NCBI GenBank assembly: GCA_009391275.1
Contig: VEXF01000004.1
Span: 14,047 to 78,046, forward strand
DNA length: 64,000 bases
Reading direction: 5' to 3'
From: SAR202 cluster bacterium AD-804-J14_MRT_500m
GTDB lineage: Bacteria > Chloroflexota > Dehalococcoidia > UBA3495 > GCA-2712585
Shown in pieces: positions 1-64,000 of this stretch; position 1 is the first letter of the stretch, and every line of letters starts with the position of its first letter. Under the pieces are notes generated by a model, which worked only from the letters and a program-made list of their open reading frames with translations, did not search any database and was not told the DNA's origin. The position numbers and the translations under genes are program-made.

Positions 1-743
1 ATCGAGGGGCCCAAGCTTCATGTAATGATAGAGGGCACTCAGGTATCGGAGTCAGATACTACCACCATTCTTAAGATGCTAAAGCACACACTCAGCGCTC
101 CAGTTTCACTACATCAGTTCTACAATCAAGTGTCACAAGACAAAGCATTGTCATCTATTATTGAAAAACTTTACGCTCTGCATCCTGCCAAAACTCCTAC
201 AATCTTCGAAGCTTTGGTCCAAGCCATAATCGGTCAATAAATTGCCAATCCGATAGTCCGCGTGATTAGAGTAGCATTAGTAGAATCGTACGGCCGTATA
301 TTAACGGTGACTAACCAATCCTATTACATGTTCCCCAATCCTGACGCGATTGTTTCCAAGGGCATCCACGGACTCCGCCAAGTAAATCTTAGTGGAAAGA
401 AATCAGAATATACTCTTAAAATAGCCAGCGATGCACAACAAAGCTTCCTAGATCTCGAAGATTTGAGATGTCGTCCCGACAGGATAATAGCTGGCCGTCT
501 GATGTCCCTCAAGGGTGTACGGCATTGGACCACATAATGGGTGTTAATACGTGAATAGGATACTTGAACGGATTCCCGTCAGACGACCTAGCGTTGCAGA
601 GGGTAGTCGCTAGTTTATACTAGTAATCTAGTGAAATCTCCAGCGAAGATCTCGAATGTTTCTCCCTTCGTTGGTCACCTTGGCATTCGGTAATAACCAC
701 CTATCTATTCGCCGGGCACCACAAAGGGATCATCCCGACATGA
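1..743 (+). pseudogene. Decayed AlkA-type DNA-3-methyladenine glycosylase, 5' end outside window
   Basis: The reading frame is open from base 1 and encodes a HhH-GPD DNA glycosylase (base excision repair of alkylated bases). The block FEALVQAIIGQ is followed by an in-frame TAA at 238-240, exactly where intact relatives have a second Gln, so a CAA to TAA change is the simplest reading. The same frame then continues through IANPIVRVIRVALVESYG and the helix-hairpin-helix stretch LKGVRHWTT to a second TAA at 535-537 and on through WVLIR. Near 553-555 one base appears to be missing. In the new frame GYLNGFPSDDLALQRVV carries the expected catalytic Asp region (DD). A double stop TAG TAA at 621-626 follows, and then ISSEDLECFSLRWSPWHS, the usual C-terminal helix, to TGA at 741-743. 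Five disruptions in a recognisable protein argue for a decayed gene and not a sequencing slip. The family assignment rests on motifs only. Confidence 0.85.
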
Positions 744-751
744 AGATGTTT

Positions 752-2086
752 TCATCCGAATAAATGCTTCAAATTATTGACACCACCCCTTTTCGACATC
801 TGGCGCATTACCTTCTGCATCTGACTAAACTGATTGATGAGTCGATTCACATCCTGCGGGGAGTTCCCACTCCCTTTAGCAATGCGCCTTCGTCGGCTGC
901 CATTAATGATGTCAGGATTTCGTCGTTCTTCGGGGGTCATCGAGTGGATCAAGGATTCAACTCGCTTGACAGCGTCATCCCCTAATCCTTCCATAGAGAC
1001 TTTTTTGCTCATCTGCGAAAAACCTGGCACCATTTCCAATATTTGAGATATCGGGCCCATCTTCTTTAGGCCTTGAAGCTGTTCGAGAAAATCCTCCAAA
1101 TCAAAAGATGCTGTTTTTAGTTTCTTTTCCATCTCTTTGGCTCGATTTTCATCCACCACTTGCTGAGATTTCTCGATTAACGTCAGCACGTCGCCCATAC
1201 CCAGTATCCGAGATGCCAATCGATCCGGATAAAATATCTCGAGAGCGTCTGCCCCCTCACCTACACCCAAAAACTTGATTGGTATCCCAGTGACTTGAGT
1301 AACAGACAAAGCCGCTCCGCCTCTGGCGTCCCCATCCAGTTTTGTCATGATGAGGCCGGTTAACTTGATGCGACGGTGGAACTCTTGCGCGACTTGAACC
1401 GCATCTTGGCCAGTCATCGCATCTAATACAAGTAGCACCTCATTTGGTTGGATTTCCTGATACATCACCTCGAGTTCGTTCATCATTTTATTGTCTGCGT
1501 GTAATCGGCCTCCTGTATCAACTAAGGCCCATGCAACTCCTAGTTCTTTTGCTCGTTTGACTCCGTTTTCAACTACCTGTAAGGGATCCGATGTTTCTGC
1601 GTCTTCATGATAAACCGGAATATCTAGCTGGGCCCCTAAAGCTACTAGTTGTTGAATAGCAGCCGGACGGAGTTGATCTGCTGCGATTAACAATGACTTG
1701 TGCCCTAAACGGCGTAATTGGGCCGCAAGCTTAGAAACAGTAGTTGTTTTGCCAGACCCTTGCATTCCTACAAGCATAGCTACGGATGGTTGCCTTGGGC
1801 CCGGTATAAGTTTATGCTCCCGACCGGATAGGATGCTAGTTAGTTCGTCGTGAACAATTTTAACAACCTGCTGAGCAGGACTAATCGCTTCCATCACATC
1901 TTGTCCCACAGCACGGGCTCGCACGCTCGAGACAAATTCTCTCGTTACTTTGAAATTTACATCCGCTTCGAGCAGTGCAAGCCTAACCTGTCTTAGAGCT
2001 TCATCTACGTCTTTTTCTGTCAAACGGCCACGACTAGATAGCCGATCGAAAACCATATTCAACTTTTCAGTCAACGATTCAAACAT
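752..2086 (-). CDS. ffh: Signal recognition particle GTPase Ffh (SRP54)
   Basis: This 444-residue protein is the GTPase of the bacterial signal recognition particle. With 4.5S RNA it binds signal sequences on the ribosome and delivers them to FtsY at the membrane. The N domain helices occupy roughly residues 1-90. The G domain has the P-loop GMQGSGKT (about 107-114), DTGGR (190-194) and TKLDGDARGG (about 248-257). The M domain from about residue 300 ends in a Met-rich segment (QMQKVMRQMSKR). Length is normal for the family. There is no Shine-Dalgarno sequence ahead of the ATG; instead a TATAAT lies six bases upstream, which suggests a leaderless mRNA. Its 3' end lies directly against the alkA pseudogene. 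No 4.5S RNA gene was recognised nearby. Confidence 0.97.
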   Translation of the reverse strand: MFESLTEKLNMVFDRLSSRGRLTEKDVDEALRQVRLALLEADVNFKVTREFVSSVRARAVGQDVMEAISPAQQVVKIVHDELTSILSGREHKLIPGPRQPSVAMLVGMQGSGKTTTVSKLAAQLRRLGHKSLLIAADQLRPAAIQQLVALGAQLDIPVYHEDAETSDPLQVVENGVKRAKELGVAWALVDTGGRLHADNKMMNELEVMYQEIQPNEVLLVLDAMTGQDAVQVAQEFHRRIKLTGLIMTKLDGDARGGAALSVTQVTGIPIKFLGVGEGADALEIFYPDRLASRILGMGDVLTLIEKSQQVVDENRAKEMEKKLKTASFDLEDFLEQLQGLKKMGPISQILEMVPGFSQMSKKVSMEGLGDDAVKRVESLIHSMTPEERRNPDIINGSRRRRIAKGSGNSPQDVNRLINQFSQMQKVMRQMSKRGGVNNLKHLFG

Positions 2087-2092
2087 AATTTG

Positions 2093-2098
2093 ATTATA
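2093..2098 (-). promoter_or_regulatory. Candidate -10 box of ffh, leaderless spacing
   Basis: On the minus strand TATAAT is followed by six bases (CAAATT) and the ffh ATG. A start of transcription about seven bases after the -10 would coincide with the ATG. No good -35 is seen 17 bases upstream (TATGGT), so the call rests on the consensus -10 and the missing ribosome binding site. Confidence 0.4.
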
Positions 2099-2280
2099 AT
2101 TCTAGGATTACTAATACCATAGGGTCAAGGGTACTTATGTTAAGAATAAAATAGTATCATCACCCAAGGTCGCTTTCAGAAAATGGGCCAACTATTAGAA
2201 GAGCCCATGCTTGAGAATCTTTCCAGAGGACACCAATACTTGTAATCTCATACAACAGTGTACGGGCAGACTAATATTTT

Positions 2281-4869
2281 ATGATTCCTCTTAAGCTCAC
2301 TCTAAAAAATTTCCTCTGTTATCGTGATGACGTTCCGCCACTCGATTTCTCTGGGATCCACGTTGCTTGCTTATGCGGGCCCAATGGAAACGGTAAGTCA
2401 GCATTATTGGATGCTATTACCTGGACTTTGTGGGGGTCCACAGCGCGGGGTCGTTCTTCCGATGATTTAATTTTTTTTGGGGAAACTGAGATGTTTGTTG
2501 AGCTTGAATTTATGGCTCGTAACACTCTTTACCGCACTTCTAGGCGTTATTCTAAATCTACCCAGAAAGGACACGGTAGAGGAGGTGCAAATTTACAGCT
2601 TCAAGTTAGCACGAACAACGAGTTCGTGCCTATAACAGGAAACACTTTGCGCGAAACACAGACCGCTATAATAGAACTCATTGGCATGGATTATGATACT
2701 TTCGTCAACAGCGCCTTCCTCATACAAGGCCGCGCCGACGAATTCACTAACAAGACCCCAGGGGATCGCAAAGAAGTATTAGGTCGTATCTTGGGGCTCG
2801 GTCAATATGACGATTTGTTAGAAGTGAGCCGATCTAAAGCACAAGAACATCGGGTAGCTTTAGACCGAGTTGAAGGAAACCTCCAGCTCTTGGAGTCGCA
2901 AGTCTCCATCATCGGCCAACCGGATTTGGAATTTGATGACGTCACCAAAGAACTGACAACAACAAACCAACAATTAGATTTGAAACGACGTGAGAAAGAG
3001 GAAACCCAGCTCCTTCTACAATCTTTGGAGGAAAAATCCCAACGTGTCTTCACCTTAGAAAACCAACAACCAAAACTCGATTTTGAAATCCAGAATCTTA
3101 AAGACAGCCTAAGACAGAGAGAAGGGCGGATTTCAAATTACAAGACTCTGATCAGTGACGCGCCAAATATACAAAATGGATTCGTCGAATACCAACAAGC
3201 CCGCGGTCAATATGAAGGCATGAACAGCGCCAGAACAAGTTTTGACAGTCTTACCTTGCGATCTACAGCGTTAGAGCAAACCATCGCACAAGCTCAAGGT
3301 CGTCTTGAAGAGCAATTGGCCGCATTAAAACGACGTTTAGCAACAGAGCTTCAACCTAAGATAGAAACTGCACATCAATCATACTCCAAATTGGAGGAAG
3401 CAAAACAAACAGCGTTATTGACGGCAGCAGATGAAAACGACATCGCCCTACATCGCTCTACATTACAGAATTTGGCAACAAAAGAAGGCCAGTTGACAGC
3501 TTTATTGGATCCTTTAAAAGCTGAAGGAGAGGAATTACGATCGAAGATAGAACTTTTAAATGCTTCCCATTCTGAAGCGCAGTGTCCATTATGTGAGGCG
3601 AAACTCGGTAATGATGATTGTCTCAGGTTATCCGAAACGTATAGAAATATGATCGAGGACAAGCGCCAGATATACAGAACAAACCTAAATAAACTCGAAG
3701 AAACACGGCAAATTAAAGCGAAACTGGAAAAAACCCTTCCTGTTTTAGAGCGAAACCTCAAAGAACAACAACAAAATCACCAGCGACTGATCACAACATT
3801 AGAAAAGGATTCTCAGGACATCCAACTTGCCTCAGAGGAAGCCCAGAAGGTCACTACTCAAATTACCTCGGCCATTGAATTATTAAAGAATCATTCTTTC
3901 GCTAAAGACGATCAGAAAGCTCTGGAAATAATTAACGACCAGGTTACAGAATTGGGCTACTCACCTGGAAAACACGCCGAGCTTTACGAACGAATGCAAG
4001 CACTCCAAGAATTCGAAGGATTACATGATCGTCTCGAGGAAGCCCTGCGACTTTCGCCTAACGAACAAAAAGAAATCATCAAAACTAACGAACTAATCGT
4101 ATCCAAAGAGACCGAATTGCAAGATGTGAACAACACTCTTTTAACCTTTCGGGATGTAATATCAGGACTTCCTGATACACTTAATACCGTCCGAAACTAT
4201 CAACTCCAAGAGGACAGACTGGACAAACAGGCTCAAGATTTATTGGGACGGCGTGGGGAAATAGAAGCTCGCGTAAAAAGATTGGACCAGTTAAAGCACC
4301 AACACTACCTGCTCTCCAAGGAAACTACAAACCTTCGCGATGAACTTGGTATTTACGCAGACCTTGTACAAGCCTTCGGAAAGCAGGGGGTACAAGCTCT
4401 TCTCATTGAAACAATTCTACCGCGGATCGAAGATGAAGCTAATCAACTTTTGGATCGTATGACAGACGGACATATGACTGTAAAATTAGAAACCCAACGA
4501 GAGTTACGTTCGCGTCGAGGTGAATTTGCAGAAACATTAGAAATCAAAATTAGCGACGAATTGGGCCCACGCAATTATGAAATGTTTAGTGGAGGAGAAG
4601 CGTTCCGCATTAACTTAGCCCTTCGCATCGCCCTTTCCAAAGTGCTAGCATACCGGAGCGGCGCTCCCCTTCCAACCCTCTTTATAGATGAAGGATTTGG
4701 CACACAAGACACCGCCGGCCGCGAGCGCATCGTTGATGTGATCCGCGCTATTGAACCAGATTTTCAGCGGATCATAGTCATCTCCCATCTTGATGATTTA
4801 AAGGACGCCTTTCCTGTACGAATAGAAGTGGAGAAACGCAATGGAGCATCCACCTGTTGGATCAGTTAA
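2281..4869 (+). CDS. sbcC: SbcC/Rad50-like SMC-family ATPase
   Basis: This 862-residue protein resembles SbcC/Rad50, the ATPase subunit of the Mre11-type nuclease that processes DNA ends and hairpins. The N-terminal half-nucleotide-binding domain has the P-loop GPNGNGKS (33-40). Long Gln/Glu/Lys-rich coiled coils follow, broken near the middle by a zinc hook CPLC (435-438). The C-terminal half has the ABC signature FSGGEAFRINLA (about 770) and Walker B LFIDEGFG (about 800). The usual partner SbcD (Mre11 nuclease) is not in the window, so it is either encoded elsewhere or the protein acts alone. The gene starts at an ATG with no obvious Shine-Dalgarno sequence and ends ten bases from the convergent CoA-transferase gene. 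Confidence 0.88.
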   Translation: MIPLKLTLKNFLCYRDDVPPLDFSGIHVACLCGPNGNGKSALLDAITWTLWGSTARGRSSDDLIFFGETEMFVELEFMARNTLYRTSRRYSKSTQKGHGRGGANLQLQVSTNNEFVPITGNTLRETQTAIIELIGMDYDTFVNSAFLIQGRADEFTNKTPGDRKEVLGRILGLGQYDDLLEVSRSKAQEHRVALDRVEGNLQLLESQVSIIGQPDLEFDDVTKELTTTNQQLDLKRREKEETQLLLQSLEEKSQRVFTLENQQPKLDFEIQNLKDSLRQREGRISNYKTLISDAPNIQNGFVEYQQARGQYEGMNSARTSFDSLTLRSTALEQTIAQAQGRLEEQLAALKRRLATELQPKIETAHQSYSKLEEAKQTALLTAADENDIALHRSTLQNLATKEGQLTALLDPLKAEGEELRSKIELLNASHSEAQCPLCEAKLGNDDCLRLSETYRNMIEDKRQIYRTNLNKLEETRQIKAKLEKTLPVLERNLKEQQQNHQRLITTLEKDSQDIQLASEEAQKVTTQITSAIELLKNHSFAKDDQKALEIINDQVTELGYSPGKHAELYERMQALQEFEGLHDRLEEALRLSPNEQKEIIKTNELIVSKETELQDVNNTLLTFRDVISGLPDTLNTVRNYQLQEDRLDKQAQDLLGRRGEIEARVKRLDQLKHQHYLLSKETTNLRDELGIYADLVQAFGKQGVQALLIETILPRIEDEANQLLDRMTDGHMTVKLETQRELRSRRGEFAETLEIKISDELGPRNYEMFSGGEAFRINLALRIALSKVLAYRSGAPLPTLFIDEGFGTQDTAGRERIVDVIRAIEPDFQRIIVISHLDDLKDAFPVRIEVEKRNGASTCWIS

Positions 4870-4878
4870 GAAGCCATC

Positions 4879-5544
4879 CTACAATTCTACATCTTTTAAA
4901 TCAGAGGCCGCCTCTAGATCTGCTTCAGTCAAGTTTTGAATTTCTTCAAAAGTCCATCCTGGAGCCATTTCTTTCAAGATAAAGCCCTTCCGAGCTATCT
5001 CTACTACAGCTAAATCGGTGACAACCAAGCTAACACAAGCCTCGGCAGTTAATGGGAAAGTACATTGTTCCACTAATTTAGGATTCCCCTGCCGATCAGT
5101 ATGATCCATCGCTACAATCACACGTTGGGCCGCTACGGCCAGGTCCATGGCCCCCCCGACATTTCCCACACCACGTTGCGGGAGCATCCAGTTGGCCAAA
5201 TCTCCATTCATCGACACTTGAAGGGCTCCAAGTACGGTCACGTCAATTTTCCCGGCCCGAATCATGCCGAATGCTTCATCTGAGCTTAAGAAGGCCATTC
5301 CTGGCACCGGTTTTAGAAACTGTCCACCGGCATTGATTAAGTCTACATCTTCGGAACCATTATCTGCCAAGGATCCACAATTCAGAATGCCACTTTCGCT
5401 TTGGTATATAACTAACTTGTCACCAGTCACATAGTTTGATACCAACGTTGGTATACCTATGCCTAGATTTACATATGACCCTTCCTTTAGTTCTTTCGCT
5501 ACCCGCATTGCCACTACATCTCGAGACATGCGCTCTTTCATCAC
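4879..5544 (-). CDS. Family I CoA transferase, subunit B
   Basis: This is the beta subunit of a 3-oxoacid-type CoA transferase (ScoB/AtoA/PcaJ group), which moves CoA between an acyl-CoA and a free carboxylic acid through a glutamyl-CoA intermediate. NLGIGIPT near the N-terminus and the SESGI motif with the candidate catalytic Glu support this. The best start is GTG 5544 (or ATG 5541), six bases after GGAG; the frame extends to TTG at 5559. It is the last of three co-directional CoA-transferase genes and is separated from the fused gene upstream by about 200 bp, so it may have its own promoter. The substrate cannot be told from sequence. Confidence 0.88.
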   Translation of the reverse strand: MMKERMSRDVVAMRVAKELKEGSYVNLGIGIPTLVSNYVTGDKLVIYQSESGILNCGSLADNGSEDVDLINAGGQFLKPVPGMAFLSSDEAFGMIRAGKIDVTVLGALQVSMNGDLANWMLPQRGVGNVGGAMDLAVAAQRVIVAMDHTDRQGNPKLVEQCTFPLTAEACVSLVVTDLAVVEIARKGFILKEMAPGWTFEEIQNLTEADLEAASDLKDVEL

Positions 5545-5680
5545 GATCTTCTCCACCAAACAGCAATATCATTGGACCAGGTCAGACCTACGCCAGTTAG
5601 GGATCTTATTTGAACATCAAGATACGACATGATTTTAACATTCACTGAAGAAGCTAACTCATATCCGAACCTTCGATATC

Positions 5681-5697
5681 CTCACTGGCAAAGTGAG
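5681..5697. repeat. Short inverted repeat between CoA-transferase genes
   Basis: CTCACT (5681-5686) and AGTGAG (5692-5697) form a perfect six-base inverted repeat around a five-base centre. No T-run follows on the minus strand, so an operator is as likely as a weak hairpin. It lies between the fused CoA-transferase gene and the downstream B subunit gene. Confidence 0.3.
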
Positions 5698-5755
5698 AAC
5701 TTAAACCCGCATATTACTTCGCTTATTAGTCAAAAGAACAGGTATTAGGATCTAT

Positions 5756-7198
5756 CTATATGCTTTCCCTAAGTTCTCCAACTCTCTCAAATGGAACAAA
5801 CCCAGAAGGCCTCTCAACTATACGATCCACATATACCCCCGGAGTAATGATCTCGTCCGGATGCAACTCTCCCGGCTCCACAATTTCATCTACTTCGGCG
5901 ATCGTCACATTGCCTGCACGTGCCATAGTAGCGTTAAAGTTACGGGATGTCCCACGATATACTAGATTACCCAATCTATCAGCTTTATGGGCGCGGATAA
6001 GTGCAAAGTCTCCGCGGATTGCAGTCTCCAGAATATGCTCCCTACCATTAATTATTCTCGACTCTTTACCATCAGAAACCAAAGTTTTAGCTCCAGTTGT
6101 CGTATAGAAGGCCGCTACGCCAAAACCACCAGCTCTAATACGTTCAGCCAGCGTTCCTTGAGGCGAAAGTTCCATTTCTACTTCACCTCGACGATAAGCC
6201 TCTTCGAAGGCAGTAGGACGAGATGGGGATGGAGATACCGGAAAAGATGCTATAGCCTTTTTTACCTGTCCATTTTCCACTAATATGCTATGGTCTATCA
6301 CTTGCCATCCGGCCCTTGGCGTTGTTCCGAATGACGAAACGCGCGCGATCCCTGCAGTGTTCCCTACAATCGTCAAGTTCTTTGCTCCCTGATCTCGCAA
6401 GGCGACCATCAAATAATGTGACATCCCTCCCAATCCACCGAACCCATCCATCAATATAGTCGCCCCATCGAAAACATCAGCGACCGCTGATGAAGGTGTA
6501 GAATAAATCTTAGAGGATGGAGATTCGTCCGGAAACGTGAAATCCATTTTTTTAAGATTAGGTGAGACTGCCAATCTAGTTCCGGTCAATTCTTGCACGG
6601 CTTCTATGGTCCACCCTGGAGCTATCTCTTTAAGTTGCAATCCTTCATCCCTGACCCCTATTACGCCAAGGTCCGTAATTATAACGTTAACCCTCTGACG
6701 TACAGTTAATGGGTAACTGCATTCCGATAAAATTTTTAGTGCCCCATTTTCAACCGTATGCCTCATCAAAACGATCAGACGTTTTGCATAAGCCGCAAAA
6801 TCCAACGCACCACCAGGGCTGCCGATACCGCGATCAGGAATCCACCAATTAGCAAGATCTCCTTTCTCAGAAACCTGTAAACCGCCTAATATGGCTGCGT
6901 CGAGACGTCCACTACGAGCAATGCCAAAGGCATCAGCATGGTTAATTACAACCGAGCCTGGCAACAAAGTCACGAATTCTCCACGTGCATTGATTACATC
7001 TATATCTTCGGCACCTTCCTCCGCATGCCCACCAAATCCCATTAGTCCATTTTCCGAATGTAAAATTACGCCTCGTTCTTGGGTAATATAGTTAGCCACC
7101 AGGGTAGGTAGACCAATTCCTAGATTTACTACTTCCCCTGAACGCAATTCCGCGGCTGCTCTTAGTGCCATTAATTCAGGCGTAAGTCTCTCCATCAT
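5756..7198 (-). CDS. Fused family I CoA transferase, subunit B then subunit A
   Basis: This 480-residue protein joins two complete CoA-transferase subunits in one chain. Residues 1 to about 215 are a B subunit (NLGIGLPT, HSENGLMG with the candidate catalytic Glu in SENG). After a short linker near FPDESPSS, residues from about 232 are an A subunit (GATILMDGFGGLGG, GTLAERIRAGG, SRNFN, ITPGVYVDRIVE). The order B-A is the reverse of the A-B order of animal SCOT. The flanking genes are a separate A (upstream in transcription) and a separate B (downstream), so the locus reads A, B-A, B. That is what loss of the stop between two tandem A-B operons would give. The gap to the upstream A gene is nine bases. 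Substrate is unknown. Confidence 0.88.
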   Translation of the reverse strand: MMERLTPELMALRAAAELRSGEVVNLGIGLPTLVANYITQERGVILHSENGLMGFGGHAEEGAEDIDVINARGEFVTLLPGSVVINHADAFGIARSGRLDAAILGGLQVSEKGDLANWWIPDRGIGSPGGALDFAAYAKRLIVLMRHTVENGALKILSECSYPLTVRQRVNVIITDLGVIGVRDEGLQLKEIAPGWTIEAVQELTGTRLAVSPNLKKMDFTFPDESPSSKIYSTPSSAVADVFDGATILMDGFGGLGGMSHYLMVALRDQGAKNLTIVGNTAGIARVSSFGTTPRAGWQVIDHSILVENGQVKKAIASFPVSPSPSRPTAFEEAYRRGEVEMELSPQGTLAERIRAGGFGVAAFYTTTGAKTLVSDGKESRIINGREHILETAIRGDFALIRAHKADRLGNLVYRGTSRNFNATMARAGNVTIAEVDEIVEPGELHPDEIITPGVYVDRIVERPSGFVPFERVGELRESI

Positions 7199-7207
7199 GA
7201 CACAGAT

Positions 7208-7888
7208 CTATTTAGTCTCCACGAGTCTATGTACATATATTCCAGGTGTGTGAACCTTTTCAGGATCTATGTTTCCCGGAGCCACTAATTCTCGAACTTC
7301 TGCAATCGTGATTGTTGCTGCCGCGGCCATCAACGGGTTGAAATTGCGTTGGCACAACCGATAATAGAGGTTTCCCAAAGTATCTCCTGTATGAGCTGAT
7401 ACTAAAGCATAGTCAGCAAACAATGGCTCTTCGAACGTACATAGGTTACCTGAAAATGCCCGTTTGTCTCGTTCGGCTTCCGATAAGTCCACTGTCATAT
7501 CAGGTAAAAAGAATCCACCGATCCCAACCCCCGCAGCCCGTATCCGTTCTGTCAATACACCTTGAGTAATTAACTCGATTTCCAGTTTTCTTGATCTCCA
7601 CATCTCCACAGCAGGAACATTCTGATTCGGATCACCAATAAAAGTAGTAATTATTTTTTTTACTTGTCCATTATCAAGCAGGTTAGACACATCGTATTCG
7701 TCTTTACGGGGGGCCAGACAAGTATTACTAATACATGTCAATTGTTTAGCCCCGTGGTCCATAAGCGCTTTAATAAGATTCTGAGCAGCTCCCGGCATTC
7801 CAAAACCACCAAGCATGATCACAGCCCCATCCGGGATGTCAGACACTGCCTCCATGGCCGTCAAATAAATTTTTCCTGTGTTGCTCAT
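7208..7888 (-). CDS. Family I CoA transferase, subunit A
   Basis: This is the alpha subunit of a 3-oxoacid-type CoA transferase. IPDGAVIMLGGFGMPG near the N-terminus, GVLTERIRAAGVGIGGF in the middle and TPGIYVHRLVE at the C-terminus are typical. I place the start at ATG 7888 (MSNTGKIY), which aligns with family N-termini. The frame extends to GTG 7921, but those extra codons would be encoded by the groEL terminator hairpin. It probably pairs with the B subunit gene at 4879-5544 or with the B half of the neighbouring fusion. Confidence 0.88.
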   Translation of the reverse strand: MSNTGKIYLTAMEAVSDIPDGAVIMLGGFGMPGAAQNLIKALMDHGAKQLTCISNTCLAPRKDEYDVSNLLDNGQVKKIITTFIGDPNQNVPAVEMWRSRKLEIELITQGVLTERIRAAGVGIGGFFLPDMTVDLSEAERDKRAFSGNLCTFEEPLFADYALVSAHTGDTLGNLYYRLCQRNFNPLMAAAATITIAEVRELVAPGNIDPEKVHTPGIYVHRLVETK

Positions 7889-7897
7889 TATAAAATT

Positions 7898-7927
7898 AGT
7901 GGGGTGGCCCCATAAGGCCACCCCACT
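7898..7927 (-). terminator. Terminator hairpin downstream of groEL
   Basis: A perfect 12-base inverted repeat (arms 7898-7909 and 7916-7927, AGTGGGGTGGCC and its complement) with a six-base loop lies 38 bases after the groEL stop. On the minus strand it is followed by AATTTTAT, a short T-rich tract. It sits between groEL and the next CoA-transferase gene. Confidence 0.75.
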
Positions 7928-7964
7928 TTTCTTTCCCAGTCAATTACTTATGCCGTGTTCCCGT

Positions 7965-9584
<1,620 letters not shown>

Positions 9585-9602
9585 TTTGTGGCTGCCTCCT
9601 TG

Positions 9603-9899
9603 CTAATTCAACTTCGCCAGGACGTCGCTCTCGCGAAGGATCAGGTATTCTTGATCCCCGTCCTTGTATTCTGTACCTGCGTATTTGGAATATATAACCT
9701 TGTCCCCTACTTTGAGTTCCATGGGGATTGTTTTGCCTTCGTCTGTGACTCTACCTGCACCCACCGCCACAACTTCACCTTCTTGTGGTTTTTCTTTTAC
9801 GGTGTCGGGCAGAATTATACCCGAAGCAGTAGTTTGCTCTTGCTCGGTTGGCTGTATTACCAACCTCTCTCCTAAAGGCTTGAACTTGACCAATGCCAT
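9603..9899 (-). CDS. groES: Co-chaperonin GroES (Hsp10)
   Basis: This 98-residue protein is the lid of the GroEL chamber. The GERLVIQP start, the mobile loop region [14 protein letters not shown] and the C-terminal block [14 protein letters not shown] are typical, and length is normal. The ATG is preceded by AGGAGG. It is the first gene of the groESL operon. Confidence 0.98.
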
Positions 9900-9945
9900 G
9901 TCCTCCTAAAAACCAGACCAATTGGGGCTCTGTGCCATTTCAGAT

Positions 9946-9972
9946 TTAGCAGTCTCCTGATAAGAGTGCTAA
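9946..9972. promoter_or_regulatory. CIRCE operator (HrcA site) of groESL
   Basis: TTAGCAGTC (9946-9954), a nine-base spacer and GAGTGCTAA (9964-9972) match the CIRCE consensus TTAGCACTC-N9-GAGTGCTAA with one mismatch in the left arm. It lies between the groES promoter and its start codon. CIRCE is the binding site of the heat-shock repressor HrcA in many bacteria, so HrcA control of groESL is expected. hrcA itself is not in the window. Confidence 0.93.
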
Positions 9973-9982
9973 GGCGTGGGGT

Positions 9983-10011
9983 ATGGTAAGCTACGAATAC
10001 GAGGCTGTCAA
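9983..10011 (-). promoter_or_regulatory. Sigma70-type promoter of groESL
   Basis: On the minus strand TTGACA (10011-10006), a 17-base spacer and TACCAT (9988-9983) precede the CIRCE element. The predicted transcription start is a few bases upstream of CIRCE, the usual arrangement for HrcA repression. Confidence 0.75.
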
Positions 10012-10073
10012 TAGACATATCTGCCGCTAGACATTCCAGAGTCATAGCGGCCGTAGTCTCCTGGAGATGTGCG

Positions 10074-10856
10074 TTGCCAAAACAGCCGGTACTCACTACA
10101 CAACAAGGTTCTATCCGTATTGTAAGACTAGATTCCCCTGACAATAGAAATTTGATTACACCGGAAATTTCCCGGGGCATAAAGTCGGCCTGCGCTGAAG
10201 CAAATGAGGATCCTTCGGTGTTAGTACTAATCATTACCGGTTCAATCGAAGTATTTTCTAGTGGAAGAGACCGCTACACTCATGAATGTGCCTCCGATCC
10301 TACTTTCGATTTTGATAATTGGTTAATTGACCACCGAGTTGCTGACGCCGTCTCTTCAGTAAAAGCGACTACTATAGCTGCTATAGAAGGCGAGGCTATA
10401 GATCACGGTCTTGAACTAGCTATTGCTTGTGATATCCGTGTTGCCTCAGACAATTCACAACTAGGAGCGAACGACCTAACTTCAGGTATCCTCCCATGGG
10501 ATGGTTGCACCCAACGACTTCCCCGATTGGTGGGAGTCCCCAAAGCATTGGAACTATTACTTACCGGGAAGTCCCTGACCGGAAGAGAGGCTGCTGACAT
10601 CGGGCTTGTTAACCATGTGGTCTCGTCACATGGGACACTTACAGCAGCACTAGAAATGGCTCGAACCATCATTCAGTCTGGACCGTTAGCCTTACGATAC
10701 ATCAAAGAAGCCATATACAAGAGCACAGATCTTCCCTTGGATCAGGGCCTAGCCTTAGAGGCTGACCTCAGTTTTATTCTGCAGAGCACCAATGATCGGC
10801 AAGAAGGAATACAATCATTCCATGAGAAACGTAGACCCAAATTTACTGGCAGATAG
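10074..10856 (+). CDS. Enoyl-CoA hydratase/isomerase family protein, altered active site
   Basis: This 260-residue crotonase-fold protein has the first oxyanion-loop region as SSGRDRY and the second as GEAIDHGLELAIACDIR. The Glu equivalent to rat ECH Glu144 is kept (ELA). The position of Glu164 is Asp (ANDLTSG in place of the usual PE), and the middle Gly of the GGG oxyanion motif is His. Hydration of ordinary enoyl-CoA is therefore doubtful and another crotonase-fold reaction is possible. The start is TTG 10074, seven bases after GGAG. A second, canonical homologue and an acyl-CoA synthetase follow, suggesting a fatty or aromatic acid degradation set. Confidence 0.82.
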   Translation: MPKQPVLTTQQGSIRIVRLDSPDNRNLITPEISRGIKSACAEANEDPSVLVLIITGSIEVFSSGRDRYTHECASDPTFDFDNWLIDHRVADAVSSVKATTIAAIEGEAIDHGLELAIACDIRVASDNSQLGANDLTSGILPWDGCTQRLPRLVGVPKALELLLTGKSLTGREAADIGLVNHVVSSHGTLTAALEMARTIIQSGPLALRYIKEAIYKSTDLPLDQGLALEADLSFILQSTNDRQEGIQSFHEKRRPKFTGR

Positions 10857-10883
10857 TTTTTTGAATGGGTTCGCGTTTTTAGA

Positions 10884-10903
10884 TTTCTAAATATATTTAG
10901 AAA
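10884..10903. repeat. Perfect 20-bp palindrome between two enoyl-CoA hydratase genes
   Basis: The arms TTTCTAAATA and TATTTAGAAA form an uninterrupted 20-base palindrome that ends 25 bases before the ATG of the second hydratase gene. It is AT-rich and not followed by a T-run, so a dimeric repressor site (for example of TetR type) fits better than a terminator. Confidence 0.6.
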
Positions 10904-10928
10904 CGTCATCAAGGAGTAACAAAGGGTT

Positions 10929-11669
10929 ATGACGTCATTCAACACTATCGAATACACAATAGAAGATTCAGTAGCATGGATATTTCTCGACCGCCCCGAG
11001 GTATTAAATGTTTATAACGTCCGAATGCGAGATGAACTTTTTGAGGCCCTACTTGCCGTCCGCGATGATCCGGCAATAAGTGTTGTAATCTTAGCTGGAA
11101 AAGGCAACAGTTTTAGCGCAGGAGCAGATCTTACAGAATTCGGTAGCACCCCTTCTCAAGTCGTTGCAAGGGATGTCAGGTGGAGACGTGATGTATGGAC
11201 TCTGCTGCTTTACTGTCCAAAGTTAACTGTGGCTGCCATACACGGACACTGCATAGGATCTGGTCTGGAGATGGCGTTGATGTGCGATATCCGTCTCGCA
11301 TCTCAGGAAGCCGAATTCTCCATGCCGGAAGCTAAATTGGGCCTAATACCCGCTGCTGGCGGCACTCAAACCATACCAAGATGCCTTGGCTTGGGTCGTA
11401 GTTTAGAATTTTTGCTGACGGGTCGAGTTATAGACGCGAACATGGCTTCCGAATTAGGATTGATTACAAAAGTCGTTTCCCAGTCAGACCTAATGTGTGA
11501 GACCCATATATTGGCAGCTAAACTCGCGAATCTAGATCCTAGACTAGTAAGGCTCGCAAAACGGGCGATAATACAAGGTGCTGATATGACCATTACCCAA
11601 GGTCTAGAATTGGAGACGCATCTTGTCTCTCATATGCACTCAATAAATATGACAGACCCTGAGTTATAA
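10929..11669 (+). CDS. Enoyl-CoA hydratase
   Basis: This 246-residue crotonase-family protein has both catalytic glutamates. One is in GSGLEMALMCDIR (Glu144 equivalent) and one in MPEAKLGLIPAAGGTQ (Glu164 equivalent). The oxyanion-loop segment is FSAGADLTEF. It would hydrate 2-enoyl-CoA in beta-oxidation or a related pathway. AAGGAG and AAAGGG lie upstream of its ATG. A perfect palindrome just before it may be its operator. The chain is slightly short at the C-terminus (TDPEL end) but contains the whole fold. Confidence 0.88.
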   Translation: MTSFNTIEYTIEDSVAWIFLDRPEVLNVYNVRMRDELFEALLAVRDDPAISVVILAGKGNSFSAGADLTEFGSTPSQVVARDVRWRRDVWTLLLYCPKLTVAAIHGHCIGSGLEMALMCDIRLASQEAEFSMPEAKLGLIPAAGGTQTIPRCLGLGRSLEFLLTGRVIDANMASELGLITKVVSQSDLMCETHILAAKLANLDPRLVRLAKRAIIQGADMTITQGLELETHLVSHMHSINMTDPEL

Positions 11670-11704
11670 TTCGGCAAACATGTGACCGATAATTATTTAT
11701 TAAC

Positions 11705-13270
11705 ATGCACACCAGTGAGTTCCTAAACATATCTGCTTCCATCGTCCCAGAACGGACGGCAGTGGTATTCGAGAACCGTAAGTTGTCCTTCGAGCAGTTA
11801 CAAGAAAATGTCAACCGGCTCGCTAACGGATTATCAAATATAGGCATCAACGCCGGCGATAGAATAGCCATAGTGGACGTAAACACTCCTGAACTAATTG
11901 AAACCTATTTAGCCACAACTCAGTTAGACGCGATCTTTGTACCATTGAACTACCGTGCCAAAGCTGAAGAACTTTCATACATGCTTCTTACCTGTGAACC
12001 TTCTGCTATTTTAGTTGGCAGCCGTTACCAAGGTTTGGTCGATTCTGTGGTGTGTTCAAAAGGCATAGACGCCCATATGATTGCCATAGCAAATCCCAGA
12101 AAATCTTGGTATCTCTACTCCCAGTTGTTAGATGAATCTAGCCAAATCGCACCACCTGCCCCGAGCGGAACTGACAGCGACATCACGTTGCTGTTGTTCA
12201 CAGCTGGCACTACCGGACGTCCCAAAGCAGTAATGCTCAACCACGACAGTTTCAGTTCATATATGCTGTCGAGCGTACCCCCTGCCGACCCCGATAACGA
12301 AGAGCGTAACATCCTATCGATGCCTCTCTACCATATTGCAGGTATGCAAGGGGCACTAGCATCCATTTTCGGAGGGAGAACTCTTCTCCTCATGCGACAA
12401 TTCGACCCAGAAGCGTGGATGCGCCTCGCCCAGAATGAACAAGCCGACCGCTCGGGATTAGTCCCCACGATGATCAAACAGATCCTAGACCACCCCAATT
12501 TCAGCTCTTACGACCTATCTAGCCTTAAAGTCATCACATATGGCGCCGCACCCATGCCAATAAACGTCATCAAACGTGCCATAGCCGAATTTCCTAACGC
12601 ACAGTTTATAAATGCATTTGGACAAACTGAGACTGCATCCACTATAACTATGTTGTCCCCCGAAGATCATATGTTGATCGGCACTCCGCATGAAATAAAG
12701 ATCAAGCTTCGTCGTCTGACATCCGTCGGCAAGCCCCTGGATGACATAGAGGTCGCAGTTTTGGACGAGAACGGTGCTCAATTACCGCCAGGAACCATTG
12801 GGGAGGTAGCAGCGCGTGGTCCACGTGTCATGACAGGATACTGGAATGATTCCAAGGCGACTCGATCGATCTTTCGGGACGGTTGGCTAATTACCGGAGA
12901 CCTTGGATATCAAGACAAAGACGGCTATCTCTACCTGTCCGGTAGATCCAAGGACTTCATCAAGAGAGGAGGAGAGATGATTTCTCCTGAAGAAATAGAA
13001 CAGACCATAATTGAACACCCGTCAGTTGATGAAGCAGCCGTGATAGGAATCGCAGATCCCCAATGGGGAGAGCGCGTGCGTGCTGTGGTAGCACTTAAAG
13101 AAGGCTTGTCATGTGTAGAATCCGAGTTAATTAAACACTGCCACCAACGATTAGCCAGTTTCAAACGTCCTGAGTCGGTTGTTTTCGTACAACAGTTGCC
13201 AAGAAACCCTCTTGGCAAAGTTTTAAAACGGGTATTGCGGGAACAATATGGATACCCAATAGATAGCTAA
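11705..13270 (+). CDS. AMP-forming acyl-CoA synthetase/ligase
   Basis: This 521-residue ANL-superfamily enzyme activates a carboxylic acid to acyl-CoA through an acyl-adenylate. The P-loop-like motif LLFTAGTTGRPKAVML lies near residues 155-175. INAFGQTE, the hinge segment GWLITGDLGYQDKDGYL, and the C-terminal PRNPLGKVLKR with the catalytic Lys are all present. Its position after two enoyl-CoA hydratases points to entry of an organic acid into beta-oxidation. Chain length and substrate are not predictable here. Confidence 0.88.
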   Translation: MHTSEFLNISASIVPERTAVVFENRKLSFEQLQENVNRLANGLSNIGINAGDRIAIVDVNTPELIETYLATTQLDAIFVPLNYRAKAEELSYMLLTCEPSAILVGSRYQGLVDSVVCSKGIDAHMIAIANPRKSWYLYSQLLDESSQIAPPAPSGTDSDITLLLFTAGTTGRPKAVMLNHDSFSSYMLSSVPPADPDNEERNILSMPLYHIAGMQGALASIFGGRTLLLMRQFDPEAWMRLAQNEQADRSGLVPTMIKQILDHPNFSSYDLSSLKVITYGAAPMPINVIKRAIAEFPNAQFINAFGQTETASTITMLSPEDHMLIGTPHEIKIKLRRLTSVGKPLDDIEVAVLDENGAQLPPGTIGEVAARGPRVMTGYWNDSKATRSIFRDGWLITGDLGYQDKDGYLYLSGRSKDFIKRGGEMISPEEIEQTIIEHPSVDEAAVIGIADPQWGERVRAVVALKEGLSCVESELIKHCHQRLASFKRPESVVFVQQLPRNPLGKVLKRVLREQYGYPIDS

Positions 13271-13275
13271 TATTG

Positions 13276-13304
13276 TTGACGGCGCCACAGTCCAAAGTTA
13301 CACT
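13276..13304 (+). promoter_or_regulatory. Candidate promoter for the 2PGK-like gene
   Basis: TTGACG (13276-13281), a 17-base spacer and TACACT (13299-13304) lie about 43 bases before the proposed TTG start at 13347. Confidence 0.5.
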
Positions 13305-13346
13305 TCTCGCGCCTAAACCTAACGTCAAAATAAGCGGTTCATTGAA

Positions 13347-14015
13347 TTGAACAATAAGCATAGTTTTACCCACTTGCACAGCGAATACAATGTTCAGCCA
13401 CAATCGCACTCCAAGTCTTTAATCATTCTTATGACGGGTGTGCCGGGGGTTGGGAAAACTACACTTGGCAACGCATTGATAGGTACACTGGGACTTACCC
13501 ATCACATCAGCACCGGATTTTTGCGTGCAGCAGTAGATATGTACTTAGAACCTCAACAATCAACAATGCTCCGACGTCACGTTTTCGACGCATACGAGAT
13601 GTTAGCGGAGATGCCACCCACAGGCAAAAATATTTTTCGTGGTGCATTAGCACAAGCAGAATTGCTGAAACCCATATTCAAAGCTTGCATAGCACGGGCG
13701 CGTAGAGAAGGCATAGGACTTATAATGGAAGGGAGCCATTTTATACCAGGTTCTGTAGATCCAGCTGAATATGGTGCTGACCTGTTATGTGTCCTGGATG
13801 TTCCTAATCGTGATGATCTTAAAGCTAGGGCTCTATCCCCTAACCACCTATACCGCGAATTATCAGCATTCGACCTAGAACGCCTAGTATTATTGCAAGA
13901 TCAATTGCTGAACGCCGCCAAGAGACACAATAACCCAGTCATAGTGAACGTGGATTTGGAGGAAGCGGTTCGACAGGTACATCACTTGCTTGGTATGTCT
14001 TCAGAGACCTCTTGA
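13347..14015 (+). CDS. P-loop kinase resembling 2-phosphoglycerate kinase
   Basis: A P-loop, LMTGVPGVGKTTLGNAL, is followed by ISTGFLRAAVDMY and later by IMEGSHFIPG. This layout resembles 2-phosphoglycerate kinase and related small-molecule kinases (family knowledge from archaeal 2PGK with an EGVHxVPG motif). The true substrate is unknown. No ATG precedes the P-loop; candidate starts are TTG 13347 and TTG 13374, so the first 10-20 residues are uncertain. It converges on, and overlaps by 34 bases, the membrane Fe-S protein gene on the other strand. Confidence 0.6.
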   Translation: MNNKHSFTHLHSEYNVQPQSHSKSLIILMTGVPGVGKTTLGNALIGTLGLTHHISTGFLRAAVDMYLEPQQSTMLRRHVFDAYEMLAEMPPTGKNIFRGALAQAELLKPIFKACIARARREGIGLIMEGSHFIPGSVDPAEYGADLLCVLDVPNRDDLKARALSPNHLYRELSAFDLERLVLLQDQLLNAAKRHNNPVIVNVDLEEAVRQVHHLLGMSSETS

Positions 14016-16051
14016 GCCACTAAGCTATCGTCCAAAAGCTCCAGAACATCCTTAACCAGCTTTTCCCCAGATAACCCCTTGGCTTCAATTCCTTCTTCAA
14101 GCATCTGCAAGCAGAAGGGACATGACACGGCCACGATGTCGGCTCCAGTCTCCAAGAAATGGTCGGTGCGCACGTGGTTGATTCGAGGACCCCGGCTCTC
14201 TTCGAGCCACATATGGCCACCCCCAGCTCCACAGCAGAATCCACGTTCCCGACAACGAGGAGACATTTCGACAAGTTCCAGTTGAGGGACTGCCTTTGCC
14301 ACTTTTCTAGGTTCATCATATATACCATTATGTCTGCCAAGATAACATGAGTCATGGTACGCAACCGTGGCAGGTAGTGGCTTCAATGGTCGAAGTTTGC
14401 CCTGATTTATCAGATCATCCACGAATTGACTATAATGCAGAACCTCGAATTTGCCGCCTAGCTGGGGATATTCATTTCGTATTGTGTTAAAACAATGAGG
14501 GCAGGTCGTAAGAATTTTCTTTACGTTGTACCGTTTCATAGTGTCGATATTCTGCTGTGCCAATGTTTGATATAGATACTCGTTCCCCATCCTCCGTGCT
14601 GGATCTCCAGTACATTTTTCTTCTTCACCAAGTATCGCGAAATCTACGCCTGCACGTTTCAGAACTCTGGCCATTGCTCTGGCAGTCCTTTGACTTTTTT
14701 CTTCGAGAGCTGGTGTACACCCTACCCAAAACAGGATTTCAGCGTCCGGATGATCTGCTAGCGTTGGAACTCCTAACCCATCTGACCACTGCACACGATT
14801 GAACTGTGTTCCTCGCCACGGGTGTCCGCGCTGTTCCATGCTCATGAGAGCATCCATGGCAGTTTGAGGCATTCGGGACTCTTCGAGGACTAAATGCCGT
14901 CTCATGTCCATGATAGTAGGGACATGTTCTACTTGCACGGGGCATTCTTCCATGCACGCTCCGCAGGTAACACAATCCCATATAGCATCCTCGGACACTG
15001 CCCCGCCTATCAATGTCAACTGCTCAGCAGTATTCTCTTTTGCAAGATCTTTGGTCTCTAACAACAAATCCTTGATGTTCTCAACTACATGCATGGGGGA
15101 GAGATCCTTCCCGGTAATATTTGCCGGGCAGGAATCAGTACAACGCCCACATACAGCACAAGCGTAACCATCTAGCAGCTGTTTCCATGAAAAATGTTCA
15201 ACCTGACCTGCGCCAAAATGCTCTGCAGTTTCTAGATTTATTGGATCCATCACCCCACTTGGGTTAAGTGATTTGAACAACACATTCACTGGAGCCGCGA
15301 CCATATGCATGTGTTTTGAGAATGGAATATATATTGAAAATCCAAGAATCACCAACAAATGAACCCACCAGAATAGGCCATGCAAAAGGTTAGCAGCATC
15401 TAACCCTAACCCCGATTCATACAACATCCTTCCCAATAACCCACCAATCAATGCCGAGGTCTCCGGAAGAACCATACTACGAGCTGCAGATTCAGCAACA
15501 AAAAATGCTTCCGATAGAATTGATGACGCCATTAATGTGCCAATTAGGGCTACGATGAGAACAGCGTCTTTACTGCGTGTCAAATCAAATTTGAGCCTTG
15601 ATGGTCGCACTACCCATCGCCTCACAACTGCCCACCCTAAGGCAGCCAGAATTAACGCTGAAACTATGTCAAGATAGATAACGTAAACCTTGGCCCCTTG
15701 CTCCGATAGTAGTGTCTCTGAAAACGGTCGCCAAACCGAATCTCCGAATATGAAAATTCCATAACTGAGCAGAAACGAAAGGAAACCGAAAAATATAACA
15801 ACATGCCCAATCCCAGCTTTGTCCCGTATAGACACCCTTTGCATCACTTTTTTCTGACCTAATACAACTTGCACAAAATTCGATATCCGACGCAACGGTC
15901 TGTCAAACTGAAATTGCCTGCGCCCACGCATCAATTGTCTTATCACCCGGTCGTAGAACACGTAACTGGAAATTCCCAGCGATACAACAAGAGCGGCGTA
16001 CACTCCTACCCATGTATCTAATACACCGAAAATACTTTCAGGCGGAACCAT
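13982..16051 (-). CDS. Membrane Fe-S oxidoreductase, ETF:quinone reductase (EMO/HdrD) type
   Basis: This 689-residue protein has about six hydrophobic membrane segments in the first 250 residues, resembling the nitrate reductase gamma (heme b) domain. A ferredoxin-like domain with two cluster motifs follows: CAVCGRCTDSCP (about 300) and CVTCGACMEECP (about 363). Two CCG-type domains come last: VGCTPALEEKS with TTCPHCFNTI, and HDSCYLGRHNG with RGFCCGAGGG and SCPFCLQM. This order matches the DUF224 proteins proposed to pass electrons from acyl-CoA dehydrogenases, via ETF, to menaquinone. That role suits the neighbouring beta-oxidation genes. No etfAB is in the window. ATG 16051 follows AAAGGGGGG; a TTG lies one codon upstream. 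Confidence 0.82.
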   Translation of the reverse strand: MVPPESIFGVLDTWVGVYAALVVSLGISSYVFYDRVIRQLMRGRRQFQFDRPLRRISNFVQVVLGQKKVMQRVSIRDKAGIGHVVIFFGFLSFLLSYGIFIFGDSVWRPFSETLLSEQGAKVYVIYLDIVSALILAALGWAVVRRWVVRPSRLKFDLTRSKDAVLIVALIGTLMASSILSEAFFVAESAARSMVLPETSALIGGLLGRMLYESGLGLDAANLLHGLFWWVHLLVILGFSIYIPFSKHMHMVAAPVNVLFKSLNPSGVMDPINLETAEHFGAGQVEHFSWKQLLDGYACAVCGRCTDSCPANITGKDLSPMHVVENIKDLLLETKDLAKENTAEQLTLIGGAVSEDAIWDCVTCGACMEECPVQVEHVPTIMDMRRHLVLEESRMPQTAMDALMSMEQRGHPWRGTQFNRVQWSDGLGVPTLADHPDAEILFWVGCTPALEEKSQRTARAMARVLKRAGVDFAILGEEEKCTGDPARRMGNEYLYQTLAQQNIDTMKRYNVKKILTTCPHCFNTIRNEYPQLGGKFEVLHYSQFVDDLINQGKLRPLKPLPATVAYHDSCYLGRHNGIYDEPRKVAKAVPQLELVEMSPRCRERGFCCGAGGGHMWLEESRGPRINHVRTDHFLETGADIVAVSCPFCLQMLEEGIEAKGLSGEKLVKDVLELLDDSLVAQEVSEDIPSK

Positions 16052-16157
16052 CAACCCCCCTTTATGTCAAGACTACGGATCAAAAAAGAGTTTATCACCA
16101 CCGCATCCGGTTGTTCAAAGTGGTGCGAGGTTGGCCGGATATTTGATTCTGGTTTTC

Positions 16158-16186
16158 TTGACACCAATAAGGCACTTTGCTAGCAT
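16158..16186 (+). promoter_or_regulatory. Promoter of the hopanoid operon
   Basis: A perfect TTGACA (16158-16163), a 17-base spacer and TAGCAT (16181-16186) lie about 70 bases before the polyprenyl synthetase ATG at 16258. This is the only strong promoter-like sequence I found upstream of the run of genes ending at 30330. Confidence 0.7.
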
Positions 16187-16257
16187 CGGTGCATCGTTTA
16201 ACTATGTATCCGGTGCGGCCCTTAGCTCACGTCTTTAGTCACTGATTCAAGGACTTA

Positions 16258-17337
16258 ATGCCTAAGGTAAAAACTCCCCAGTTCTCTTCGGGTCCGGAAA
16301 TTTCCAAGGCCCTTCCAAGCATTTTTGACCGGTACGGTGAAACGCTAAGCTTAGAGCTGCGTTCAGCGTTACACAACAAAGACAACCAAGTAGAAGAACC
16401 GCTGCGGTATCATATGGGATGGAACGGAGAATCAGGAGAACAGCTAACTACCCCAGAAGGACAAGGGAAAGTTCTTCGACCAACCCTTTGTTTGTTCGCG
16501 TGCGAAGCATTAGGTGGTGAATGGCGCTCGGCGCTGCCGGTGGCTGTTGCCCTAGAATTGATCCACAACTTCTCTCTCGTCCATGACGACATCCAAGACG
16601 GCGATACAGAACGACGACACCGACGGACAGTGTGGGTCATATGGGGCCAACCTAAAGCCATAATCGCTGGGGTTGGAATGCACTGCCTAGCGTACCTTAC
16701 AGCTCGCTCGCGCGCTCACGATTTCCCGTCTGAAACCAAGGTTCTCCGTGCTTCTCGGTTGTTAGTCGAAAGTAGTCTTGCCATGATAGAAGGACAGTGC
16801 CGCGATCTGCATTTCGAACAAAAGCTAGACATTGGGCTAAATGAGTATTTAGACATGGTACGTTTAAAAACGGGAGCTTTGATCCAATGTAGCTTAGAAG
16901 CAGGGGCTCTTATGGCCACAGATAAATCATCTTATATCGCCGCCTTTTCACTGTACGGGTCCCATTTAGGCCGTTTATTCCAAATCCGTGACGACATTTT
17001 AGGCATATGGGGTATTCAGAAAGAAACGGGAAAGCCGTCTGGCAATGATATACATCGCCGCAAAAAGTCATTCCCCATAGTTTTTGCCCTGGAACGTAGC
17101 AGCCTTGCCCATAGAAACCGTCTGATGCACTTGTATAAAAAAGAATCTTTCATAGACTCGGACATAGAAGAAGTGTTAGATATACTTGATAAATCCGGTG
17201 CAAGAAAGCACGCTCACAAAATCATCACTCAGGAAGCACGACTAGCCTTAGGTCAGTTGGATGGAGTTCCCTTATCCGTGACCATTCGAAGAGACGCCCA
17301 AGAGCTATTAGACTTCCTAATAGTCAGAAATTTTTAA
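16258..17337 (+). CDS. Polyprenyl diphosphate synthase, probably FPP-forming
   Basis: This 359-residue trans-prenyltransferase condenses IPP with allylic diphosphates. The first Asp-rich motif is DDIQD (110-114). The fifth residue before it is Phe, consistent with a short (C15) product by the chain-length rules for this family. The second motif is FQIRDDILGIWG, which lacks the third Asp, followed by GKPSGNDIHRRKKSFPIVFAL as in polyprenyl synthetases found in terpenoid clusters. It opens the hopanoid operon and can supply FPP to HpnD. The next gene starts 15 bases later. Confidence 0.88.
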   Translation: MPKVKTPQFSSGPEISKALPSIFDRYGETLSLELRSALHNKDNQVEEPLRYHMGWNGESGEQLTTPEGQGKVLRPTLCLFACEALGGEWRSALPVAVALELIHNFSLVHDDIQDGDTERRHRRTVWVIWGQPKAIIAGVGMHCLAYLTARSRAHDFPSETKVLRASRLLVESSLAMIEGQCRDLHFEQKLDIGLNEYLDMVRLKTGALIQCSLEAGALMATDKSSYIAAFSLYGSHLGRLFQIRDDILGIWGIQKETGKPSGNDIHRRKKSFPIVFALERSSLAHRNRLMHLYKKESFIDSDIEEVLDILDKSGARKHAHKIITQEARLALGQLDGVPLSVTIRRDAQELLDFLIVRNF

Positions 17338-17352
17338 ACCGGAGATAGCCAC

Positions 17353-18444
17353 GTGCCTACTGAAATATTATCCCCGTCAAAACCCAAAGCAGGAGCCGCC
17401 CAGCCGGTTACTGCAAAACGTCCTCTTGAACTAGGGCTAACGGTGGCCTCTTACATATTCCGCCAAAAAATTAAGGGGCGTAAACGCTTCCCCATGGTCA
17501 CAATGTTGGAACCTCTAGAGATGTGCAACCTGTCTTGTGTAGGCTGTGGACGGATACGAGAATACAAACCTGTGCTCAATAAAATGATGCCGGTAGACGA
17601 AGCATTGGCAGCTATAGAAGAATCTGGAGCACCGATTGTCTCTATAGCAGGTGGTGAACCAACCATTTATCCAAAGATAGACGTGCTTATAAACGAATTA
17701 GTGCGACGGAAATATTTTGTTTACTGCTGCTCTAATGGGCTCCTCTTGGAGCGCGTTATGAAAAAAGTTCCCCCATCTAAATACTTCGCCTGGGTGATAC
17801 ACATGGACGGTATGGAGAAGAAACACGATGAATCCGTAGACCGACCCGGTGTATATAAAAAAGCCGTTGCAGCTATAGAAAGTGCTCTATCAAAAGGATA
17901 TCGAATATGCACCAACACAACCCTTTTTCGCGGTAGTGATGTCAATGATCTACACGCTCTCTTCCGCCAAATGTCAGCAATGGGGGTAGAAGGATGTATG
18001 GTATCGCCTGGCTTCGACTATGCGGCCGTTGATGATCGTGATCAATTTTTGCTCAGAGAAGAGTCAAAGGAAGTTTTCAAGAAAGTTCTTGACCCTGAAA
18101 CAACTCAAGATATCCGCTTCTATAACAATCCACTATATTTAGATTTCCTTCGTGGAAATCGCGAGTATCAGTGTACCGCCTGGTCCAACCCCACGTACAC
18201 GGTAATGGGATGGAGAATGCCCTGCTATCCACTTGCAGATGAACACGTGAAAGACTTGAGCCAAGTAATGCATAAAGATGTTTGGGACCGCTATGGTGTT
18301 GGCAAAGATCCTCGATGTGCCAACTGCATGATGCATTGTGGTTTTGAGTCTGCCACTATTTTTGGCGCCTTAAAAAGCCCAAGGGATTGGATCACCATGA
18401 TTAGGTCTGGCGCCATAAGCAAAAGTGGACTTACCGCGAGCTAG
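17353..18444 (+). CDS. hpnH: Adenosyl-hopene transferase HpnH (radical SAM)
   Basis: This 363-residue radical SAM enzyme attaches 5'-deoxyadenosine to hopene, the first step of the extended (C35) hopanoid side chain. The cluster motif CNLSCVGC (Cys58, Cys62, Cys65) is followed by VSIAGGEPTIYP. A C-terminal Cys-rich segment (DPRCANCMMHCGFE) is as in HpnH. The GTG start at 17353 follows GGAG by eight bases. Location next to hpnG and shc supports the assignment. Confidence 0.95.
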   Translation: MPTEILSPSKPKAGAAQPVTAKRPLELGLTVASYIFRQKIKGRKRFPMVTMLEPLEMCNLSCVGCGRIREYKPVLNKMMPVDEALAAIEESGAPIVSIAGGEPTIYPKIDVLINELVRRKYFVYCCSNGLLLERVMKKVPPSKYFAWVIHMDGMEKKHDESVDRPGVYKKAVAAIESALSKGYRICTNTTLFRGSDVNDLHALFRQMSAMGVEGCMVSPGFDYAAVDDRDQFLLREESKEVFKKVLDPETTQDIRFYNNPLYLDFLRGNREYQCTAWSNPTYTVMGWRMPCYPLADEHVKDLSQVMHKDVWDRYGVGKDPRCANCMMHCGFESATIFGALKSPRDWITMIRSGAISKSGLTAS

Positions 18445-18452
18445 GAAGAAAA

Positions 18453-19169
18453 TTGATCGCAATAGTCGCTGCTATAAGAGAAGAGGTAGCCGGAATAAAG
18501 AGTCTGGAGCGGCAATCCTCAGGACAAGCCAAAGTCCTGGTCACAGGACCAGGAAAGGCGTGCGCTGTAGCAGCAACCGAAGAACTTGTCCGAAAACATC
18601 CCAAACCCCAAGCGATTATATCTACCGGATTCTGCGCCGGGCTTTTAGACGAGCTTAACACAGGGGACTTAGTTCTTCCCCGCAGACTAAATCTTGCAAA
18701 TGCCCAGAACCCACTGATAGTAGATAGCCGCCTATCGCAGATAGCTGAAGAATGCATCCATGAGAACGTGCTACCATACATGCGTCGAGATTCGGTGACT
18801 GTGCCGAAGCTATTAGCGACTACAGAAGCAAAATTAGAGGCAGGCAGATCCTACAACGCCCAATGTGCCAGTCTAGAAGATTATTGGGTCTGCTCGGTCG
18901 CCTCCAGCGCGGGTGTGCCTTTTTTATCTACACACGTAGTATTAGACACCTCTAGCCAATCTATTAAACCTCACATAGAACATTTGATGTGGCTCCGCCA
19001 GGAAAAAGGGCAACTCAAAGCAATTTTTCATGCTATTAGCAAGCCAATGGATTATCCCACTCTTTTACTCCTAGCAAAGAGAGCCAGGCAGGCCTCCAAT
19101 CAACTTGCCATTTTCCTAAGAGCTTTTGTCTTTAAAACACTTAAAGGAGGAACAGAGGAACTCGCCTAA
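18453..19169 (+). CDS. hpnG: Adenosylhopane nucleosidase/phosphorylase HpnG
   Basis: This 238-residue protein of the purine nucleoside phosphorylase superfamily begins IAIVAAIREEVAGIK and has ISTGFCAGLLDELNTGDLV and VASSAGVPFLSTHVVLD. By family and position it removes adenine from adenosylhopane to give ribosylhopane. The start is TTG 18453, with AGGAAG overlapping the hpnH stop. The chain is divergent, and without its neighbours it would only be called a nucleoside phosphorylase-like protein. Confidence 0.85.
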   Translation: MIAIVAAIREEVAGIKSLERQSSGQAKVLVTGPGKACAVAATEELVRKHPKPQAIISTGFCAGLLDELNTGDLVLPRRLNLANAQNPLIVDSRLSQIAEECIHENVLPYMRRDSVTVPKLLATTEAKLEAGRSYNAQCASLEDYWVCSVASSAGVPFLSTHVVLDTSSQSIKPHIEHLMWLRQEKGQLKAIFHAISKPMDYPTLLLLAKRARQASNQLAIFLRAFVFKTLKGGTEELA

Positions 19170-19181
19170 AGAGAGAATATA

Positions 19182-20165
19182 TTGAAAATTCTAGTTACCG
19201 GAGCAACTGGATTCATTGGTGGAAACCTAGTGAGGGCCTTAAATAACAGAGGGTATCATGTTCGCGCCATGGTTAGACCAAAGAGTGATACCTCAGCATT
19301 AGATTCTATGAAAGTCGAACGTGTCTTCGGGGACCTAACTGATCAGCCATCCATAACTCGCGCGGTAACCGGTTGCGATGCACTGTTCCACTGTGGTGCG
19401 CTATACAGTTTCTGGAATCCACGTCCGCAGGAGATGTATCGTACCAATGTCGACGGGACAAAGATGATTCTTGAGGAAGCTTTAAAAGCCGGTGTGAACA
19501 AAGTCGTGTATACAAGCACGGTTTCCACGATAGGGATGCCCGAGTACGGCCTAGGCACCGAAGACATGGAGGCGATTACGCAAGATATGGTGGGACATTA
19601 CAAACGATCCAAACTCTTGGCAGAACGAGAAGCGTTGGATATGAATCAGAAAGGTTTGCCCGTCGTGGTTGTGAATCCCACCGCACCCGTTGGCCCCTGG
19701 GATATTAAGCCTACCCCAACCGGGGCGATCATTCTGGATTTTCTACGCAAAAAGATACCGGCATATATCAACACCGGAATGAATTTGGTAGACGTTGAAG
19801 ACGTTGCCTTGGGACACATCTTAGCACTAGAGAAAGGAGAGGCAGGAGAACGGTACATACTGGGTAATAGGAACATGACGTTGAAGGAGATTTTTGATAG
19901 CCTGGCCGATATCACTGGCACAACAAGCCCAAGAATCAAGCTACCATTGGACTTGGTAGTAGGCCTTGCATATATAGATTGGCTGATCGAGGGCAAATTA
20001 TTTAGGAAAACCCCTATTTTGCCGCTAGAAGGAATCCGGGTCGCCAGAAAGCCAATGTATGTGAATTGTCAAAAATCCATTGAAAAACTCGGGTTTCCAC
20101 AGAATCCAGTGGACAATGCTCTGCAAAAGGCTGTTGCCTGGTTTTTCGATAAAAAACGCGTCTGA
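19182..20165 (+). CDS. hpnA: Hopanoid-associated NAD-dependent epimerase HpnA
   Basis: This 327-residue extended SDR has the NAD motif VTGATGFIGG at its N-terminus, YTSTVSTIG, and the catalytic pair in YKRSK. HpnA is a frequent member of hopanoid loci; its exact reaction is not established. The start is TTG 19182 after GAGAG. A second extended SDR of a different subfamily closes the same operon at 29371-30330. Confidence 0.88.
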   Translation: MKILVTGATGFIGGNLVRALNNRGYHVRAMVRPKSDTSALDSMKVERVFGDLTDQPSITRAVTGCDALFHCGALYSFWNPRPQEMYRTNVDGTKMILEEALKAGVNKVVYTSTVSTIGMPEYGLGTEDMEAITQDMVGHYKRSKLLAEREALDMNQKGLPVVVVNPTAPVGPWDIKPTPTGAIILDFLRKKIPAYINTGMNLVDVEDVALGHILALEKGEAGERYILGNRNMTLKEIFDSLADITGTTSPRIKLPLDLVVGLAYIDWLIEGKLFRKTPILPLEGIRVARKPMYVNCQKSIEKLGFPQNPVDNALQKAVAWFFDKKRV

Positions 20166-20203
20166 CCCAAAGAGTACACCAAGGTAGATGCTCCCAAGAA
20201 TAT

Positions 20204-22207
20204 ATGACTGAATTCGCAGACAAAATATTTAACGAACTTAAATCCGAAGTAGATTGGACTATACAACGTTGTCAACAATACATGCTCCAAATTCAATACG
20301 ATGAAGGTTTCTGGTGGGGGGAGTTAGAATCGAATCCTACCATGGAAGCCGAGTATCTTATGCTAAGCTATTTATTGGAACTAGAGGATCAAGATCGATG
20401 GACAATGATCTCCAATCACATCTTGAGCCGTCAACAGGATGATGGTTCGTGGGCACAGTATTTTAACGCTCCTGGTAATTTAAGCACGTCAGTAGAATGC
20501 TATTTTGCCCTGAAATTAGCCGGTATTCCAGCAAACAGTCCAAAAATGATCAAAGCTCACAACTTTATAATCTCCCAAGGGGGAGTCCAAAAGACACGCG
20601 TGTTTACTAAAATATGGCTTGCTATGTTGGGGCAATACGACTGGGCCCGCTTGCCCACCATACCACCTGAGATAATTCTTCTGCCCAATTGGTTCCCATT
20701 CAACATTTACCAGTTCTCTAGTTGGGCTAGAGCGACCATAGTCCCTATGAGCATTATTTTAGCTGAAAGACCTTGCAGACCCGCCCCACAATGGGCAACG
20801 ATTCCAGAACTCTATCCCCACCATGAACAACAGGCAGATCATTATAGATCCCAACACAAAACGATTTTTAGCTTAGGCACTATCCTTCACGGCATTGACT
20901 GGTTGCTCCGGCAATATAACAGCTCCCCATTAAAGCCAGGCCGAGAATATTCCAAAAAACTAGCCGGACAATGGATCCTTGCCCACCAGGAGGCCGATGG
21001 CTCCTGGGGCGGCATCCAACCACCTTGGGTCTATTCTCTCATTGCCTTGAAACATTTAGGATTCTCACTCGACCATTCTGCCATGAAAATAGGGTGGCAA
21101 GGATTCGAAACCTATGGAATACAAGAAGGGGACACGTGGAGAGTCCAAGCTTGCATTTCACCTGTCTGGGATACTTGCCTTACTCAAATTGCAATGCTCG
21201 AGTCTGGAATTTCGCCAAATCATCCAGCTATGGAACGCAGTACTCGCTGGCTAATTGATAAGCAAATACTCCAAGGTGGCGATTGGCAGATAAAAGCCCC
21301 TCAAACTCCCCCCGCCGGGTGGGCATTTGAATTTGCCAATAATAACTATCCTGACATCGATGATGTCTCTGAAGTGATAATGGCTCTTCACCTCGCGCGT
21401 CTCCCTGAAACCGACGACCTGAGCCGCAAAATAGCCATCAAACGCGCAGTAACTTGGCTACTTGCACTGCAGAGCAGCAATGGAGGCTGGGCAGCTTTCG
21501 ATAAAGATAACAATCACCACTACCTGAGCAAAATTCCCTTCGCCGATTTTGGCGAGATTTTAGATCCCCCTAGCGCAGACGTGACCGCGCACATCATGGA
21601 AGCTCTTGGAAAGCTGGGCTACGATAAAACAACTCCAGCCATAAATAAAGCATATCAATTTATAAGGACAGAACAAGAAGACGATGGTTCTTGGTTCGGA
21701 CGGTGGGGCGTCAATTACATCTATGGCACGGGTGCGGTTCTTCCGGCAATGAAAGCTATAGGCGAAGACATGTCCCAGCCTTATATTCAACGAGCACTTG
21801 AGTGGCTACGTTCTCACCAAAATTCCGATGGCGGATGGGGTGAAAGTTGCGGATCCTACGTAGATCCTGCCCTTAAAGGCAAAGGTGACAGCACACCGTC
21901 GCAAACTGCTTGGGCGTTGCTATCTCTGATTTCGGCCGGCGTACCTCACGATATATCCACAATCCGAGGTCTTCAGTATCTATGTGCCGAGCAAAATGAA
22001 AACGGTGCCTGGGATGAGCCATATTACACTGGTACTGGTTTTCCTGGATACGGATTGGGTGAACGTTTTAAAAAACTTCCAAGTCAGGGCCAACAAGGTT
22101 ACCAAGGACTAGACATGGAAGGCGCTTTTATGATCAATTACCATCTTTACCGAAACTACTGGCCACTTACGGCCTTGGGGCGATTCCAAAAGTCTATGAC
22201 GGAGTAG
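20204..22207 (+). CDS. shc: Squalene-hopene cyclase
   Basis: This 667-residue triterpene cyclase converts squalene to hopene and hopanol at the membrane. The proton-donating motif DIDD is at 384-387. QW-type repeats (QDDGSWAQ, QEADGSWGG, QSSNGGWAAF, EQEDDGSWFGRWG, NSDGGWGE, ENGAWDE) run through both alpha-barrel domains. Length and the C-terminal block GFPGYGLGERF are normal for bacterial Shc. It is the central gene of the operon. Confidence 0.97.
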   Translation: MTEFADKIFNELKSEVDWTIQRCQQYMLQIQYDEGFWWGELESNPTMEAEYLMLSYLLELEDQDRWTMISNHILSRQQDDGSWAQYFNAPGNLSTSVECYFALKLAGIPANSPKMIKAHNFIISQGGVQKTRVFTKIWLAMLGQYDWARLPTIPPEIILLPNWFPFNIYQFSSWARATIVPMSIILAERPCRPAPQWATIPELYPHHEQQADHYRSQHKTIFSLGTILHGIDWLLRQYNSSPLKPGREYSKKLAGQWILAHQEADGSWGGIQPPWVYSLIALKHLGFSLDHSAMKIGWQGFETYGIQEGDTWRVQACISPVWDTCLTQIAMLESGISPNHPAMERSTRWLIDKQILQGGDWQIKAPQTPPAGWAFEFANNNYPDIDDVSEVIMALHLARLPETDDLSRKIAIKRAVTWLLALQSSNGGWAAFDKDNNHHYLSKIPFADFGEILDPPSADVTAHIMEALGKLGYDKTTPAINKAYQFIRTEQEDDGSWFGRWGVNYIYGTGAVLPAMKAIGEDMSQPYIQRALEWLRSHQNSDGGWGESCGSYVDPALKGKGDSTPSQTAWALLSLISAGVPHDISTIRGLQYLCAEQNENGAWDEPYYTGTGFPGYGLGERFKKLPSQGQQGYQGLDMEGAFMINYHLYRNYWPLTALGRFQKSMTE

Positions 22208-22213
22208 GGTGAT

Positions 22214-22720
22214 ATGACCAAGACAGAAACAGCCAGCAGCAATAAACTTACCCAACTGTTAGACACAAAGGTGTCCATGAGGCTACAGATTTTTTCTTTT
22301 AGTATTGAAACTCAGGCTGCACCTGAATTTATAGATTTGACAGAACTCACCAAGAAATGTATAGAAAAGTCAGGAATTCTGAATGGATCTATTACTATTT
22401 TTTCGAAACATACTACAGCAGCCATTAAAATCAACGAGAACGAACCATTACTCATTCAAGATATGAAGAAATTTCTCGAACGCATAGCACCACGGAATGG
22501 GGATTATCTTCACAATGACTTTACGATCCGAACAGTTAATATGACTGAAGATGAATGCCCCAATGGACATGCACATTGCCAACAATTACTACTCAGCACC
22601 AGCGAAACCATTCCGATAGTTAACGGCGAGGTCCAGATTGGACAATGGCAAAGTCTGTTCCTGATAGAACTAGATCGTCCAAGAGCACGTGAGGTACTCT
22701 TTCAAATAAGTGGTGGTTAA
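22214..22720 (+). CDS. YjbQ family protein (UPF0047)
   Basis: This 168-residue protein has SKHTTAAIKINENEP, GDYLHND and NGHAHCQQLLLS, typical of the YjbQ/UPF0047 family. Some members show weak thiamine-phosphate synthase activity, but the true role is unknown. It lies six bases after shc and six before hpnC, so it is translated as part of the hopanoid operon. Members usually have about 130-140 residues; the extra N-terminal 25 here are polar. Confidence 0.85.
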   Translation: MTKTETASSNKLTQLLDTKVSMRLQIFSFSIETQAAPEFIDLTELTKKCIEKSGILNGSITIFSKHTTAAIKINENEPLLIQDMKKFLERIAPRNGDYLHNDFTIRTVNMTEDECPNGHAHCQQLLLSTSETIPIVNGEVQIGQWQSLFLIELDRPRAREVLFQISGG

Positions 22721-22726
22721 CTACCG

Positions 22727-23620
22727 TTGTCATCCATTGCAGATAGGCATATTGGTGTTTGGACCAAGTCCGAGTCCCAACAATATTGCCGGCAATTAGC
22801 GCGGTCTCACTACGAAAACTTTATAGTTGGATCTCGCTTACTACCACGTGAGAAACGTCAGCACGTATACAACATATACGCTTATTCGCGCACTGTGGAT
22901 GACTTAGGCGACGAATCAGACGGCGACCGAACACAACTTCTAAATCTCTGGGATCAGGACCTCGAACGCTGCTACGCCTCGACACCACATCACCCTGTTC
23001 TGCTAGCTTTGCAAGAAACCATTAACATTTTTAATATTCCAAAGACTCCCTTTAAAAAACTGATTATCGCTAACAAAATGGATCAAGAAACCAAGCGGTA
23101 CCCGACGCTACGAAAACTTCTTCATTACAGCGACAATTCAGCAAATCCATGTGGCAGACTTTTCTTATACTTGTTCGGTTACAGGGATGAACAACTGCAT
23201 TTATTGGCGGACCAGACCTGCACAGCGCTTCAACTAACAAACTTTTGGCAAGATATTGTCCGTGATTATACAATGGGTCGGATATATATACCCCAAGAAC
23301 ACATGGATACGTTTGGCTACACTGAAGACGATTTGAGGCAACGCAAGCTTAACCGTTCGTTCCAGGATCTTATGGCCTACGAATTAGACATTACTCGCCA
23401 GATGTTTCGCAATGGCTTAGCTCTTTTGGATCATGTCAGTGGGCCTGCAAAAACCGATATCGCACTCTTCACTCGCGGTGGAGTAGCCGTCTTGGATGCA
23501 ATCAAAACGCAGAATTACGACGTTCTCGATCAGCGACCGCGGATTCCCAGATTCCAGAAAGGGAAGATTTTTCTTTCCACCTGGGTTAGCATTAAACTCG
23601 GTCGTAAAATTAAAATCTAG
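22727..23620 (+). CDS. hpnC: Hydroxysqualene synthase HpnC
   Basis: This 297-residue squalene/phytoene synthase family protein has the HpnC signature HYENFIVGSRLLP. The first Asp-rich motif is TVDDLGDE and the second NFWQDIVRDY. In the HpnCDE route it converts presqualene diphosphate to hydroxysqualene. The start is TTG 22727. Its TAG stop (23618-23620) lies in the same reading frame as hpnD. Confidence 0.93.
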   Translation: MSSIADRHIGVWTKSESQQYCRQLARSHYENFIVGSRLLPREKRQHVYNIYAYSRTVDDLGDESDGDRTQLLNLWDQDLERCYASTPHHPVLLALQETINIFNIPKTPFKKLIIANKMDQETKRYPTLRKLLHYSDNSANPCGRLFLYLFGYRDEQLHLLADQTCTALQLTNFWQDIVRDYTMGRIYIPQEHMDTFGYTEDDLRQRKLNRSFQDLMAYELDITRQMFRNGLALLDHVSGPAKTDIALFTRGGVAVLDAIKTQNYDVLDQRPRIPRFQKGKIFLSTWVSIKLGRKIKI

Positions 23621-23640
23621 GCCAAATTTACTCCTGATCG

Positions 23641-23648
23641 AAAGGAGG
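23641..23648 (+). promoter_or_regulatory. Strong Shine-Dalgarno sequence of hpnD, pointing to a CTG start
   Basis: AAAGGAGG is the strongest ribosome binding site in the operon. Five and eight bases downstream lie two in-frame CTG codons (23654, 23657). No in-frame ATG, GTG or TTG occurs between the hpnC stop and codon 23900, far inside the conserved domain. Confidence 0.75.
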
Positions 23649-23656
23649 CCTACCTG

Positions 23657-24523
23657 CTGGAAATTAATGAAGCCTACGAAGAGTGTCGGCAAATCACTAA
23701 GCGTGAGGCCAAAAATTTCTTCTACGCTTTCATCACGCTGCCCGCGAACAAACGTAACGCGATATATGCCACCTACGCCTTCTGTCGTTACTGTGACGAC
23801 GCAGCAGATCAGGAACTAGATGCATCCAGAAAACTAAGTGCACTCCAAGATTTACGTTTACAACTTCATTCAGCCGTACAGGGAAGTCCAGACGGGCCAA
23901 TGTTCACCGCCGTGGCACACGCGACCGATTTTTATAACATACCATCACAATATTTCGATGAAGTCATCGACGGAGTCGAAATGGACCTTAACAAAACCCG
24001 ATATCAAACGTTCGAAGAACTCGAGCTTTACTGTTATAGAGTGGCCTCTGTGGTTGGACTTATCTGTATTCAAATTTTTGGATATGAGAGCCCTGCTGCC
24101 AAACAACACGCAATTGACCTAGGCATTGCCATGCAGCTTACAAATATAATTCGGGATGTGCAGGAAGATCTGGACAGAGGCCGAATATATATACCTCAAG
24201 AGGAATTATCTCGATATGGATGTACAGAGCAAGACCTTGTAAGTGGGATCCCCAATGAATCCACTAGAAACTTAATTGACTTTCAAGTTCAGCGAGCCAG
24301 GATGTATTTCCAACGAGGGAATAAGTTGTTCCCATATCTCTCGCCAAGATCTCGGGCTTGTCCAGCCGTACTTGCCCAGCTATATATTCGGATCTTGGAT
24401 CAAGTAGAGGCAAACAGTTTCAACGTGTTCAATGGTAGAATTAGTCTCAGCAAAAAAGAAAAACTGCTAGTCACCGCCACAACATGGCTCAAAAGTTTCT
24501 TTCCTCAAAAAACCCTCACATAA
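23657..24523 (+). CDS. hpnD: Presqualene diphosphate synthase HpnD (CTG start)
   Basis: The protein is 288 residues if it starts at CTG 23657. It joins two FPP molecules into presqualene diphosphate. The first Asp-rich motif YCDDAADQE and the preceding YATYAFCR are encoded upstream of the first ATG (23900), so a start at that ATG would remove an essential motif. The second motif is NIIRDVQEDLDRGRIYIP. The frame is continuous with hpnC across its TAG stop. A CTG start behind a strong ribosome binding site is the simplest reading; stop readthrough giving an HpnC-HpnD fusion is the alternative. The 3' end overlaps hpnE by 40 bases. Confidence 0.88.
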   Translation: MEINEAYEECRQITKREAKNFFYAFITLPANKRNAIYATYAFCRYCDDAADQELDASRKLSALQDLRLQLHSAVQGSPDGPMFTAVAHATDFYNIPSQYFDEVIDGVEMDLNKTRYQTFEELELYCYRVASVVGLICIQIFGYESPAAKQHAIDLGIAMQLTNIIRDVQEDLDRGRIYIPQEELSRYGCTEQDLVSGIPNESTRNLIDFQVQRARMYFQRGNKLFPYLSPRSRACPAVLAQLYIRILDQVEANSFNVFNGRISLSKKEKLLVTATTWLKSFFPQKTLT

Positions 24524-25857
24524 TTGTAATAGGCGGCGGTATATCTGGCATGGCAGCCGCATGCCATTTGTTGGACTCCGGATACCGGATCTCGTTGATA
24601 GAAAAACGTCCTTATCTGGGCGGCAAAGCATTTTCATTTATAGATCGGGAAACAGGACAGGAAGTGGATAACGGGCAGCATGTTTTTCTCGGGTGCTGCA
24701 CATCATACATCGAATTCTTGAACCAAATCGGCACTTTGCACCACGCCCACCTGCAGTCCAATATGGAAGTAACGATAATCGACCCTAACGGCAAATCCAG
24801 TAGATTAAGCACCTCTATACTCCCCAGCCCATTTCACTGTTTGCCTTCTTTTTTAGCTTATCGACACCTCAGTATTTGGGAAAAAGTATTGGGGATAGCA
24901 ACGCTATTCCGTCTCAAGTACACCAACAGAAGCCGCCAAGTCTTTCAAGAACAATCTTTTTACGATTGGTTAAAACAGAACCACCAATCTGACCATTCCA
25001 TAGAAAATTTCTGGAATATTATTATCAAAGCTTGCGCAAACGATGATGTCCAAAGTGTAGATGCCTCCATTGGAATGATGATCTTTCAAGAATCAATGCT
25101 CAAATCTAAATCCGGAAGCCGTATAGGGTATGCCAAAGTAGGATTGTCGCCACTCATGGGACAGGCCGCTGCCCGGTATATAAAAGATCGGCACGGACGT
25201 CTGCTATTGGGACGGTCAGTCTCATCTATCTTATTTGAAGATGACACCACTGTTACAGGGGTGCGACTAGATAACGGACAAACTATAGAGAGTGATGCTG
25301 TAATCAGTGCCATCCCACCAAATGATTTGGCGCCACTTCTATCTAGCTCAACCTGCGCACTCGCGTATTTTTCTAAATTATGGAGTCTTTCAACCGCTCC
25401 AATTGTGAACGTCCATCTATGGTATAACCATCCTGTAATGGACGATGATTTCGTGGCTTTTGTAAATTCACCCCTCCAATGGGTATTTAATCACGAAGCT
25501 ATGATAGCAGGCGAAGGTTTTGAAGGTCATCATGTCACTATCTCCCTCAGTGCGGCCTTCGATTACATTCACCTCTCTAAACATGAGATTCAGACATTAA
25601 TGATCCAAGCCATGGCTGATGCATTCCCATTGGCCAACACAGCCCAAATTGAGAGAGCAATGGTAATAAAGCAAAATACAGCGACTTTACGGTGTCTTCC
25701 TGGGACCAATGCGCTCCGACCATCAGCAACAACTCCGCTCAATAAATTATTTCTCGCTGGTGAGTGGACAGATACAGGGTGGCCTTCGACGATGGAAAGC
25801 GCCGTGCGTAGCGGCATAGTTGCAGCTGACGCCGCAGCGACCTCTATGAGTAAATGA
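24484..25857 (+). CDS. hpnE: Hydroxysqualene reductase HpnE (FAD-dependent)
   Basis: This 457-residue FAD amine-oxidase-fold protein has the dinucleotide motif VIGGGISGMAAA near the N-terminus, EKRPYLGGKAFSF, and the C-terminal FAD block LFLAGEWTDTGWPSTMESAV. It reduces hydroxysqualene to squalene, completing the HpnCDE route. The ATG lies inside the end of hpnD and its TGA overlaps the ATG of the next gene, so translation is coupled on both sides. Confidence 0.93.
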   Translation: MAQKFLSSKNPHIIVIGGGISGMAAACHLLDSGYRISLIEKRPYLGGKAFSFIDRETGQEVDNGQHVFLGCCTSYIEFLNQIGTLHHAHLQSNMEVTIIDPNGKSSRLSTSILPSPFHCLPSFLAYRHLSIWEKVLGIATLFRLKYTNRSRQVFQEQSFYDWLKQNHQSDHSIENFWNIIIKACANDDVQSVDASIGMMIFQESMLKSKSGSRIGYAKVGLSPLMGQAAARYIKDRHGRLLLGRSVSSILFEDDTTVTGVRLDNGQTIESDAVISAIPPNDLAPLLSSSTCALAYFSKLWSLSTAPIVNVHLWYNHPVMDDDFVAFVNSPLQWVFNHEAMIAGEGFEGHHVTISLSAAFDYIHLSKHEIQTLMIQAMADAFPLANTAQIERAMVIKQNTATLRCLPGTNALRPSATTPLNKLFLAGEWTDTGWPSTMESAVRSGIVAADAAATSMSK

Positions 25858-26852
25858 AAGCACTAGTTTTGGCACCGTTTTCGCCCTATGCCTTATCTCA
25901 ACTCCGTGGGATGATGGAGGTGTCTTACGAAAGTTGGACCAATACTCGGACATTGCATGACCCTACCGAACTCGGTCGTCGTCTAAATGACGAATCAATA
26001 GATATCCTATTAACAGAAGCAGACTTTATATTCGAAGAACTATTTGAAAACGCTCCACGGCTTAAATTCGTGGGTATTTGTAGAAATGAACTGGGTCATG
26101 TCGATATATCAGCCGCAAGTAAAAATGGAGTTCTGGTAGTTAATACACCTGGTCGTAACGCCAATGCGGTAGCAGAGATAACCTTGGGATTCATGCTGGC
26201 ACTTGCTAGACGAATTCCTAGTTTAGATGCTTATGTCAAGTTTGGGAAATGGGAAGATCCAGTTGCCCCATATTTATCTTTTAGAGGCATAGAACTTCGT
26301 ACCAACATCCTGGGGATAGTTGGGTTGGGCCGAATCGGCAAATCTGTAGCAAAAATTGCACGGTCCTTGGGCATGGAAGTACTAGCTTTTGATCCGTACG
26401 CAGGTGCCTTAGGGCAACGTATTGATGGAGCCTTACTTACTGACCTGGACAGCGTTGTAAAACAATCGACTTTTCTTTCTCTTAACGCACCAAGATCAGA
26501 GGAAACCACAGGGCTTATATCAGACAATCACTTAGCTTCAATGCCCTCAGGTTCTTTTTTAATTAACACATCGTTCTACGAGATTGTAGATGAAAGCTCC
26601 TTAGTAAATCGCCTAAACTGTGGCCCACTTGCAGGGGCTGCTTTTGACGTCCATCCTGCCCATCCCGTGCCACCTAGTAGCCCGCTCCTGAAACTCAATA
26701 ATGTTATTTTGACACCCCATATAGGGGGCGCAACTAATGAAACGATTGAGCGGCACTCAAATATGATCGTTACGGATCTACGTAGATACCTTCGCGGTTA
26801 CAAGCCAAATAATCTTGTCAACCCTGACGTGTGGCAAATGTATGACCACTAA
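25854..26852 (+). CDS. D-2-hydroxyacid dehydrogenase homologue lacking catalytic Arg and Glu
   Basis: This 332-residue protein has the fold of D-3-phosphoglycerate dehydrogenase: the NAD motif GLGRIGKSVAKIA (about 158-170) and TPHIGGAT with His289. The catalytic Arg of the usual NxARGxxVD block is Phe241 (NTSFYEIVD), and the catalytic Glu before Pro (DVFxxEP) is His270 (DVHPAHP). The two other homologues in this window (49491-51460) keep Arg, Glu and His. Ordinary 2-hydroxyacid oxidation is therefore unlikely. The ATG overlaps the hpnE stop (ATGA), so it belongs to the hopanoid operon. It may carry out different chemistry or serve as a binding protein. Confidence 0.8.
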   Translation: MKALVLAPFSPYALSQLRGMMEVSYESWTNTRTLHDPTELGRRLNDESIDILLTEADFIFEELFENAPRLKFVGICRNELGHVDISAASKNGVLVVNTPGRNANAVAEITLGFMLALARRIPSLDAYVKFGKWEDPVAPYLSFRGIELRTNILGIVGLGRIGKSVAKIARSLGMEVLAFDPYAGALGQRIDGALLTDLDSVVKQSTFLSLNAPRSEETTGLISDNHLASMPSGSFLINTSFYEIVDESSLVNRLNCGPLAGAAFDVHPAHPVPPSSPLLKLNNVILTPHIGGATNETIERHSNMIVTDLRRYLRGYKPNNLVNPDVWQMYDH

Positions 26853-28323
26853 ACTTCTTGCCATAGACTTGGGAAGCAGTCATGTACATGCTGCAGTATC
26901 AGATCTTAACGGAACACAAATCGGGTCAGCAGAATATCCTCTCCATTTAACGGCAGACTCTGAGGGGTCAGATTTGGCTTGGACAATCGATCCTGCGATT
27001 TTGATAAAAACCGTGGCATCCACAGCCGCTAGCGCATTAAAAAACGCTCTGGCATCATCAAATGAGATCGCAAGTATCGGAATCACAGGTCAACGACAAG
27101 GGGTTGCTTTTTTAGGGCAACTCAAACAAGACTTGCTCTTAAGTCCAAACATAGACATTCGAGCAGCATTTGAGGGTTTGGTATTACAAGAAAAATTTGG
27201 CACAGAAACTAAACGAATCACAGGCCACTTCCCTTTAGTGATATTAGCTCCGTCACGTCTAATGTGGCTCAGGAACCATAGACCTGATCTTTATAGCCAA
27301 CTTTCATCAATTTTGACCCTTCCAGCGTGGCTAGTCCATAAACTCACTGGCGTCTTATTTGATGAACACACTCTATCTGCTGCAACTGGCCTTTTAGATA
27401 TATCAACCCTAGAAAGACCTTTCTCCCTAATTGACAACATGGGTATTCCTCGATCGATACTTCCCCCTCTTATCTCATCTGGGGAAATAGGAGGGCAATT
27501 AACTAACGAGGCAGCTAAATTTTTGAATCTACGTCCTGGTACACCAATCACTCTCGCCGGTGCCGATACGCAATGTGGAATGTTGGGAATGGGTCTATCA
27601 TCCGTTGGCGAACTCGGCGTGGTCACTGGTTGGAGTTGCTCCGCCCAAGTCATCACAGGGACCCCTAAATATGATAGCGAATCTGATGCCTGGATTGGTT
27701 GCTTTCCGTTAGCAAACCGATGGGTGCTTGAGGCTAATTTAGGTGATGCAGGTCGGGCTCATCGATGGCTTAAGGATTTGTTCTTGAACCAAGACTCATC
27801 ATGGCAAGAGGCAGATAGGCTAGCGAGTGAGTCCAAAGATAGTGAGCTACAAGGAACTTGGACATTCCTTGGTCCAGGCCCAATATCTGCCCCAGCCGCT
27901 GGGCTTCATCGTGGTGGACTGTTGTTCTCTACACCTCTTAGTTATCAAGTTCCCGACGTCGGCCAATTATTCCAATCATTCTGGGAAAACCTATGCTTCA
28001 GCTTAAAGGCAAATCTTTCTTTGATCTGTTCTGAAGCACCCACACTACACCTAGGAGGTGGAATGGCGCGAAGCAGGCAATTAGCCCAGACATTGTCAAA
28101 TGTCTTAAACACCGAAGTTAAACGTAGTAAATTTCCGCACGTAAGTGCCGCTGGAGCTTGTTTGGCTGCCGGGGCCGCGGTTGGTTTAGTTGACTCTTTA
28201 CATGACGCTATACAAACTTACCAGCCTTCGTGGGAGCAATTTCAACCCGAATCCAACGCTGTCATGAAACTTGAAGACCGTTTCGAAGAATGGATCACTT
28301 TATACCAACGCCTCCAGGATTAA
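26842..28323 (+). CDS. FGGY-family carbohydrate kinase
   Basis: This 493-residue protein of the xylulokinase/gluconokinase family has an N-terminal phosphate-binding segment LLAIDLGSSHVHAAV and the FGGY signature region GADTQCGMLGMG with the candidate catalytic Asp. LHLGGGMARSRQLAQ occurs in the C-terminal domain. The sugar or polyol it phosphorylates cannot be named. I start it at ATG 26842, which overlaps the stop of the preceding gene; the frame extends to TTG 26815. It is followed by a class II aldolase five bases later, a pairing usual in pentose or acid-sugar breakdown. Confidence 0.88.
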   Translation: MTTKLLAIDLGSSHVHAAVSDLNGTQIGSAEYPLHLTADSEGSDLAWTIDPAILIKTVASTAASALKNALASSNEIASIGITGQRQGVAFLGQLKQDLLLSPNIDIRAAFEGLVLQEKFGTETKRITGHFPLVILAPSRLMWLRNHRPDLYSQLSSILTLPAWLVHKLTGVLFDEHTLSAATGLLDISTLERPFSLIDNMGIPRSILPPLISSGEIGGQLTNEAAKFLNLRPGTPITLAGADTQCGMLGMGLSSVGELGVVTGWSCSAQVITGTPKYDSESDAWIGCFPLANRWVLEANLGDAGRAHRWLKDLFLNQDSSWQEADRLASESKDSELQGTWTFLGPGPISAPAAGLHRGGLLFSTPLSYQVPDVGQLFQSFWENLCFSLKANLSLICSEAPTLHLGGGMARSRQLAQTLSNVLNTEVKRSKFPHVSAAGACLAAGAAVGLVDSLHDAIQTYQPSWEQFQPESNAVMKLEDRFEEWITLYQRLQD

Positions 28324-28327
28324 TATC

Positions 28328-29023
28328 ATGAGATTAGATAATCTGCATCAGGAACGATCGCACTTAAGTGAGGCTTGTAGACGTCTGGCCACAATGAACA
28401 TGTCAGAGGGGACAGCAGGAAACGCAAGCGTAAGGATTCCCGGCACCTCATGTGAAATGGTGCTTATAACTCCATTAGGACAACCGATGAGTAAAATCAA
28501 ACCCGAAAATCTCTGCTTGATAAACATGGAAGGTGACCCAATCGATGAGAACTTTCCACCTTCATCAGAGACTCTTCTTCACCTCGCAGCGTATCGGGCC
28601 AGACCAGAGATAACCGCGGTGGTGCATACCCATCCGAAATTTGCCGGAATCCTGGCCGTATCAGCAAAACCATTGCCCGCATTACTAGATGAGATGGTGA
28701 TCAATTTGGGAGGATCTATCTTAGTTGCAGATTACGCTTTTCCAGGCACCGAAGAGTTAGCAGATGCCGCTGTTCGAGTCCTTGGCGACCGCATGGCTGT
28801 AATACTACGTAATCATGGCCTTATCACCGCCGGGATGAACCTAGATGATGCTGTTTCAAACACCCTGTTGGTGGAACACGCGTCGCAGATTTTCGTATAT
28901 ACTTCACTCCTTGGAGAAACACATCCCCTACCTAACGAAATCGTAGAAAAGGAGCGGGAATTATATAAAATGCGCATCTCAGTTAAGCTCTCCAATCAAA
29001 AGGATTATGGTCACAGTACCTAG
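28328..29023 (+). CDS. Class II aldolase/adducin family protein
   Basis: This 231-residue protein resembles L-fuculose- and L-ribulose-phosphate aldolase/epimerase. The zinc ligands are all visible: Glu in PPSSE, HTH in VVHTHPKFAG, and His in LRNHGLITAG. It would cleave or epimerise a phosphorylated sugar made by the FGGY kinase next door. ATG 28328 is chosen since it gives the normal N-terminus; the frame opens further upstream inside the kinase gene. The 3' end overlaps the next gene by 17 bases. Confidence 0.87.
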   Translation: MRLDNLHQERSHLSEACRRLATMNMSEGTAGNASVRIPGTSCEMVLITPLGQPMSKIKPENLCLINMEGDPIDENFPPSSETLLHLAAYRARPEITAVVHTHPKFAGILAVSAKPLPALLDEMVINLGGSILVADYAFPGTEELADAAVRVLGDRMAVILRNHGLITAGMNLDDAVSNTLLVEHASQIFVYTSLLGETHPLPNEIVEKERELYKMRISVKLSNQKDYGHST

Positions 29024-29378
29024 TTTCATACTACGACGACTTTATGTTAAAGGCAGCCTCCTAGCCACCGATCAAGGTATTGAATTCCGGCTGCTTAACA
29101 AACTAGGCTCCGGATATGCCAAGCGACTGATGCCCATAGCAATTGATGGCGTTGAAATACCAATCGAGAAATGTGCCTTCCACGCAAATGGTTCTAAAGT
29201 CCTTTTTACTGAGATTACCGAGGATAAGCCCTTTACTATAGCGTTGAATCAGATAACAACCGTTGCTCTGGACGAGGTAAAGTTGAGTGACGGCCCTCAC
29301 AAAATTGTTATGGCTTTCGAAGTGCCCGGGCTCGGAATTATCAGATTCGACTTCGTGGACACCTTGTCCAATGGTTGA
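29007..29378 (+). CDS. Small protein of unknown function in hopanoid operon
   Basis: I do not recognise a characterised family. The 123-residue sequence begins VPSFILRRLYVKGSL, has no signal peptide or membrane segment, and alternates hydrophobic and polar residues in a way that suggests a small beta-sandwich. A single Cys lies at IEKCAFHA. Its start overlaps the aldolase gene and its stop overlaps the next epimerase gene, so it is very likely a real, co-translated gene of the same operon. Confidence 0.65.
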   Translation: MVTVPSFILRRLYVKGSLLATDQGIEFRLLNKLGSGYAKRLMPIAIDGVEIPIEKCAFHANGSKVLFTEITEDKPFTIALNQITTVALDEVKLSDGPHKIVMAFEVPGLGIIRFDFVDTLSNG

Positions 29379-30330
29379 TAATCCCCCCCCACCTGTCATA
29401 GCAGTCACAGGTTCTTCAGGATACATCGGATCGCGACTCCTACAACAACTTGAGAACGTTGAATCTATTGCCAAGTTGATAGCAATTGATATCAAACCAC
29501 TGCCAATGCCATTCCACAACATAGACGCATACCGCCTTGATCTTGCTCAGCCCATAGATCAAGTTTTTCACAAGCACAAGATCAGCACCGTAGTGCACCT
29601 CGCTTTTGACATGAGAGCAGGCCGAACCGCTCAAGAATCTCTCGCCATTGATAAGAAAAATATAGCAAGTTTAGAGAATGTCCTCATGGCATGTCACACA
29701 TTTTCAGTCCAACATTTGATCTACACTAGCAGCCACACAGTATATGGTGCACACCCAGACAATCATGTTCCTATTATGGAAGATACCAAGCTGAAACCGT
29801 TACAAGGGTTTCAATATTCCCAGACGAAAGCGGCATCCGAATTCTTGCTCCGTAGCTTCGCACACGAGAATCCTGCTATTAGTGTAACAATCCTGCGAAG
29901 TAGTATGGTTCTAGGACCAGCGGCGGTAAATTATGTCTCCAAAGGATTCCAAAAACCGTTTCTGCTGCGTGTCCTAGGATATGATCCACCGTTGCAAGTG
30001 ATACACGAGGACGATCTCACTGCCATTCTAATGCGATTCAGCATGGATCCTAGACCAGGTATATTCAACGTCGCAGGAGATGGTTATCTGAATTACACGA
30101 GGTTCGCTAAAATCCTTGAAAAGCCCCTGATCCCGTTACCGTCCATAATCGCTTATCCTCTAACCGAACTAGCTTGGAAATTAGGGATACAAAAAGATTC
30201 TCCTAGCATTGGGTTGAACCTGATAAGGTACCCAATAATATTGAGTACTGAAAAACTTAAGCAAGAAACCGGTTTTAAATTCTCCTATACTTCAGAAGAA
30301 GCAGTCGCTTCATACATAGCAGGGGTTTGA
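29371..30330 (+). CDS. NAD-dependent epimerase/dehydratase
   Basis: This 319-residue extended SDR has the Rossmann motif VTGSSGYIGSRL, YTSSHTVYG, and the catalytic pair in YSQTK. It probably acts on a nucleotide sugar or on a hopanoid-linked sugar. I place the start at ATG 29371, overlapping the stop of the small protein gene. It is the last gene of the run that began at 16258; 270 bases of non-coding sequence follow. Confidence 0.85.
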   Translation: MVDNPPPPVIAVTGSSGYIGSRLLQQLENVESIAKLIAIDIKPLPMPFHNIDAYRLDLAQPIDQVFHKHKISTVVHLAFDMRAGRTAQESLAIDKKNIASLENVLMACHTFSVQHLIYTSSHTVYGAHPDNHVPIMEDTKLKPLQGFQYSQTKAASEFLLRSFAHENPAISVTILRSSMVLGPAAVNYVSKGFQKPFLLRVLGYDPPLQVIHEDDLTAILMRFSMDPRPGIFNVAGDGYLNYTRFAKILEKPLIPLPSIIAYPLTELAWKLGIQKDSPSIGLNLIRYPIILSTEKLKQETGFKFSYTSEEAVASYIAGV

Positions 30331-30396
30331 ATGTCCATAAATCCTCCCTTATTTCCATTGACGCTGATCCAAAACTGTGCAATCATATGGCGTCTC

Positions 30397-30421
30397 ATTG
30401 TCTAGTTGACTACTAGACAAT
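30397..30421. promoter_or_regulatory. Perfect 10-bp inverted repeat upstream of suf operon, candidate operator
   Basis: ATTGTCTAGT (30397-30406) and ACTAGACAAT (30412-30421) form a perfect inverted repeat around the five-base centre TGACT. A possible promoter, TTGACT (30405-30410), 16 bases and TAGAAA (30427-30432), overlaps it, so a bound dimer would block transcription of sufB. An Rrf2/SufR-like iron-sulfur regulator would be a natural partner, but none is in the window. No T-run follows, which argues against a terminator for the upstream operon. The rest of 30331-30601 holds nothing else I can identify. Confidence 0.6.
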
Positions 30422-30601
30422 TAAGTTAGAAACGTTTTAACCAAAGGTGATCTCCGAACCAGCCAACATCGCCTGTTAATCATCCCTATATGTTGAGTAA
30501 TCGAATCACGGGGGGGGCGATCACTGCGAACAGGACGTCGCAACTGTTCGCACCACATACCTCCGGGCTGGCCCTCAGAGGATTTTACTGGTGACAGAAT
30601 C

Positions 30602-32098
30602 TTGAGCACTCAATCAGAATCAATTAAGAAAGAACACACAATGACCACCCCAAGTACTGATGTCGAGTCTGTCGCTGACCAAGGATACAAATATGGTTGG
30701 ACAACTGACGTAGAGACAGAGATAGCGCCCAAAGGGCTTAGTGAAGATATGGTTCGATGGATCTCCAATAAAAAGAACGAACCTGAGTTCCTGCTGCAAT
30801 GGCGACTCAAGGCCTTCCGATATTGGCTGACGTTGTTAGATAAGAACCAACATCCGCAGTGGGCAAATGTACAATATCCGGCTATAGATTTCCAAGATAT
30901 CCGGTACTATTCAGCACCCAAGGCCAAAGCTCAACTCGAAAGTCTGGACGAAGTGGATCCTGAAATACTCAAGGCCTATGAAAAGCTGGGCATCCCATTG
31001 CAAGAACAGAAACGTCTTGCCGGCGTTGCGGTAGACGCGATTTTTGACAGTGTATCTATAGTTACTACCTTCCGAGAAGAACTGGCCAAACACGGCATAA
31101 TTTTCTGCTCGTTTTCTGAGGCGGTGAAGGAACATCCAGCCTTAGTCAAAAAATACCTAGGGTCTGTTGTTCCTTACACTGACAACTTCTATGCTGCCCT
31201 GAACGCAGCTGTGTTTTCAGACGGTTCGTTCTGTTATATACCTAAAGGGATCCGCTGCCCATTAGAACTCACAACATATTTTCGGATCAACACGGCTGAG
31301 ACAGGACAATTTGAAAGAACCCTCATCATCGCTGACGAAGGCAGCTACGTCAGCTACCTGGAAGGCTGCAGCGCCCCGATGCGTGACGAAAACCAGCTTC
31401 ACGCTGCTGTGGTTGAACTGGTTACCCACGATAATGCTGAGATTAAGTACTCTACCATCCAGAATTGGTATCCAGGCAGCGAAGATGGAAAGGGTGGTAT
31501 CTACAACTTCGTTACCAAACGGGGCCATTGCAAAGGACAGGATTCCAAGATCTCCTGGACCCAAGTGGAAACTGGATCCGCCATCACTTGGAAGTACCCG
31601 AGTGTGATTCTTCAAGGCGACAGATCGATTGGTGAATTTTACTCTGTTGCCTTAACTAAAGGTCGTCAGCAGGCGGATACAGGGACTAAAATGATCCATC
31701 TGGGCAAAAACACTAGAAGCAAAATCATATCCAAAGGTATCTCAGCGGGACATGGCAGCAATACCTACCGTGGGCTAGTCCGAGTCATGCCCAAAGCGGA
31801 CAATGCTTGGAATTTCACCCAATGCGACTCTCTTCTCTTGGGTGACAAATGTGGAGCTCACACTACCCCTTACGTAGAAATTCGAAACAACACAGCCCAT
31901 CTAGAGCATGAGGCCTTCACATCAAAAGTAGATGAGGAAATGCTCTTCTATTGCAACCAGCGTGGAATTTCCAATGAGGCTGCACAATCCTTGATTATCA
32001 ACGGATTCTGCAAAGAGGTCTTTCAGAAACTACCGTTCGAATTCGCAGTTGAGGCTACTCGCCTCCTCGACTTGAACCTTGAAGGGTCTGTAGGTTAA
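30602..32098 (+). CDS. sufB: Fe-S cluster assembly scaffold SufB
   Basis: This 498-residue protein is the scaffold subunit of the SufBCD complex, on which Fe-S clusters are built. [11 protein letters not shown], the block [17 protein letters not shown] segment (here [13 protein letters not shown]), and [21 protein letters not shown] are typical. TTG 30602 follows GGTGA with normal spacing; ATG 30641 is a possible alternative. It is the first gene of sufBCDSU. Confidence 0.96.
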
Positions 32099-32109
32099 CA
32101 AAAAGCGTC

Positions 32110-32880
32110 ATGTTAGAAGTCAAAAACCTGTGCGCCTCTGTCGGCGGTACAGCTATTTTAAAAGGTCTGGATCTTTCATTACCCACAGGCCAGGTGCACG
32201 CTATTATGGGCCCGAACGGATCTGGGAAAAGCACTTTTGCCAACGCACTAGCAGGAAAGCCAGGTTACGATATCACGTCAGGGCAAATCTCTTTTTTCGG
32301 CAACGATCTTTTGGCTATGCCTCCAGAAGAGAGAGCACGGGCTGGTGTTTTCCTATCCTTCCAACATCCGGTAGAGGTTCCTGGGGTACGGTTAGACCAG
32401 TTTCTGAGGGCTGGTTATAACGCCATAAGCAAAAGTCGCGGATCGGAAGAGTTAGACCCTATCAAATTCGACAGAATGCTACAGCAAAAAACTAAAATCG
32501 TAGAAATGGACGCTTCCATGACCCGTCGGGCAGTAAACGAGGGCTTTTCTGGCGGTGAGAAGAAACGCAGCGAGATCTTGCAGATGGCCGTGCTGGAGCC
32601 TAAACTCGCTATATTGGACGAACCAGATTCTGGATTAGACGTCGATGCCCTCAGAATTGTCGCACAAGGAATCAACCAGCTCAGAACCAAAGATACCTCG
32701 CTCCTCCTGGTAACACACTACCAACGTATACTAGACTATGTCGTTCCAGACGTAGTCCACATATTAGTGGACGGAAAGATAGTGCACTCAGGAGGCAAGG
32801 AACTCGCTCTTGAAATTGATGCAAGGGGTTATGACCAGTACGAAGAGCCAAGACAGACTTCCGGTCATTCCGTCAATTGA
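32110..32880 (+). CDS. sufC: Fe-S assembly ATPase SufC
   Basis: This 256-residue ABC-type ATPase powers the SufBCD scaffold. Visible are Walker A GPNGSGKST, the SufC-specific signature NEGFSGGEKKRSEILQM, and Walker B LAILDEPDSGLDVDAL. It is a soluble ATPase, not a transporter. Its TGA overlaps the TTG of sufD. Confidence 0.97.
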   Translation: MLEVKNLCASVGGTAILKGLDLSLPTGQVHAIMGPNGSGKSTFANALAGKPGYDITSGQISFFGNDLLAMPPEERARAGVFLSFQHPVEVPGVRLDQFLRAGYNAISKSRGSEELDPIKFDRMLQQKTKIVEMDASMTRRAVNEGFSGGEKKRSEILQMAVLEPKLAILDEPDSGLDVDALRIVAQGINQLRTKDTSLLLVTHYQRILDYVVPDVVHILVDGKIVHSGGKELALEIDARGYDQYEEPRQTSGHSVN

Positions 32881-34223
32881 AGAAACAGCGACCTATGAAC
32901 CAGGAATCGGATATGGCGCTTGCATCTTACCGATCGGCTCAGGCGACCTTAGAAAGTACAGACTTATTGCAAGATCCAGATTGGATCCGAGACCTCCGGG
33001 CTGCAGCACTAGGCTCTTTCCTCTCTGCAGGATTTCCTACAGCCCGTCGTGGGAACGAGACTTGGAAATATACCAACGTGGAACCTATCTCCTCGGTTAT
33101 TTTCCATTGCCCTGAACAAGGTCTGAAGCCCGAGACCAAAGATCTGGACTCTTTTGTAATCCATGAAACTAATTGGACCCGCCTAGTATTTCTTAATGGA
33201 GCTTTTTCGAGTTGTCTTTCCACCCCTTCATTGGTAAATGACGGAATATCCGTCTCAAGCTTGGCAAATTCGCTAAAAAGCCACAGCAATATATTACAAA
33301 AGTACCTAGGTCAGTTGGCAGATTATTCGGGCGAGCCTTTCACAGCATTGAACACCGCTTTCCTACACGACGGAGCTTTAGTTCATCTAGCGAAAGACAC
33401 TAGAGTAGACGCACCTATACACCTGCTTTTTCTAACCAACAGTCGCAAGAGTGACGTCGTAACCCACCCTAGAGTATTGATCATAGCAGAGGAAGGCAGT
33501 CAAGCAACGATTGTAGAAAGCTATGGAAGCTTCCACAACGAAAGATATTTTTGTAATACCGTGACCGAGGTATTTGTAGATAGCAACGCAGAAGTTAATC
33601 ATTATCGCCTTCAGCGTCACACAAACCTCGCCTACCAAGTCGGAACCACTCAAGTCCAACTCCAACAAGATTCTCGTTTCTCCTCTGTTGCACTCGATCT
33701 CGGAGGTTCACTCGTACGAAATAACCTTACAGTCCTAACCGACGGTGAAGGTTCTTCCTGCAAACTGAACGGTGCTTATATAACCAACGGGAAACAACAT
33801 GTAGACAACCAGGTAATCATTGACCATGCGAAGGCTCACACATCAAGCAGGGAGCTTTACAAAGGAATCCTCAGCGGTAGCTCTAAGGCGGTATTCCACG
33901 GAAGTATAATCGTTCGCCCGGGTGCTCAAAAAGTGGATTCACGTCAAGAAGACCGTAATCTTATATTGTCTGAAGACGCAGAAGCTGATGTTAAACCCGC
34001 ATTTTGGATCAATGCCGACGATGTAAAATGCGGACATGGTACCGCTAGTGGTCGCTTAGATGACGACGAAGTTTTCTACCTCAAAAGCCGGGGCTTAGAC
34101 GAAAATTCCGCTAAAAGACTCCTTATGCGAGGCTTCATAAAAGAGGTAATAGACGGGATTCAATGCGAGACGCTAAAGCTCCACGTTAATGATCTGGTGG
34201 ATTCCAAACTGGAAGATCTTTAA
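32877..34223 (+). CDS. sufD: Fe-S assembly protein SufD
   Basis: This 448-residue SufB paralogue completes the SufBC2D complex. TFRRGNETWKYTN-like N-terminal text (here ARRGNETWKYTN) and CGHGTASGRLDDDEVFYLKSRGL near the C-terminus are typical. Translation may start at TTG 32877, overlapping the sufC stop, or at ATG 32895. Confidence 0.94.
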   Translation: MKKQRPMNQESDMALASYRSAQATLESTDLLQDPDWIRDLRAAALGSFLSAGFPTARRGNETWKYTNVEPISSVIFHCPEQGLKPETKDLDSFVIHETNWTRLVFLNGAFSSCLSTPSLVNDGISVSSLANSLKSHSNILQKYLGQLADYSGEPFTALNTAFLHDGALVHLAKDTRVDAPIHLLFLTNSRKSDVVTHPRVLIIAEEGSQATIVESYGSFHNERYFCNTVTEVFVDSNAEVNHYRLQRHTNLAYQVGTTQVQLQQDSRFSSVALDLGGSLVRNNLTVLTDGEGSSCKLNGAYITNGKQHVDNQVIIDHAKAHTSSRELYKGILSGSSKAVFHGSIIVRPGAQKVDSRQEDRNLILSEDAEADVKPAFWINADDVKCGHGTASGRLDDDEVFYLKSRGLDENSAKRLLMRGFIKEVIDGIQCETLKLHVNDLVDSKLEDL

Positions 34224-34247
34224 GATCCACCGGGTGAAAGGCGCAAC

Positions 34248-35504
34248 ATGCTGAATATAGAGAAAATACGTTCTGACTTCCCAATACTTGCCCGACAAGT
34301 TTATGGTAAGCCACTGGTGTACCTAGATAACGCGGCCACTTCTCAGAAACCTACCCAAGTCATTGATTCTCTAGTAGATTATTACCAACGTTATAACTCT
34401 AATGTCCACCGAGGTGTACATTCCCTAAGTATGGAAGCTACCCAAAGATATGAAGAAGCTCGCGAAAAAGTATCGGCATTTATCGGGTGCCCTAGTCCCG
34501 AGTCACTTATTTGGGTGAGGAATACCACAGAAGCAATCAACCTAGTCGCGTCAACTTGGGGACAAACTAACATCGGGCCCGGAGATGAGATTCTAACGTC
34601 TGAGATGGAACACCATAGCAACATAGTTCCATGGCAACTTTTGGCAAAATCTACTGGGGCAAAGTTACGATTTCTACGAGTGAAAGATGACTGGACCCTA
34701 GACATATCAGACTTGGATCAGCTTATCAACCACCGTACTAAGCTAGTAGCTCTCACGCATATGTCCAACGTATTAGGTACTATCAATCCGGTGAAACAAA
34801 TAGCAACGGAGGCTCACTCGGTCGGTGCCGCTGTATTAATTGACGGTGCCCAAAGCGTCCCCCATATGCCGGTAAATGTTCAGGATCTAGATTGTGATTT
34901 CCTAGCATTTTCAGGGCATAAAATGCTGGGTCCTACCGGGATAGGGGGGCTATATGTAAGACCGTCATTCCTAGAGCAAATGGAACCATTTTTAACCGGT
35001 GGAGAAATGGTTAAGGAGGTCAGCTTGGATACCGCAAGCTGGAATGATCTCCCAATGCGTTTTGAGGCTGGAACACCCAACATAGCTGACTCTATTGCCC
35101 TTGGCACCGCCGTAGATTACCTACAATCCCTAGATATGCATAATGTACATCAAAGAGAAATGGAACTGACACGATACGCACTCGCCAATCTAAAAGAACT
35201 TGCCGAGGAATTCACATTCTATGGCCCTGACGACCTTACAATCCGCGGCGGAGTGATCTCATTTTCTTCATCAGATATACATCCCCATGATATAGGCACA
35301 ATATTAGATCGTGAAGGAATTGCGATCCGGGCAGGGCATCATTGCGCCATGCCGCTCGTTCGTGGAAAACTAGGGCTTGCGGCAACCGCTCGTGCTAGCT
35401 TCTACATTTACAACACTGAAGAAGAAATTGAACTTCTAACACATGGGCTGCGTAAAGCTTTAAGATATTTCAGTCCTAAACAATCCGGAAACAAGGTTGC
35501 CTAA
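34248..35504 (+). CDS. sufS: Cysteine desulfurase SufS
   Basis: This 418-residue PLP enzyme supplies sulfur from cysteine. Substrate and cofactor segments include YLDNAATSQKP, EMEHHSNIVPW, the PLP-binding Lys in FSGHKMLGPTGIG, and the persulfide Cys in AGHHCAMPL. It follows sufD by 24 bases and is followed by sufU, its usual sulfur acceptor. Confidence 0.96.
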   Translation: MLNIEKIRSDFPILARQVYGKPLVYLDNAATSQKPTQVIDSLVDYYQRYNSNVHRGVHSLSMEATQRYEEAREKVSAFIGCPSPESLIWVRNTTEAINLVASTWGQTNIGPGDEILTSEMEHHSNIVPWQLLAKSTGAKLRFLRVKDDWTLDISDLDQLINHRTKLVALTHMSNVLGTINPVKQIATEAHSVGAAVLIDGAQSVPHMPVNVQDLDCDFLAFSGHKMLGPTGIGGLYVRPSFLEQMEPFLTGGEMVKEVSLDTASWNDLPMRFEAGTPNIADSIALGTAVDYLQSLDMHNVHQREMELTRYALANLKELAEEFTFYGPDDLTIRGGVISFSSSDIHPHDIGTILDREGIAIRAGHHCAMPLVRGKLGLAATARASFYIYNTEEEIELLTHGLRKALRYFSPKQSGNKVA

Positions 35505-35552
35505 CAACTCTCGTAAAATAGTCTGCTATCCGTTTCATAAGATACGTCAACA

Positions 35553-36017
35553 ATGACAAATACTTCATATGACGAGCTAGATGACATCTATCAAGAGGTC
35601 ATCTTAGATCATTACCGTAATCCACGAAATCAAGGAGATCTATTAAACCCAGATCTACAATCCCGAGGATTCAATCCCTTTTGTGGAGATGAGGTTGTAT
35701 TAGGTTTAGAGTTAGACACAAATGGAATTGTAAATAACGTAGGATTCACCGGACAAGGATGTTCGATTAGCCAGGCCGCGGCCTCAATTCTTACCGATCT
35801 TGTACAAGGCAAAAACTTAGATCAGATTGTGCAACTTTCTCAACGGTTTAGAGAATTAATGCGAGGACAAGAGTTAGAAGACAATGAATTGGATCAAATG
35901 GGAGATCTTGAAGCTCTCCAGGGGGTCAGAAACTTTCCTATCCGGATCAAATGTGCGCTCTTAGCCTGGGCAACGCTAGAAGATAGCATATCAGAATATC
36001 GGTCTACATCCCTCTAG
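35553..36017 (+). CDS. sufU: Sulfur transfer protein SufU
   Basis: This 154-residue zinc-dependent sulfur acceptor for SufS has its three cysteines in NPFCGDEV, GQGCSISQAAAS and RIKCALLAW, with the Asp of CGD. It closes the suf operon. About 180 bases without genes separate it from the convergent lipoprotein gene. Confidence 0.95.
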   Translation: MTNTSYDELDDIYQEVILDHYRNPRNQGDLLNPDLQSRGFNPFCGDEVVLGLELDTNGIVNNVGFTGQGCSISQAAASILTDLVQGKNLDQIVQLSQRFRELMRGQELEDNELDQMGDLEALQGVRNFPIRIKCALLAWATLEDSISEYRSTSL

Positions 36018-36195
36018 ATGTTACAGATGCTATCGGTTGTATCGTTGTCATCCAGGTAACAATCCCTGCACATATCATCTCCAGATCACAGTGCCAAACG
36101 CATTGGGCTTGCAGCCAGGATAACCGTCGCTTTAGCCATTGGATTCAGAGAGATCACCGGGTCCTTTATACTGAACCTTGCTTAAACCACCTATG

Positions 36196-37842
36196 TCAGT
36201 TCCTTTCCAGCCAAAGTTTTGCCCAATAGAAATACTCGGATGCAGCTTCATTTGGTGCAAACCCTCTAACGTTATCTTGTAACAACCAAGTCGTGGTCTG
36301 ATTAACCGGACTAAATACATACCCTTCCTCTAGCAGAAGTCTCTGGATAGATTTAATCAATTCACCCCTTGATGCACTATCGAATCCGAGCGACGATTGC
36401 TCCTCTATAAGCTCGTCAAGCATAGTGTTTGAATGATTTAACAAATTCCACTTTCCTAGACTGTGATAGGCGGAATAAAGGTACCCATTGGGCCCGGAAG
36501 CAGGAGGAACTGGACCTATGAGCACATGGTACGTCGCAGATTCCTGAAGAAGTTCGGCATACTTTAATGGACTGACAGCCTTCATTATTGGAGAAAATCC
36601 AACAGCGCGTAAATCCTGCTCTACTTTGTAACCTAACTCCAAATATAGCAGACCAAAGTCAGCCACTAATAGATTAATCTGAGGAGATCTCCCATCGAGT
36701 AATTGTCGGGCCTCTTCTGGCTTATGAAAAAGATCTTCAATCCACGGGTTGCCAAGTAATCCTGAAGAACTCACCACCGGTATACCAGCCCCGAGAAACC
36801 CCTTGCCGTTCCATATCTCTTTGCGATAACTAACTGGATCAAGGGACTTAATCAAAGCTCGTCGCAAGCTAGCATCATTAAACGGATCCTCCCCCGAATT
36901 TACAGCTATTATCGGACCCCCGCCCCCTCTATGAGATTCACGGAAAGGAAACCCTTTTATCCGGTCTCCATATTCCTTCAGAATTTCTAGAGGGACATCT
37001 AACAAATCGAGTGAACCCGTCAAAAACGCAGCAATCCCAATCGCTGGATCTTGTATCATCAAAAAGTCTAGCCGTTCCAAATATGGTGCATTTTCTTCGA
37101 AATAATCCTTATTTGCTTCAAATGAAGAGCCCACACCATTTTCTGTCTTTAACCATTTCCATGGACCACTTCCAATAACTGGTCCATTCTTTAATCCTCC
37201 ATCACCTTCTACTACTTCCATGGGAACTATTTTCGAATGTCCATCTGCTATCCCTAAAAGAAAGTCCGCTTCTGGGTAGCGAAGTTCAATACGGAGAGTA
37301 TATTCGTCCCCTACAACTACATCCTCTATGGATTTAAGTGGAGTGGCGTTTGGCCACCCCTTTGTAAGTTGACGCTCATAGCTAAATTTTAAGTCTTTAG
37401 CCAGAAGCTTTCTGCCATTAACTGGGTATATGTCTTGCCATTTGACATCGGTCCTAAGATTAAATTTATAAGTGAGGAGATCGGACACCTCCCAATTCAG
37501 ACATAATTCGCATTCCAACAAAATGCTAGGTTGCTTGGTAGAATCATCCATGCTTAGCCTCATAAGCCTGCTATACACTATTCCTGGACCTCTTACGGCC
37601 AATGTTTCAGAAATCTCTTGCTGGACGTCTCTTGAGGCAATATCAGACGTCACAACAGTGGTCAGTCTTCCACCTGGGTCGCCTAATAAATTCATGTTGT
37701 GATACGTAGTAGGTTTCCCCACCGCAGTTGCTCTGGCAACAAAGGTCTGAGAATTTATGGTTTCATTCAGGCTTGATCCTGTCATACACCCCGTCAAATA
37801 CCATAACCCAATCACGATAAATAGCAGAGTTTTCCTCACCAT
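36196..37842 (-). CDS. Lipoprotein, extracellular solute-binding protein family 5
   Basis: This 548-residue protein starts with a lipoprotein signal: positively charged MVRK, a hydrophobic stretch, then the lipobox LTGC. The body has features of oligopeptide/dipeptide-binding proteins (DLLTYKFNLRTDVKWQD, LAKDLKFSYERQLT, DASLRRALIKSLDP). It would bind a peptide or other ligand outside the cell. No permease or ATPase genes are adjacent, so its transporter is elsewhere or it works as a stand-alone receptor. ATG 37842 is preferred, since the longer frame to 37896 adds a polar stretch before the signal peptide. Confidence 0.85.
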   Translation of the reverse strand: MVRKTLLFIVIGLWYLTGCMTGSSLNETINSQTFVARATAVGKPTTYHNMNLLGDPGGRLTTVVTSDIASRDVQQEISETLAVRGPGIVYSRLMRLSMDDSTKQPSILLECELCLNWEVSDLLTYKFNLRTDVKWQDIYPVNGRKLLAKDLKFSYERQLTKGWPNATPLKSIEDVVVGDEYTLRIELRYPEADFLLGIADGHSKIVPMEVVEGDGGLKNGPVIGSGPWKWLKTENGVGSSFEANKDYFEENAPYLERLDFLMIQDPAIGIAAFLTGSLDLLDVPLEILKEYGDRIKGFPFRESHRGGGGPIIAVNSGEDPFNDASLRRALIKSLDPVSYRKEIWNGKGFLGAGIPVVSSSGLLGNPWIEDLFHKPEEARQLLDGRSPQINLLVADFGLLYLELGYKVEQDLRAVGFSPIMKAVSPLKYAELLQESATYHVLIGPVPPASGPNGYLYSAYHSLGKWNLLNHSNTMLDELIEEQSSLGFDSASRGELIKSIQRLLLEEGYVFSPVNQTTTWLLQDNVRGFAPNEAASEYFYWAKLWLERN

Positions 37843-38008
37843 GATATCCGAAGTTTTTTGGAGAGATTTCCCAATGATCAATTTATCAATACCCATTCCA
37901 ACACCGCGAAACTAGCACACACTGCTATGGTTATCATCATTGTACTTACTTCAATCGACCCGTTACTATAATTCGAGGTTCTTACTTCCTCCCACACAGG
38001 TGAGTTAC

Positions 38009-38800
38009 GTGCCAAAATTAATAGACTCTCACACCCATATTGACCATTTCCCCCCCTCGGAAATCTCAGATGTTCTGTGTAGAGCGATTGATGCGGACGT
38101 TGGACTAGTCATTTGCGCCGGAACCACTCTCCAGTCCTCTTCTCATTGCGCCTCTCTGTCAATACAATATCCCATCGTATACGCTGGAGTGGGGCTTCAT
38201 CCTATGAACCTAGAACATCCTATTGACGATGATACATATTCCTCTTTAGAAAGCCTGATCGCAAATAATCGTAAGGTGATCTGTATTAGCGAAATAGGCC
38301 TAGACTTCCAATCCACTTCCCCTTCACGAGACTTACAATATCAAGCCCTCCGCCAACAAATCGGATTAGCTCGAGAACACCGTCTTCCGATCATATTCCA
38401 TTCTCGGGAGTCGCATCCTGAAATTATGCAAATGTTGTTAAATGAACGCGCATTCGAGGTTGGTGGTGTGATGCACTATTTTCAAGCTGACTTAGACATC
38501 GCAAAAACTGCTATAAATCTTGGGTTCTTGGTATCTTTGGCAAAACCGCTTCTTCGGTTACCAGAGTTGCAACAAGTGACTCGTGATCTCCCAATCGATC
38601 ATATAGTTCTAGAGACCGATGCTGTGCCCCAACCGTGGAAGAAGCATCGGAAGAACTGGACTGAACCTTCACATGTACGCTTTGTAGCAGAAAAAGTTGC
38701 TGAGATCAAAGGACTGACCTTAGATCAAGTGATAAAAACGACTACAGACAATTTACTTAGATCATTAAAACTGGACCATAGCTTCTTGACCACCAGGTAG
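38009..38800 (+). CDS. TatD family metal-dependent hydrolase
   Basis: This 263-residue TIM-barrel hydrolase carries the metal-binding start LIDSHTHIDHF (His8, His10), EIGLDF, FHSRESHPE, HYF and the late ETDA with the final Asp. TatD proteins are 3'-5' exonucleases or D-aminoacyl hydrolases with roles in DNA repair. GTG 38009 follows AGGTGA by five bases; the frame extends upstream without a better start. A TATAAT at 37967-37972 may be its -10. Confidence 0.88.
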   Translation: MPKLIDSHTHIDHFPPSEISDVLCRAIDADVGLVICAGTTLQSSSHCASLSIQYPIVYAGVGLHPMNLEHPIDDDTYSSLESLIANNRKVICISEIGLDFQSTSPSRDLQYQALRQQIGLAREHRLPIIFHSRESHPEIMQMLLNERAFEVGGVMHYFQADLDIAKTAINLGFLVSLAKPLLRLPELQQVTRDLPIDHIVLETDAVPQPWKKHRKNWTEPSHVRFVAEKVAEIKGLTLDQVIKTTTDNLLRSLKLDHSFLTTR

Positions 38801-38839
38801 GCATTCTCCAACTAACCTAATAGAACGCAACGTATGCAA

Positions 38840-40075
38840 TCAGGTCCTAGACTTAGATTTGTCACTTCCTCGCTGTTTAATCCAAAAACCGGTTTGTACC
38901 AGAAGAACTACAACCACAACTAGTACCACAGCCGATGTTAGGCTAAAGACCCAGTTGCCTAATCTAAACTTATCAGCCCTAGAGTCAGCAATTTGATCAG
39001 TTGCGAGCCATTCTGCCTCTAACCCTATTCTATCCAAACCATAAGCGGTAACAAGGGCAGAGTCCAAATCCAACCCATCGTTCAAAGATGATATTAAACT
39101 CTGGAAAGGTTGATCGCCATATACTCTGAATAAAAAACTTACGACACTTTCAGATTTCTTATAGAAATAATCCAACGATTCTGGTGTACCCGTAACCGAG
39201 TTCATGGAAGTCAATGGTTTGTCATACCTGCGGCTCCAATCAAATTGTTGGACACTGATTGGCTCAGACTCCATATAACTAGCAAACCCTTCATTCAACC
39301 AAGCTGGCAACGTAACGGATGGCCGAGATACCGCTTTATCTAGAAAAATATGGGAGGCTTCATGTGTGATGATATCATCACGAAGACCTGCAACTATAAA
39401 TGCACCCCAGTCAGCAAACGCAAATCCATGAAAAATCTGGTTACTGTCTATGAATTCACTTGTATATGGGAGAGCCAAGTCGGCTTCCTTCCTAGTGCTG
39501 TAAACGATCCCATTAATTGGGGTCATAAGTCGGAAGTTAAGAGTTTTTTCAAGTCTGACAAGAGACTCTTGAAACTCAGTCGCGACCTTCTTCACCTTTC
39601 GGTCCGGTTGGTCATACCACCATAACGTAATATTCCCAACCGAGGTTGAGCGCCAATCGAATCTTGGATCCATAACCATGACTGTAGTTAAGTTAGTAAG
39701 GTTGTCATTACTCAATACGTCTGTAATCGTATAAAAAAACTCTATATTTGATCCGGGCGGAATGTAATTACTACCGGTAAGATCCAGAGTGAAACTTGCC
39801 GCAACGTTATAATCAGGGTCGAACTCCAGATATGAGTAATTCCAATGTCCCCCATGTCCATTCCTGTAATTTAGTCTTATGTCTTTAATCTCCATATCGC
39901 TTTTCACTTCTAGATGGAATGTAATCTCCAAAGGGGTTTTCATCTCTGTAGTCTGACGGAGCACCTGTATTCCTTCACCGGTTGCATGAACCGAGGAGAT
40001 ACTACGAGAGAAAATCGTTGTAATTATGATTGCCAACAATATCGCTTGGACTGACCTACGAATTCTGTAGCTCAT
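38840..40075 (-). CDS. Membrane-anchored zinc metallopeptidase (gluzincin, MA-like)
   Basis: This protein of about 411 residues has an N-terminal signal or anchor helix, a beta-rich region, and then a peptidase domain. Counting from the upstream start at 40099, HEASH is at 246-250 with a second Glu ligand in LNEGFASY at 270, the pattern of MA-clan peptidases. A C-terminal hydrophobic segment is followed by KQRGSDKSKSRT, a membrane anchor with a positive cytoplasmic tail. The catalytic domain should face outward. ATG 40075 is preferred over the start at 40099. Substrate is unknown. Confidence 0.72.
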   Translation of the reverse strand: MSYRIRRSVQAILLAIIITTIFSRSISSVHATGEGIQVLRQTTEMKTPLEITFHLEVKSDMEIKDIRLNYRNGHGGHWNYSYLEFDPDYNVAASFTLDLTGSNYIPPGSNIEFFYTITDVLSNDNLTNLTTVMVMDPRFDWRSTSVGNITLWWYDQPDRKVKKVATEFQESLVRLEKTLNFRLMTPINGIVYSTRKEADLALPYTSEFIDSNQIFHGFAFADWGAFIVAGLRDDIITHEASHIFLDKAVSRPSVTLPAWLNEGFASYMESEPISVQQFDWSRRYDKPLTSMNSVTGTPESLDYFYKKSESVVSFLFRVYGDQPFQSLISSLNDGLDLDSALVTAYGLDRIGLEAEWLATDQIADSRADKFRLGNWVFSLTSAVVLVVVVVLLVQTGFWIKQRGSDKSKSRT

Positions 40076-40099
40076 TATTTGAACCAAAGGATGTGCCAA

Positions 40100-40505
40100 C
40101 CCAACTCAGTTTCCTTAGAAAATAGACTTTCTATATCCTACGATGTTCAACTACACGATCGATGCGGTTAAATTATAGTTTGATACTAACCACAACGCTG
40201 GGAAACCAACTAAGGTCCTGAATCCTTTTCAAAGTATTACTTTAAACTCGGATCCCGTTAACTTCCGAACGAATCCTAGCATGACGCCTAGCTAATAAAC
40301 ACTCAATTGTCAAAATTGGTAGCCTGACGATGTCAACATAACCTCCTCATTTAATTAGATATCCGGTATGCCTACGATATAATGATTCCGATATTTCCAG
40401 TTTAGTTATATGTGCACCAAATATTGCAAAACGCAATGCTTATCTCTTAGCCTAATACAACTACTATTTCAAAACCCATGATTGGAAGAACGATAGGAGG
40501 GTTCC
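40100..40505. other. Intergenic region, no gene seen
   Basis: About 400 bases between the divergent metallopeptidase and JAMM genes. It is AT-rich with stops in all frames I followed. The only features seen are a TATAAT at 40378-40383 with a weak -35 (TTAGAT, 17-base spacing) and AGGAGG at 40495-40500, which is the ribosome binding site of the JAMM gene. Confidence 0.5.
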
Positions 40506-40994
40506 ATGGCTAAAAGACCAACCGCACTGAAAATCCCTCGTTCAATTCTTAATCAGGCCTATCGTCAAGCTCGACGGTCTTTTCCGAATGAGTGCTGTGG
40601 TTGGCTGTCAGGCTCTCGGGATTCCGACGAGGTATCTCGAATACGGGAATGTGTTAACGCCCAGAGTTCAGGCAATCACCCAACCAAACCTAGCAGAACT
40701 GCAGAAATCGCCTATGTTTTCACCAGTACTGATTTGATAGATCTTTACCATAGCCTAGACACTAAGATGCCCGCCCGTATCATCTTTCATTCTCACCCCA
40801 ATGGACGCGCCTACCTTTCCCCGACCGATCGTCAGGTGGCTACTAGTCCTTGGGGGGATGGCCCTGTCTATCCAGTCCAACAACTCGTTATAGGGATTGA
40901 CGGAGATCAGATAGTAGAAGCGGCTTTGTTTTCTTGGTCAGATGAGGATTTAGATTTCATAGAAGTAGACCGTTACGATGGAGCCCACATATAG
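40506..40994 (+). CDS. JAMM/MPN domain metalloprotease
   Basis: This 162-residue protein carries the full JAMM zinc motif: Glu29 (NEC), His95 and His97 (FHSHPNG), Ser105 and Asp108 (SPTD). The closest described bacterial enzymes cleave peptide-Cys or thiocarboxylate conjugates of small ubiquitin-like sulfur carriers (Mec type). No ThiS/CysO-like or E1-like gene lies beside it, so its partner is unknown. The ATG has an excellent AGGAGG five bases upstream. Confidence 0.85.
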   Translation: MAKRPTALKIPRSILNQAYRQARRSFPNECCGWLSGSRDSDEVSRIRECVNAQSSGNHPTKPSRTAEIAYVFTSTDLIDLYHSLDTKMPARIIFHSHPNGRAYLSPTDRQVATSPWGDGPVYPVQQLVIGIDGDQIVEAALFSWSDEDLDFIEVDRYDGAHI

Positions 40995-41206
40995 CTTATT
41001 GATGTTCGTAGACGTTATCCGCGTTATATAATTCCGTACTCAGCCGAACGAGCCCTTTCTGATACCATCCAACTCAACACTCCAGGATGCCATATAATCC
41101 ATGTCCTTATCTTCAAATAACGTGCGCATCATGATACTTTGCGAATACCGGTCTGAGTACCAGTTGTATATCAGGAGAAATGGTTCCACCGAATTTGAGC
41201 ATAGTG

Positions 41207-43153
41207 TCAATTAGAGCGTTTTTGGCGATTATTGACAAAGTCCACCAAAACAAATTCACCTAACGCTTGAGGACTACTATAGAACGCCCGCCCTCGATTA
41301 ACACGGGTTATATTATCTATAAAATTGAGGAGCTGATAGTTATTCTCAAGCATAAATGTGTTGATAATTATTCCTGCTTGAGTACATCTTTTCACTTCTT
41401 TTAACGTCTCAAATACAGTCTTTGGAGTAGGTGGGTAACTAAAATATGCACGATCGCCTTCCAAATAAGCTGTCGGTTCACCATCTGTGATCAGTATTAT
41501 TTGACGAGTGCCCATTTTTTCCTTAGCCAAAAGTTTTCGCGATATCATTAATGCATGATGGAGGTTAGTACCAGGCCTCTGGGTATTCCAACTCGCATTC
41601 AATAACTCATCTTCTTTTATTTCATGGGCATAGTCGGAGAATCCTACTATAAACAGCCTATCCCTAGGGTATTGAGAACGAATCAAGGAAAAAAGTGCCA
41701 TCGCTACTTTCTTTGCAGCCTGGAATGATTCAACCATCCCCATAGATCGGCTCTGATCAAGTAAAACCACCGTGGCTGCCTGAGTAGAATGCTCGCTCCT
41801 AAACACCTCGAAGTCGCTGGGTTCGATTCTAATGGGAAGACCTCTTCCCTGCCTGTATAACGCCTTTTTCAAGCTCTGCGGCAAATTTACATCGAACGAA
41901 TACCCATATTCATATGGTTTAGTCTCATCTAATCTTTCTCCGATTGACCCTCTCAGCGAAATATAATGCGGACCAACCCGGTCTTTTTTTAATTTGCTGA
42001 ATACTTCTACTAAGGCTCGTTGTCCGATTTTGCGAATTCCCAAAGGAGTAAGTTCGAGATGATCTTCCCCGATCATGTAACCTGCCTCTTCTAATATATG
42101 TTTTACCTCCTTGAGCTTTTCCAGACTATATTTGGCACCGTCCCCGGACCAACGAGCCAGTTCATCCGGATCTATATTCTCTAAATCGCCGGTTTGGATG
42201 GCATCTCGAAGACTCCTCTCCAGCCTATCGATGGCCCGCATCTCTTTGAGTACCTCCGTGGCCCGACTTAAATCGAGTCTTTCTTCCCCCGTGAACGAAT
42301 GTTTCGTGGCCGATTCTTTACCTAGTTTTAACTTGGCGATAAGAGAAGCTACGTCAGACATCTCATTCTTATATTTTTCACTTTGAACAGACGCCATAAC
42401 GTCTTCAAATTCTTGTTTTATGTTTTGGGACATGCTCTTTGAAAGAGCATGTGTTTGGATTATCTGGTCTTCAATGTGTTCGATAAAGTCATCTAAGGTT
42501 GGAGAGGAGATAGAGCCAAACATAGATCCAAATTTATCTAAAAGTTCTCTGTAGTCAGGTTTCAACCCCATTAGTTCTTCTCTAAGCATATGAGTGAGTT
42601 CCCGTAACATCTTTATATCTTGAGAGGTGTGATCTACGATTTGTTGCTTCAACATGTTCAGGATTTCTTGATGCATTTGGCGCGCCTTAGAGTCCATAAA
42701 ATCGTAATCTTCTAATTCTTTGATCGCACCAGCTACATTATCTGAAATCAAATCCAGTTTTCCCAAATTGACCGCCACACGCTGGTGGGTCTGGTCTACG
42801 GAGTCTCCTAATTTTTGCGATGCTTCGTATAAGCTCTTCCTGATACCTTGTCGCTCAGTCCGGACTACTTCATCAATCCTTTTTCTCAGATCATCTACCA
42901 CGGAATCAATATTGTAGCGTTCTAACTTCTGTTTGCGATGCCGTCTTAGTTGTTGCAAGAACTCTTGAAGGCCCTGTACCCTGTCGTTATTCCTTTTATG
43001 AATCCCCCTGCGAAATAATTCTTTCATCGCCGTCATCACGTCATTTTGCCGAAACATATCATCGGTTAATTGTTCCAACAAATCATCAGCGGCAATCGTG
43101 AATTCAGACTGGCTGCCATCCCAACGAGAATAACGATACCTAGGAGTAGTCAC
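41207..43153 (-). CDS. von Willebrand factor A domain protein with long helical N-terminus
   Basis: This 648-residue cytoplasmic protein has about 380 residues of charged, helical and coiled-coil sequence followed by a VWA domain. The MIDAS metal site is LDQSRSMG (about residue 465), with a Thr in the RPGTNL loop and ITDGEPTA. Such proteins usually work with a MoxR-type AAA+ ATPase, but none is adjacent. GTG 43153 follows a GGGCAGGTGGG stretch. Confidence 0.78.
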   Translation of the reverse strand: MTTPRYRYSRWDGSQSEFTIAADDLLEQLTDDMFRQNDVMTAMKELFRRGIHKRNNDRVQGLQEFLQQLRRHRKQKLERYNIDSVVDDLRKRIDEVVRTERQGIRKSLYEASQKLGDSVDQTHQRVAVNLGKLDLISDNVAGAIKELEDYDFMDSKARQMHQEILNMLKQQIVDHTSQDIKMLRELTHMLREELMGLKPDYRELLDKFGSMFGSISSPTLDDFIEHIEDQIIQTHALSKSMSQNIKQEFEDVMASVQSEKYKNEMSDVASLIAKLKLGKESATKHSFTGEERLDLSRATEVLKEMRAIDRLERSLRDAIQTGDLENIDPDELARWSGDGAKYSLEKLKEVKHILEEAGYMIGEDHLELTPLGIRKIGQRALVEVFSKLKKDRVGPHYISLRGSIGERLDETKPYEYGYSFDVNLPQSLKKALYRQGRGLPIRIEPSDFEVFRSEHSTQAATVVLLDQSRSMGMVESFQAAKKVAMALFSLIRSQYPRDRLFIVGFSDYAHEIKEDELLNASWNTQRPGTNLHHALMISRKLLAKEKMGTRQIILITDGEPTAYLEGDRAYFSYPPTPKTVFETLKEVKRCTQAGIIINTFMLENNYQLLNFIDNITRVNRGRAFYSSPQALGEFVLVDFVNNRQKRSN

Positions 43154-43497
43154 TGTTTCCCACCTGCCCCAACTCGCATTTTAAATCCTAGATGGCCAGT
43201 GTAGGCTATTTTTAATCTCAGCGATCACCACGACCTCCTGATAAGCCGATAGAATTTCAATTAACTTGTCTTCATCTTTGCAAAGCCTAAAAAGAATGGT
43301 ATTAATAGTCCCACTAAGGATAAATTAGCTGTCCGGAAGACCCCGGGCCGGATTTCCATGCTACTATTACACATTAGCTACGGCAAGCAGCGGAGTAGAT
43401 ACCGGCACGAAAATAGAAACGCCTCAAGCTTGGTAGTTTGATTGCGCCCTAATCAGCATGGTACGCTTGAAACATCGAACCATCGGGGATTAACTAG
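43154..43497. other. Intergenic region with possible gene remnant
   Basis: About 340 bases between the divergent VWA and XdhC genes. On the minus strand two short overlapping frames (43181-43324 and 43261-43359) read like protein (for example KDEDKLIEILSAYQEVVVIAE) but have no clear start or ribosome binding site. They may be a decayed gene or chance. No promoter is obvious. Confidence 0.3.
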
Positions 43498-44625
43498 ATG
43501 CAAGAAGTTATTGAAGAGACAATCCGGCTCTTGGAGCAAGGTGAGCCATGTGTGTTGGCCACAGTTGTTAGGACCAAGGGTTCCACCCCACAGAAACCAG
43601 GGGCCAAGCTAGTAGTGCGCAAAGATGGAACTGCTGTGGGAACACTAGGTGGAGGATGCGTCGAAGGCGATATTTGGTTCGCGGCTAAAGAAATCATGAG
43701 ACGCCAGAGTGGCCCAGAATTCAAGGACTATTACTTGAACGAGGACATTGCTGCAAGGGACGGCTTGGTTTGCGGTGGTACCATGTATTTCTTCTTGGAT
43801 CCACTGACAACATCAAGCGATTACCTACCATATGGACGTGAAATCTTAGACGCTTACAATGGTGGAAAAGTTGTTGGAATGGCAACGATAGTCCGATCCA
43901 ACGAACCCCAAAATATGGGATCTCGGTTACTCCTACGCCACAACGGCGCCATCGATGGAACATTGGGTCGGAAGGATTTGGATCAGTTAGCTTTAGAATC
44001 CATACCGAAGATAGCAGAGATAGGCGACAACAATCACATACTTGCTGCAGATGGAACCGAGATCTTCGTAGAAGGTTTTACATCACCTGCCACACTAGTA
44101 ATTATGGGGGGAGGACACGTCGGTAAAGCCACATCAGTAGTGGCTAAAAATCTCGGATTTAGAATATATATCGTCGACGATAGACCTGAATTCTCTAATA
44201 AAGACCGCTTCCCCGAAGCGCGAGACACTGTTATAGATAAATTCAGTTCAGGACTTGACCGGATTCCTATTAATATCAACACGTACATAGTAGTGGCGAC
44301 CCGCGGTCACAAACAGGACGATATGGCGCTTGAGGCTGCGATTCGCACTCCAGCCCGTTATGTTGGACTCATGGGTAGCCGTCGCAAGACGTTACTTATT
44401 TATAAAAATCCACTAAAAAAAGGTTATTCTCCCGAAACGCTTCGGAAAGTCAACGCGCCTATCGGTCTAGATATTGGTGCTCTCACCCCTGAAGAAATTG
44501 CAGTCAGCATAATGTCAGAACTTGTGATGGTTAAAAGAGGTGGGACCGGTCGCTCGATGCAAATGGACGAGAAGTTTTTCAACAGAGCTATACAACAGGC
44601 AAAGGTCAAGGAGTGGACCGCGTAG
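43498..44625 (+). CDS. XdhC/CoxI family protein (molybdenum hydroxylase maturation)
   Basis: This 375-residue protein has an N-terminal XdhC_CoxI domain (LATVVRTKGSTPQKPGAKL, GTLGGGCVEG) and a C-terminal Rossmann domain (VIMGGGHVGKATSVVAKNLG, YVGLMGSRRK). XdhC proteins bind molybdenum cofactor, protect its sulfurated form and insert it into xanthine dehydrogenase-type enzymes. The gene overlaps the following MobA-like gene by 13 bases. The client hydroxylase genes are not in this window. Confidence 0.9.
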   Translation: MQEVIEETIRLLEQGEPCVLATVVRTKGSTPQKPGAKLVVRKDGTAVGTLGGGCVEGDIWFAAKEIMRRQSGPEFKDYYLNEDIAARDGLVCGGTMYFFLDPLTTSSDYLPYGREILDAYNGGKVVGMATIVRSNEPQNMGSRLLLRHNGAIDGTLGRKDLDQLALESIPKIAEIGDNNHILAADGTEIFVEGFTSPATLVIMGGGHVGKATSVVAKNLGFRIYIVDDRPEFSNKDRFPEARDTVIDKFSSGLDRIPININTYIVVATRGHKQDDMALEAAIRTPARYVGLMGSRRKTLLIYKNPLKKGYSPETLRKVNAPIGLDIGALTPEEIAVSIMSELVMVKRGGTGRSMQMDEKFFNRAIQQAKVKEWTA

Positions 44626-45218
44626 GAGCCATGCTTTTGGCCGCTGGGCTCTCAACTCGAATGGGAGAGCCCAAACCTTTCCTTGATTGGAAGGGCAAAT
44701 CCCTTCTTAACTACCAAACTGAAACCTTACGGAACGCTGGCCTTAATCCTGTCTTGGTCATTTTAGGACACCGCGCCGATCAAATTGAGACAGATCTCAT
44801 CCCTGATGAGTCACTTCAGGTCATACATAACCCACATTACAAACAGGGTCGCAGTACATCGATCCGTGCGGGTGTAAAGGCGTTGGAATCTTCGAATGTA
44901 GACTCGCTGCTAATACTCAATATCGATCAACCCAGACAAATCAGCTCTATTAAATCCCTAGTCAAATCACACCAGGAAGCAGGATCCTTGATCACCATCC
45001 CGACCTATCAAGGCAAAGGTGGTCATCCGGTAATATTTTCTACCAGCCTTCTAGCAGAACTGTCTCAAGTGTCTGAAGATAGCCAAGGCATAAAAGCATT
45101 GGTTCGTCGACATGAAAAAGAGACACACCGGTTAGATCTAGGGCTTGAAGAAGTACTGCTAGACTTTAACACCAAAGAGGAATATCGCCGTGCGTATATT
45201 CTCCACGGGAGAAATTAA
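44613..45218 (+). CDS. MobA/MocA-like nucleotidyltransferase
   Basis: This 201-residue protein begins VGAMLLAAGLSTRMGEPKP, the NTP-binding start of molybdenum cofactor cytidylyl/guanylyltransferases, and has ILNIDQPR (metal-binding Asp region) and GKGGHPVIF. It would add CMP or GMP to molybdopterin for the hydroxylase matured by the overlapping XdhC. GTG 44613 is chosen from the spacing to AAAGG. Confidence 0.87.
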   Translation: MDRVGAMLLAAGLSTRMGEPKPFLDWKGKSLLNYQTETLRNAGLNPVLVILGHRADQIETDLIPDESLQVIHNPHYKQGRSTSIRAGVKALESSNVDSLLILNIDQPRQISSIKSLVKSHQEAGSLITIPTYQGKGGHPVIFSTSLLAELSQVSEDSQGIKALVRRHEKETHRLDLGLEEVLLDFNTKEEYRRAYILHGRN

Positions 45219-45362
45219 CCCTATTGCATCACCATCAAATCCGATTTGTAGACTCATTGTGAAACGATACCACCTCTTAGACAACCTTTAAAACGCAAGA
45301 GGCGGTTTTCGCTAATTCCCAACAAGCTTCGGGCACTCTAACAGCCGGAGCATTACAATTCA

Positions 45363-45378
45363 CCATGTGTTAACATGG
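45363..45378. repeat. Short inverted repeat upstream of CaiB-family gene
   Basis: CCATGT and ACATGG flank GTTA, a perfect six-base inverted repeat 33 bases before the ATG at 45412. A TACAAT at 45354-45359 precedes it. It may be an operator, but its small size makes chance possible. Confidence 0.3.
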
Positions 45379-45411
45379 GTCGATTATTTTAACTACGCTT
45401 GGGAGGAGCAT

Positions 45412-46599
45412 ATGCCGGCGTTAGAAGGCATCCGGGTTCTGGATCTCACGAGGGCCCTAGCTGGACCTTACTGTTCCCTCATGCTCGGTGACTACGGTGC
45501 CGATGTTATTAAAATAGAATTGCCAGGTCGGGGTGACGATACCAGGCAATGGGGACCACCATATATCAACTCGGAGAGTGCCTATTTCCTCTCAATTAAC
45601 AGGAGCAAGCGCAGCCTTACCTTGAACCTTAAAGACTCCAAAGGCAAAGATATCTTTATGCAGTTGGCCCGTGATGCTGATGTGATTTTGGAAAACTTTA
45701 CACCGGGTGTCATGGAGCGGCTCAGCATGGACTATGACTCCGTTAAGTCCATTAACTCCAAGATAATTTTTTGTTCCATTTCCGGTTTCGGCCAAACGGG
45801 CCCTTATCGCGACAGGCCTGCATACGACCAGATGATGCAAGGTGTAGGCGGCATCATGAGTCTGACTGGAGAACCAGACGGACCTCCTCAAAAGATGGGA
45901 ATTGCCCTTACTGATATAGGCGCGGGTATGCTAGGAGCTTTTGCGATCATGACTGCCCTGTTTCATCGACAACGCACTGGACAAGGCCAATACATAGATG
46001 TCTCGATGCTAGACAACCAAGTAGCGTGGCTCACATATCAGGCTGGTACATTCTTCGGAACCGGTGCCCCACCACCACGTCTAGGCTCCGCACATCCAAA
46101 TTTAGTTCCTTACCAAGCTTTCCAGTGCTCTGACAAAAAATATGTTAATGTGGCAGTCGGAAACGAACGTTTCTGGGAACGATTCTGCACTGCCATAAAT
46201 CGTAGTGATCTGTTGGAAAACCCCCGCTATGCACTGAATCGGGACAGAGTTAAAAATCGATCTGAACTCGTGTCCATATTGCAACAAGAATTTGCAAATA
46301 AAACGGCTTCTCAATGGGTGGAAATCCTCGAAAAGTCAGGCGTTCCAAGCGGAGCAATAAACGACTTATCAGACGTTTTTTCCGATCCCCAAGTCGTCCA
46401 TAGAGAAATGATTTTAGAGATGGACCACCCCGCAGCAGGCAGGATAAAACAAACCGGTCTCGCTATAAAATTTTCAGGGTCTCCAGGCTCAATTAATATT
46501 CCTCCGCCTCTATTAGGAGAACACAATGTAGAAATCCTGGCAGAATTAGGATTCGGACCAGACGATATAAGCGATCTTCAACGGCAACAGATCATTTAG
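45412..46599 (+). CDS. CaiB/BaiF family III CoA transferase
   Basis: This 395-residue protein begins PALEGIRVLDLTRALAGPYCSLMLGDYGADVIKIE, the standard family III start, and has the DVSMLD block with the candidate catalytic Asp. Family III enzymes move CoA between acyl-CoA and a carboxylate such as formate, carnitine or a dicarboxylate; the substrate here is unknown. ATG 45412 follows GGGAGGAG directly, while the open frame extends to 45367. Confidence 0.9.
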   Translation: MPALEGIRVLDLTRALAGPYCSLMLGDYGADVIKIELPGRGDDTRQWGPPYINSESAYFLSINRSKRSLTLNLKDSKGKDIFMQLARDADVILENFTPGVMERLSMDYDSVKSINSKIIFCSISGFGQTGPYRDRPAYDQMMQGVGGIMSLTGEPDGPPQKMGIALTDIGAGMLGAFAIMTALFHRQRTGQGQYIDVSMLDNQVAWLTYQAGTFFGTGAPPPRLGSAHPNLVPYQAFQCSDKKYVNVAVGNERFWERFCTAINRSDLLENPRYALNRDRVKNRSELVSILQQEFANKTASQWVEILEKSGVPSGAINDLSDVFSDPQVVHREMILEMDHPAAGRIKQTGLAIKFSGSPGSINIPPPLLGEHNVEILAELGFGPDDISDLQRQQII

Positions 46600-46673
46600 T
46601 TTGTTAGCTTCCTTGCCTCGAAATTGGTCTTTGATTATCATTTGAAAAATCTTCACCAAAAGGTCTCTCGCTC

Positions 46674-47468
46674 ATGGATTTAGGACTTAAAGAACGGGTA
46701 GCAATAGTGGGTGGCTCCAGCAAGGGTATGGGTAAAGCAACCGCCATTGCATTAGCACGGGAAGGGGCGTTCGTAACGATTAGTTCCCGTTCTGAGACAG
46801 ATCTGCGAAAAACAGAGATGGATATTGCTCGGATAGCATCGCAACAACATGTGTTAGCAATTCCTGCAGACTTATCCAAACACGATGACATCAGAAAAGT
46901 AGTGCGGGAAACATTCAACCGATTTGATCGGTTGGACATCATAGTTAACAACATTGGGGGACCGCCTCAAGGAAAAGCAGCAGACCTAGGAGACGAGCAA
47001 TGGTATGCTGCCTTAGAACTCAACTTCCTCAGTGCAATAAGAATGAGCCGCGAAGCCATCCCCTACATGAAACAACAACGATGGGGCAGAATCGTCAACC
47101 TCCTGTCTAACACAGTCAAGCAACCTGCGCTAGACCTCGTTCTTTCCACATCTACCCGGTTGGCTGTAGTCGGTTTCGCTAAAAGCCTTTCTACAGAGGT
47201 CGCTCCCTTTAACATTACCGTCAACAATGTTCTTCCAGGGGCTGTGCTTACTGATCGCATGACATCGCTTTACAACTCGATGGCTGAATCCCACGAAAAA
47301 ACTGCAGAAGAACTAATGCAAAACGCCACTAGGCAAATTCCCATGCGTCGACTTGGTAGGCCAGAGGAGATGGGAGATCTAATTTCCTTCCTTGCTTCAG
47401 AGCGCGCCGGATTCATTACAGGCCAAAGCATTAGCCTAGACGGAGGAGCTCTCTCTTCAGTGATTTGA
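46674..47468 (+). CDS. Short-chain dehydrogenase/reductase with altered catalytic Tyr and Lys
   Basis: This 264-residue SDR has the cofactor segment IVGGSSKGMGKATA, VNNIGG, and the C-terminal GFITGQSISLDGG. Ser145 is at the catalytic Ser position, but the YxxxK pair is replaced by Ser158 and Arg162 (LSTSTR). This is a recognised divergent SDR type often annotated as 3-oxoacyl-ACP reductase. Its activity is not predictable from sequence. It follows the CaiB-family gene by about 75 bases. Confidence 0.82.
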   Translation: MDLGLKERVAIVGGSSKGMGKATAIALAREGAFVTISSRSETDLRKTEMDIARIASQQHVLAIPADLSKHDDIRKVVRETFNRFDRLDIIVNNIGGPPQGKAADLGDEQWYAALELNFLSAIRMSREAIPYMKQQRWGRIVNLLSNTVKQPALDLVLSTSTRLAVVGFAKSLSTEVAPFNITVNNVLPGAVLTDRMTSLYNSMAESHEKTAEELMQNATRQIPMRRLGRPEEMGDLISFLASERAGFITGQSISLDGGALSSVI

Positions 47469-47633
47469 AGCCCTAAAATATGGCGTGATGAAAAATCTTT
47501 GGTATTCCCTTGAAATTACTGTCTCCTCACTGGTCAGGGTTTCTGAAAACTCGCTAGATATCCTATAGAGGGAGTGTGTAATTCAACTGCAGTGTATAGC
47601 CCATGCATGATCCTGACTGCGGTCTAATACACC

Positions 47634-49319
47634 CTACCCCGTTACCGCCCCTTGTGATGCTGAAGATACCAACTTAGCATATTTAGCCAGTGCTCCAGTC
47701 GTATAAGCACTCGGTCGAGGTTGCCATTTAGTCGCGCGACGATCCATTTCTCCCACCGGCAGTTCAACTGTCAAACTTCGATTTACACAATCTACTGTCA
47801 CCACGTCTCCCTCTTCCAACAAGGCAATCGGCCCTCCTACTGCAGCCTCAGGGGCTACGTGTCCAACCATAAGCCCATGGGTAGCGCCAGAAAACCGTCC
47901 ATCGGTCATTAGTGCCACACTTTCTCCTAATCCTTGCCCTATCAAGGCCCCCGTCACAGTCAACATCTCACGCATTCCCGGTCCACCTTTAGGTCCTTCA
48001 TACCTTATTACGACGATGTCTCCAGATTTGATATCTTGGGCTTGTATAGCAGAAAATGCGTCTTCTTCGCAGTCAAATACTCTCGCCGGACCCTTTTGAT
48101 ATAAATGCTGCTTGCCCGCCACCTTAACAACACATCCCTCCGGGGAAAGATTCCCTTTTAGGATAGCCAGTCCCCCAGTAGCACCAATAGGCTTTTCTAC
48201 AGTAGATACTATATTCTGCTGTAAATCTGTTTGCACATATTCCAAATTGGCACGGACGGTTTTACCAGTGACAGTCATGACGTCCCCATGCAGTAAGCCT
48301 GCATCAAGCAACAGTTTCATTACAAATGGAACCCCACCTACTCTGTCCAAATCTGCCATCAAGTACTGACCGCCTGGTTTCATATCCGCTATATAGGGAG
48401 TCCTGTTGCTCACGATGTCAAACTCCTCGATAGTGAACGGCACCTCCGCTTCTCTGGCTATAGCAAGAAAGTGAAGCACAGCGTTAGTTGACCCTCCCAT
48501 TGCCGCTACCACTGCAATAGCATTTTCAATTGACTCCTTAGTGATGATATCCCTAGGACGAATTCCCCGCTCCATTAACTCCAATACCTGCTGTCCTGCC
48601 ATATGAGCCATTTGGCGTTTGCGCCCGTCTACCGCTGGGATAGATGCATCCCCTGGTAGAGACATACCCAAGGCTTCTATAGATGAAGACATAGTGTTGG
48701 CAGTAAACATCCCGGCACAGGATCCGGCGCCTGGGCATGCCGCGCATTCCACATCTCTCAACTCTTGAGAGGAGATACTACCTTTGCTAAAGGCGCCTAC
48801 GGCCTCAAACACATCTTGTATGCTTAAGTCACGTCCTTGGTATTTCCCAGGGAGGATCGTGCCACCATATACAAATACAGCCGGGATGTTCAATCGCGCA
48901 ATCGCCATTAATGTGCCTGGCAAGTTCTTATCACATCCAGCAACTGTCACTAACCCATCAAACCCTTCAGCAAATGCAACTAGTTCTATAGAATCTGCAA
49001 TGACTTCCCGACTGACCAAAGAAGCTTTCATCCCCTGAGTTCCCATAGATACGGCATCACTCACAGTCATAGTTCCAAATTCAAAAGGAGTACCAGATGC
49101 AGATCGGACACCCTGCATGACTGCCTGGCATATTGATGAAAGATGGACATTACATGGTGTTACATCACTTCCAAGGTTCGGTACACCAACAAATGGTTGT
49201 TCCAGTTCTCTATCATTCAACCCGACGGCTCGAAGCATTGCACGAGCTGGTGCGCGATCCGCTCCGTCCATAATGACGCTGCTATGAGATCTCATCCGAG
49301 AAGTGGCATTGATGGTCAT
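47634..49319 (-). CDS. ilvD: Dihydroxy-acid dehydratase IlvD
   Basis: This 561-residue enzyme dehydrates 2,3-dihydroxyisovalerate and its homologue to the 2-oxo acids in valine, leucine and isoleucine synthesis. Cluster cysteines are visible in [16 protein letters not shown] and [35 protein letters not shown] near the C-terminus is typical. AGGAG lies six bases before the ATG, and a good promoter lies just upstream. Other ilv genes are not in the window. Confidence 0.95.
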
Positions 49320-49352
49320 CCAATTCTCCTATCATCAGTAGTAATACGACAC

Positions 49353-49381
49353 ATTATAAGTTTATCCGGCAGGGCGGTAAA
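49353..49381 (-). promoter_or_regulatory. Promoter of ilvD
   Basis: On the minus strand TTTACC (49381-49376), a 17-base spacer and a perfect TATAAT (49358-49353) lie 33 bases before the ilvD ATG. Confidence 0.6.
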
Positions 49382-49432
49382 ACAGAACTTATAATCGTAG
49401 AACTAAATCCGTGGATATCCAGACTACAACAT

Positions 49433-49462
49433 TTGGAACAAGAAACGAGGTTAGTCTATAAT
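49433..49462 (+). promoter_or_regulatory. Promoter of the tandem 2-hydroxyacid dehydrogenase genes
   Basis: TTGGAA (49433-49438), an 18-base spacer and TATAAT (49457-49462) lie 28 bases before ATG 49491, which is preceded by AGGTGA. Confidence 0.55.
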
Positions 49463-49490
49463 CTCGTCATTCTTCAATACAGGTGAAGCC

Positions 49491-50474
49491 ATGCCCAAGC
49501 CCAAGGTATTTGTGGCGCGACAAGTGTTCCAAGAAGCATTAGACATGATTTCTGTTGAAGCAGACATGGAAGTATGGACAGACGAAATGCCACCCCCCAG
49601 AGAAGTATTGTTAGAGAAAGTATCAGATGTCGATGGCCTATTGTCTCTTTTAACAGACAAAATAGACGGCGAGTTGATGGATGCAGCTCCCAATCTGAGA
49701 GCCATAAGTCAGATTGCAGTTGGATATGAGAATATAGATATAGCTGAAGCTACCTCGCGAGGAATACCGGTAGGTTACACGCCAGGTGTTTTAACCGGGA
49801 CCACCGCCGACATGGCTTTTGCCCTTCTAATGGCAGCTGCCAGAAAATTGGTTCCGGGGGCTGATGCCGTCAGATCGGGGAAATGGCGAACTTGGCACCC
49901 CCTACACTTCTTAGGTCACGATATCTTTGGCTCTACCCTGGGAATCCTGGGCATGGGGCGCATTGGACTCGAGATGGCAAAACGTGCAAAAGGATTCGAT
50001 ATGCCAATTCTTTACAATGACGTCGTACGTCGAAGCGAAGAGGAAGAAAAGCAATTTAACATGACTTTTGCTAATCTGGATACCGTACTTCAAAATTCGG
50101 ATTTTATTAGCGTTCACGTCAACTTAACTCCAGAAACTTACCATCTGATAGGGGAAAGGGCTCTGGGATTGATGAAGACTACTGCGGTATTAGTTAACGC
50201 TGCTCGAGGGCCGGTTGTAGATCCCAAGGCACTCTACCGTGCCCTATCAGCAAATGATATTGCCGCCGCCGCATTAGACGTTACAGAACCAGAACCCATT
50301 TCAGCTAACGATCCGCTCGTAGGTTTAGAGAACTGTCTCATAGTACCGCACATAGCCAGCGCTAGTGTGGCCACAAGGCTTAAAATGTCCACTTTAGCAG
50401 CGGAAAATCTTATTTGTGCTCTCAAGGGACAACCTATGCCGAACTGCGTAAACCCTGAGGTATACCAGAAATAG
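49491..50474 (+). CDS. D-2-hydroxyacid dehydrogenase (glyoxylate/hydroxypyruvate reductase type), copy 1
   Basis: This 327-residue NAD(P)-dependent enzyme has GMGRIGLEMAKRAKGFD and the complete catalytic set: Arg in NAARGPVVD, Glu in VTEPEP and His in VPHIASAS. The sequence is closest in feel to glycerate/glyoxylate reductases (GyaR type), which reduce 2-oxo acids. The next gene, five bases on, is a paralogue. Confidence 0.88.
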   Translation: MPKPKVFVARQVFQEALDMISVEADMEVWTDEMPPPREVLLEKVSDVDGLLSLLTDKIDGELMDAAPNLRAISQIAVGYENIDIAEATSRGIPVGYTPGVLTGTTADMAFALLMAAARKLVPGADAVRSGKWRTWHPLHFLGHDIFGSTLGILGMGRIGLEMAKRAKGFDMPILYNDVVRRSEEEEKQFNMTFANLDTVLQNSDFISVHVNLTPETYHLIGERALGLMKTTAVLVNAARGPVVDPKALYRALSANDIAAAALDVTEPEPISANDPLVGLENCLIVPHIASASVATRLKMSTLAAENLICALKGQPMPNCVNPEVYQK

Positions 50475-50479
50475 ATCCT

Positions 50480-51460
50480 GTGACTTCCCAAAAGGTGTTC
50501 GTTACGCGGATGATCCCTCAGCCTGCTCTGGATCTGTTACGTGACACGGTTGATACCCAAGTGTGGCCCCATCAAACTCCTCCTTCTCACAATGAACTGG
50601 TTCGCATAGCGAGTCAAATGGATGGTCTTTTGATCAACATCATGGATCGAGTTGATTCCATACTTCTGGACGCCGCTCCCAAACTTAAGATAATAAGCCA
50701 AATGGCGGCTGGGCTAGACAATATAGACTTGGCATCAGCAACTCAACGCAAGATACCGATAGGCTACACCCCAGGCGTAGTTTCAGAGGCCACTGCTGAC
50801 CAAGCTTTTGCCCTTATGCTTTCGGCAGCCAGGCGATTGGCACAATCCGAAAGATGGCTTCGCAATGGAAATTGGGAAATCGCTTTCCATCCACTTCATT
50901 GGCTCGGTTCCGAAGTGAATCATTCAACGCTAGGAATAATAGGCATGGGACGTATAGGATTAGAAATGGCCAAGCGGGCTAGAGGTTTCGACATGCATAT
51001 TCTCTATCACAGTCGCACACCCAAACCCGAGGTTGAATCACTATATGGCGCTTCGTATGCTGATCTGCCCGAATTGCTTAAGAAATCCGATTTCATCAGC
51101 CTGCACGTCCCTCTTACGCCAGAAACCCGGAATCTGATCGGACGAGAAGAACTTCTGCAAATGAAATCTTCTGCTGTTCTCGTAAACACCGCTAGGGGTC
51201 CTGTAGTAGACTCCAAAGCATTGTATTTAGCACTGAAAAATGGCGTCATCACTGCGGCCGGACTAGACGTGACAGACCCCGAACCAATTCGTCCCGACGA
51301 CCCTCTTCTACAACTCGATAACGTCGTAATCGCGCCACACCTAGGGAGTGCGAGCATAAGAACCCGAACTGCTATGGCCATCATGGCTGCCCGCAATCTA
51401 ATCGCTGGTCTGCAAAACCAACGCCTTGTCCATTGCGGCAACGAACAGGTCTACACGTGA
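50480..51460 (+). CDS. D-2-hydroxyacid dehydrogenase, copy 2 (paralogue)
   Basis: This 326-residue paralogue of the preceding gene shares IPIGYTPGV and GMGRIGLEMAKRARGFD. The catalytic Arg (NTARGPVVD), Glu (VTDPEP) and His (APHLGSAS) are all kept. The GTG start at 50480 lies five bases after the stop of copy 1, so the two are co-translated. A tandem duplication with later divergence is the simplest origin; the two may form a heteromer or differ in substrate. Confidence 0.88.
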   Translation: MTSQKVFVTRMIPQPALDLLRDTVDTQVWPHQTPPSHNELVRIASQMDGLLINIMDRVDSILLDAAPKLKIISQMAAGLDNIDLASATQRKIPIGYTPGVVSEATADQAFALMLSAARRLAQSERWLRNGNWEIAFHPLHWLGSEVNHSTLGIIGMGRIGLEMAKRARGFDMHILYHSRTPKPEVESLYGASYADLPELLKKSDFISLHVPLTPETRNLIGREELLQMKSSAVLVNTARGPVVDSKALYLALKNGVITAAGLDVTDPEPIRPDDPLLQLDNVVIAPHLGSASIRTRTAMAIMAARNLIAGLQNQRLVHCGNEQVYT

Positions 51461-51526
51461 TTAACAGACCTCCGGATATTTCATACTATTGCCTTGGACA
51501 TTTTCCTTAGAAGATGACTTTTATAG

Positions 51527-52309
51527 TTAATGGAAATGATTTAAGGGTCCGTGCCCACGTCCAATAGAACGTGCCGTTCTTATGGCTTCTGTGACAAATC
51601 TTTTAGCCTGCCACACAGCATCATCCAAACTGAGTTCTTGTGCCAAACCGGCGGCTATGGCTGATGCGAATGTGCATCCCGTACCATGTGTGTTTTCGCT
51701 GGCTATACGAGGAACAGCAAATTCGCGCATGATGCCTTCACTATACAACCTGTCGATTGCATCCCCCTTCAGATGACCACCTTTTACTATCACCGCCTGC
51801 GCTCCTGTTTTCAATATACGCACAGCCGCATCTGTCACATCACTTGGAGACGTTATTGTCATACCAGTTAACACCTCAGCCTCGGGTATGTTTGGTGTTA
51901 CCACCGTGGCCATAGGGAACAGGTTTTCGCAAAGCGCGTTTACTGCATTCGCTCTGAGCAACCTATCGCCACTCTTGGACACCATCACCGGATCTACCAC
52001 CAACCTTTTGACTTGATAAAAACTTAACTCATCGGACACAGCATTGATTATTGCCACACTAGATAGCATTCCTGTCTTTACAGCATCAGCACCAATATCT
52101 GACAATACAGCTTTAATTTGAGCACGAACATTTCCTACGGGAACCTCGTGCACATCAGAAACTTCGACGGTGTTTTGAGCAGTGATGGCCGTAAGAACAG
52201 ATGTCCCGTAGACTCCCAAAGCTGCGAATGTCTTTAGATCCGCCTGTATTCCAGCACCACCACCAGAATCCGATCCGGCAATGGTCATCGCTCGAGGAAC
52301 AACGCTCAC
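51527..52309 (-). CDS. thiD: Hydroxymethylpyrimidine/phosphomethylpyrimidine kinase ThiD
   Basis: This 260-residue ribokinase-fold enzyme phosphorylates HMP and HMP-P for thiamine synthesis. [20 protein letters not shown] at the N-terminus and [19 protein letters not shown] near the C-terminus (catalytic Asp region with GTGC) are typical. GTG 52309 overlaps the tenA stop as GTGA and lies eight bases after AGGAG, so it is translationally coupled to tenA. Confidence 0.93.
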
Positions 52310-52974
52310 CGAGGCCACTCCTCTCCATGGTAGGCCATTTCGAAGAATAAATATTCATACCTCAAACAGTCTCTGAATATATGCCTGAGGTTCGTCCTGT
52401 TTGGTAACTCTGCCACATCCAGAGCATGCCGTAGATAACTCACGAAATTCGAAAGTTCCGACCCTGCATGTAATTCTATCCATTTTTTGTAATAGTGGTT
52501 TTGTGGGATCGATCCTGAGGCCACCAACCGCTTAGCCCAGTCATTATAATCCCATTCGACACACAGAATTGCAGATATGATTTCATGGAATGTGCCCTGA
52601 TTTGCCAGATTGAGCAAATAGGTATTAAACGCTAGGCTAGTAGGCATTGCCTCCAAACTATCCACTTGTTCCGACACCATCCCTTCGTTCCGAAAGAATT
52701 CTTGGAACAACAATTCTTCACCCTTCAGGACACCATCCAAGAAGCCCGAGATTTGGCGGCTGTCCTCGAATGTGGGTGCTTTTGAGATCGCCATGCACAA
52801 AAGATGTGTCCAAGCCCTTATGAACAGATGGTCTTGCTCAAAATACACCTTGAACTTCTCCCAAGGCAGCAGTCCATTCCCCAATTCGATTACAAAAGGA
52901 TGACGGACCATTCTTTCCCACAGTTGATCTACACCTGATTGCAGTTCACCGCTCAAGTTCATCCTAACAATCAC
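52306..52974 (-). CDS. tenA: TenA/PqqC family protein (thiamine salvage)
   Basis: This 222-residue all-helical protein has [20 protein letters not shown], and [20 protein letters not shown] around the usual active-site Cys region. TenA proteins hydrolyse aminopyrimidine or thiamine for reuse of the pyrimidine, which ThiD then phosphorylates. The Cys is one position off the place expected from TenA-C enzymes, so the subtype is uncertain. Start is GTG 52974 or ATG 52962. No other thiamine genes are in the window, so this looks like a salvage pair. Confidence 0.85.
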
Positions 52975-52981
52975 TCGCTTT

Positions 52982-53695
52982 CTAATTTGGATGAAGAAGA
53001 TCTAGTTCTTGAGAAGTCAGTTCTTCAGATCGTCCAACTTGGAGGTTCCCTAGTTTTAATCTGCCTATCCGAACACGGCATATTTGTCTTACCTTAGCGC
53101 CAGCCGCTAGGAACATGAATCTCAGTTCCCGTTTTTTTCCTTCATGTATGATCACTGCGTACCACGGTTCAGTACGCTTGCGTAGCCTGACAATTTTGCA
53201 AGGAGATGTACGATGTCCGTTTATCTCCACACCCATCTGCAACTCAGATATTTCATCCTCGTTTAGCTCCCGATCAAGTAAAACTTGGTATTCTTTCTCT
53301 ACTTCAAATTTTGGATGCGTAAGAAAATTGGCCAGGTCACCATCGTTAGTCATGATCATAAGCCCGGAGGTTCCAGAATCTAGCCTACCAACCGGATACA
53401 AACGGAAGTTTCGATATTGAACCGGGATTAAGTCTACTACAGTCCTTCTTCCTAGCTCATCTGATATTGTGGAAATTACTCCTAGAGGTTTATTCAGCTT
53501 TAAGTACAGTTTTCGTTTGGGAAGCGCTATTGTCTGTCCGCGAACCGTGACCTCGTCGACGCCTGAATTCACAGACAAAGAGGCCTTGGCGGCCACCATT
53601 CCATTAACCCGCACATATCCGTTTACAAGAAGATCAAAACAATGACGTCGAGACCCTAACCCTGTACTTGTTAGAAAGCTAATCAGGGATTGCAA
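52982..53695 (-). CDS. RsuA/RluB family 23S/16S rRNA pseudouridine synthase
   Basis: This 237-residue protein has an N-terminal S4 RNA-binding domain (STGLGSRRHCFDLLVNGYVRVNG) and a catalytic domain with the Asp in GRLDSGTSGLMIMTNDGDLAN. The C-terminal substrate segment is HEGKKRELRFMFLAAG. It modifies a uridine in rRNA; RluB-like is most likely. Start is TTG 53695 after GAGGG. Confidence 0.9.
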   Translation of the reverse strand: MQSLISFLTSTGLGSRRHCFDLLVNGYVRVNGMVAAKASLSVNSGVDEVTVRGQTIALPKRKLYLKLNKPLGVISTISDELGRRTVVDLIPVQYRNFRLYPVGRLDSGTSGLMIMTNDGDLANFLTHPKFEVEKEYQVLLDRELNEDEISELQMGVEINGHRTSPCKIVRLRKRTEPWYAVIIHEGKKRELRFMFLAAGAKVRQICRVRIGRLKLGNLQVGRSEELTSQELDLLHPN

Positions 53696-54015
53696 TGGAC
53701 CCTCTATCTAGCCGAACCCACGTGAACCCCAAGATGTACATGGCACGATTCATAAATCTGCAAGCAAAGAAAGAAACGTCCGCGATCAAACAACCAACTC
53801 GATATGCTAGATATCTAGATGTTCTTCGAGTCTGGATTATAGTCATTTGCGAGACAAAGCGTCAAACACATACACCAAACACAAAATTGGAATTACCCTT
53901 ATTAATCGACATTAATAAATTGTTGTTCACCATCATACAAAAGTGATGTTATGGTGTCTGCTTACCTCGAAAAATGGAATGCTAGGTTGCAAGTTTCATT
54001 CCGTCCATTCAAGGA
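53696..54015. other. Intergenic region with AT-rich inverted repeats
   Basis: About 320 bases upstream of the pseudouridine synthase gene. It holds a perfect eight-base inverted repeat, TTATTAAT and ATTAATAA around CGAC (53899-53918), and a 12-base palindrome CTAGATATCTAG (53807-53818). Neither is followed by a T-run, so operators for the minus-strand rluB-tenA-thiD run are possible. An 83-codon plus-strand frame here looks like chance: it has no ribosome binding site or family resemblance. Confidence 0.4.
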
Positions 54016-54660
54016 TCATATTCCTACAATCCGTATTGTGGCATGTGCTTTATAAATACGATTAATGTTTAGTATTAGCGCGGTCAACTCTTCCACATAT
54101 CTAGCATTCTGAAGCCCACCACCATCAACGGCGCGCAAATCTTTTATCATGCCGACCATTTCCATAACACGGGTTTTCGCTTCTTTATCGGCACCACACA
54201 CCACAACATCCCCTTGCATCAAATGATTCGGATCCAGAAGTTGAGTGGCACTCAAGTTTTGAAAAGCTCCTACAACCACAGATCTAGGCAACAAACTCTG
54301 AGCTTGTTCTGCCGCAGAGCCCTCGTCTACCTTTATCGCATTAGCTCTACCTTGTTCAAACGAAAGTGGTGCAACAACATTTATTACTAACTTATTTACT
54401 AAAGCTTCTTCTAGCTCCCCCAATAGCGGTTTTTGCCCTTCATATGGAACCGTGATGAATACAACGTCAGACTTCCCTGCAACTTCCAGGTTTCCAGCAC
54501 CAGTTATTTTTAGTTCGGGTGCTATCTGAGACAACTCTCGTGCGATGTTGGCTGCACGTTCACTGTCCCGCGATCCAATTATCACCGTTTCTCCCGCAAT
54601 GGCATAACGCAAAGCCAAACCTTTTCCTTCAGGCCCAGTACCCCCCAGAAAACCCAACAT
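54016..54660 (-). CDS. npdG: F420:NADP oxidoreductase (NpdG/Fno)
   Basis: This 214-residue protein begins MLGFLGGTGPEGKGLALRYA, the NADP-binding start of NADPH-dependent F420 reductases. It has GSRDSERA after beta-2 and a DVVFITVPYEGQ segment. It exchanges hydride between NADPH and coenzyme F420 and implies that the organism uses F420. ATG 54660 is six bases after AAAGGGGA; the frame extends six codons further. No F420 synthesis genes are nearby. Confidence 0.9.
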   Translation of the reverse strand: MLGFLGGTGPEGKGLALRYAIAGETVIIGSRDSERAANIARELSQIAPELKITGAGNLEVAGKSDVVFITVPYEGQKPLLGELEEALVNKLVINVVAPLSFEQGRANAIKVDEGSAAEQAQSLLPRSVVVGAFQNLSATQLLDPNHLMQGDVVVCGADKEAKTRVMEMVGMIKDLRAVDGGGLQNARYVEELTALILNINRIYKAHATIRIVGI

Positions 54661-54833
54661 ACTAAATCCCCTTTCCATCGTACTATGCTTACTATAAAGC
54701 CCTTATTGGTAACCCGGCAATGATTGTAAACTCACTTACATATAGAACCAATTTGCCCTCTACAACCCTTGAACAGCGGCATGCTATACTCAAGCGAATT
54801 CGTCACTCATCTTCTTCAAACGAGGATATCCAG

Positions 54834-56051
54834 ATGACAAACACCATGAAAGTTCTGGATGTGGGATCGGTCACATCCCCTAAAGGCTTCGTAGCCGGAG
54901 CCACATTTGCAGGACTCAAAACCTATGCTGAGGATAAACTAGATCTAGGGATCCTATTGTCTCAGCAGCCCTGCACAGCAGCAGGAGTTTTTACTAAAAA
55001 CCACCTCAGATCACCATCAGTGATCGTCAGTGAAGAACACCTGGCCAAAGGTCGGGCAAGAGCCGTGGTAGTAAACAGCGGAATCGCTAACGCCTGTGTT
55101 GGCGAGCAAGGGTACAAAGATGCCAAGGCCATGGCTGAAAAAACGGCTCTTCATCTAGGGCTTGATGTCGAAGAGGTGCTAACCTGCAGCACAGGCGTTG
55201 TTGGTGCCGAATTACCCATGTCTCTAATCCGTAACGGCATCGATAGAATTGAGATGACCAAAGAGGGAGGCTCGCTGTTGGCTCGAGCCATCCTGACCAC
55301 TGATCCTGGGCCGAAAGAGATTACAGTTTCTTTTGAGCAAGAAGGAACGACCATAACAGTAGCCGGAAATGCTAAGGGTGCCGGCATGATTCATCCCAAT
55401 ATGGCAACCATGCTATCTTTCATTACAACTGACGCCAATGTGCCCGCAGATTTTCTACAACAATCTCTTAAAGAGGCCGTAGATGGATCCTTTAATATGA
55501 TGACCATAGACGGAGATACAAGTACCAACGATACGGTGCTGGTATTTGCAAATGGAGCCGCCGGTGCAGGCACTATCACTAAAGGGTCAGATGCGGCATC
55601 AAATTTTGAGTCTGCTTTGTTAACGGTATGCGTAGAACTTGCTAAATCTATCGCGTTTCAAGGCGAGGGGGCAAATAAACTCATCGAGGTCGTAGTAGAT
55701 GGCGCCCGCAACCTTAGCGAAGCACGTAGCGCAGCCCGTACCATAGCAGGGTCCAGTTTAGTGAAAACTGCGGTACATGGAAATGATCCAAATTGGGGGA
55801 GAATAGCAGTTGCACTCGGACGTGCAGATGCGGAGATAGTTGAAAAAAAGATGGCTTTGTACATCAATGATGTATGCATCATGGAAGAGGGTAGACCCGT
55901 GCCTTTCCATAGGGATTCCATAGTTGCTCTGATGGCCAAGCCACATGTTACTTTCAGAATCGCTCTGAATATAGGTAACGCTCAGGCAACCGCTTGGGGG
56001 TGCAACCTGAGCGAGGAGTACGTCACCTTTAACAGCGCCTACACCACATAG
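54834..56051 (+). CDS. argJ: Bifunctional ornithine acetyltransferase/N-acetylglutamate synthase ArgJ
   Basis: This 405-residue enzyme transfers the acetyl group from N-acetylornithine to glutamate, giving the cyclic arginine pathway. It is made as a precursor that cuts itself before the Thr in HPNMATMLSF. DGDTSTNDTVL and GNDPNWGRI are typical. ATG 54834 follows GAGG by eight bases; the open frame runs back to 54720. It is followed 25 bases later by argB. Confidence 0.95.
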   Translation: MTNTMKVLDVGSVTSPKGFVAGATFAGLKTYAEDKLDLGILLSQQPCTAAGVFTKNHLRSPSVIVSEEHLAKGRARAVVVNSGIANACVGEQGYKDAKAMAEKTALHLGLDVEEVLTCSTGVVGAELPMSLIRNGIDRIEMTKEGGSLLARAILTTDPGPKEITVSFEQEGTTITVAGNAKGAGMIHPNMATMLSFITTDANVPADFLQQSLKEAVDGSFNMMTIDGDTSTNDTVLVFANGAAGAGTITKGSDAASNFESALLTVCVELAKSIAFQGEGANKLIEVVVDGARNLSEARSAARTIAGSSLVKTAVHGNDPNWGRIAVALGRADAEIVEKKMALYINDVCIMEEGRPVPFHRDSIVALMAKPHVTFRIALNIGNAQATAWGCNLSEEYVTFNSAYTT

Positions 56052-56076
56052 AACCAGATCGCTGAGAACCTTAACT

Positions 56077-56880
56077 ATGGAAGGTCGGTCCGGCTCCAGA
56101 CCAATAGTTGTAAAGATAGGTGGCAGCACTTTGGGCAGCCATGACACCACCTTGAAAGACCTCGTCGCTCTTCACCAAGAGGGATACAGTATCGCGGTTG
56201 TCCATGGTGGTGGGAGCGTTGTTTCTGATTGGATGAAACGACAAGGTTCTGTACCGCGCTTTGTCCGAGGTCTTAGGGTCACCGATTCTGTGAGCCTAGA
56301 AATAGCCACGGCGGTTCTTGCAGGCCTTATCAACAAACAATTGGTCGCATCACTACTTTCGTTGGGGGCCAAAGCGATAGGCCTCAGTGGTGTAGACGGG
56401 GGCATGTTAGAATGCCAGATTGCAAATCCCGAGCTCGGTTTCGTCGGTGAAGTTACCAAAGTAGATCCCGGCCCTATATACAGTGCTATGAAAGATGGCT
56501 ACATGCCGGTTATCTCTCCTATAGGCATACATAGTAACGACGGTTCAGAGCATTCCAGTTGTCTTTTAAATATCAATGGCGATACCGCGGCAGGACACCT
56601 AGCACGTGCAATACAAGCTTCGCATCTCATTTTTATGACAGATGTCCCTGCGGTCCTAGATGGTGCAGGGCGTCCCGTATCAAGATTAAGTATACGTGGA
56701 GTGCGAATGTTCCTTCGCTCAGGCATAGCTAGAGGAGGTATGATCCCCAAATTAGAGGCCTGTTTAGAGGCATTGCCTACGGTTCCAATAGCTAACATTA
56801 TCGATGGGAGGCAACCGGGTGCACTACAAGCTTGCTTCCAGGAACAAGGGAATGGAACGCGTATTCATGCTAAAGATTGA
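56077..56880 (+). CDS. argB: Acetylglutamate kinase ArgB
   Basis: This 267-residue amino acid kinase phosphorylates N-acetylglutamate. IVVKIGGSTLG, the loop VVHGGGSVVSDWM, RVTDSVSLEIA and NINGDTAAGHLARA are visible. Its IARGGMIPKLEA segment matches the GGM-type ATP site. It lies in an argJ-argB pair; argC is not in the window. Confidence 0.94.
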   Translation: MEGRSGSRPIVVKIGGSTLGSHDTTLKDLVALHQEGYSIAVVHGGGSVVSDWMKRQGSVPRFVRGLRVTDSVSLEIATAVLAGLINKQLVASLLSLGAKAIGLSGVDGGMLECQIANPELGFVGEVTKVDPGPIYSAMKDGYMPVISPIGIHSNDGSEHSSCLLNINGDTAAGHLARAIQASHLIFMTDVPAVLDGAGRPVSRLSIRGVRMFLRSGIARGGMIPKLEACLEALPTVPIANIIDGRQPGALQACFQEQGNGTRIHAKD

Positions 56881-57021
56881 TCCTCACCCGGCCACAATTG
56901 ACAAATTAAATTGAGGGTATTTAAAAACCGATAAACCTCCGGCACAGTACCTAAATCCTGACCATTCGGCGAACTCTGACCCAATATCTGATTAGAGCAA
57001 CTCAATGTCCTTCATACCCAT

Positions 57022-57050
57022 TTGTAGACATCACTTGTCTGACATATTAT
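57022..57050 (+). promoter_or_regulatory. Candidate promoter of argD-argG
   Basis: TTGTAG (57022-57027), a 17-base spacer and TATTAT (57045-57050) precede the argD start by 46 bases. A separate TTGACA at about 56900 has no good -10. No ARG-box was recognised. Confidence 0.45.
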
Positions 57051-57096
57051 AGTCCTCTCCTATCTTCACCTTTCGCACCCATTGGAGGCTATAGCT

Positions 57097-58281
57097 GTGA
57101 GCACCGACTGGATCGCACTGGAAAAAGAAAATTATGCTTTCACTGTTCGCCGACAACCAATTGTTTTAGAACGCGGCTTAGGAACTCAAGTCTGGGATGT
57201 CAACGGCAAAGAATATCTGGACTTTACCGCAGGGTGGGCCGTGAACAATCTTGGCCACTGCCATCCCGTGATGGTTGAAGCTATACGACAACAGGCAGGT
57301 ACATTACTCCAAACATCTAACCAGTTCTACACTATCCCACAGCTTCAACTCGCGCAAATTCTGGTAGAAAACAGCGCCTTGGACAAAGTATTTTTTGGGA
57401 ACAGCGGTGCCGAAGCAGTCGAAGGAGCCATGAAATTAGCACGGAAATATGGGAAGAAGAATCGAGATGGTGCCTATGAAATCATAACTGCTTTTAACTC
57501 CTTTCATGGACGCACTTTAACCGGTGTATCTGCCACTGGACAGCCCCACTACCAAGAAGCATGGCAGCCTCTGACACCAGGTTTCGTACATGTTCCCTTC
57601 GATGATGTGGAGGCCATAATTGAGGCCACTACCGAGAAGACTGCTGCTGTAATGCTCGAGCCGATACAAGGTGAAGGGGGAGTCAATATACCATCCGACG
57701 ACTACCTACAGCGTGTACGAGAATGGTGCGATCAGCAGGGTCTTCTACTGATTCTGGACGAAGTACAAACTGGAATGGGTAGACTAGGAAGTCTCTTCGG
57801 ATACCAAGAATATGGTGTTGAACCAGACGTGATCGCTCTTGCTAAAGGATTAGGAGGGGGAGTGCCTATAGGGGCTTTTATGTCCAAAGACAAGTGTATG
57901 GCATTAGAACCTGGAGACCATGGTTCTACTTTTGGGGGTAATCCACTTACCACCGCTGCTGCTTACGCTTCAGCAAAATACATAGTAGACAACGATGTGG
58001 CGTCCAACTCCAAAGCCATGGGCAATAGACTCATGCAACGGTTGGAAGAGCTTAAATCTAGGTGTTCGATAATCAGCGATGTTAGAGGTAAAGGACTCTT
58101 GGTAGCAATCGAATTTACAGATGACATCGGTTCCCGAGCAATTTCGCTCTGTAATGATGCGGGTGTACTATTCAATATGGTTAAGCCAAATGCTCTAAGG
58201 CTGATGCCACCTCTTAATATTTCTCCGGAAGATATTGACGAGGGGATTGCACGGCTTGAACAAGCACTGGGCAAATTATAG
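57097..58281 (+). CDS. argD: Acetylornithine aminotransferase ArgD
   Basis: This 394-residue class III PLP aminotransferase converts N-acetylglutamate semialdehyde to N-acetylornithine. FFGNSGAEAVEGAMKLARKYG, FHGRT, LDEVQTGMGR and the PLP Lys in ALAKGLGGG are present. GTG 57097 follows GGAGG by eight bases; the frame opens at TTG 57082. argG follows ten bases after the stop. Confidence 0.94.
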   Translation: MSTDWIALEKENYAFTVRRQPIVLERGLGTQVWDVNGKEYLDFTAGWAVNNLGHCHPVMVEAIRQQAGTLLQTSNQFYTIPQLQLAQILVENSALDKVFFGNSGAEAVEGAMKLARKYGKKNRDGAYEIITAFNSFHGRTLTGVSATGQPHYQEAWQPLTPGFVHVPFDDVEAIIEATTEKTAAVMLEPIQGEGGVNIPSDDYLQRVREWCDQQGLLLILDEVQTGMGRLGSLFGYQEYGVEPDVIALAKGLGGGVPIGAFMSKDKCMALEPGDHGSTFGGNPLTTAAAYASAKYIVDNDVASNSKAMGNRLMQRLEELKSRCSIISDVRGKGLLVAIEFTDDIGSRAISLCNDAGVLFNMVKPNALRLMPPLNISPEDIDEGIARLEQALGKL

Positions 58282-58291
58282 GCTGACTCAA

Positions 58292-59482
58292 ATGACTAGA
58301 CCTACTGTTCTGCTGGCATTCAGTGGCGGTCTTGACACCTCAGTTTGCGTGCGGTGGATTCAGGAAAAGCACGACGCCGATGTGGTCACACTCACCATAG
58401 ATTTGGGAATGGTGGATCTAACGTCTATCCGTGAACGCGCTTTGGCTATCGGCGCCAGAGAAGCGTTGACGATAGATGGACGTGAAGATTTCATACGGGA
58501 CTACGTTATCCCAGGATTAAAAGCAGGTGCCGTATATGAAGAGCAGTATCCGCTGGCGACTGCTCTAGGTAGACCGCTTATAGGGAAGTACATGGTTGAA
58601 GCCGCTCGCAAGATCGGAGCCCAAGCTATTGCACATGGATGCACTGGAAAAGGAAACGACCAAGTGCGCATGGACCTAAGCGTTGCAGCATTAGCCCCAG
58701 ACCTTAAAGTTATAGCTCCTGTTAGAGAGTGGGGCTGGAACCGTGAAGAAGAGATGCAATATGCCAGAGATAAAGGAATCGCCATCCATGAACGAAAAAG
58801 TCGGTTCTCCACAGATGAAAACCTTTGGGGCCGAAGTGTCGAGGCCGGAGAACTAGAAGACCCATGGCTAGAGCCGCCAGAGGACGCTTTCGAGTGGACG
58901 AGTTCGGTATCTGACGCCCCAATAGATCCAGAATATATAGAGATCTCTTTTAATCAAGGTTCTCCTGTAGAGTTTAATGGCGAAGAAATGCGACCAGTCG
59001 ACTTGATCCAACATCTTAATAGACTTGCAGGTCTCCACGGGATCGGACGCATAGATCACATCGAAAACCGATTAGTCGGGATTAAGTCACGAGAAGTCTA
59101 CGAAGCACCCGCCGCATTGACACTTTTCAAGGCTCACAAAGCGCTAGAAGCGATGACTTTAAGCAAAGAACAGATGCGAATGAAGCAACGTGTCGCACAA
59201 GAATATGCTGATATGGTTTACAACGGACTTTGGTTTACATCCCATAGAAGCGACCTCGATGCATATACTACAAGTACTCAACGCCATGTCACAGGCACCG
59301 TAAGATTAAGACTTCACAAGGGCACATGCGTGGCTGTTGGACGCCGTGCAAATTCGCCCCTGTACAGCCGAGAATTAGCTACTTACGACACAGGAGATAC
59401 ATTCGATCATCGTTCATCTGAGGGGTTTATATCTATTTATGGTCTCCCAGTGCGCACCCAAGCACGTAGGCCGGGACCATAA
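58292..59482 (+). CDS. argG: Argininosuccinate synthase ArgG
   Basis: This 396-residue enzyme joins citrulline and aspartate using ATP. The ATP pyrophosphatase motif LLAFSGGLDTSV is at the N-terminus. GCTGKGNDQVR, WGWNREEEMQYA and LWGRSVEAGELEDPW are typical. ATG 58292 gives the normal N-terminus. Confidence 0.96.
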   Translation: MTRPTVLLAFSGGLDTSVCVRWIQEKHDADVVTLTIDLGMVDLTSIRERALAIGAREALTIDGREDFIRDYVIPGLKAGAVYEEQYPLATALGRPLIGKYMVEAARKIGAQAIAHGCTGKGNDQVRMDLSVAALAPDLKVIAPVREWGWNREEEMQYARDKGIAIHERKSRFSTDENLWGRSVEAGELEDPWLEPPEDAFEWTSSVSDAPIDPEYIEISFNQGSPVEFNGEEMRPVDLIQHLNRLAGLHGIGRIDHIENRLVGIKSREVYEAPAALTLFKAHKALEAMTLSKEQMRMKQRVAQEYADMVYNGLWFTSHRSDLDAYTTSTQRHVTGTVRLRLHKGTCVAVGRRANSPLYSRELATYDTGDTFDHRSSEGFISIYGLPVRTQARRPGP

Positions 59483-59775
59483 ATGTTAAGATCGCTCGCC
59501 ATCATACTGAGCTAACCTTACGATCTCACCCTTGTTCCAACTAAGTCAATATTTGCCCTTAGTTAGCACACCGCGATTCTCGTATGCTTGTTGGAAGATC
59601 GTTTGGCTTACTTGGCCCTTAAACTGACATCAATCCATATAAAATCCTGTTCAGCAACCCGACATTATTCTTCTAATCAATGCAGACCTTGCCTCGCGCT
59701 TACCTTAACCTTTACGATTGGTGTGTGAAACAAGGTGACTCGCACCAAGCTTTCCGTTGATCTTCCTACAATAAG

Positions 59776-61134
59776 ATGAATATGACGCAACCTGACAACT
59801 CTTTATACGCCGTTTCCGTTGATTTTGATCGCCGGCTTTATCCTTACGATATAGCGGGATCCATAGTTCATGCACGGATGCTAGCTAAACAACATATCAT
59901 CGCCGAAAGCGAGGCCTCCAACATATGCGCCGGATTGGAATCCATCCGATCCGAGATTAAATCTAACACTTTCCCGTGGCGTCCCGAATTCGAAGACATA
60001 CACATGAACATCGAGGCCCGATTGACCGAGAAAATAGGGCGCGTAGCAGGAAAACTTCACACGGCCCGCTCTCGTAACGATCAAGTAGCACTTGATATGC
60101 GAATGTGCACGAAAGATGTCACTAAACAAACTATCAGGCTCATCGCTGAATTACAACGATCGCTTTTGGATAAAGCAGCTTTATATCCAGATACCATCAT
60201 GCCTGGATACACCCACCTTCAGAGAGCCCAGCCAGTTTTGCTAGCTCACCATTTGTTGGCGTACAACGAGATGCTGCATCGCGACAACATACGTTTTCGA
60301 CATTGTATGGAATCTTCCGATGTTATGCCTCTGGGAAGTGGCGCATTGGCTGGCACACCATATCCTTTGGATAGAAACTACGTCGCCAAAGAACTTGGAT
60401 TTAGCAAAATAAGCAATAATAGTATGGATTCTGTTTCTGACAGGGACTATCTTGTTGAATTCCATTCTGCTGCATCTATTTGCGCTATGCACATTTCTCG
60501 CTTTTCCGAAGAATTAGTTTTATGGTCATCGCAGGAGTTTGGTTTCATCACCTTGAGCGCTCAATTCACCACCGGAAGCAGCATCATGCCGCAAAAGCGT
60601 AACCCGGATTACGCGGAGCTAGCACGCGGGAAAACTGGTAGAGTCTTTGGAAACCTGATGTCCACACTTGTTATGTTGAAAGGGCTGCCACTAACTTATA
60701 ATCGCGACCTGCAAGAAGATAAAGAGGCCTTTTTCGACACCGCAGACACCTTGATCTCCACCTTAACAATCTTCGCTCCAATGATTAAAGATCTTCAATT
60801 TCATCCGACTAGGATGACGGACGCAGCGGAAAAAGGGAACATGTTGGCCACTGATCTAGCAGATTATCTGGTTTCTCGCGGTTTGCCTTTTAGAGAAGCT
60901 CATGCTGCCATTCGAGAGGCCTCGGATTATGCTCGCACCCAAGGTATAGAAATTCATAAACTCTCAGTGCTGGAATTAAAGCGGTTTTCACCTTTGTTTG
61001 ATGACACCGTAACCCGAATCTCATTACAAGCATCTGTAGACTCTAAGGACATAAGCGGAGGAACCGCTTCAGCACGCGTCTTGCAGGCACTTAAAACGGC
61101 TCGAACTCGACTGGAGGACCAAAATGACCTATGA
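59776..61134 (+). CDS. argH: Argininosuccinate lyase ArgH
   Basis: This 452-residue enzyme splits argininosuccinate to arginine and fumarate. The signature GSSIMPQKRNPDYAEL, HTARSRNDQVALD and GYTHLQRAQPV are visible. Two ATGs are close together (59776, 59782). A TACAAT at 59767-59772 sits so close that a leaderless mRNA starting at the second ATG is possible. About 290 non-coding bases separate it from argG. The 3' end overlaps rpe by 11 bases. Confidence 0.96.
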   Translation: MNMTQPDNSLYAVSVDFDRRLYPYDIAGSIVHARMLAKQHIIAESEASNICAGLESIRSEIKSNTFPWRPEFEDIHMNIEARLTEKIGRVAGKLHTARSRNDQVALDMRMCTKDVTKQTIRLIAELQRSLLDKAALYPDTIMPGYTHLQRAQPVLLAHHLLAYNEMLHRDNIRFRHCMESSDVMPLGSGALAGTPYPLDRNYVAKELGFSKISNNSMDSVSDRDYLVEFHSAASICAMHISRFSEELVLWSSQEFGFITLSAQFTTGSSIMPQKRNPDYAELARGKTGRVFGNLMSTLVMLKGLPLTYNRDLQEDKEAFFDTADTLISTLTIFAPMIKDLQFHPTRMTDAAEKGNMLATDLADYLVSRGLPFREAHAAIREASDYARTQGIEIHKLSVLELKRFSPLFDDTVTRISLQASVDSKDISGGTASARVLQALKTARTRLEDQNDL

Positions 61135-61810
61135 ACGAAATATCAAACTATCTCCATCAATTTTATCCGCTGATTTTACACGTTTAGGAGAACAAGTATC
61201 GGAAGCAACTCAGGCAGGAGCTGATTATATTCATCTAGATATAATGGATGGGCGGTTTGTCCCTAACATTACCTTCGGGCCCGTAGTTATCGAGGGGTTA
61301 AAGAAATTCACACATTTACCTCTAGACGCACATTTAATGATTGTCGAACCAGAACTTCGATTAGCCGACTTCGCCAAGGCCGGTGTCGATCATATTACCG
61401 TACATGCCGAAGCCTGCACACACCTGCATAGCGTGATTCAGCAGATAACTGACCTGAACTGCCGGGCGGGAGTTGCCCTTAATCCCACGACTCCGATCTC
61501 TACTATAGAAGAAGCTCTCCCATTTCTCGATATTGTTCTAATACTCACCGTTAACCCTGGCTTTGGTGGACAAAAACTAATACCTGAAGTATTGCAAAAA
61601 GTAGAACGCCTTCGAAATATGATTGATCAGAGAGGTTACGCTGTAGAAATCGAGGTGGATGGCGGCATAAATGCCGACACTGCCGCCCAGGTTGCCCGTG
61701 CTGGAGCTGACTCTATGGTTGCTGGATCTGCTGTGTTCAACCAAAAAGAAAGTGTGAAACAAGCAGTAAATCGCTTTCGGGCTGCCTTACCGGTTTCTAC
61801 TACACACTGA
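61124..61810 (+). CDS. rpe: Ribulose-phosphate 3-epimerase
   Basis: This 228-residue TIM-barrel enzyme interconverts ribulose 5-phosphate and xylulose 5-phosphate. LSPSILSADFTRLGEQ, HLDIMDGRFVPNITFGP, LTVNPGFGGQKLIP and EVDGGINADTA carry the metal and phosphate ligands. It is translated from an ATG inside the end of argH. The 3' end overlaps rpmB on the other strand by 11 bases. Confidence 0.96.
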   Translation: MTYERNIKLSPSILSADFTRLGEQVSEATQAGADYIHLDIMDGRFVPNITFGPVVIEGLKKFTHLPLDAHLMIVEPELRLADFAKAGVDHITVHAEACTHLHSVIQQITDLNCRAGVALNPTTPISTIEEALPFLDIVLILTVNPGFGGQKLIPEVLQKVERLRNMIDQRGYAVEIEVDGGINADTAAQVARAGADSMVAGSAVFNQKESVKQAVNRFRAALPVSTTH

Positions 61811-61991
61811 CCTTAGGCACTTTGTGCAAACTGCGAAGGCACCGAGTGCACGTCTTCACTCTCTTGCGTGTTCCGTCTATCATCAATGTAAGTCTTTGAA
61901 TATTTGGGAGAAATCGTGTCTTTGTGCGCCTCTTGGAATGACTCACATTGTTTCCGGACACGCCTATCTTGTTACAAAACTGACATTTCAT
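61800..61991 (-). CDS. rpmB: Ribosomal protein L28 (four-cysteine form)
   Basis: This 63-residue protein begins MKCQFCNKIGVSGNNVSHSK, the L28 start, and ends with CTRCLRSLHK. The two CxxC pairs make a zinc ribbon, the C+ form. ATG 61991 is chosen since AAAGGGA lies six bases upstream; the open frame runs on to 62054 without support. It diverges from fakA, a neighbourhood similar to rpmB-yloV in Bacillus. Confidence 0.93.
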   Translation of the reverse strand: MKCQFCNKIGVSGNNVSHSKRRTKTRFLPNIQRLTLMIDGTRKRVKTCTRCLRSLHKVPKVSV

Positions 61992-62006
61992 CCTAATTCC
62001 CTTTAA

Positions 62007-62035
62007 TTGACCCATATGCGGGTCTTCATTACAAT
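62007..62035 (+). promoter_or_regulatory. Promoter of fakA
   Basis: TTGACC (62007-62012), a 17-base spacer and TACAAT (62030-62035) lie 45 bases before the GTG start at 62081. The spacer holds an inverted repeat, GACCC and GGGTC around six bases (62009-62024), which could be an operator. Confidence 0.65.
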
Positions 62036-62080
62036 TCAACAGCAACGATATCAAAGCGCCTTGATGTTTACAAGACGAAC

Positions 62081-63733
62081 GTGGCTACTGACAACACAGA
62101 GGTTCACCGGTTCCGCCCGCAACATCTCTTAGATGGTCTGAGAGCTGCAACGGTCTATCTGGCCCGCCATCAGGAAGATATCAACGCTTTAAACGTCTTC
62201 CCTGTCCCAGACGGGGACACTGGGACCAACATGCTTCTTACCATGACCGCCGTCGTGCATGGTGATAATTGGCCTAGTGACTCAATATCAAAAATAGCCA
62301 TCAAATCTGCCAACCAAGCCATCCTAGGCTCCCGTGGTAACAGCGGCGTTATTCTCGCACAATTCTTATCTGGATTTTCCCAAAGCCTGTACGGAATTAC
62401 CGACTGCGATGGCCCTACATTGGCAAGGGCGTTGACCGACGGTGCTCGTTCTGCTTACACCGCTGTCTCTGACCCAGTTGAGGGCACTATGCTCACGGTC
62501 TTGCGTGATTTATCCGACGCCGCTGCAAAAACCGCAGCACAAGGAGATGTTGATATCGTTGATATCTTATACGCATCGGTGGAGGCAGCTCATCAATCCC
62601 TAGATAAAACTCCATCCTTGCTCCCTATGCTACAAGAAGCAGGAGTTGTAGATTCCGGAGGCCAAGGGATAGTAGTCTTTATGGAAGGACTCTTAGCCGG
62701 ATTATTGAGCCAAGATCCTTATAAACTTGAGATCAAGATCAATTCAGAGAATAAATGTTTGACCCAATCTACCCCACACTACAGTGATTTTTATCTGGAA
62801 GGTACAAAACAGGAACAATACGGTTTTTGCACACAATTGATTTTAGAGGACGATGAACTTGATCTCCCAAAATTAAAGGAATCCATCGCCAAATTCGGTA
62901 CTTCCGTGGCCGTGATTGGAGGCCAGTCTTTAGCTAAAATCCATGTCCACACATTCCAACCAGAAGCGATGATACAATTTGCCAGAACCCTTGGATATAC
63001 AAGCAAGATTCAGGTAGATAACATTGACCAGCAACATCAAGATTTCAGGACCTTTCACCAGTCTTCTGTAAAAAAGATCCCATTGGGTATAGTAGCCGTG
63101 GCATCAGGCCACGGGTTCGCCGATTTGTTTCGCGATCTAGGTTGCCACGCGGTGATTACCTGTGGACATACCATGAACCCCAGTACTGAGGAACTTCTTC
63201 ATGCGGCTCGAAGTACAAGTGCCGATCAAGTGATCATACTACCCAACGATGCCAACATACTTCTGGCGGCCAACCAGGCTATCAACCTGTCAAGCCAATC
63301 AATTTGTTGTATTCCAACTACGACTATGCCACAAGGCATCGCTGCATTATTAGCTTACACCCCAGATTTATCACCTGAGAAGTCTATTCAAACGATGAAA
63401 CAGGCCATACAAGGGATCACGACCGTAGAGATCACCACGTCACACAGAAATACATCGATTTCGGGTAGATCCGTGGCTAAAGGACAGATCATTGGGTTAA
63501 TTAATGGAAATCTCGTCGGCTTTGGAAACAACCCTTCAGATGTTCTCATAAACACCATCCAACAAGGACCACTAAAGTCTGATGGACTGATAACGCTTTA
63601 TTGGGGAAGTACGGCTAAGCAAGATGAGGCTGAGTATGCAGCAGAGTGCCTCCGGAAATCATTGGGAAACCAAGAAGTCGAAGTGGTCTATGGGGGCCAA
63701 CCCTTCTACCACTACATAGCGTCTATAGAATAG
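62081..63733 (+). CDS. fakA: Fatty acid kinase subunit FakA (DhaL/YloV family)
   Basis: This 550-residue protein has an N-terminal DhaL-type kinase domain with NVFPVPDGDTGTNM (metal-binding Asp residues) and GSRGNSGVILAQFLSG, and a C-terminal DegV-interacting half. FakA phosphorylates fatty acids bound to FakB (DegV family), feeding exogenous fatty acids into phospholipids in Gram-positives. The following gene is a DegV protein, which supports the pair. Start is GTG 62081. Confidence 0.88.
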   Translation: MATDNTEVHRFRPQHLLDGLRAATVYLARHQEDINALNVFPVPDGDTGTNMLLTMTAVVHGDNWPSDSISKIAIKSANQAILGSRGNSGVILAQFLSGFSQSLYGITDCDGPTLARALTDGARSAYTAVSDPVEGTMLTVLRDLSDAAAKTAAQGDVDIVDILYASVEAAHQSLDKTPSLLPMLQEAGVVDSGGQGIVVFMEGLLAGLLSQDPYKLEIKINSENKCLTQSTPHYSDFYLEGTKQEQYGFCTQLILEDDELDLPKLKESIAKFGTSVAVIGGQSLAKIHVHTFQPEAMIQFARTLGYTSKIQVDNIDQQHQDFRTFHQSSVKKIPLGIVAVASGHGFADLFRDLGCHAVITCGHTMNPSTEELLHAARSTSADQVIILPNDANILLAANQAINLSSQSICCIPTTTMPQGIAALLAYTPDLSPEKSIQTMKQAIQGITTVEITTSHRNTSISGRSVAKGQIIGLINGNLVGFGNNPSDVLINTIQQGPLKSDGLITLYWGSTAKQDEAEYAAECLRKSLGNQEVEVVYGGQPFYHYIASIE

Positions 63734-63743
63734 GGGACTTTCT

Positions 63744-64000
63744 TTGACAGTAGCGATCGTGACCGATAGTACCGCTGACCTTCCACAGAATCTGATCAGA
63801 AAATGGAACATATCGGTGGTGCCACTCTACGTTAATTTTAAAAAGTCTAACTGCCCTAACGACGTTGAGTCATTGAGAGATGGCCTCGACATTAACGCAG
63901 ACGTGTTCTACGAAAGGTTGGAGTCTAGTTCGTATATCCCAAGCACTTCTCAGCCAACTGTAGATGACTTCTTACAACAGTACCGACTTTTATTCAGGTA
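63744..64000 (+). CDS. DegV family fatty-acid-binding protein (FakB type), truncated by window end
   Basis: The first 85 residues begin TVAIVTDSTADLPQNLIRKW and continue to IPSTSQPTVDDF, the two conserved lipid-binding segments of DegV/FakB proteins. It carries the fatty acid for FakA. The start is TTG 63744, six bases after AGGGGA, ten bases after the fakA stop. The rest lies beyond the window. Confidence 0.9.
   Translation, partial: MTVAIVTDSTADLPQNLIRKWNISVVPLYVNFKKSNCPNDVESLRDGLDINADVFYERLESSSYIPSTSQPTVDDFLQQYRLLFR

Follow-up and report, generated by a model that had tools for sequence, protein, structure and literature searches.

The five genes that follow hpnE in a 14-gene run of a SAR202 cluster genome form a block that many Chloroflexota also keep next to their hpn genes. 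As the best explanation of this block as a whole, we tentatively propose, at a little short of an even chance, that it forms a cassette whose target is the C5 side chain, derived from ribose, of C35 hopanoids. Its sugar-processing genes, together with a small protein of beta-subunit-like fold, suggest that these Chloroflexota trim or rebuild the sugar-derived hopanoid tail. The first-pass annotation had proposed that the block phosphorylates, cleaves or rearranges the ribosyl side chain; this is backed by conserved hpn linkage, by the presence of HpnH in block-bearing genomes that lack that linkage and by the deglycosidase beta-subunit fold, which therefore favour a side-chain role over an unrelated sugar pathway, while the occurrence of the dehydrogenase and kinase without hopanoid genes speaks against it. 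We found no account of this block in the literature on hopanoids in SAR202 or Dehalococcoidia or on hopanoid side-chain enzymes, in a survey of mainly open-access literature.

The 14 genes are co-directional (positions 16258-30330, plus strand, of the window, that is, the whole 64,000-nucleotide stretch of DNA analysed), and their gaps stay below 40 bases as first described, the widest being 38 bases between hpnA and shc. Open reading frames and family profiles bear out the nine-gene hopanoid set: a polyprenyl diphosphate synthase (16258-17337; family profile), the radical SAM adenosylhopane synthase HpnH (17353-18444; TIGR03470, 423 bits, cut-off 225), an HpnG-like nucleoside phosphorylase/nucleosidase (18453-19169), the hopanoid-associated SDR HpnA (19182-20165; 428 bits, cut-off 368), squalene-hopene cyclase (SHC, 20204-22207; 775 bits, cut-off 431), YjbQ/UPF0047 (22214-22720; family profile), HpnC (22727-23620), HpnD (23654-24523, with a probable CTG start behind GGAGG) and HpnE (24484-25857), the last three also exceeding curated cut-offs. 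The HpnG-like protein is divergent, because it scores 72 bits against a cut-off of 187 (TIGR03468). With HpnH and the HpnG-like protein both present, the expected products are adenosylhopane and ribosylhopane or its 1-phosphate. The window thus shares the cyclase, hpnC, hpnD, hpnE, hpnH, hpnA and an HpnG-like gene with known hpn clusters that form the side chain through HpnH and HpnG. It differs from them in that hpnO, hpnI, hpnJ and hpnK are missing among the 14 genes, as noted at first pass, in the five added sugar-enzyme genes, and in an HpnG-like protein that misses the HpnG cut-off by a wide margin. This last feature holds throughout our class sample, as no HpnG above the curated cut-off was found in any of its 197 genomes, and we rejected an exchange between canonical HpnG and the block for this reason.

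The block itself consists of a D-2-hydroxyacid dehydrogenase relative (25854-26852; family profile and residue alignment), whose start overlaps the end of hpnE at 25857 as first reported, an FGGY carbohydrate kinase (26842-28323, likely start 26842), a class II, FucA-like aldolase (28328-29023, likely start 28328; family profile), a 123-aa protein resembling the beta subunit of C-glycoside deglycosidases (29007-29378) and an SDR of the epimerase/3beta-HSD type (29371-30330, likely start 29371; family profile), possibly a hopanoid or sugar oxidoreductase, which ends 271 bases before sufB. A pattern scan revealed no convincing promoter-like or terminator-like site within 25800-29400, where such a signal had been named as evidence against the first-pass reading; plus-strand terminator-like sites at 26054 and 28162 fall inside genes, and intragenic sites of either kind were not counted as signals. 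Across 16000-35000, the same scan gave 19 promoter-like sites versus 27.9 in shuffles, and a mild excess of terminator-like sites (28 versus 18.9). A sigma-70-like candidate (TTGACA-17-TAGCAT, 16158-16186, plus strand) precedes the run, as a pattern match in a region that holds fewer such sites than shuffles.

Conservation of this arrangement was assessed in 45 loci obtained from one scan with a kinase alignment, in which block assignments rest on BLAST labels rather than curated annotation. Squalene or hopene genes precede the dehydrogenase-kinase pair in the same orientation in 17/45 loci, so the linkage between hopanoid genes and the block goes beyond chance. Unlinked relatives do exist, and the suggestion that the kinase-aldolase block might never be linked to hpn genes thus applies to part of the family only. 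The full 14-gene order is identical in three loci (L001, L021 and L035), and the spacing from hpnE to the dehydrogenase is -4 to +2 bases in 12 of the 14 loci where both are labelled, with the remaining pair of loci at 281 and 404 bases. Gene overlaps are retained even where the proteins are only ~30-70% identical to those of the window. The aldolase and the small protein are less strictly arranged, lying 1.7 kb apart in L016 and 3.7 kb apart in L109, with their order reversed in L012.

Block-bearing genomes without hpn linkage still carry HpnH in 17/17 cases, a count that ignores ancestry. The reverse association is looser: among genomes of whatever completeness, the block or kinase is absent from 36 of the 51 HpnH genomes of the class sample and from 26/46 in the phylum sample, and the block is therefore dispensable for C35 hopanoids. 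The beta-subunit-like protein marks the hopanoid-linked version of the block (17/20 versus 2/15). On the kinase tree, which offers four independent pairs on starred branches, it tracks hopanoids in at most one. Exceptions occur: kinase and small protein are present with no hopanoid gene found in G076, G200 and G209 of the class sample and in G017 of the first set; G110, left out of the kinase tables as it has no kinase, encodes dehydrogenase, aldolase and small protein but no hopanoid genes; and in G055 shc lies beside the kinase and aldolase with no HpnH or HpnG-like match. Some blocks in which no hopanoid genes were found adjoin TetR and methyltransferase genes (L098, L100, L101). A trio also persists in Bathyarchaeota away from hopanoid genes and the small protein, and it keeps the canonical catalytic Arg of the dehydrogenase family.

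The 123-aa protein matches PF25653 (61 bits, cut-off 27), and its predicted model (mean pLDDT 88) has the beta-subunit fold of the C-glycoside deglycosidases DgpB-DgpC, DfgA-DfgB and AgCarB2-C2. It scores below the gathering threshold of the deglycosidase family CGDB (PF19906; 16.9 versus 27.6 bits), which two of the five proteins scanned pass. None of the 14 genes encodes a TIM-barrel (sugar isomerase-like) alpha subunit to match those of the known enzymes, and the gene of the 123-aa protein adjoins that of a class II aldolase. No fusion of aldolase and 123-aa protein was found in the open frames checked, and long frames around some of the small proteins gave no aldolase match. LGSGY and GLG motifs are common to the block-type proteins over 13 aligned rows and are missing from the six other stand-alone proteins.

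In D-2-hydroxyacid dehydrogenases, Arg, Glu and His are the catalytic residues. The window protein retains the NAD motif GxGxxG and His289, and has Phe at the Arg position (241) and His at the Glu position (270); across 49 aligned rows, His is kept in 49/49, Arg in 5/49 and Glu or Asp in 5/49. The earlier label of a dehydrogenase homologue therefore stands as a family relation, with two catalytic residues of the family lost, and the altered protein may be inactive. The kinase has FGGY_N and FGGY_C domains and the invariant Asp of the GADT motif, a residue with a functional role in FGGY kinases. Its best solved-structure match is the autoinducer-2 kinase LsrK (294 bits versus 174 for the next), but it is far below the NCBIfam cut-off for autoinducer-2 kinases (167 versus 528 bits), and no lsr-type genes are among the 14. 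The window aldolase keeps all four residues that we take to be metal ligands (Glu, His, His, His); Glu and the first two His are present in 44/44 aligned rows, and the last His in 43/44, the remaining row being truncated. Among solved structures, fuculose-phosphate aldolases (best 4.7e-30) match it far more closely than AraD does (2.2e-9), and the best of all is 6btd, which we take to be DrdA, a 5-deoxyribulose 1-phosphate aldolase.

Side-chain cleavage fits these enzymes better than the building of a head group, and the unusual hopanoid head group of the first-pass annotation is unsupported as it was worded. Within the proposed cassette, the side chain would become a ketose. Either the dehydrogenase relative or an SDR would oxidise the polyol, or the chain would be isomerised by a genomic MtnA, which is encoded in 22 of the 25 kinase-bearing relatives searched; no isomerase gene is among the 14. 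The LsrK-like kinase would then phosphorylate the terminal carbon of the ketose, the aldolase would release dihydroxyacetone phosphate (DHAP) and a C32 hopanoid aldehyde, and an SDR would reduce or oxidise the latter. The beta-subunit-like protein, probably a partner of the aldolase encoded beside it, would offer a pocket for the hopane skeleton, comparable to that for the aglycone in C-glycoside deglycosidases. A more far-reaching version of this reading, which is rather unlikely, is that these bacteria shorten C35 hopanoids by a retro-aldol cut in their C5 polyol tail, which would set free DHAP and leave a C32 hopanoid, and that a beta subunit of deglycosidase type has been recruited to hold the hopane skeleton. 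Hopanoid tails serve as molecular fossils, and C32 (bishomohopane) hopanoids are usually read as chemical or diagenetic breakdown products; the proposed reaction, if true, would provide a biological source for them. A fold known from C-glycoside deglycosidases would also gain a possible lipid substrate, and we know of no earlier use of this fold on a membrane lipid. A cassette co-occurring with HpnH across deeply diverged Chloroflexota would provide named genes for a side-chain step, with a predicted product.

The alternative that survives best, possible though somewhat unlikely, is a general salvage of 5-deoxypentoses or nucleoside-derived pentoses related to the DHAP shunt, in which kinase and aldolase would act on a free 5-deoxypentulose, yielding DHAP plus a small aldehyde, and the hopanoid transcript would be shared because HpnG-type and radical SAM chemistry frees such sugars, or by lineage history. 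Apart from the closest solved matches of aldolase and kinase and the frequency of MtnA, it is favoured by the 13/35 strong kinase genomes of the class sample (leaving out two weak matches, G123 and G197, with E above 1e-100) that carry dehydrogenase and kinase but no hopanoid genes and no 123-aa protein. The aldolase adjoins this pair in 9/17 rows without hopanoid genes, and two more rows end at a contig edge. HpnG-like proteins, with E up to 2e-19, occur in 5/16 kinase genomes that lack hopanoid genes versus 2/125 other genomes that lack them, and a nucleoside hydrolase gene follows the SDR in L033 (PF01156) and, by clustering, in L010, L014 and L036. However, the beta-subunit-like protein that marks the hopanoid-linked version has no obvious role with a free sugar, HpnH accompanies the block even where the two are unlinked, and MtnA already yields a ketose phosphate without an FGGY kinase. 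The known 5-deoxyribose system, DrdK-DrdI-DrdA of the DHAP shunt, is a kinase-isomerase-aldolase system whose fuculose-aldolase-type class II aldolase leads one to expect DHAP, as here (PMC6079011). Compared with that system, the window kinase is of the FGGY/LsrK rather than the methylthioribose-kinase type, the run has no MtnA-type isomerase gene and only the HpnG-like phosphorylase, and it adds the dehydrogenase relative and the beta-subunit-like protein. The haloarchaeal pentose bisphosphate route, which has a ribulose 1-phosphate aldolase, was ruled out, since its kinase acts on ribose 1-phosphate (PMC9700705).

A biosynthetic or stereochemical use is quite improbable: the aldolase-fold protein would act as an epimerase, like L-ribulose-5-phosphate 4-epimerase, or in the aldol direction to give an isomeric or extended bacteriohopanepolyol, and the dehydrogenase relative or an SDR might be the missing ribosylhopane reductase. 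The top NCBIfam match of the aldolase is indeed an L-ribulose-5-phosphate 4-epimerase subfamily (144 bits, below its cut-off of 251), followed by L-fuculose-phosphate aldolase (138 bits, cut-off 264), and solved structures point the other way, as given above. According to PMC12583986, the enzyme turning ribosylhopane into bacteriohopanetetrol (BHT) is not established, and the run holds two SDRs besides the dehydrogenase relative; however, HpnH genomes without the block are so common that it is not the general reductase. Slightly more improbable still is that the five genes are merely old Chloroflexota neighbours with no common pathway, which agrees with conservation within one phylum, co-occurrence counts that ignore ancestry and the low power of the kinase-tree test, but not with the overlaps retained between diverged proteins or with HpnH in lineages whose block is located elsewhere.

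Pfam names PF25653 HMG-CoA_red_N, after the N-terminal domain of HMG-CoA reductase, and the name fits real reductases with this domain, such as L114. The window protein is stand-alone, and since a reductase domain is absent from it, we rejected a role as HMG-CoA reductase; ispG of the MEP pathway is present in one hpn-cluster relative (L003). In a 301-genome sample, in which HpnH was the hopanoid gene searched, 17 of the 46 PF25653 matches were left out (16 weak ones, in frames of ~870-1220 aa, and one HMG-CoA reductase), and one of those 17 genomes (G248) has HpnH. The remaining 29 stand-alone proteins were sorted by context into 21 of the block and 8 not, the latter including L121 (G273), although kinase-like and aldolase-like genes lie nearby on the other strand. 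For stand-alone proteins of this family, which has at least 1709 relatives, the Pfam name is thus misleading.

The locus is real and conserved, with more specificity than the first-pass annotation, made from sequence only, could show; it represents a hopanoid biosynthesis variant with a further putative step. The run at 16258-30330 holds 14 genes in one direction, overlapping or at most 38 bases apart, nine of which form the hopanoid set. The window's shc, HpnH, HpnA, HpnC, HpnD and HpnE proteins pass curated cut-offs, and the HpnG-like protein does not reach its own. The remaining five genes (the block) encode, in order, a D-2-hydroxyacid dehydrogenase relative, an FGGY kinase (likely start 26842), a class II aldolase (likely start 28328), a 123-aa small protein (PF25653) and an SDR (likely start 29371). 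The earlier description of a hopanoid gene run and a sugar-gene run in one unit is borne out by open reading frames, gaps and family matches. Translation of hpnD requires a CTG start codon near 23654: within its frame at 23620-23900, ATG, GTG and TTG are all absent before 23900, already deep within the conserved domain, and CTG at 23654 or 23657, with GGAGG ahead, fits best. After a 271-base gap the run is followed by sufBCD, and 30602-36017 carries sufB, sufC, sufD, a SufS-like class V aminotransferase and a NifU-type scaffold. A class III aminotransferase at 57082-58281 adjoins argininosuccinate synthase and probably belongs to arginine biosynthesis.

When genome contigs were scanned once with the kinase alignment, 45 loci emerged, and in 17 of them the dehydrogenase-kinase pair has squalene or hopene genes upstream. 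Those relatives that carry a name are MAGs of Dehalococcoidia/SAR202-type Chloroflexota. Gene-order conservation, which the first-pass annotation had proposed as a check, is evident: the complete 14-gene order recurs in loci L001, L021 and L035, and in L019 every gene except yjbQ is labelled. The interval from hpnE stop to dehydrogenase start is -4 to +2 bases in 12 of the 14 loci with both labelled, and the block is followed by sufBCD in L010, L014, L019, L021 and L099. A nucleoside hydrolase gene (PF01156, scanned in L033 only) directly follows the SDR at L033:13352-14479, with the same cluster in L010, L014 and L036. In L037 and L044 the FGGY kinase match lies within a 1314-aa open frame, a possible fusion.

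Among the 29 genomes behind the kinase loci, 18 have the 123-aa family, 17 have shc (16 over cut-off plus G024 in pieces) and 17 have HpnH over cut-off; G017 is the sole genome with the small protein but neither shc nor HpnH. Across 197 class genomes we found the small protein in 21, HpnH in 51, shc over cut-off in 49 and a strong kinase in 35. Hopanoid evidence accompanies the kinase in 17 of 20 genomes with the small protein (three of the 17 on cyclase pieces alone), compared with 2 of 15 without it; for HpnH alone the figures are 14/20 and 1/15. The 13 genomes with the kinase and neither hopanoid genes nor small protein all fall within one 17-row clade of the kinase tree (SH-aLRT 100), which joins two hpn-linked rows at 93. 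An aldolase gene adjoins in nine of its rows, a contig end cutting two more, and neighbours include purine and QRPTase genes, or DUF362 and radical SAM genes. The simplest history, on a tree with unresolved forks and a root resting on a mixed-origin outgroup, starts from a hopanoid-linked Chloroflexota ancestor and has this clade losing hopanoids and the small protein jointly, in a single event. At L005:6015-7601, isochorismatase and quinolinate phosphoribosyltransferase domains share a single 529-aa frame.

The aldolase keeps four positions, which we take to be the metal ligands in FucA, in 44 of 44 aligned rows (one row truncated), and its best structure matches are fuculose-phosphate aldolases; among solved kinases, LsrK is by far the best fit to the kinase family. 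The dehydrogenase relative retains the NAD motif and catalytic His in 49/49 rows; the two remaining catalytic positions hold Arg and Glu/Asp in just five of the rows, three of them from Bathyarchaeota. Loss of this Arg, presumably the carboxylate-binding residue, suggests a substrate without a carboxylate.

We propose, at somewhat less than an even chance, that the block acts on the ribose-derived C5 side chain of C35 hopanoids. HpnH and HpnG yield a hopane carrying a 5-substituted 5-deoxyribose. In 5-deoxyribose salvage, described in PMC6079011, a kinase and a fuculose-type aldolase together split sugars of this kind into DHAP plus an aldehyde; the same steps applied to ribosylhopane would release DHAP and leave a C32 hopanoid aldehyde. 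Candidates for forming the ketose are the dehydrogenase relative, an SDR and genomic MtnA (present in 22 of 25 genomes searched), and the beta-subunit-like small protein might bind the hopane part. Cleavage to a C32 product is itself unlikely, at perhaps one chance in four. The conserved hopanoid variant stands, and the unusual head group suggested earlier is unproven.

Alternatively, the block may process free 5-deoxypentoses or nucleoside-derived pentoses, which the HpnG-like proteins and the nucleoside hydrolase near it fit too. That dehydrogenase and kinase also occur without hopanoid genes counts against the side-chain reading. Because 36 of the 51 HpnH genomes in the class sample have no kinase, the block is an addition outside the basic hopanoid route. 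Genomes G076, G200, G209 and G017 have kinase and small protein, beside TetR and methyltransferase genes in some, and cyclase and HpnH searches gave none. One run in G209 (L103) carries polyprenyl synthase, HpnG-like, YjbQ, hpnC, hpnD, hpnE, kinase, aldolase and small protein; squalene-hopene cyclase had no match in that genome, and none of the readings considered explains this gene set well. In G055 (L106), where searches for HpnH, HpnG-like and small protein found none, shc adjoins kinase, aldolase and a 2-hydroxyacid dehydrogenase retaining Arg and Glu.

In the phylum sample, 46 of 301 genomes have PF25653 matches. Judged by surrounding genes, 21 of 29 stand-alone cases have the block (dehydrogenase, kinase, aldolase and small protein) and eight do not. 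HpnH, present in 46/301 genomes, occurs in 20 of the 21 block genomes versus none of the eight others. Seventeen block genomes belong to lineages whose kinase shares just 26-33% identity with the best labelled query, with HpnA-like SDRs the sole hpn labels within 9-20 kb around the block. All 17 have HpnH, on another contig in 16 and about 1.5 Mb away in G236. This co-occurrence, a count that ignores ancestry and may represent two clades only, is the best indication of a functional link. The kinase tree lacks these 17 genomes, and a pair test on it had too little power. PF25653 also forms the N-terminal domain of an HMG-CoA reductase (L114:983-2611), and weak matches lie in L118:8557-11394 and 15 like frames of about 870-1220 aa, one of which, when scanned, had glycosyl hydrolase 2 N-terminal domains.
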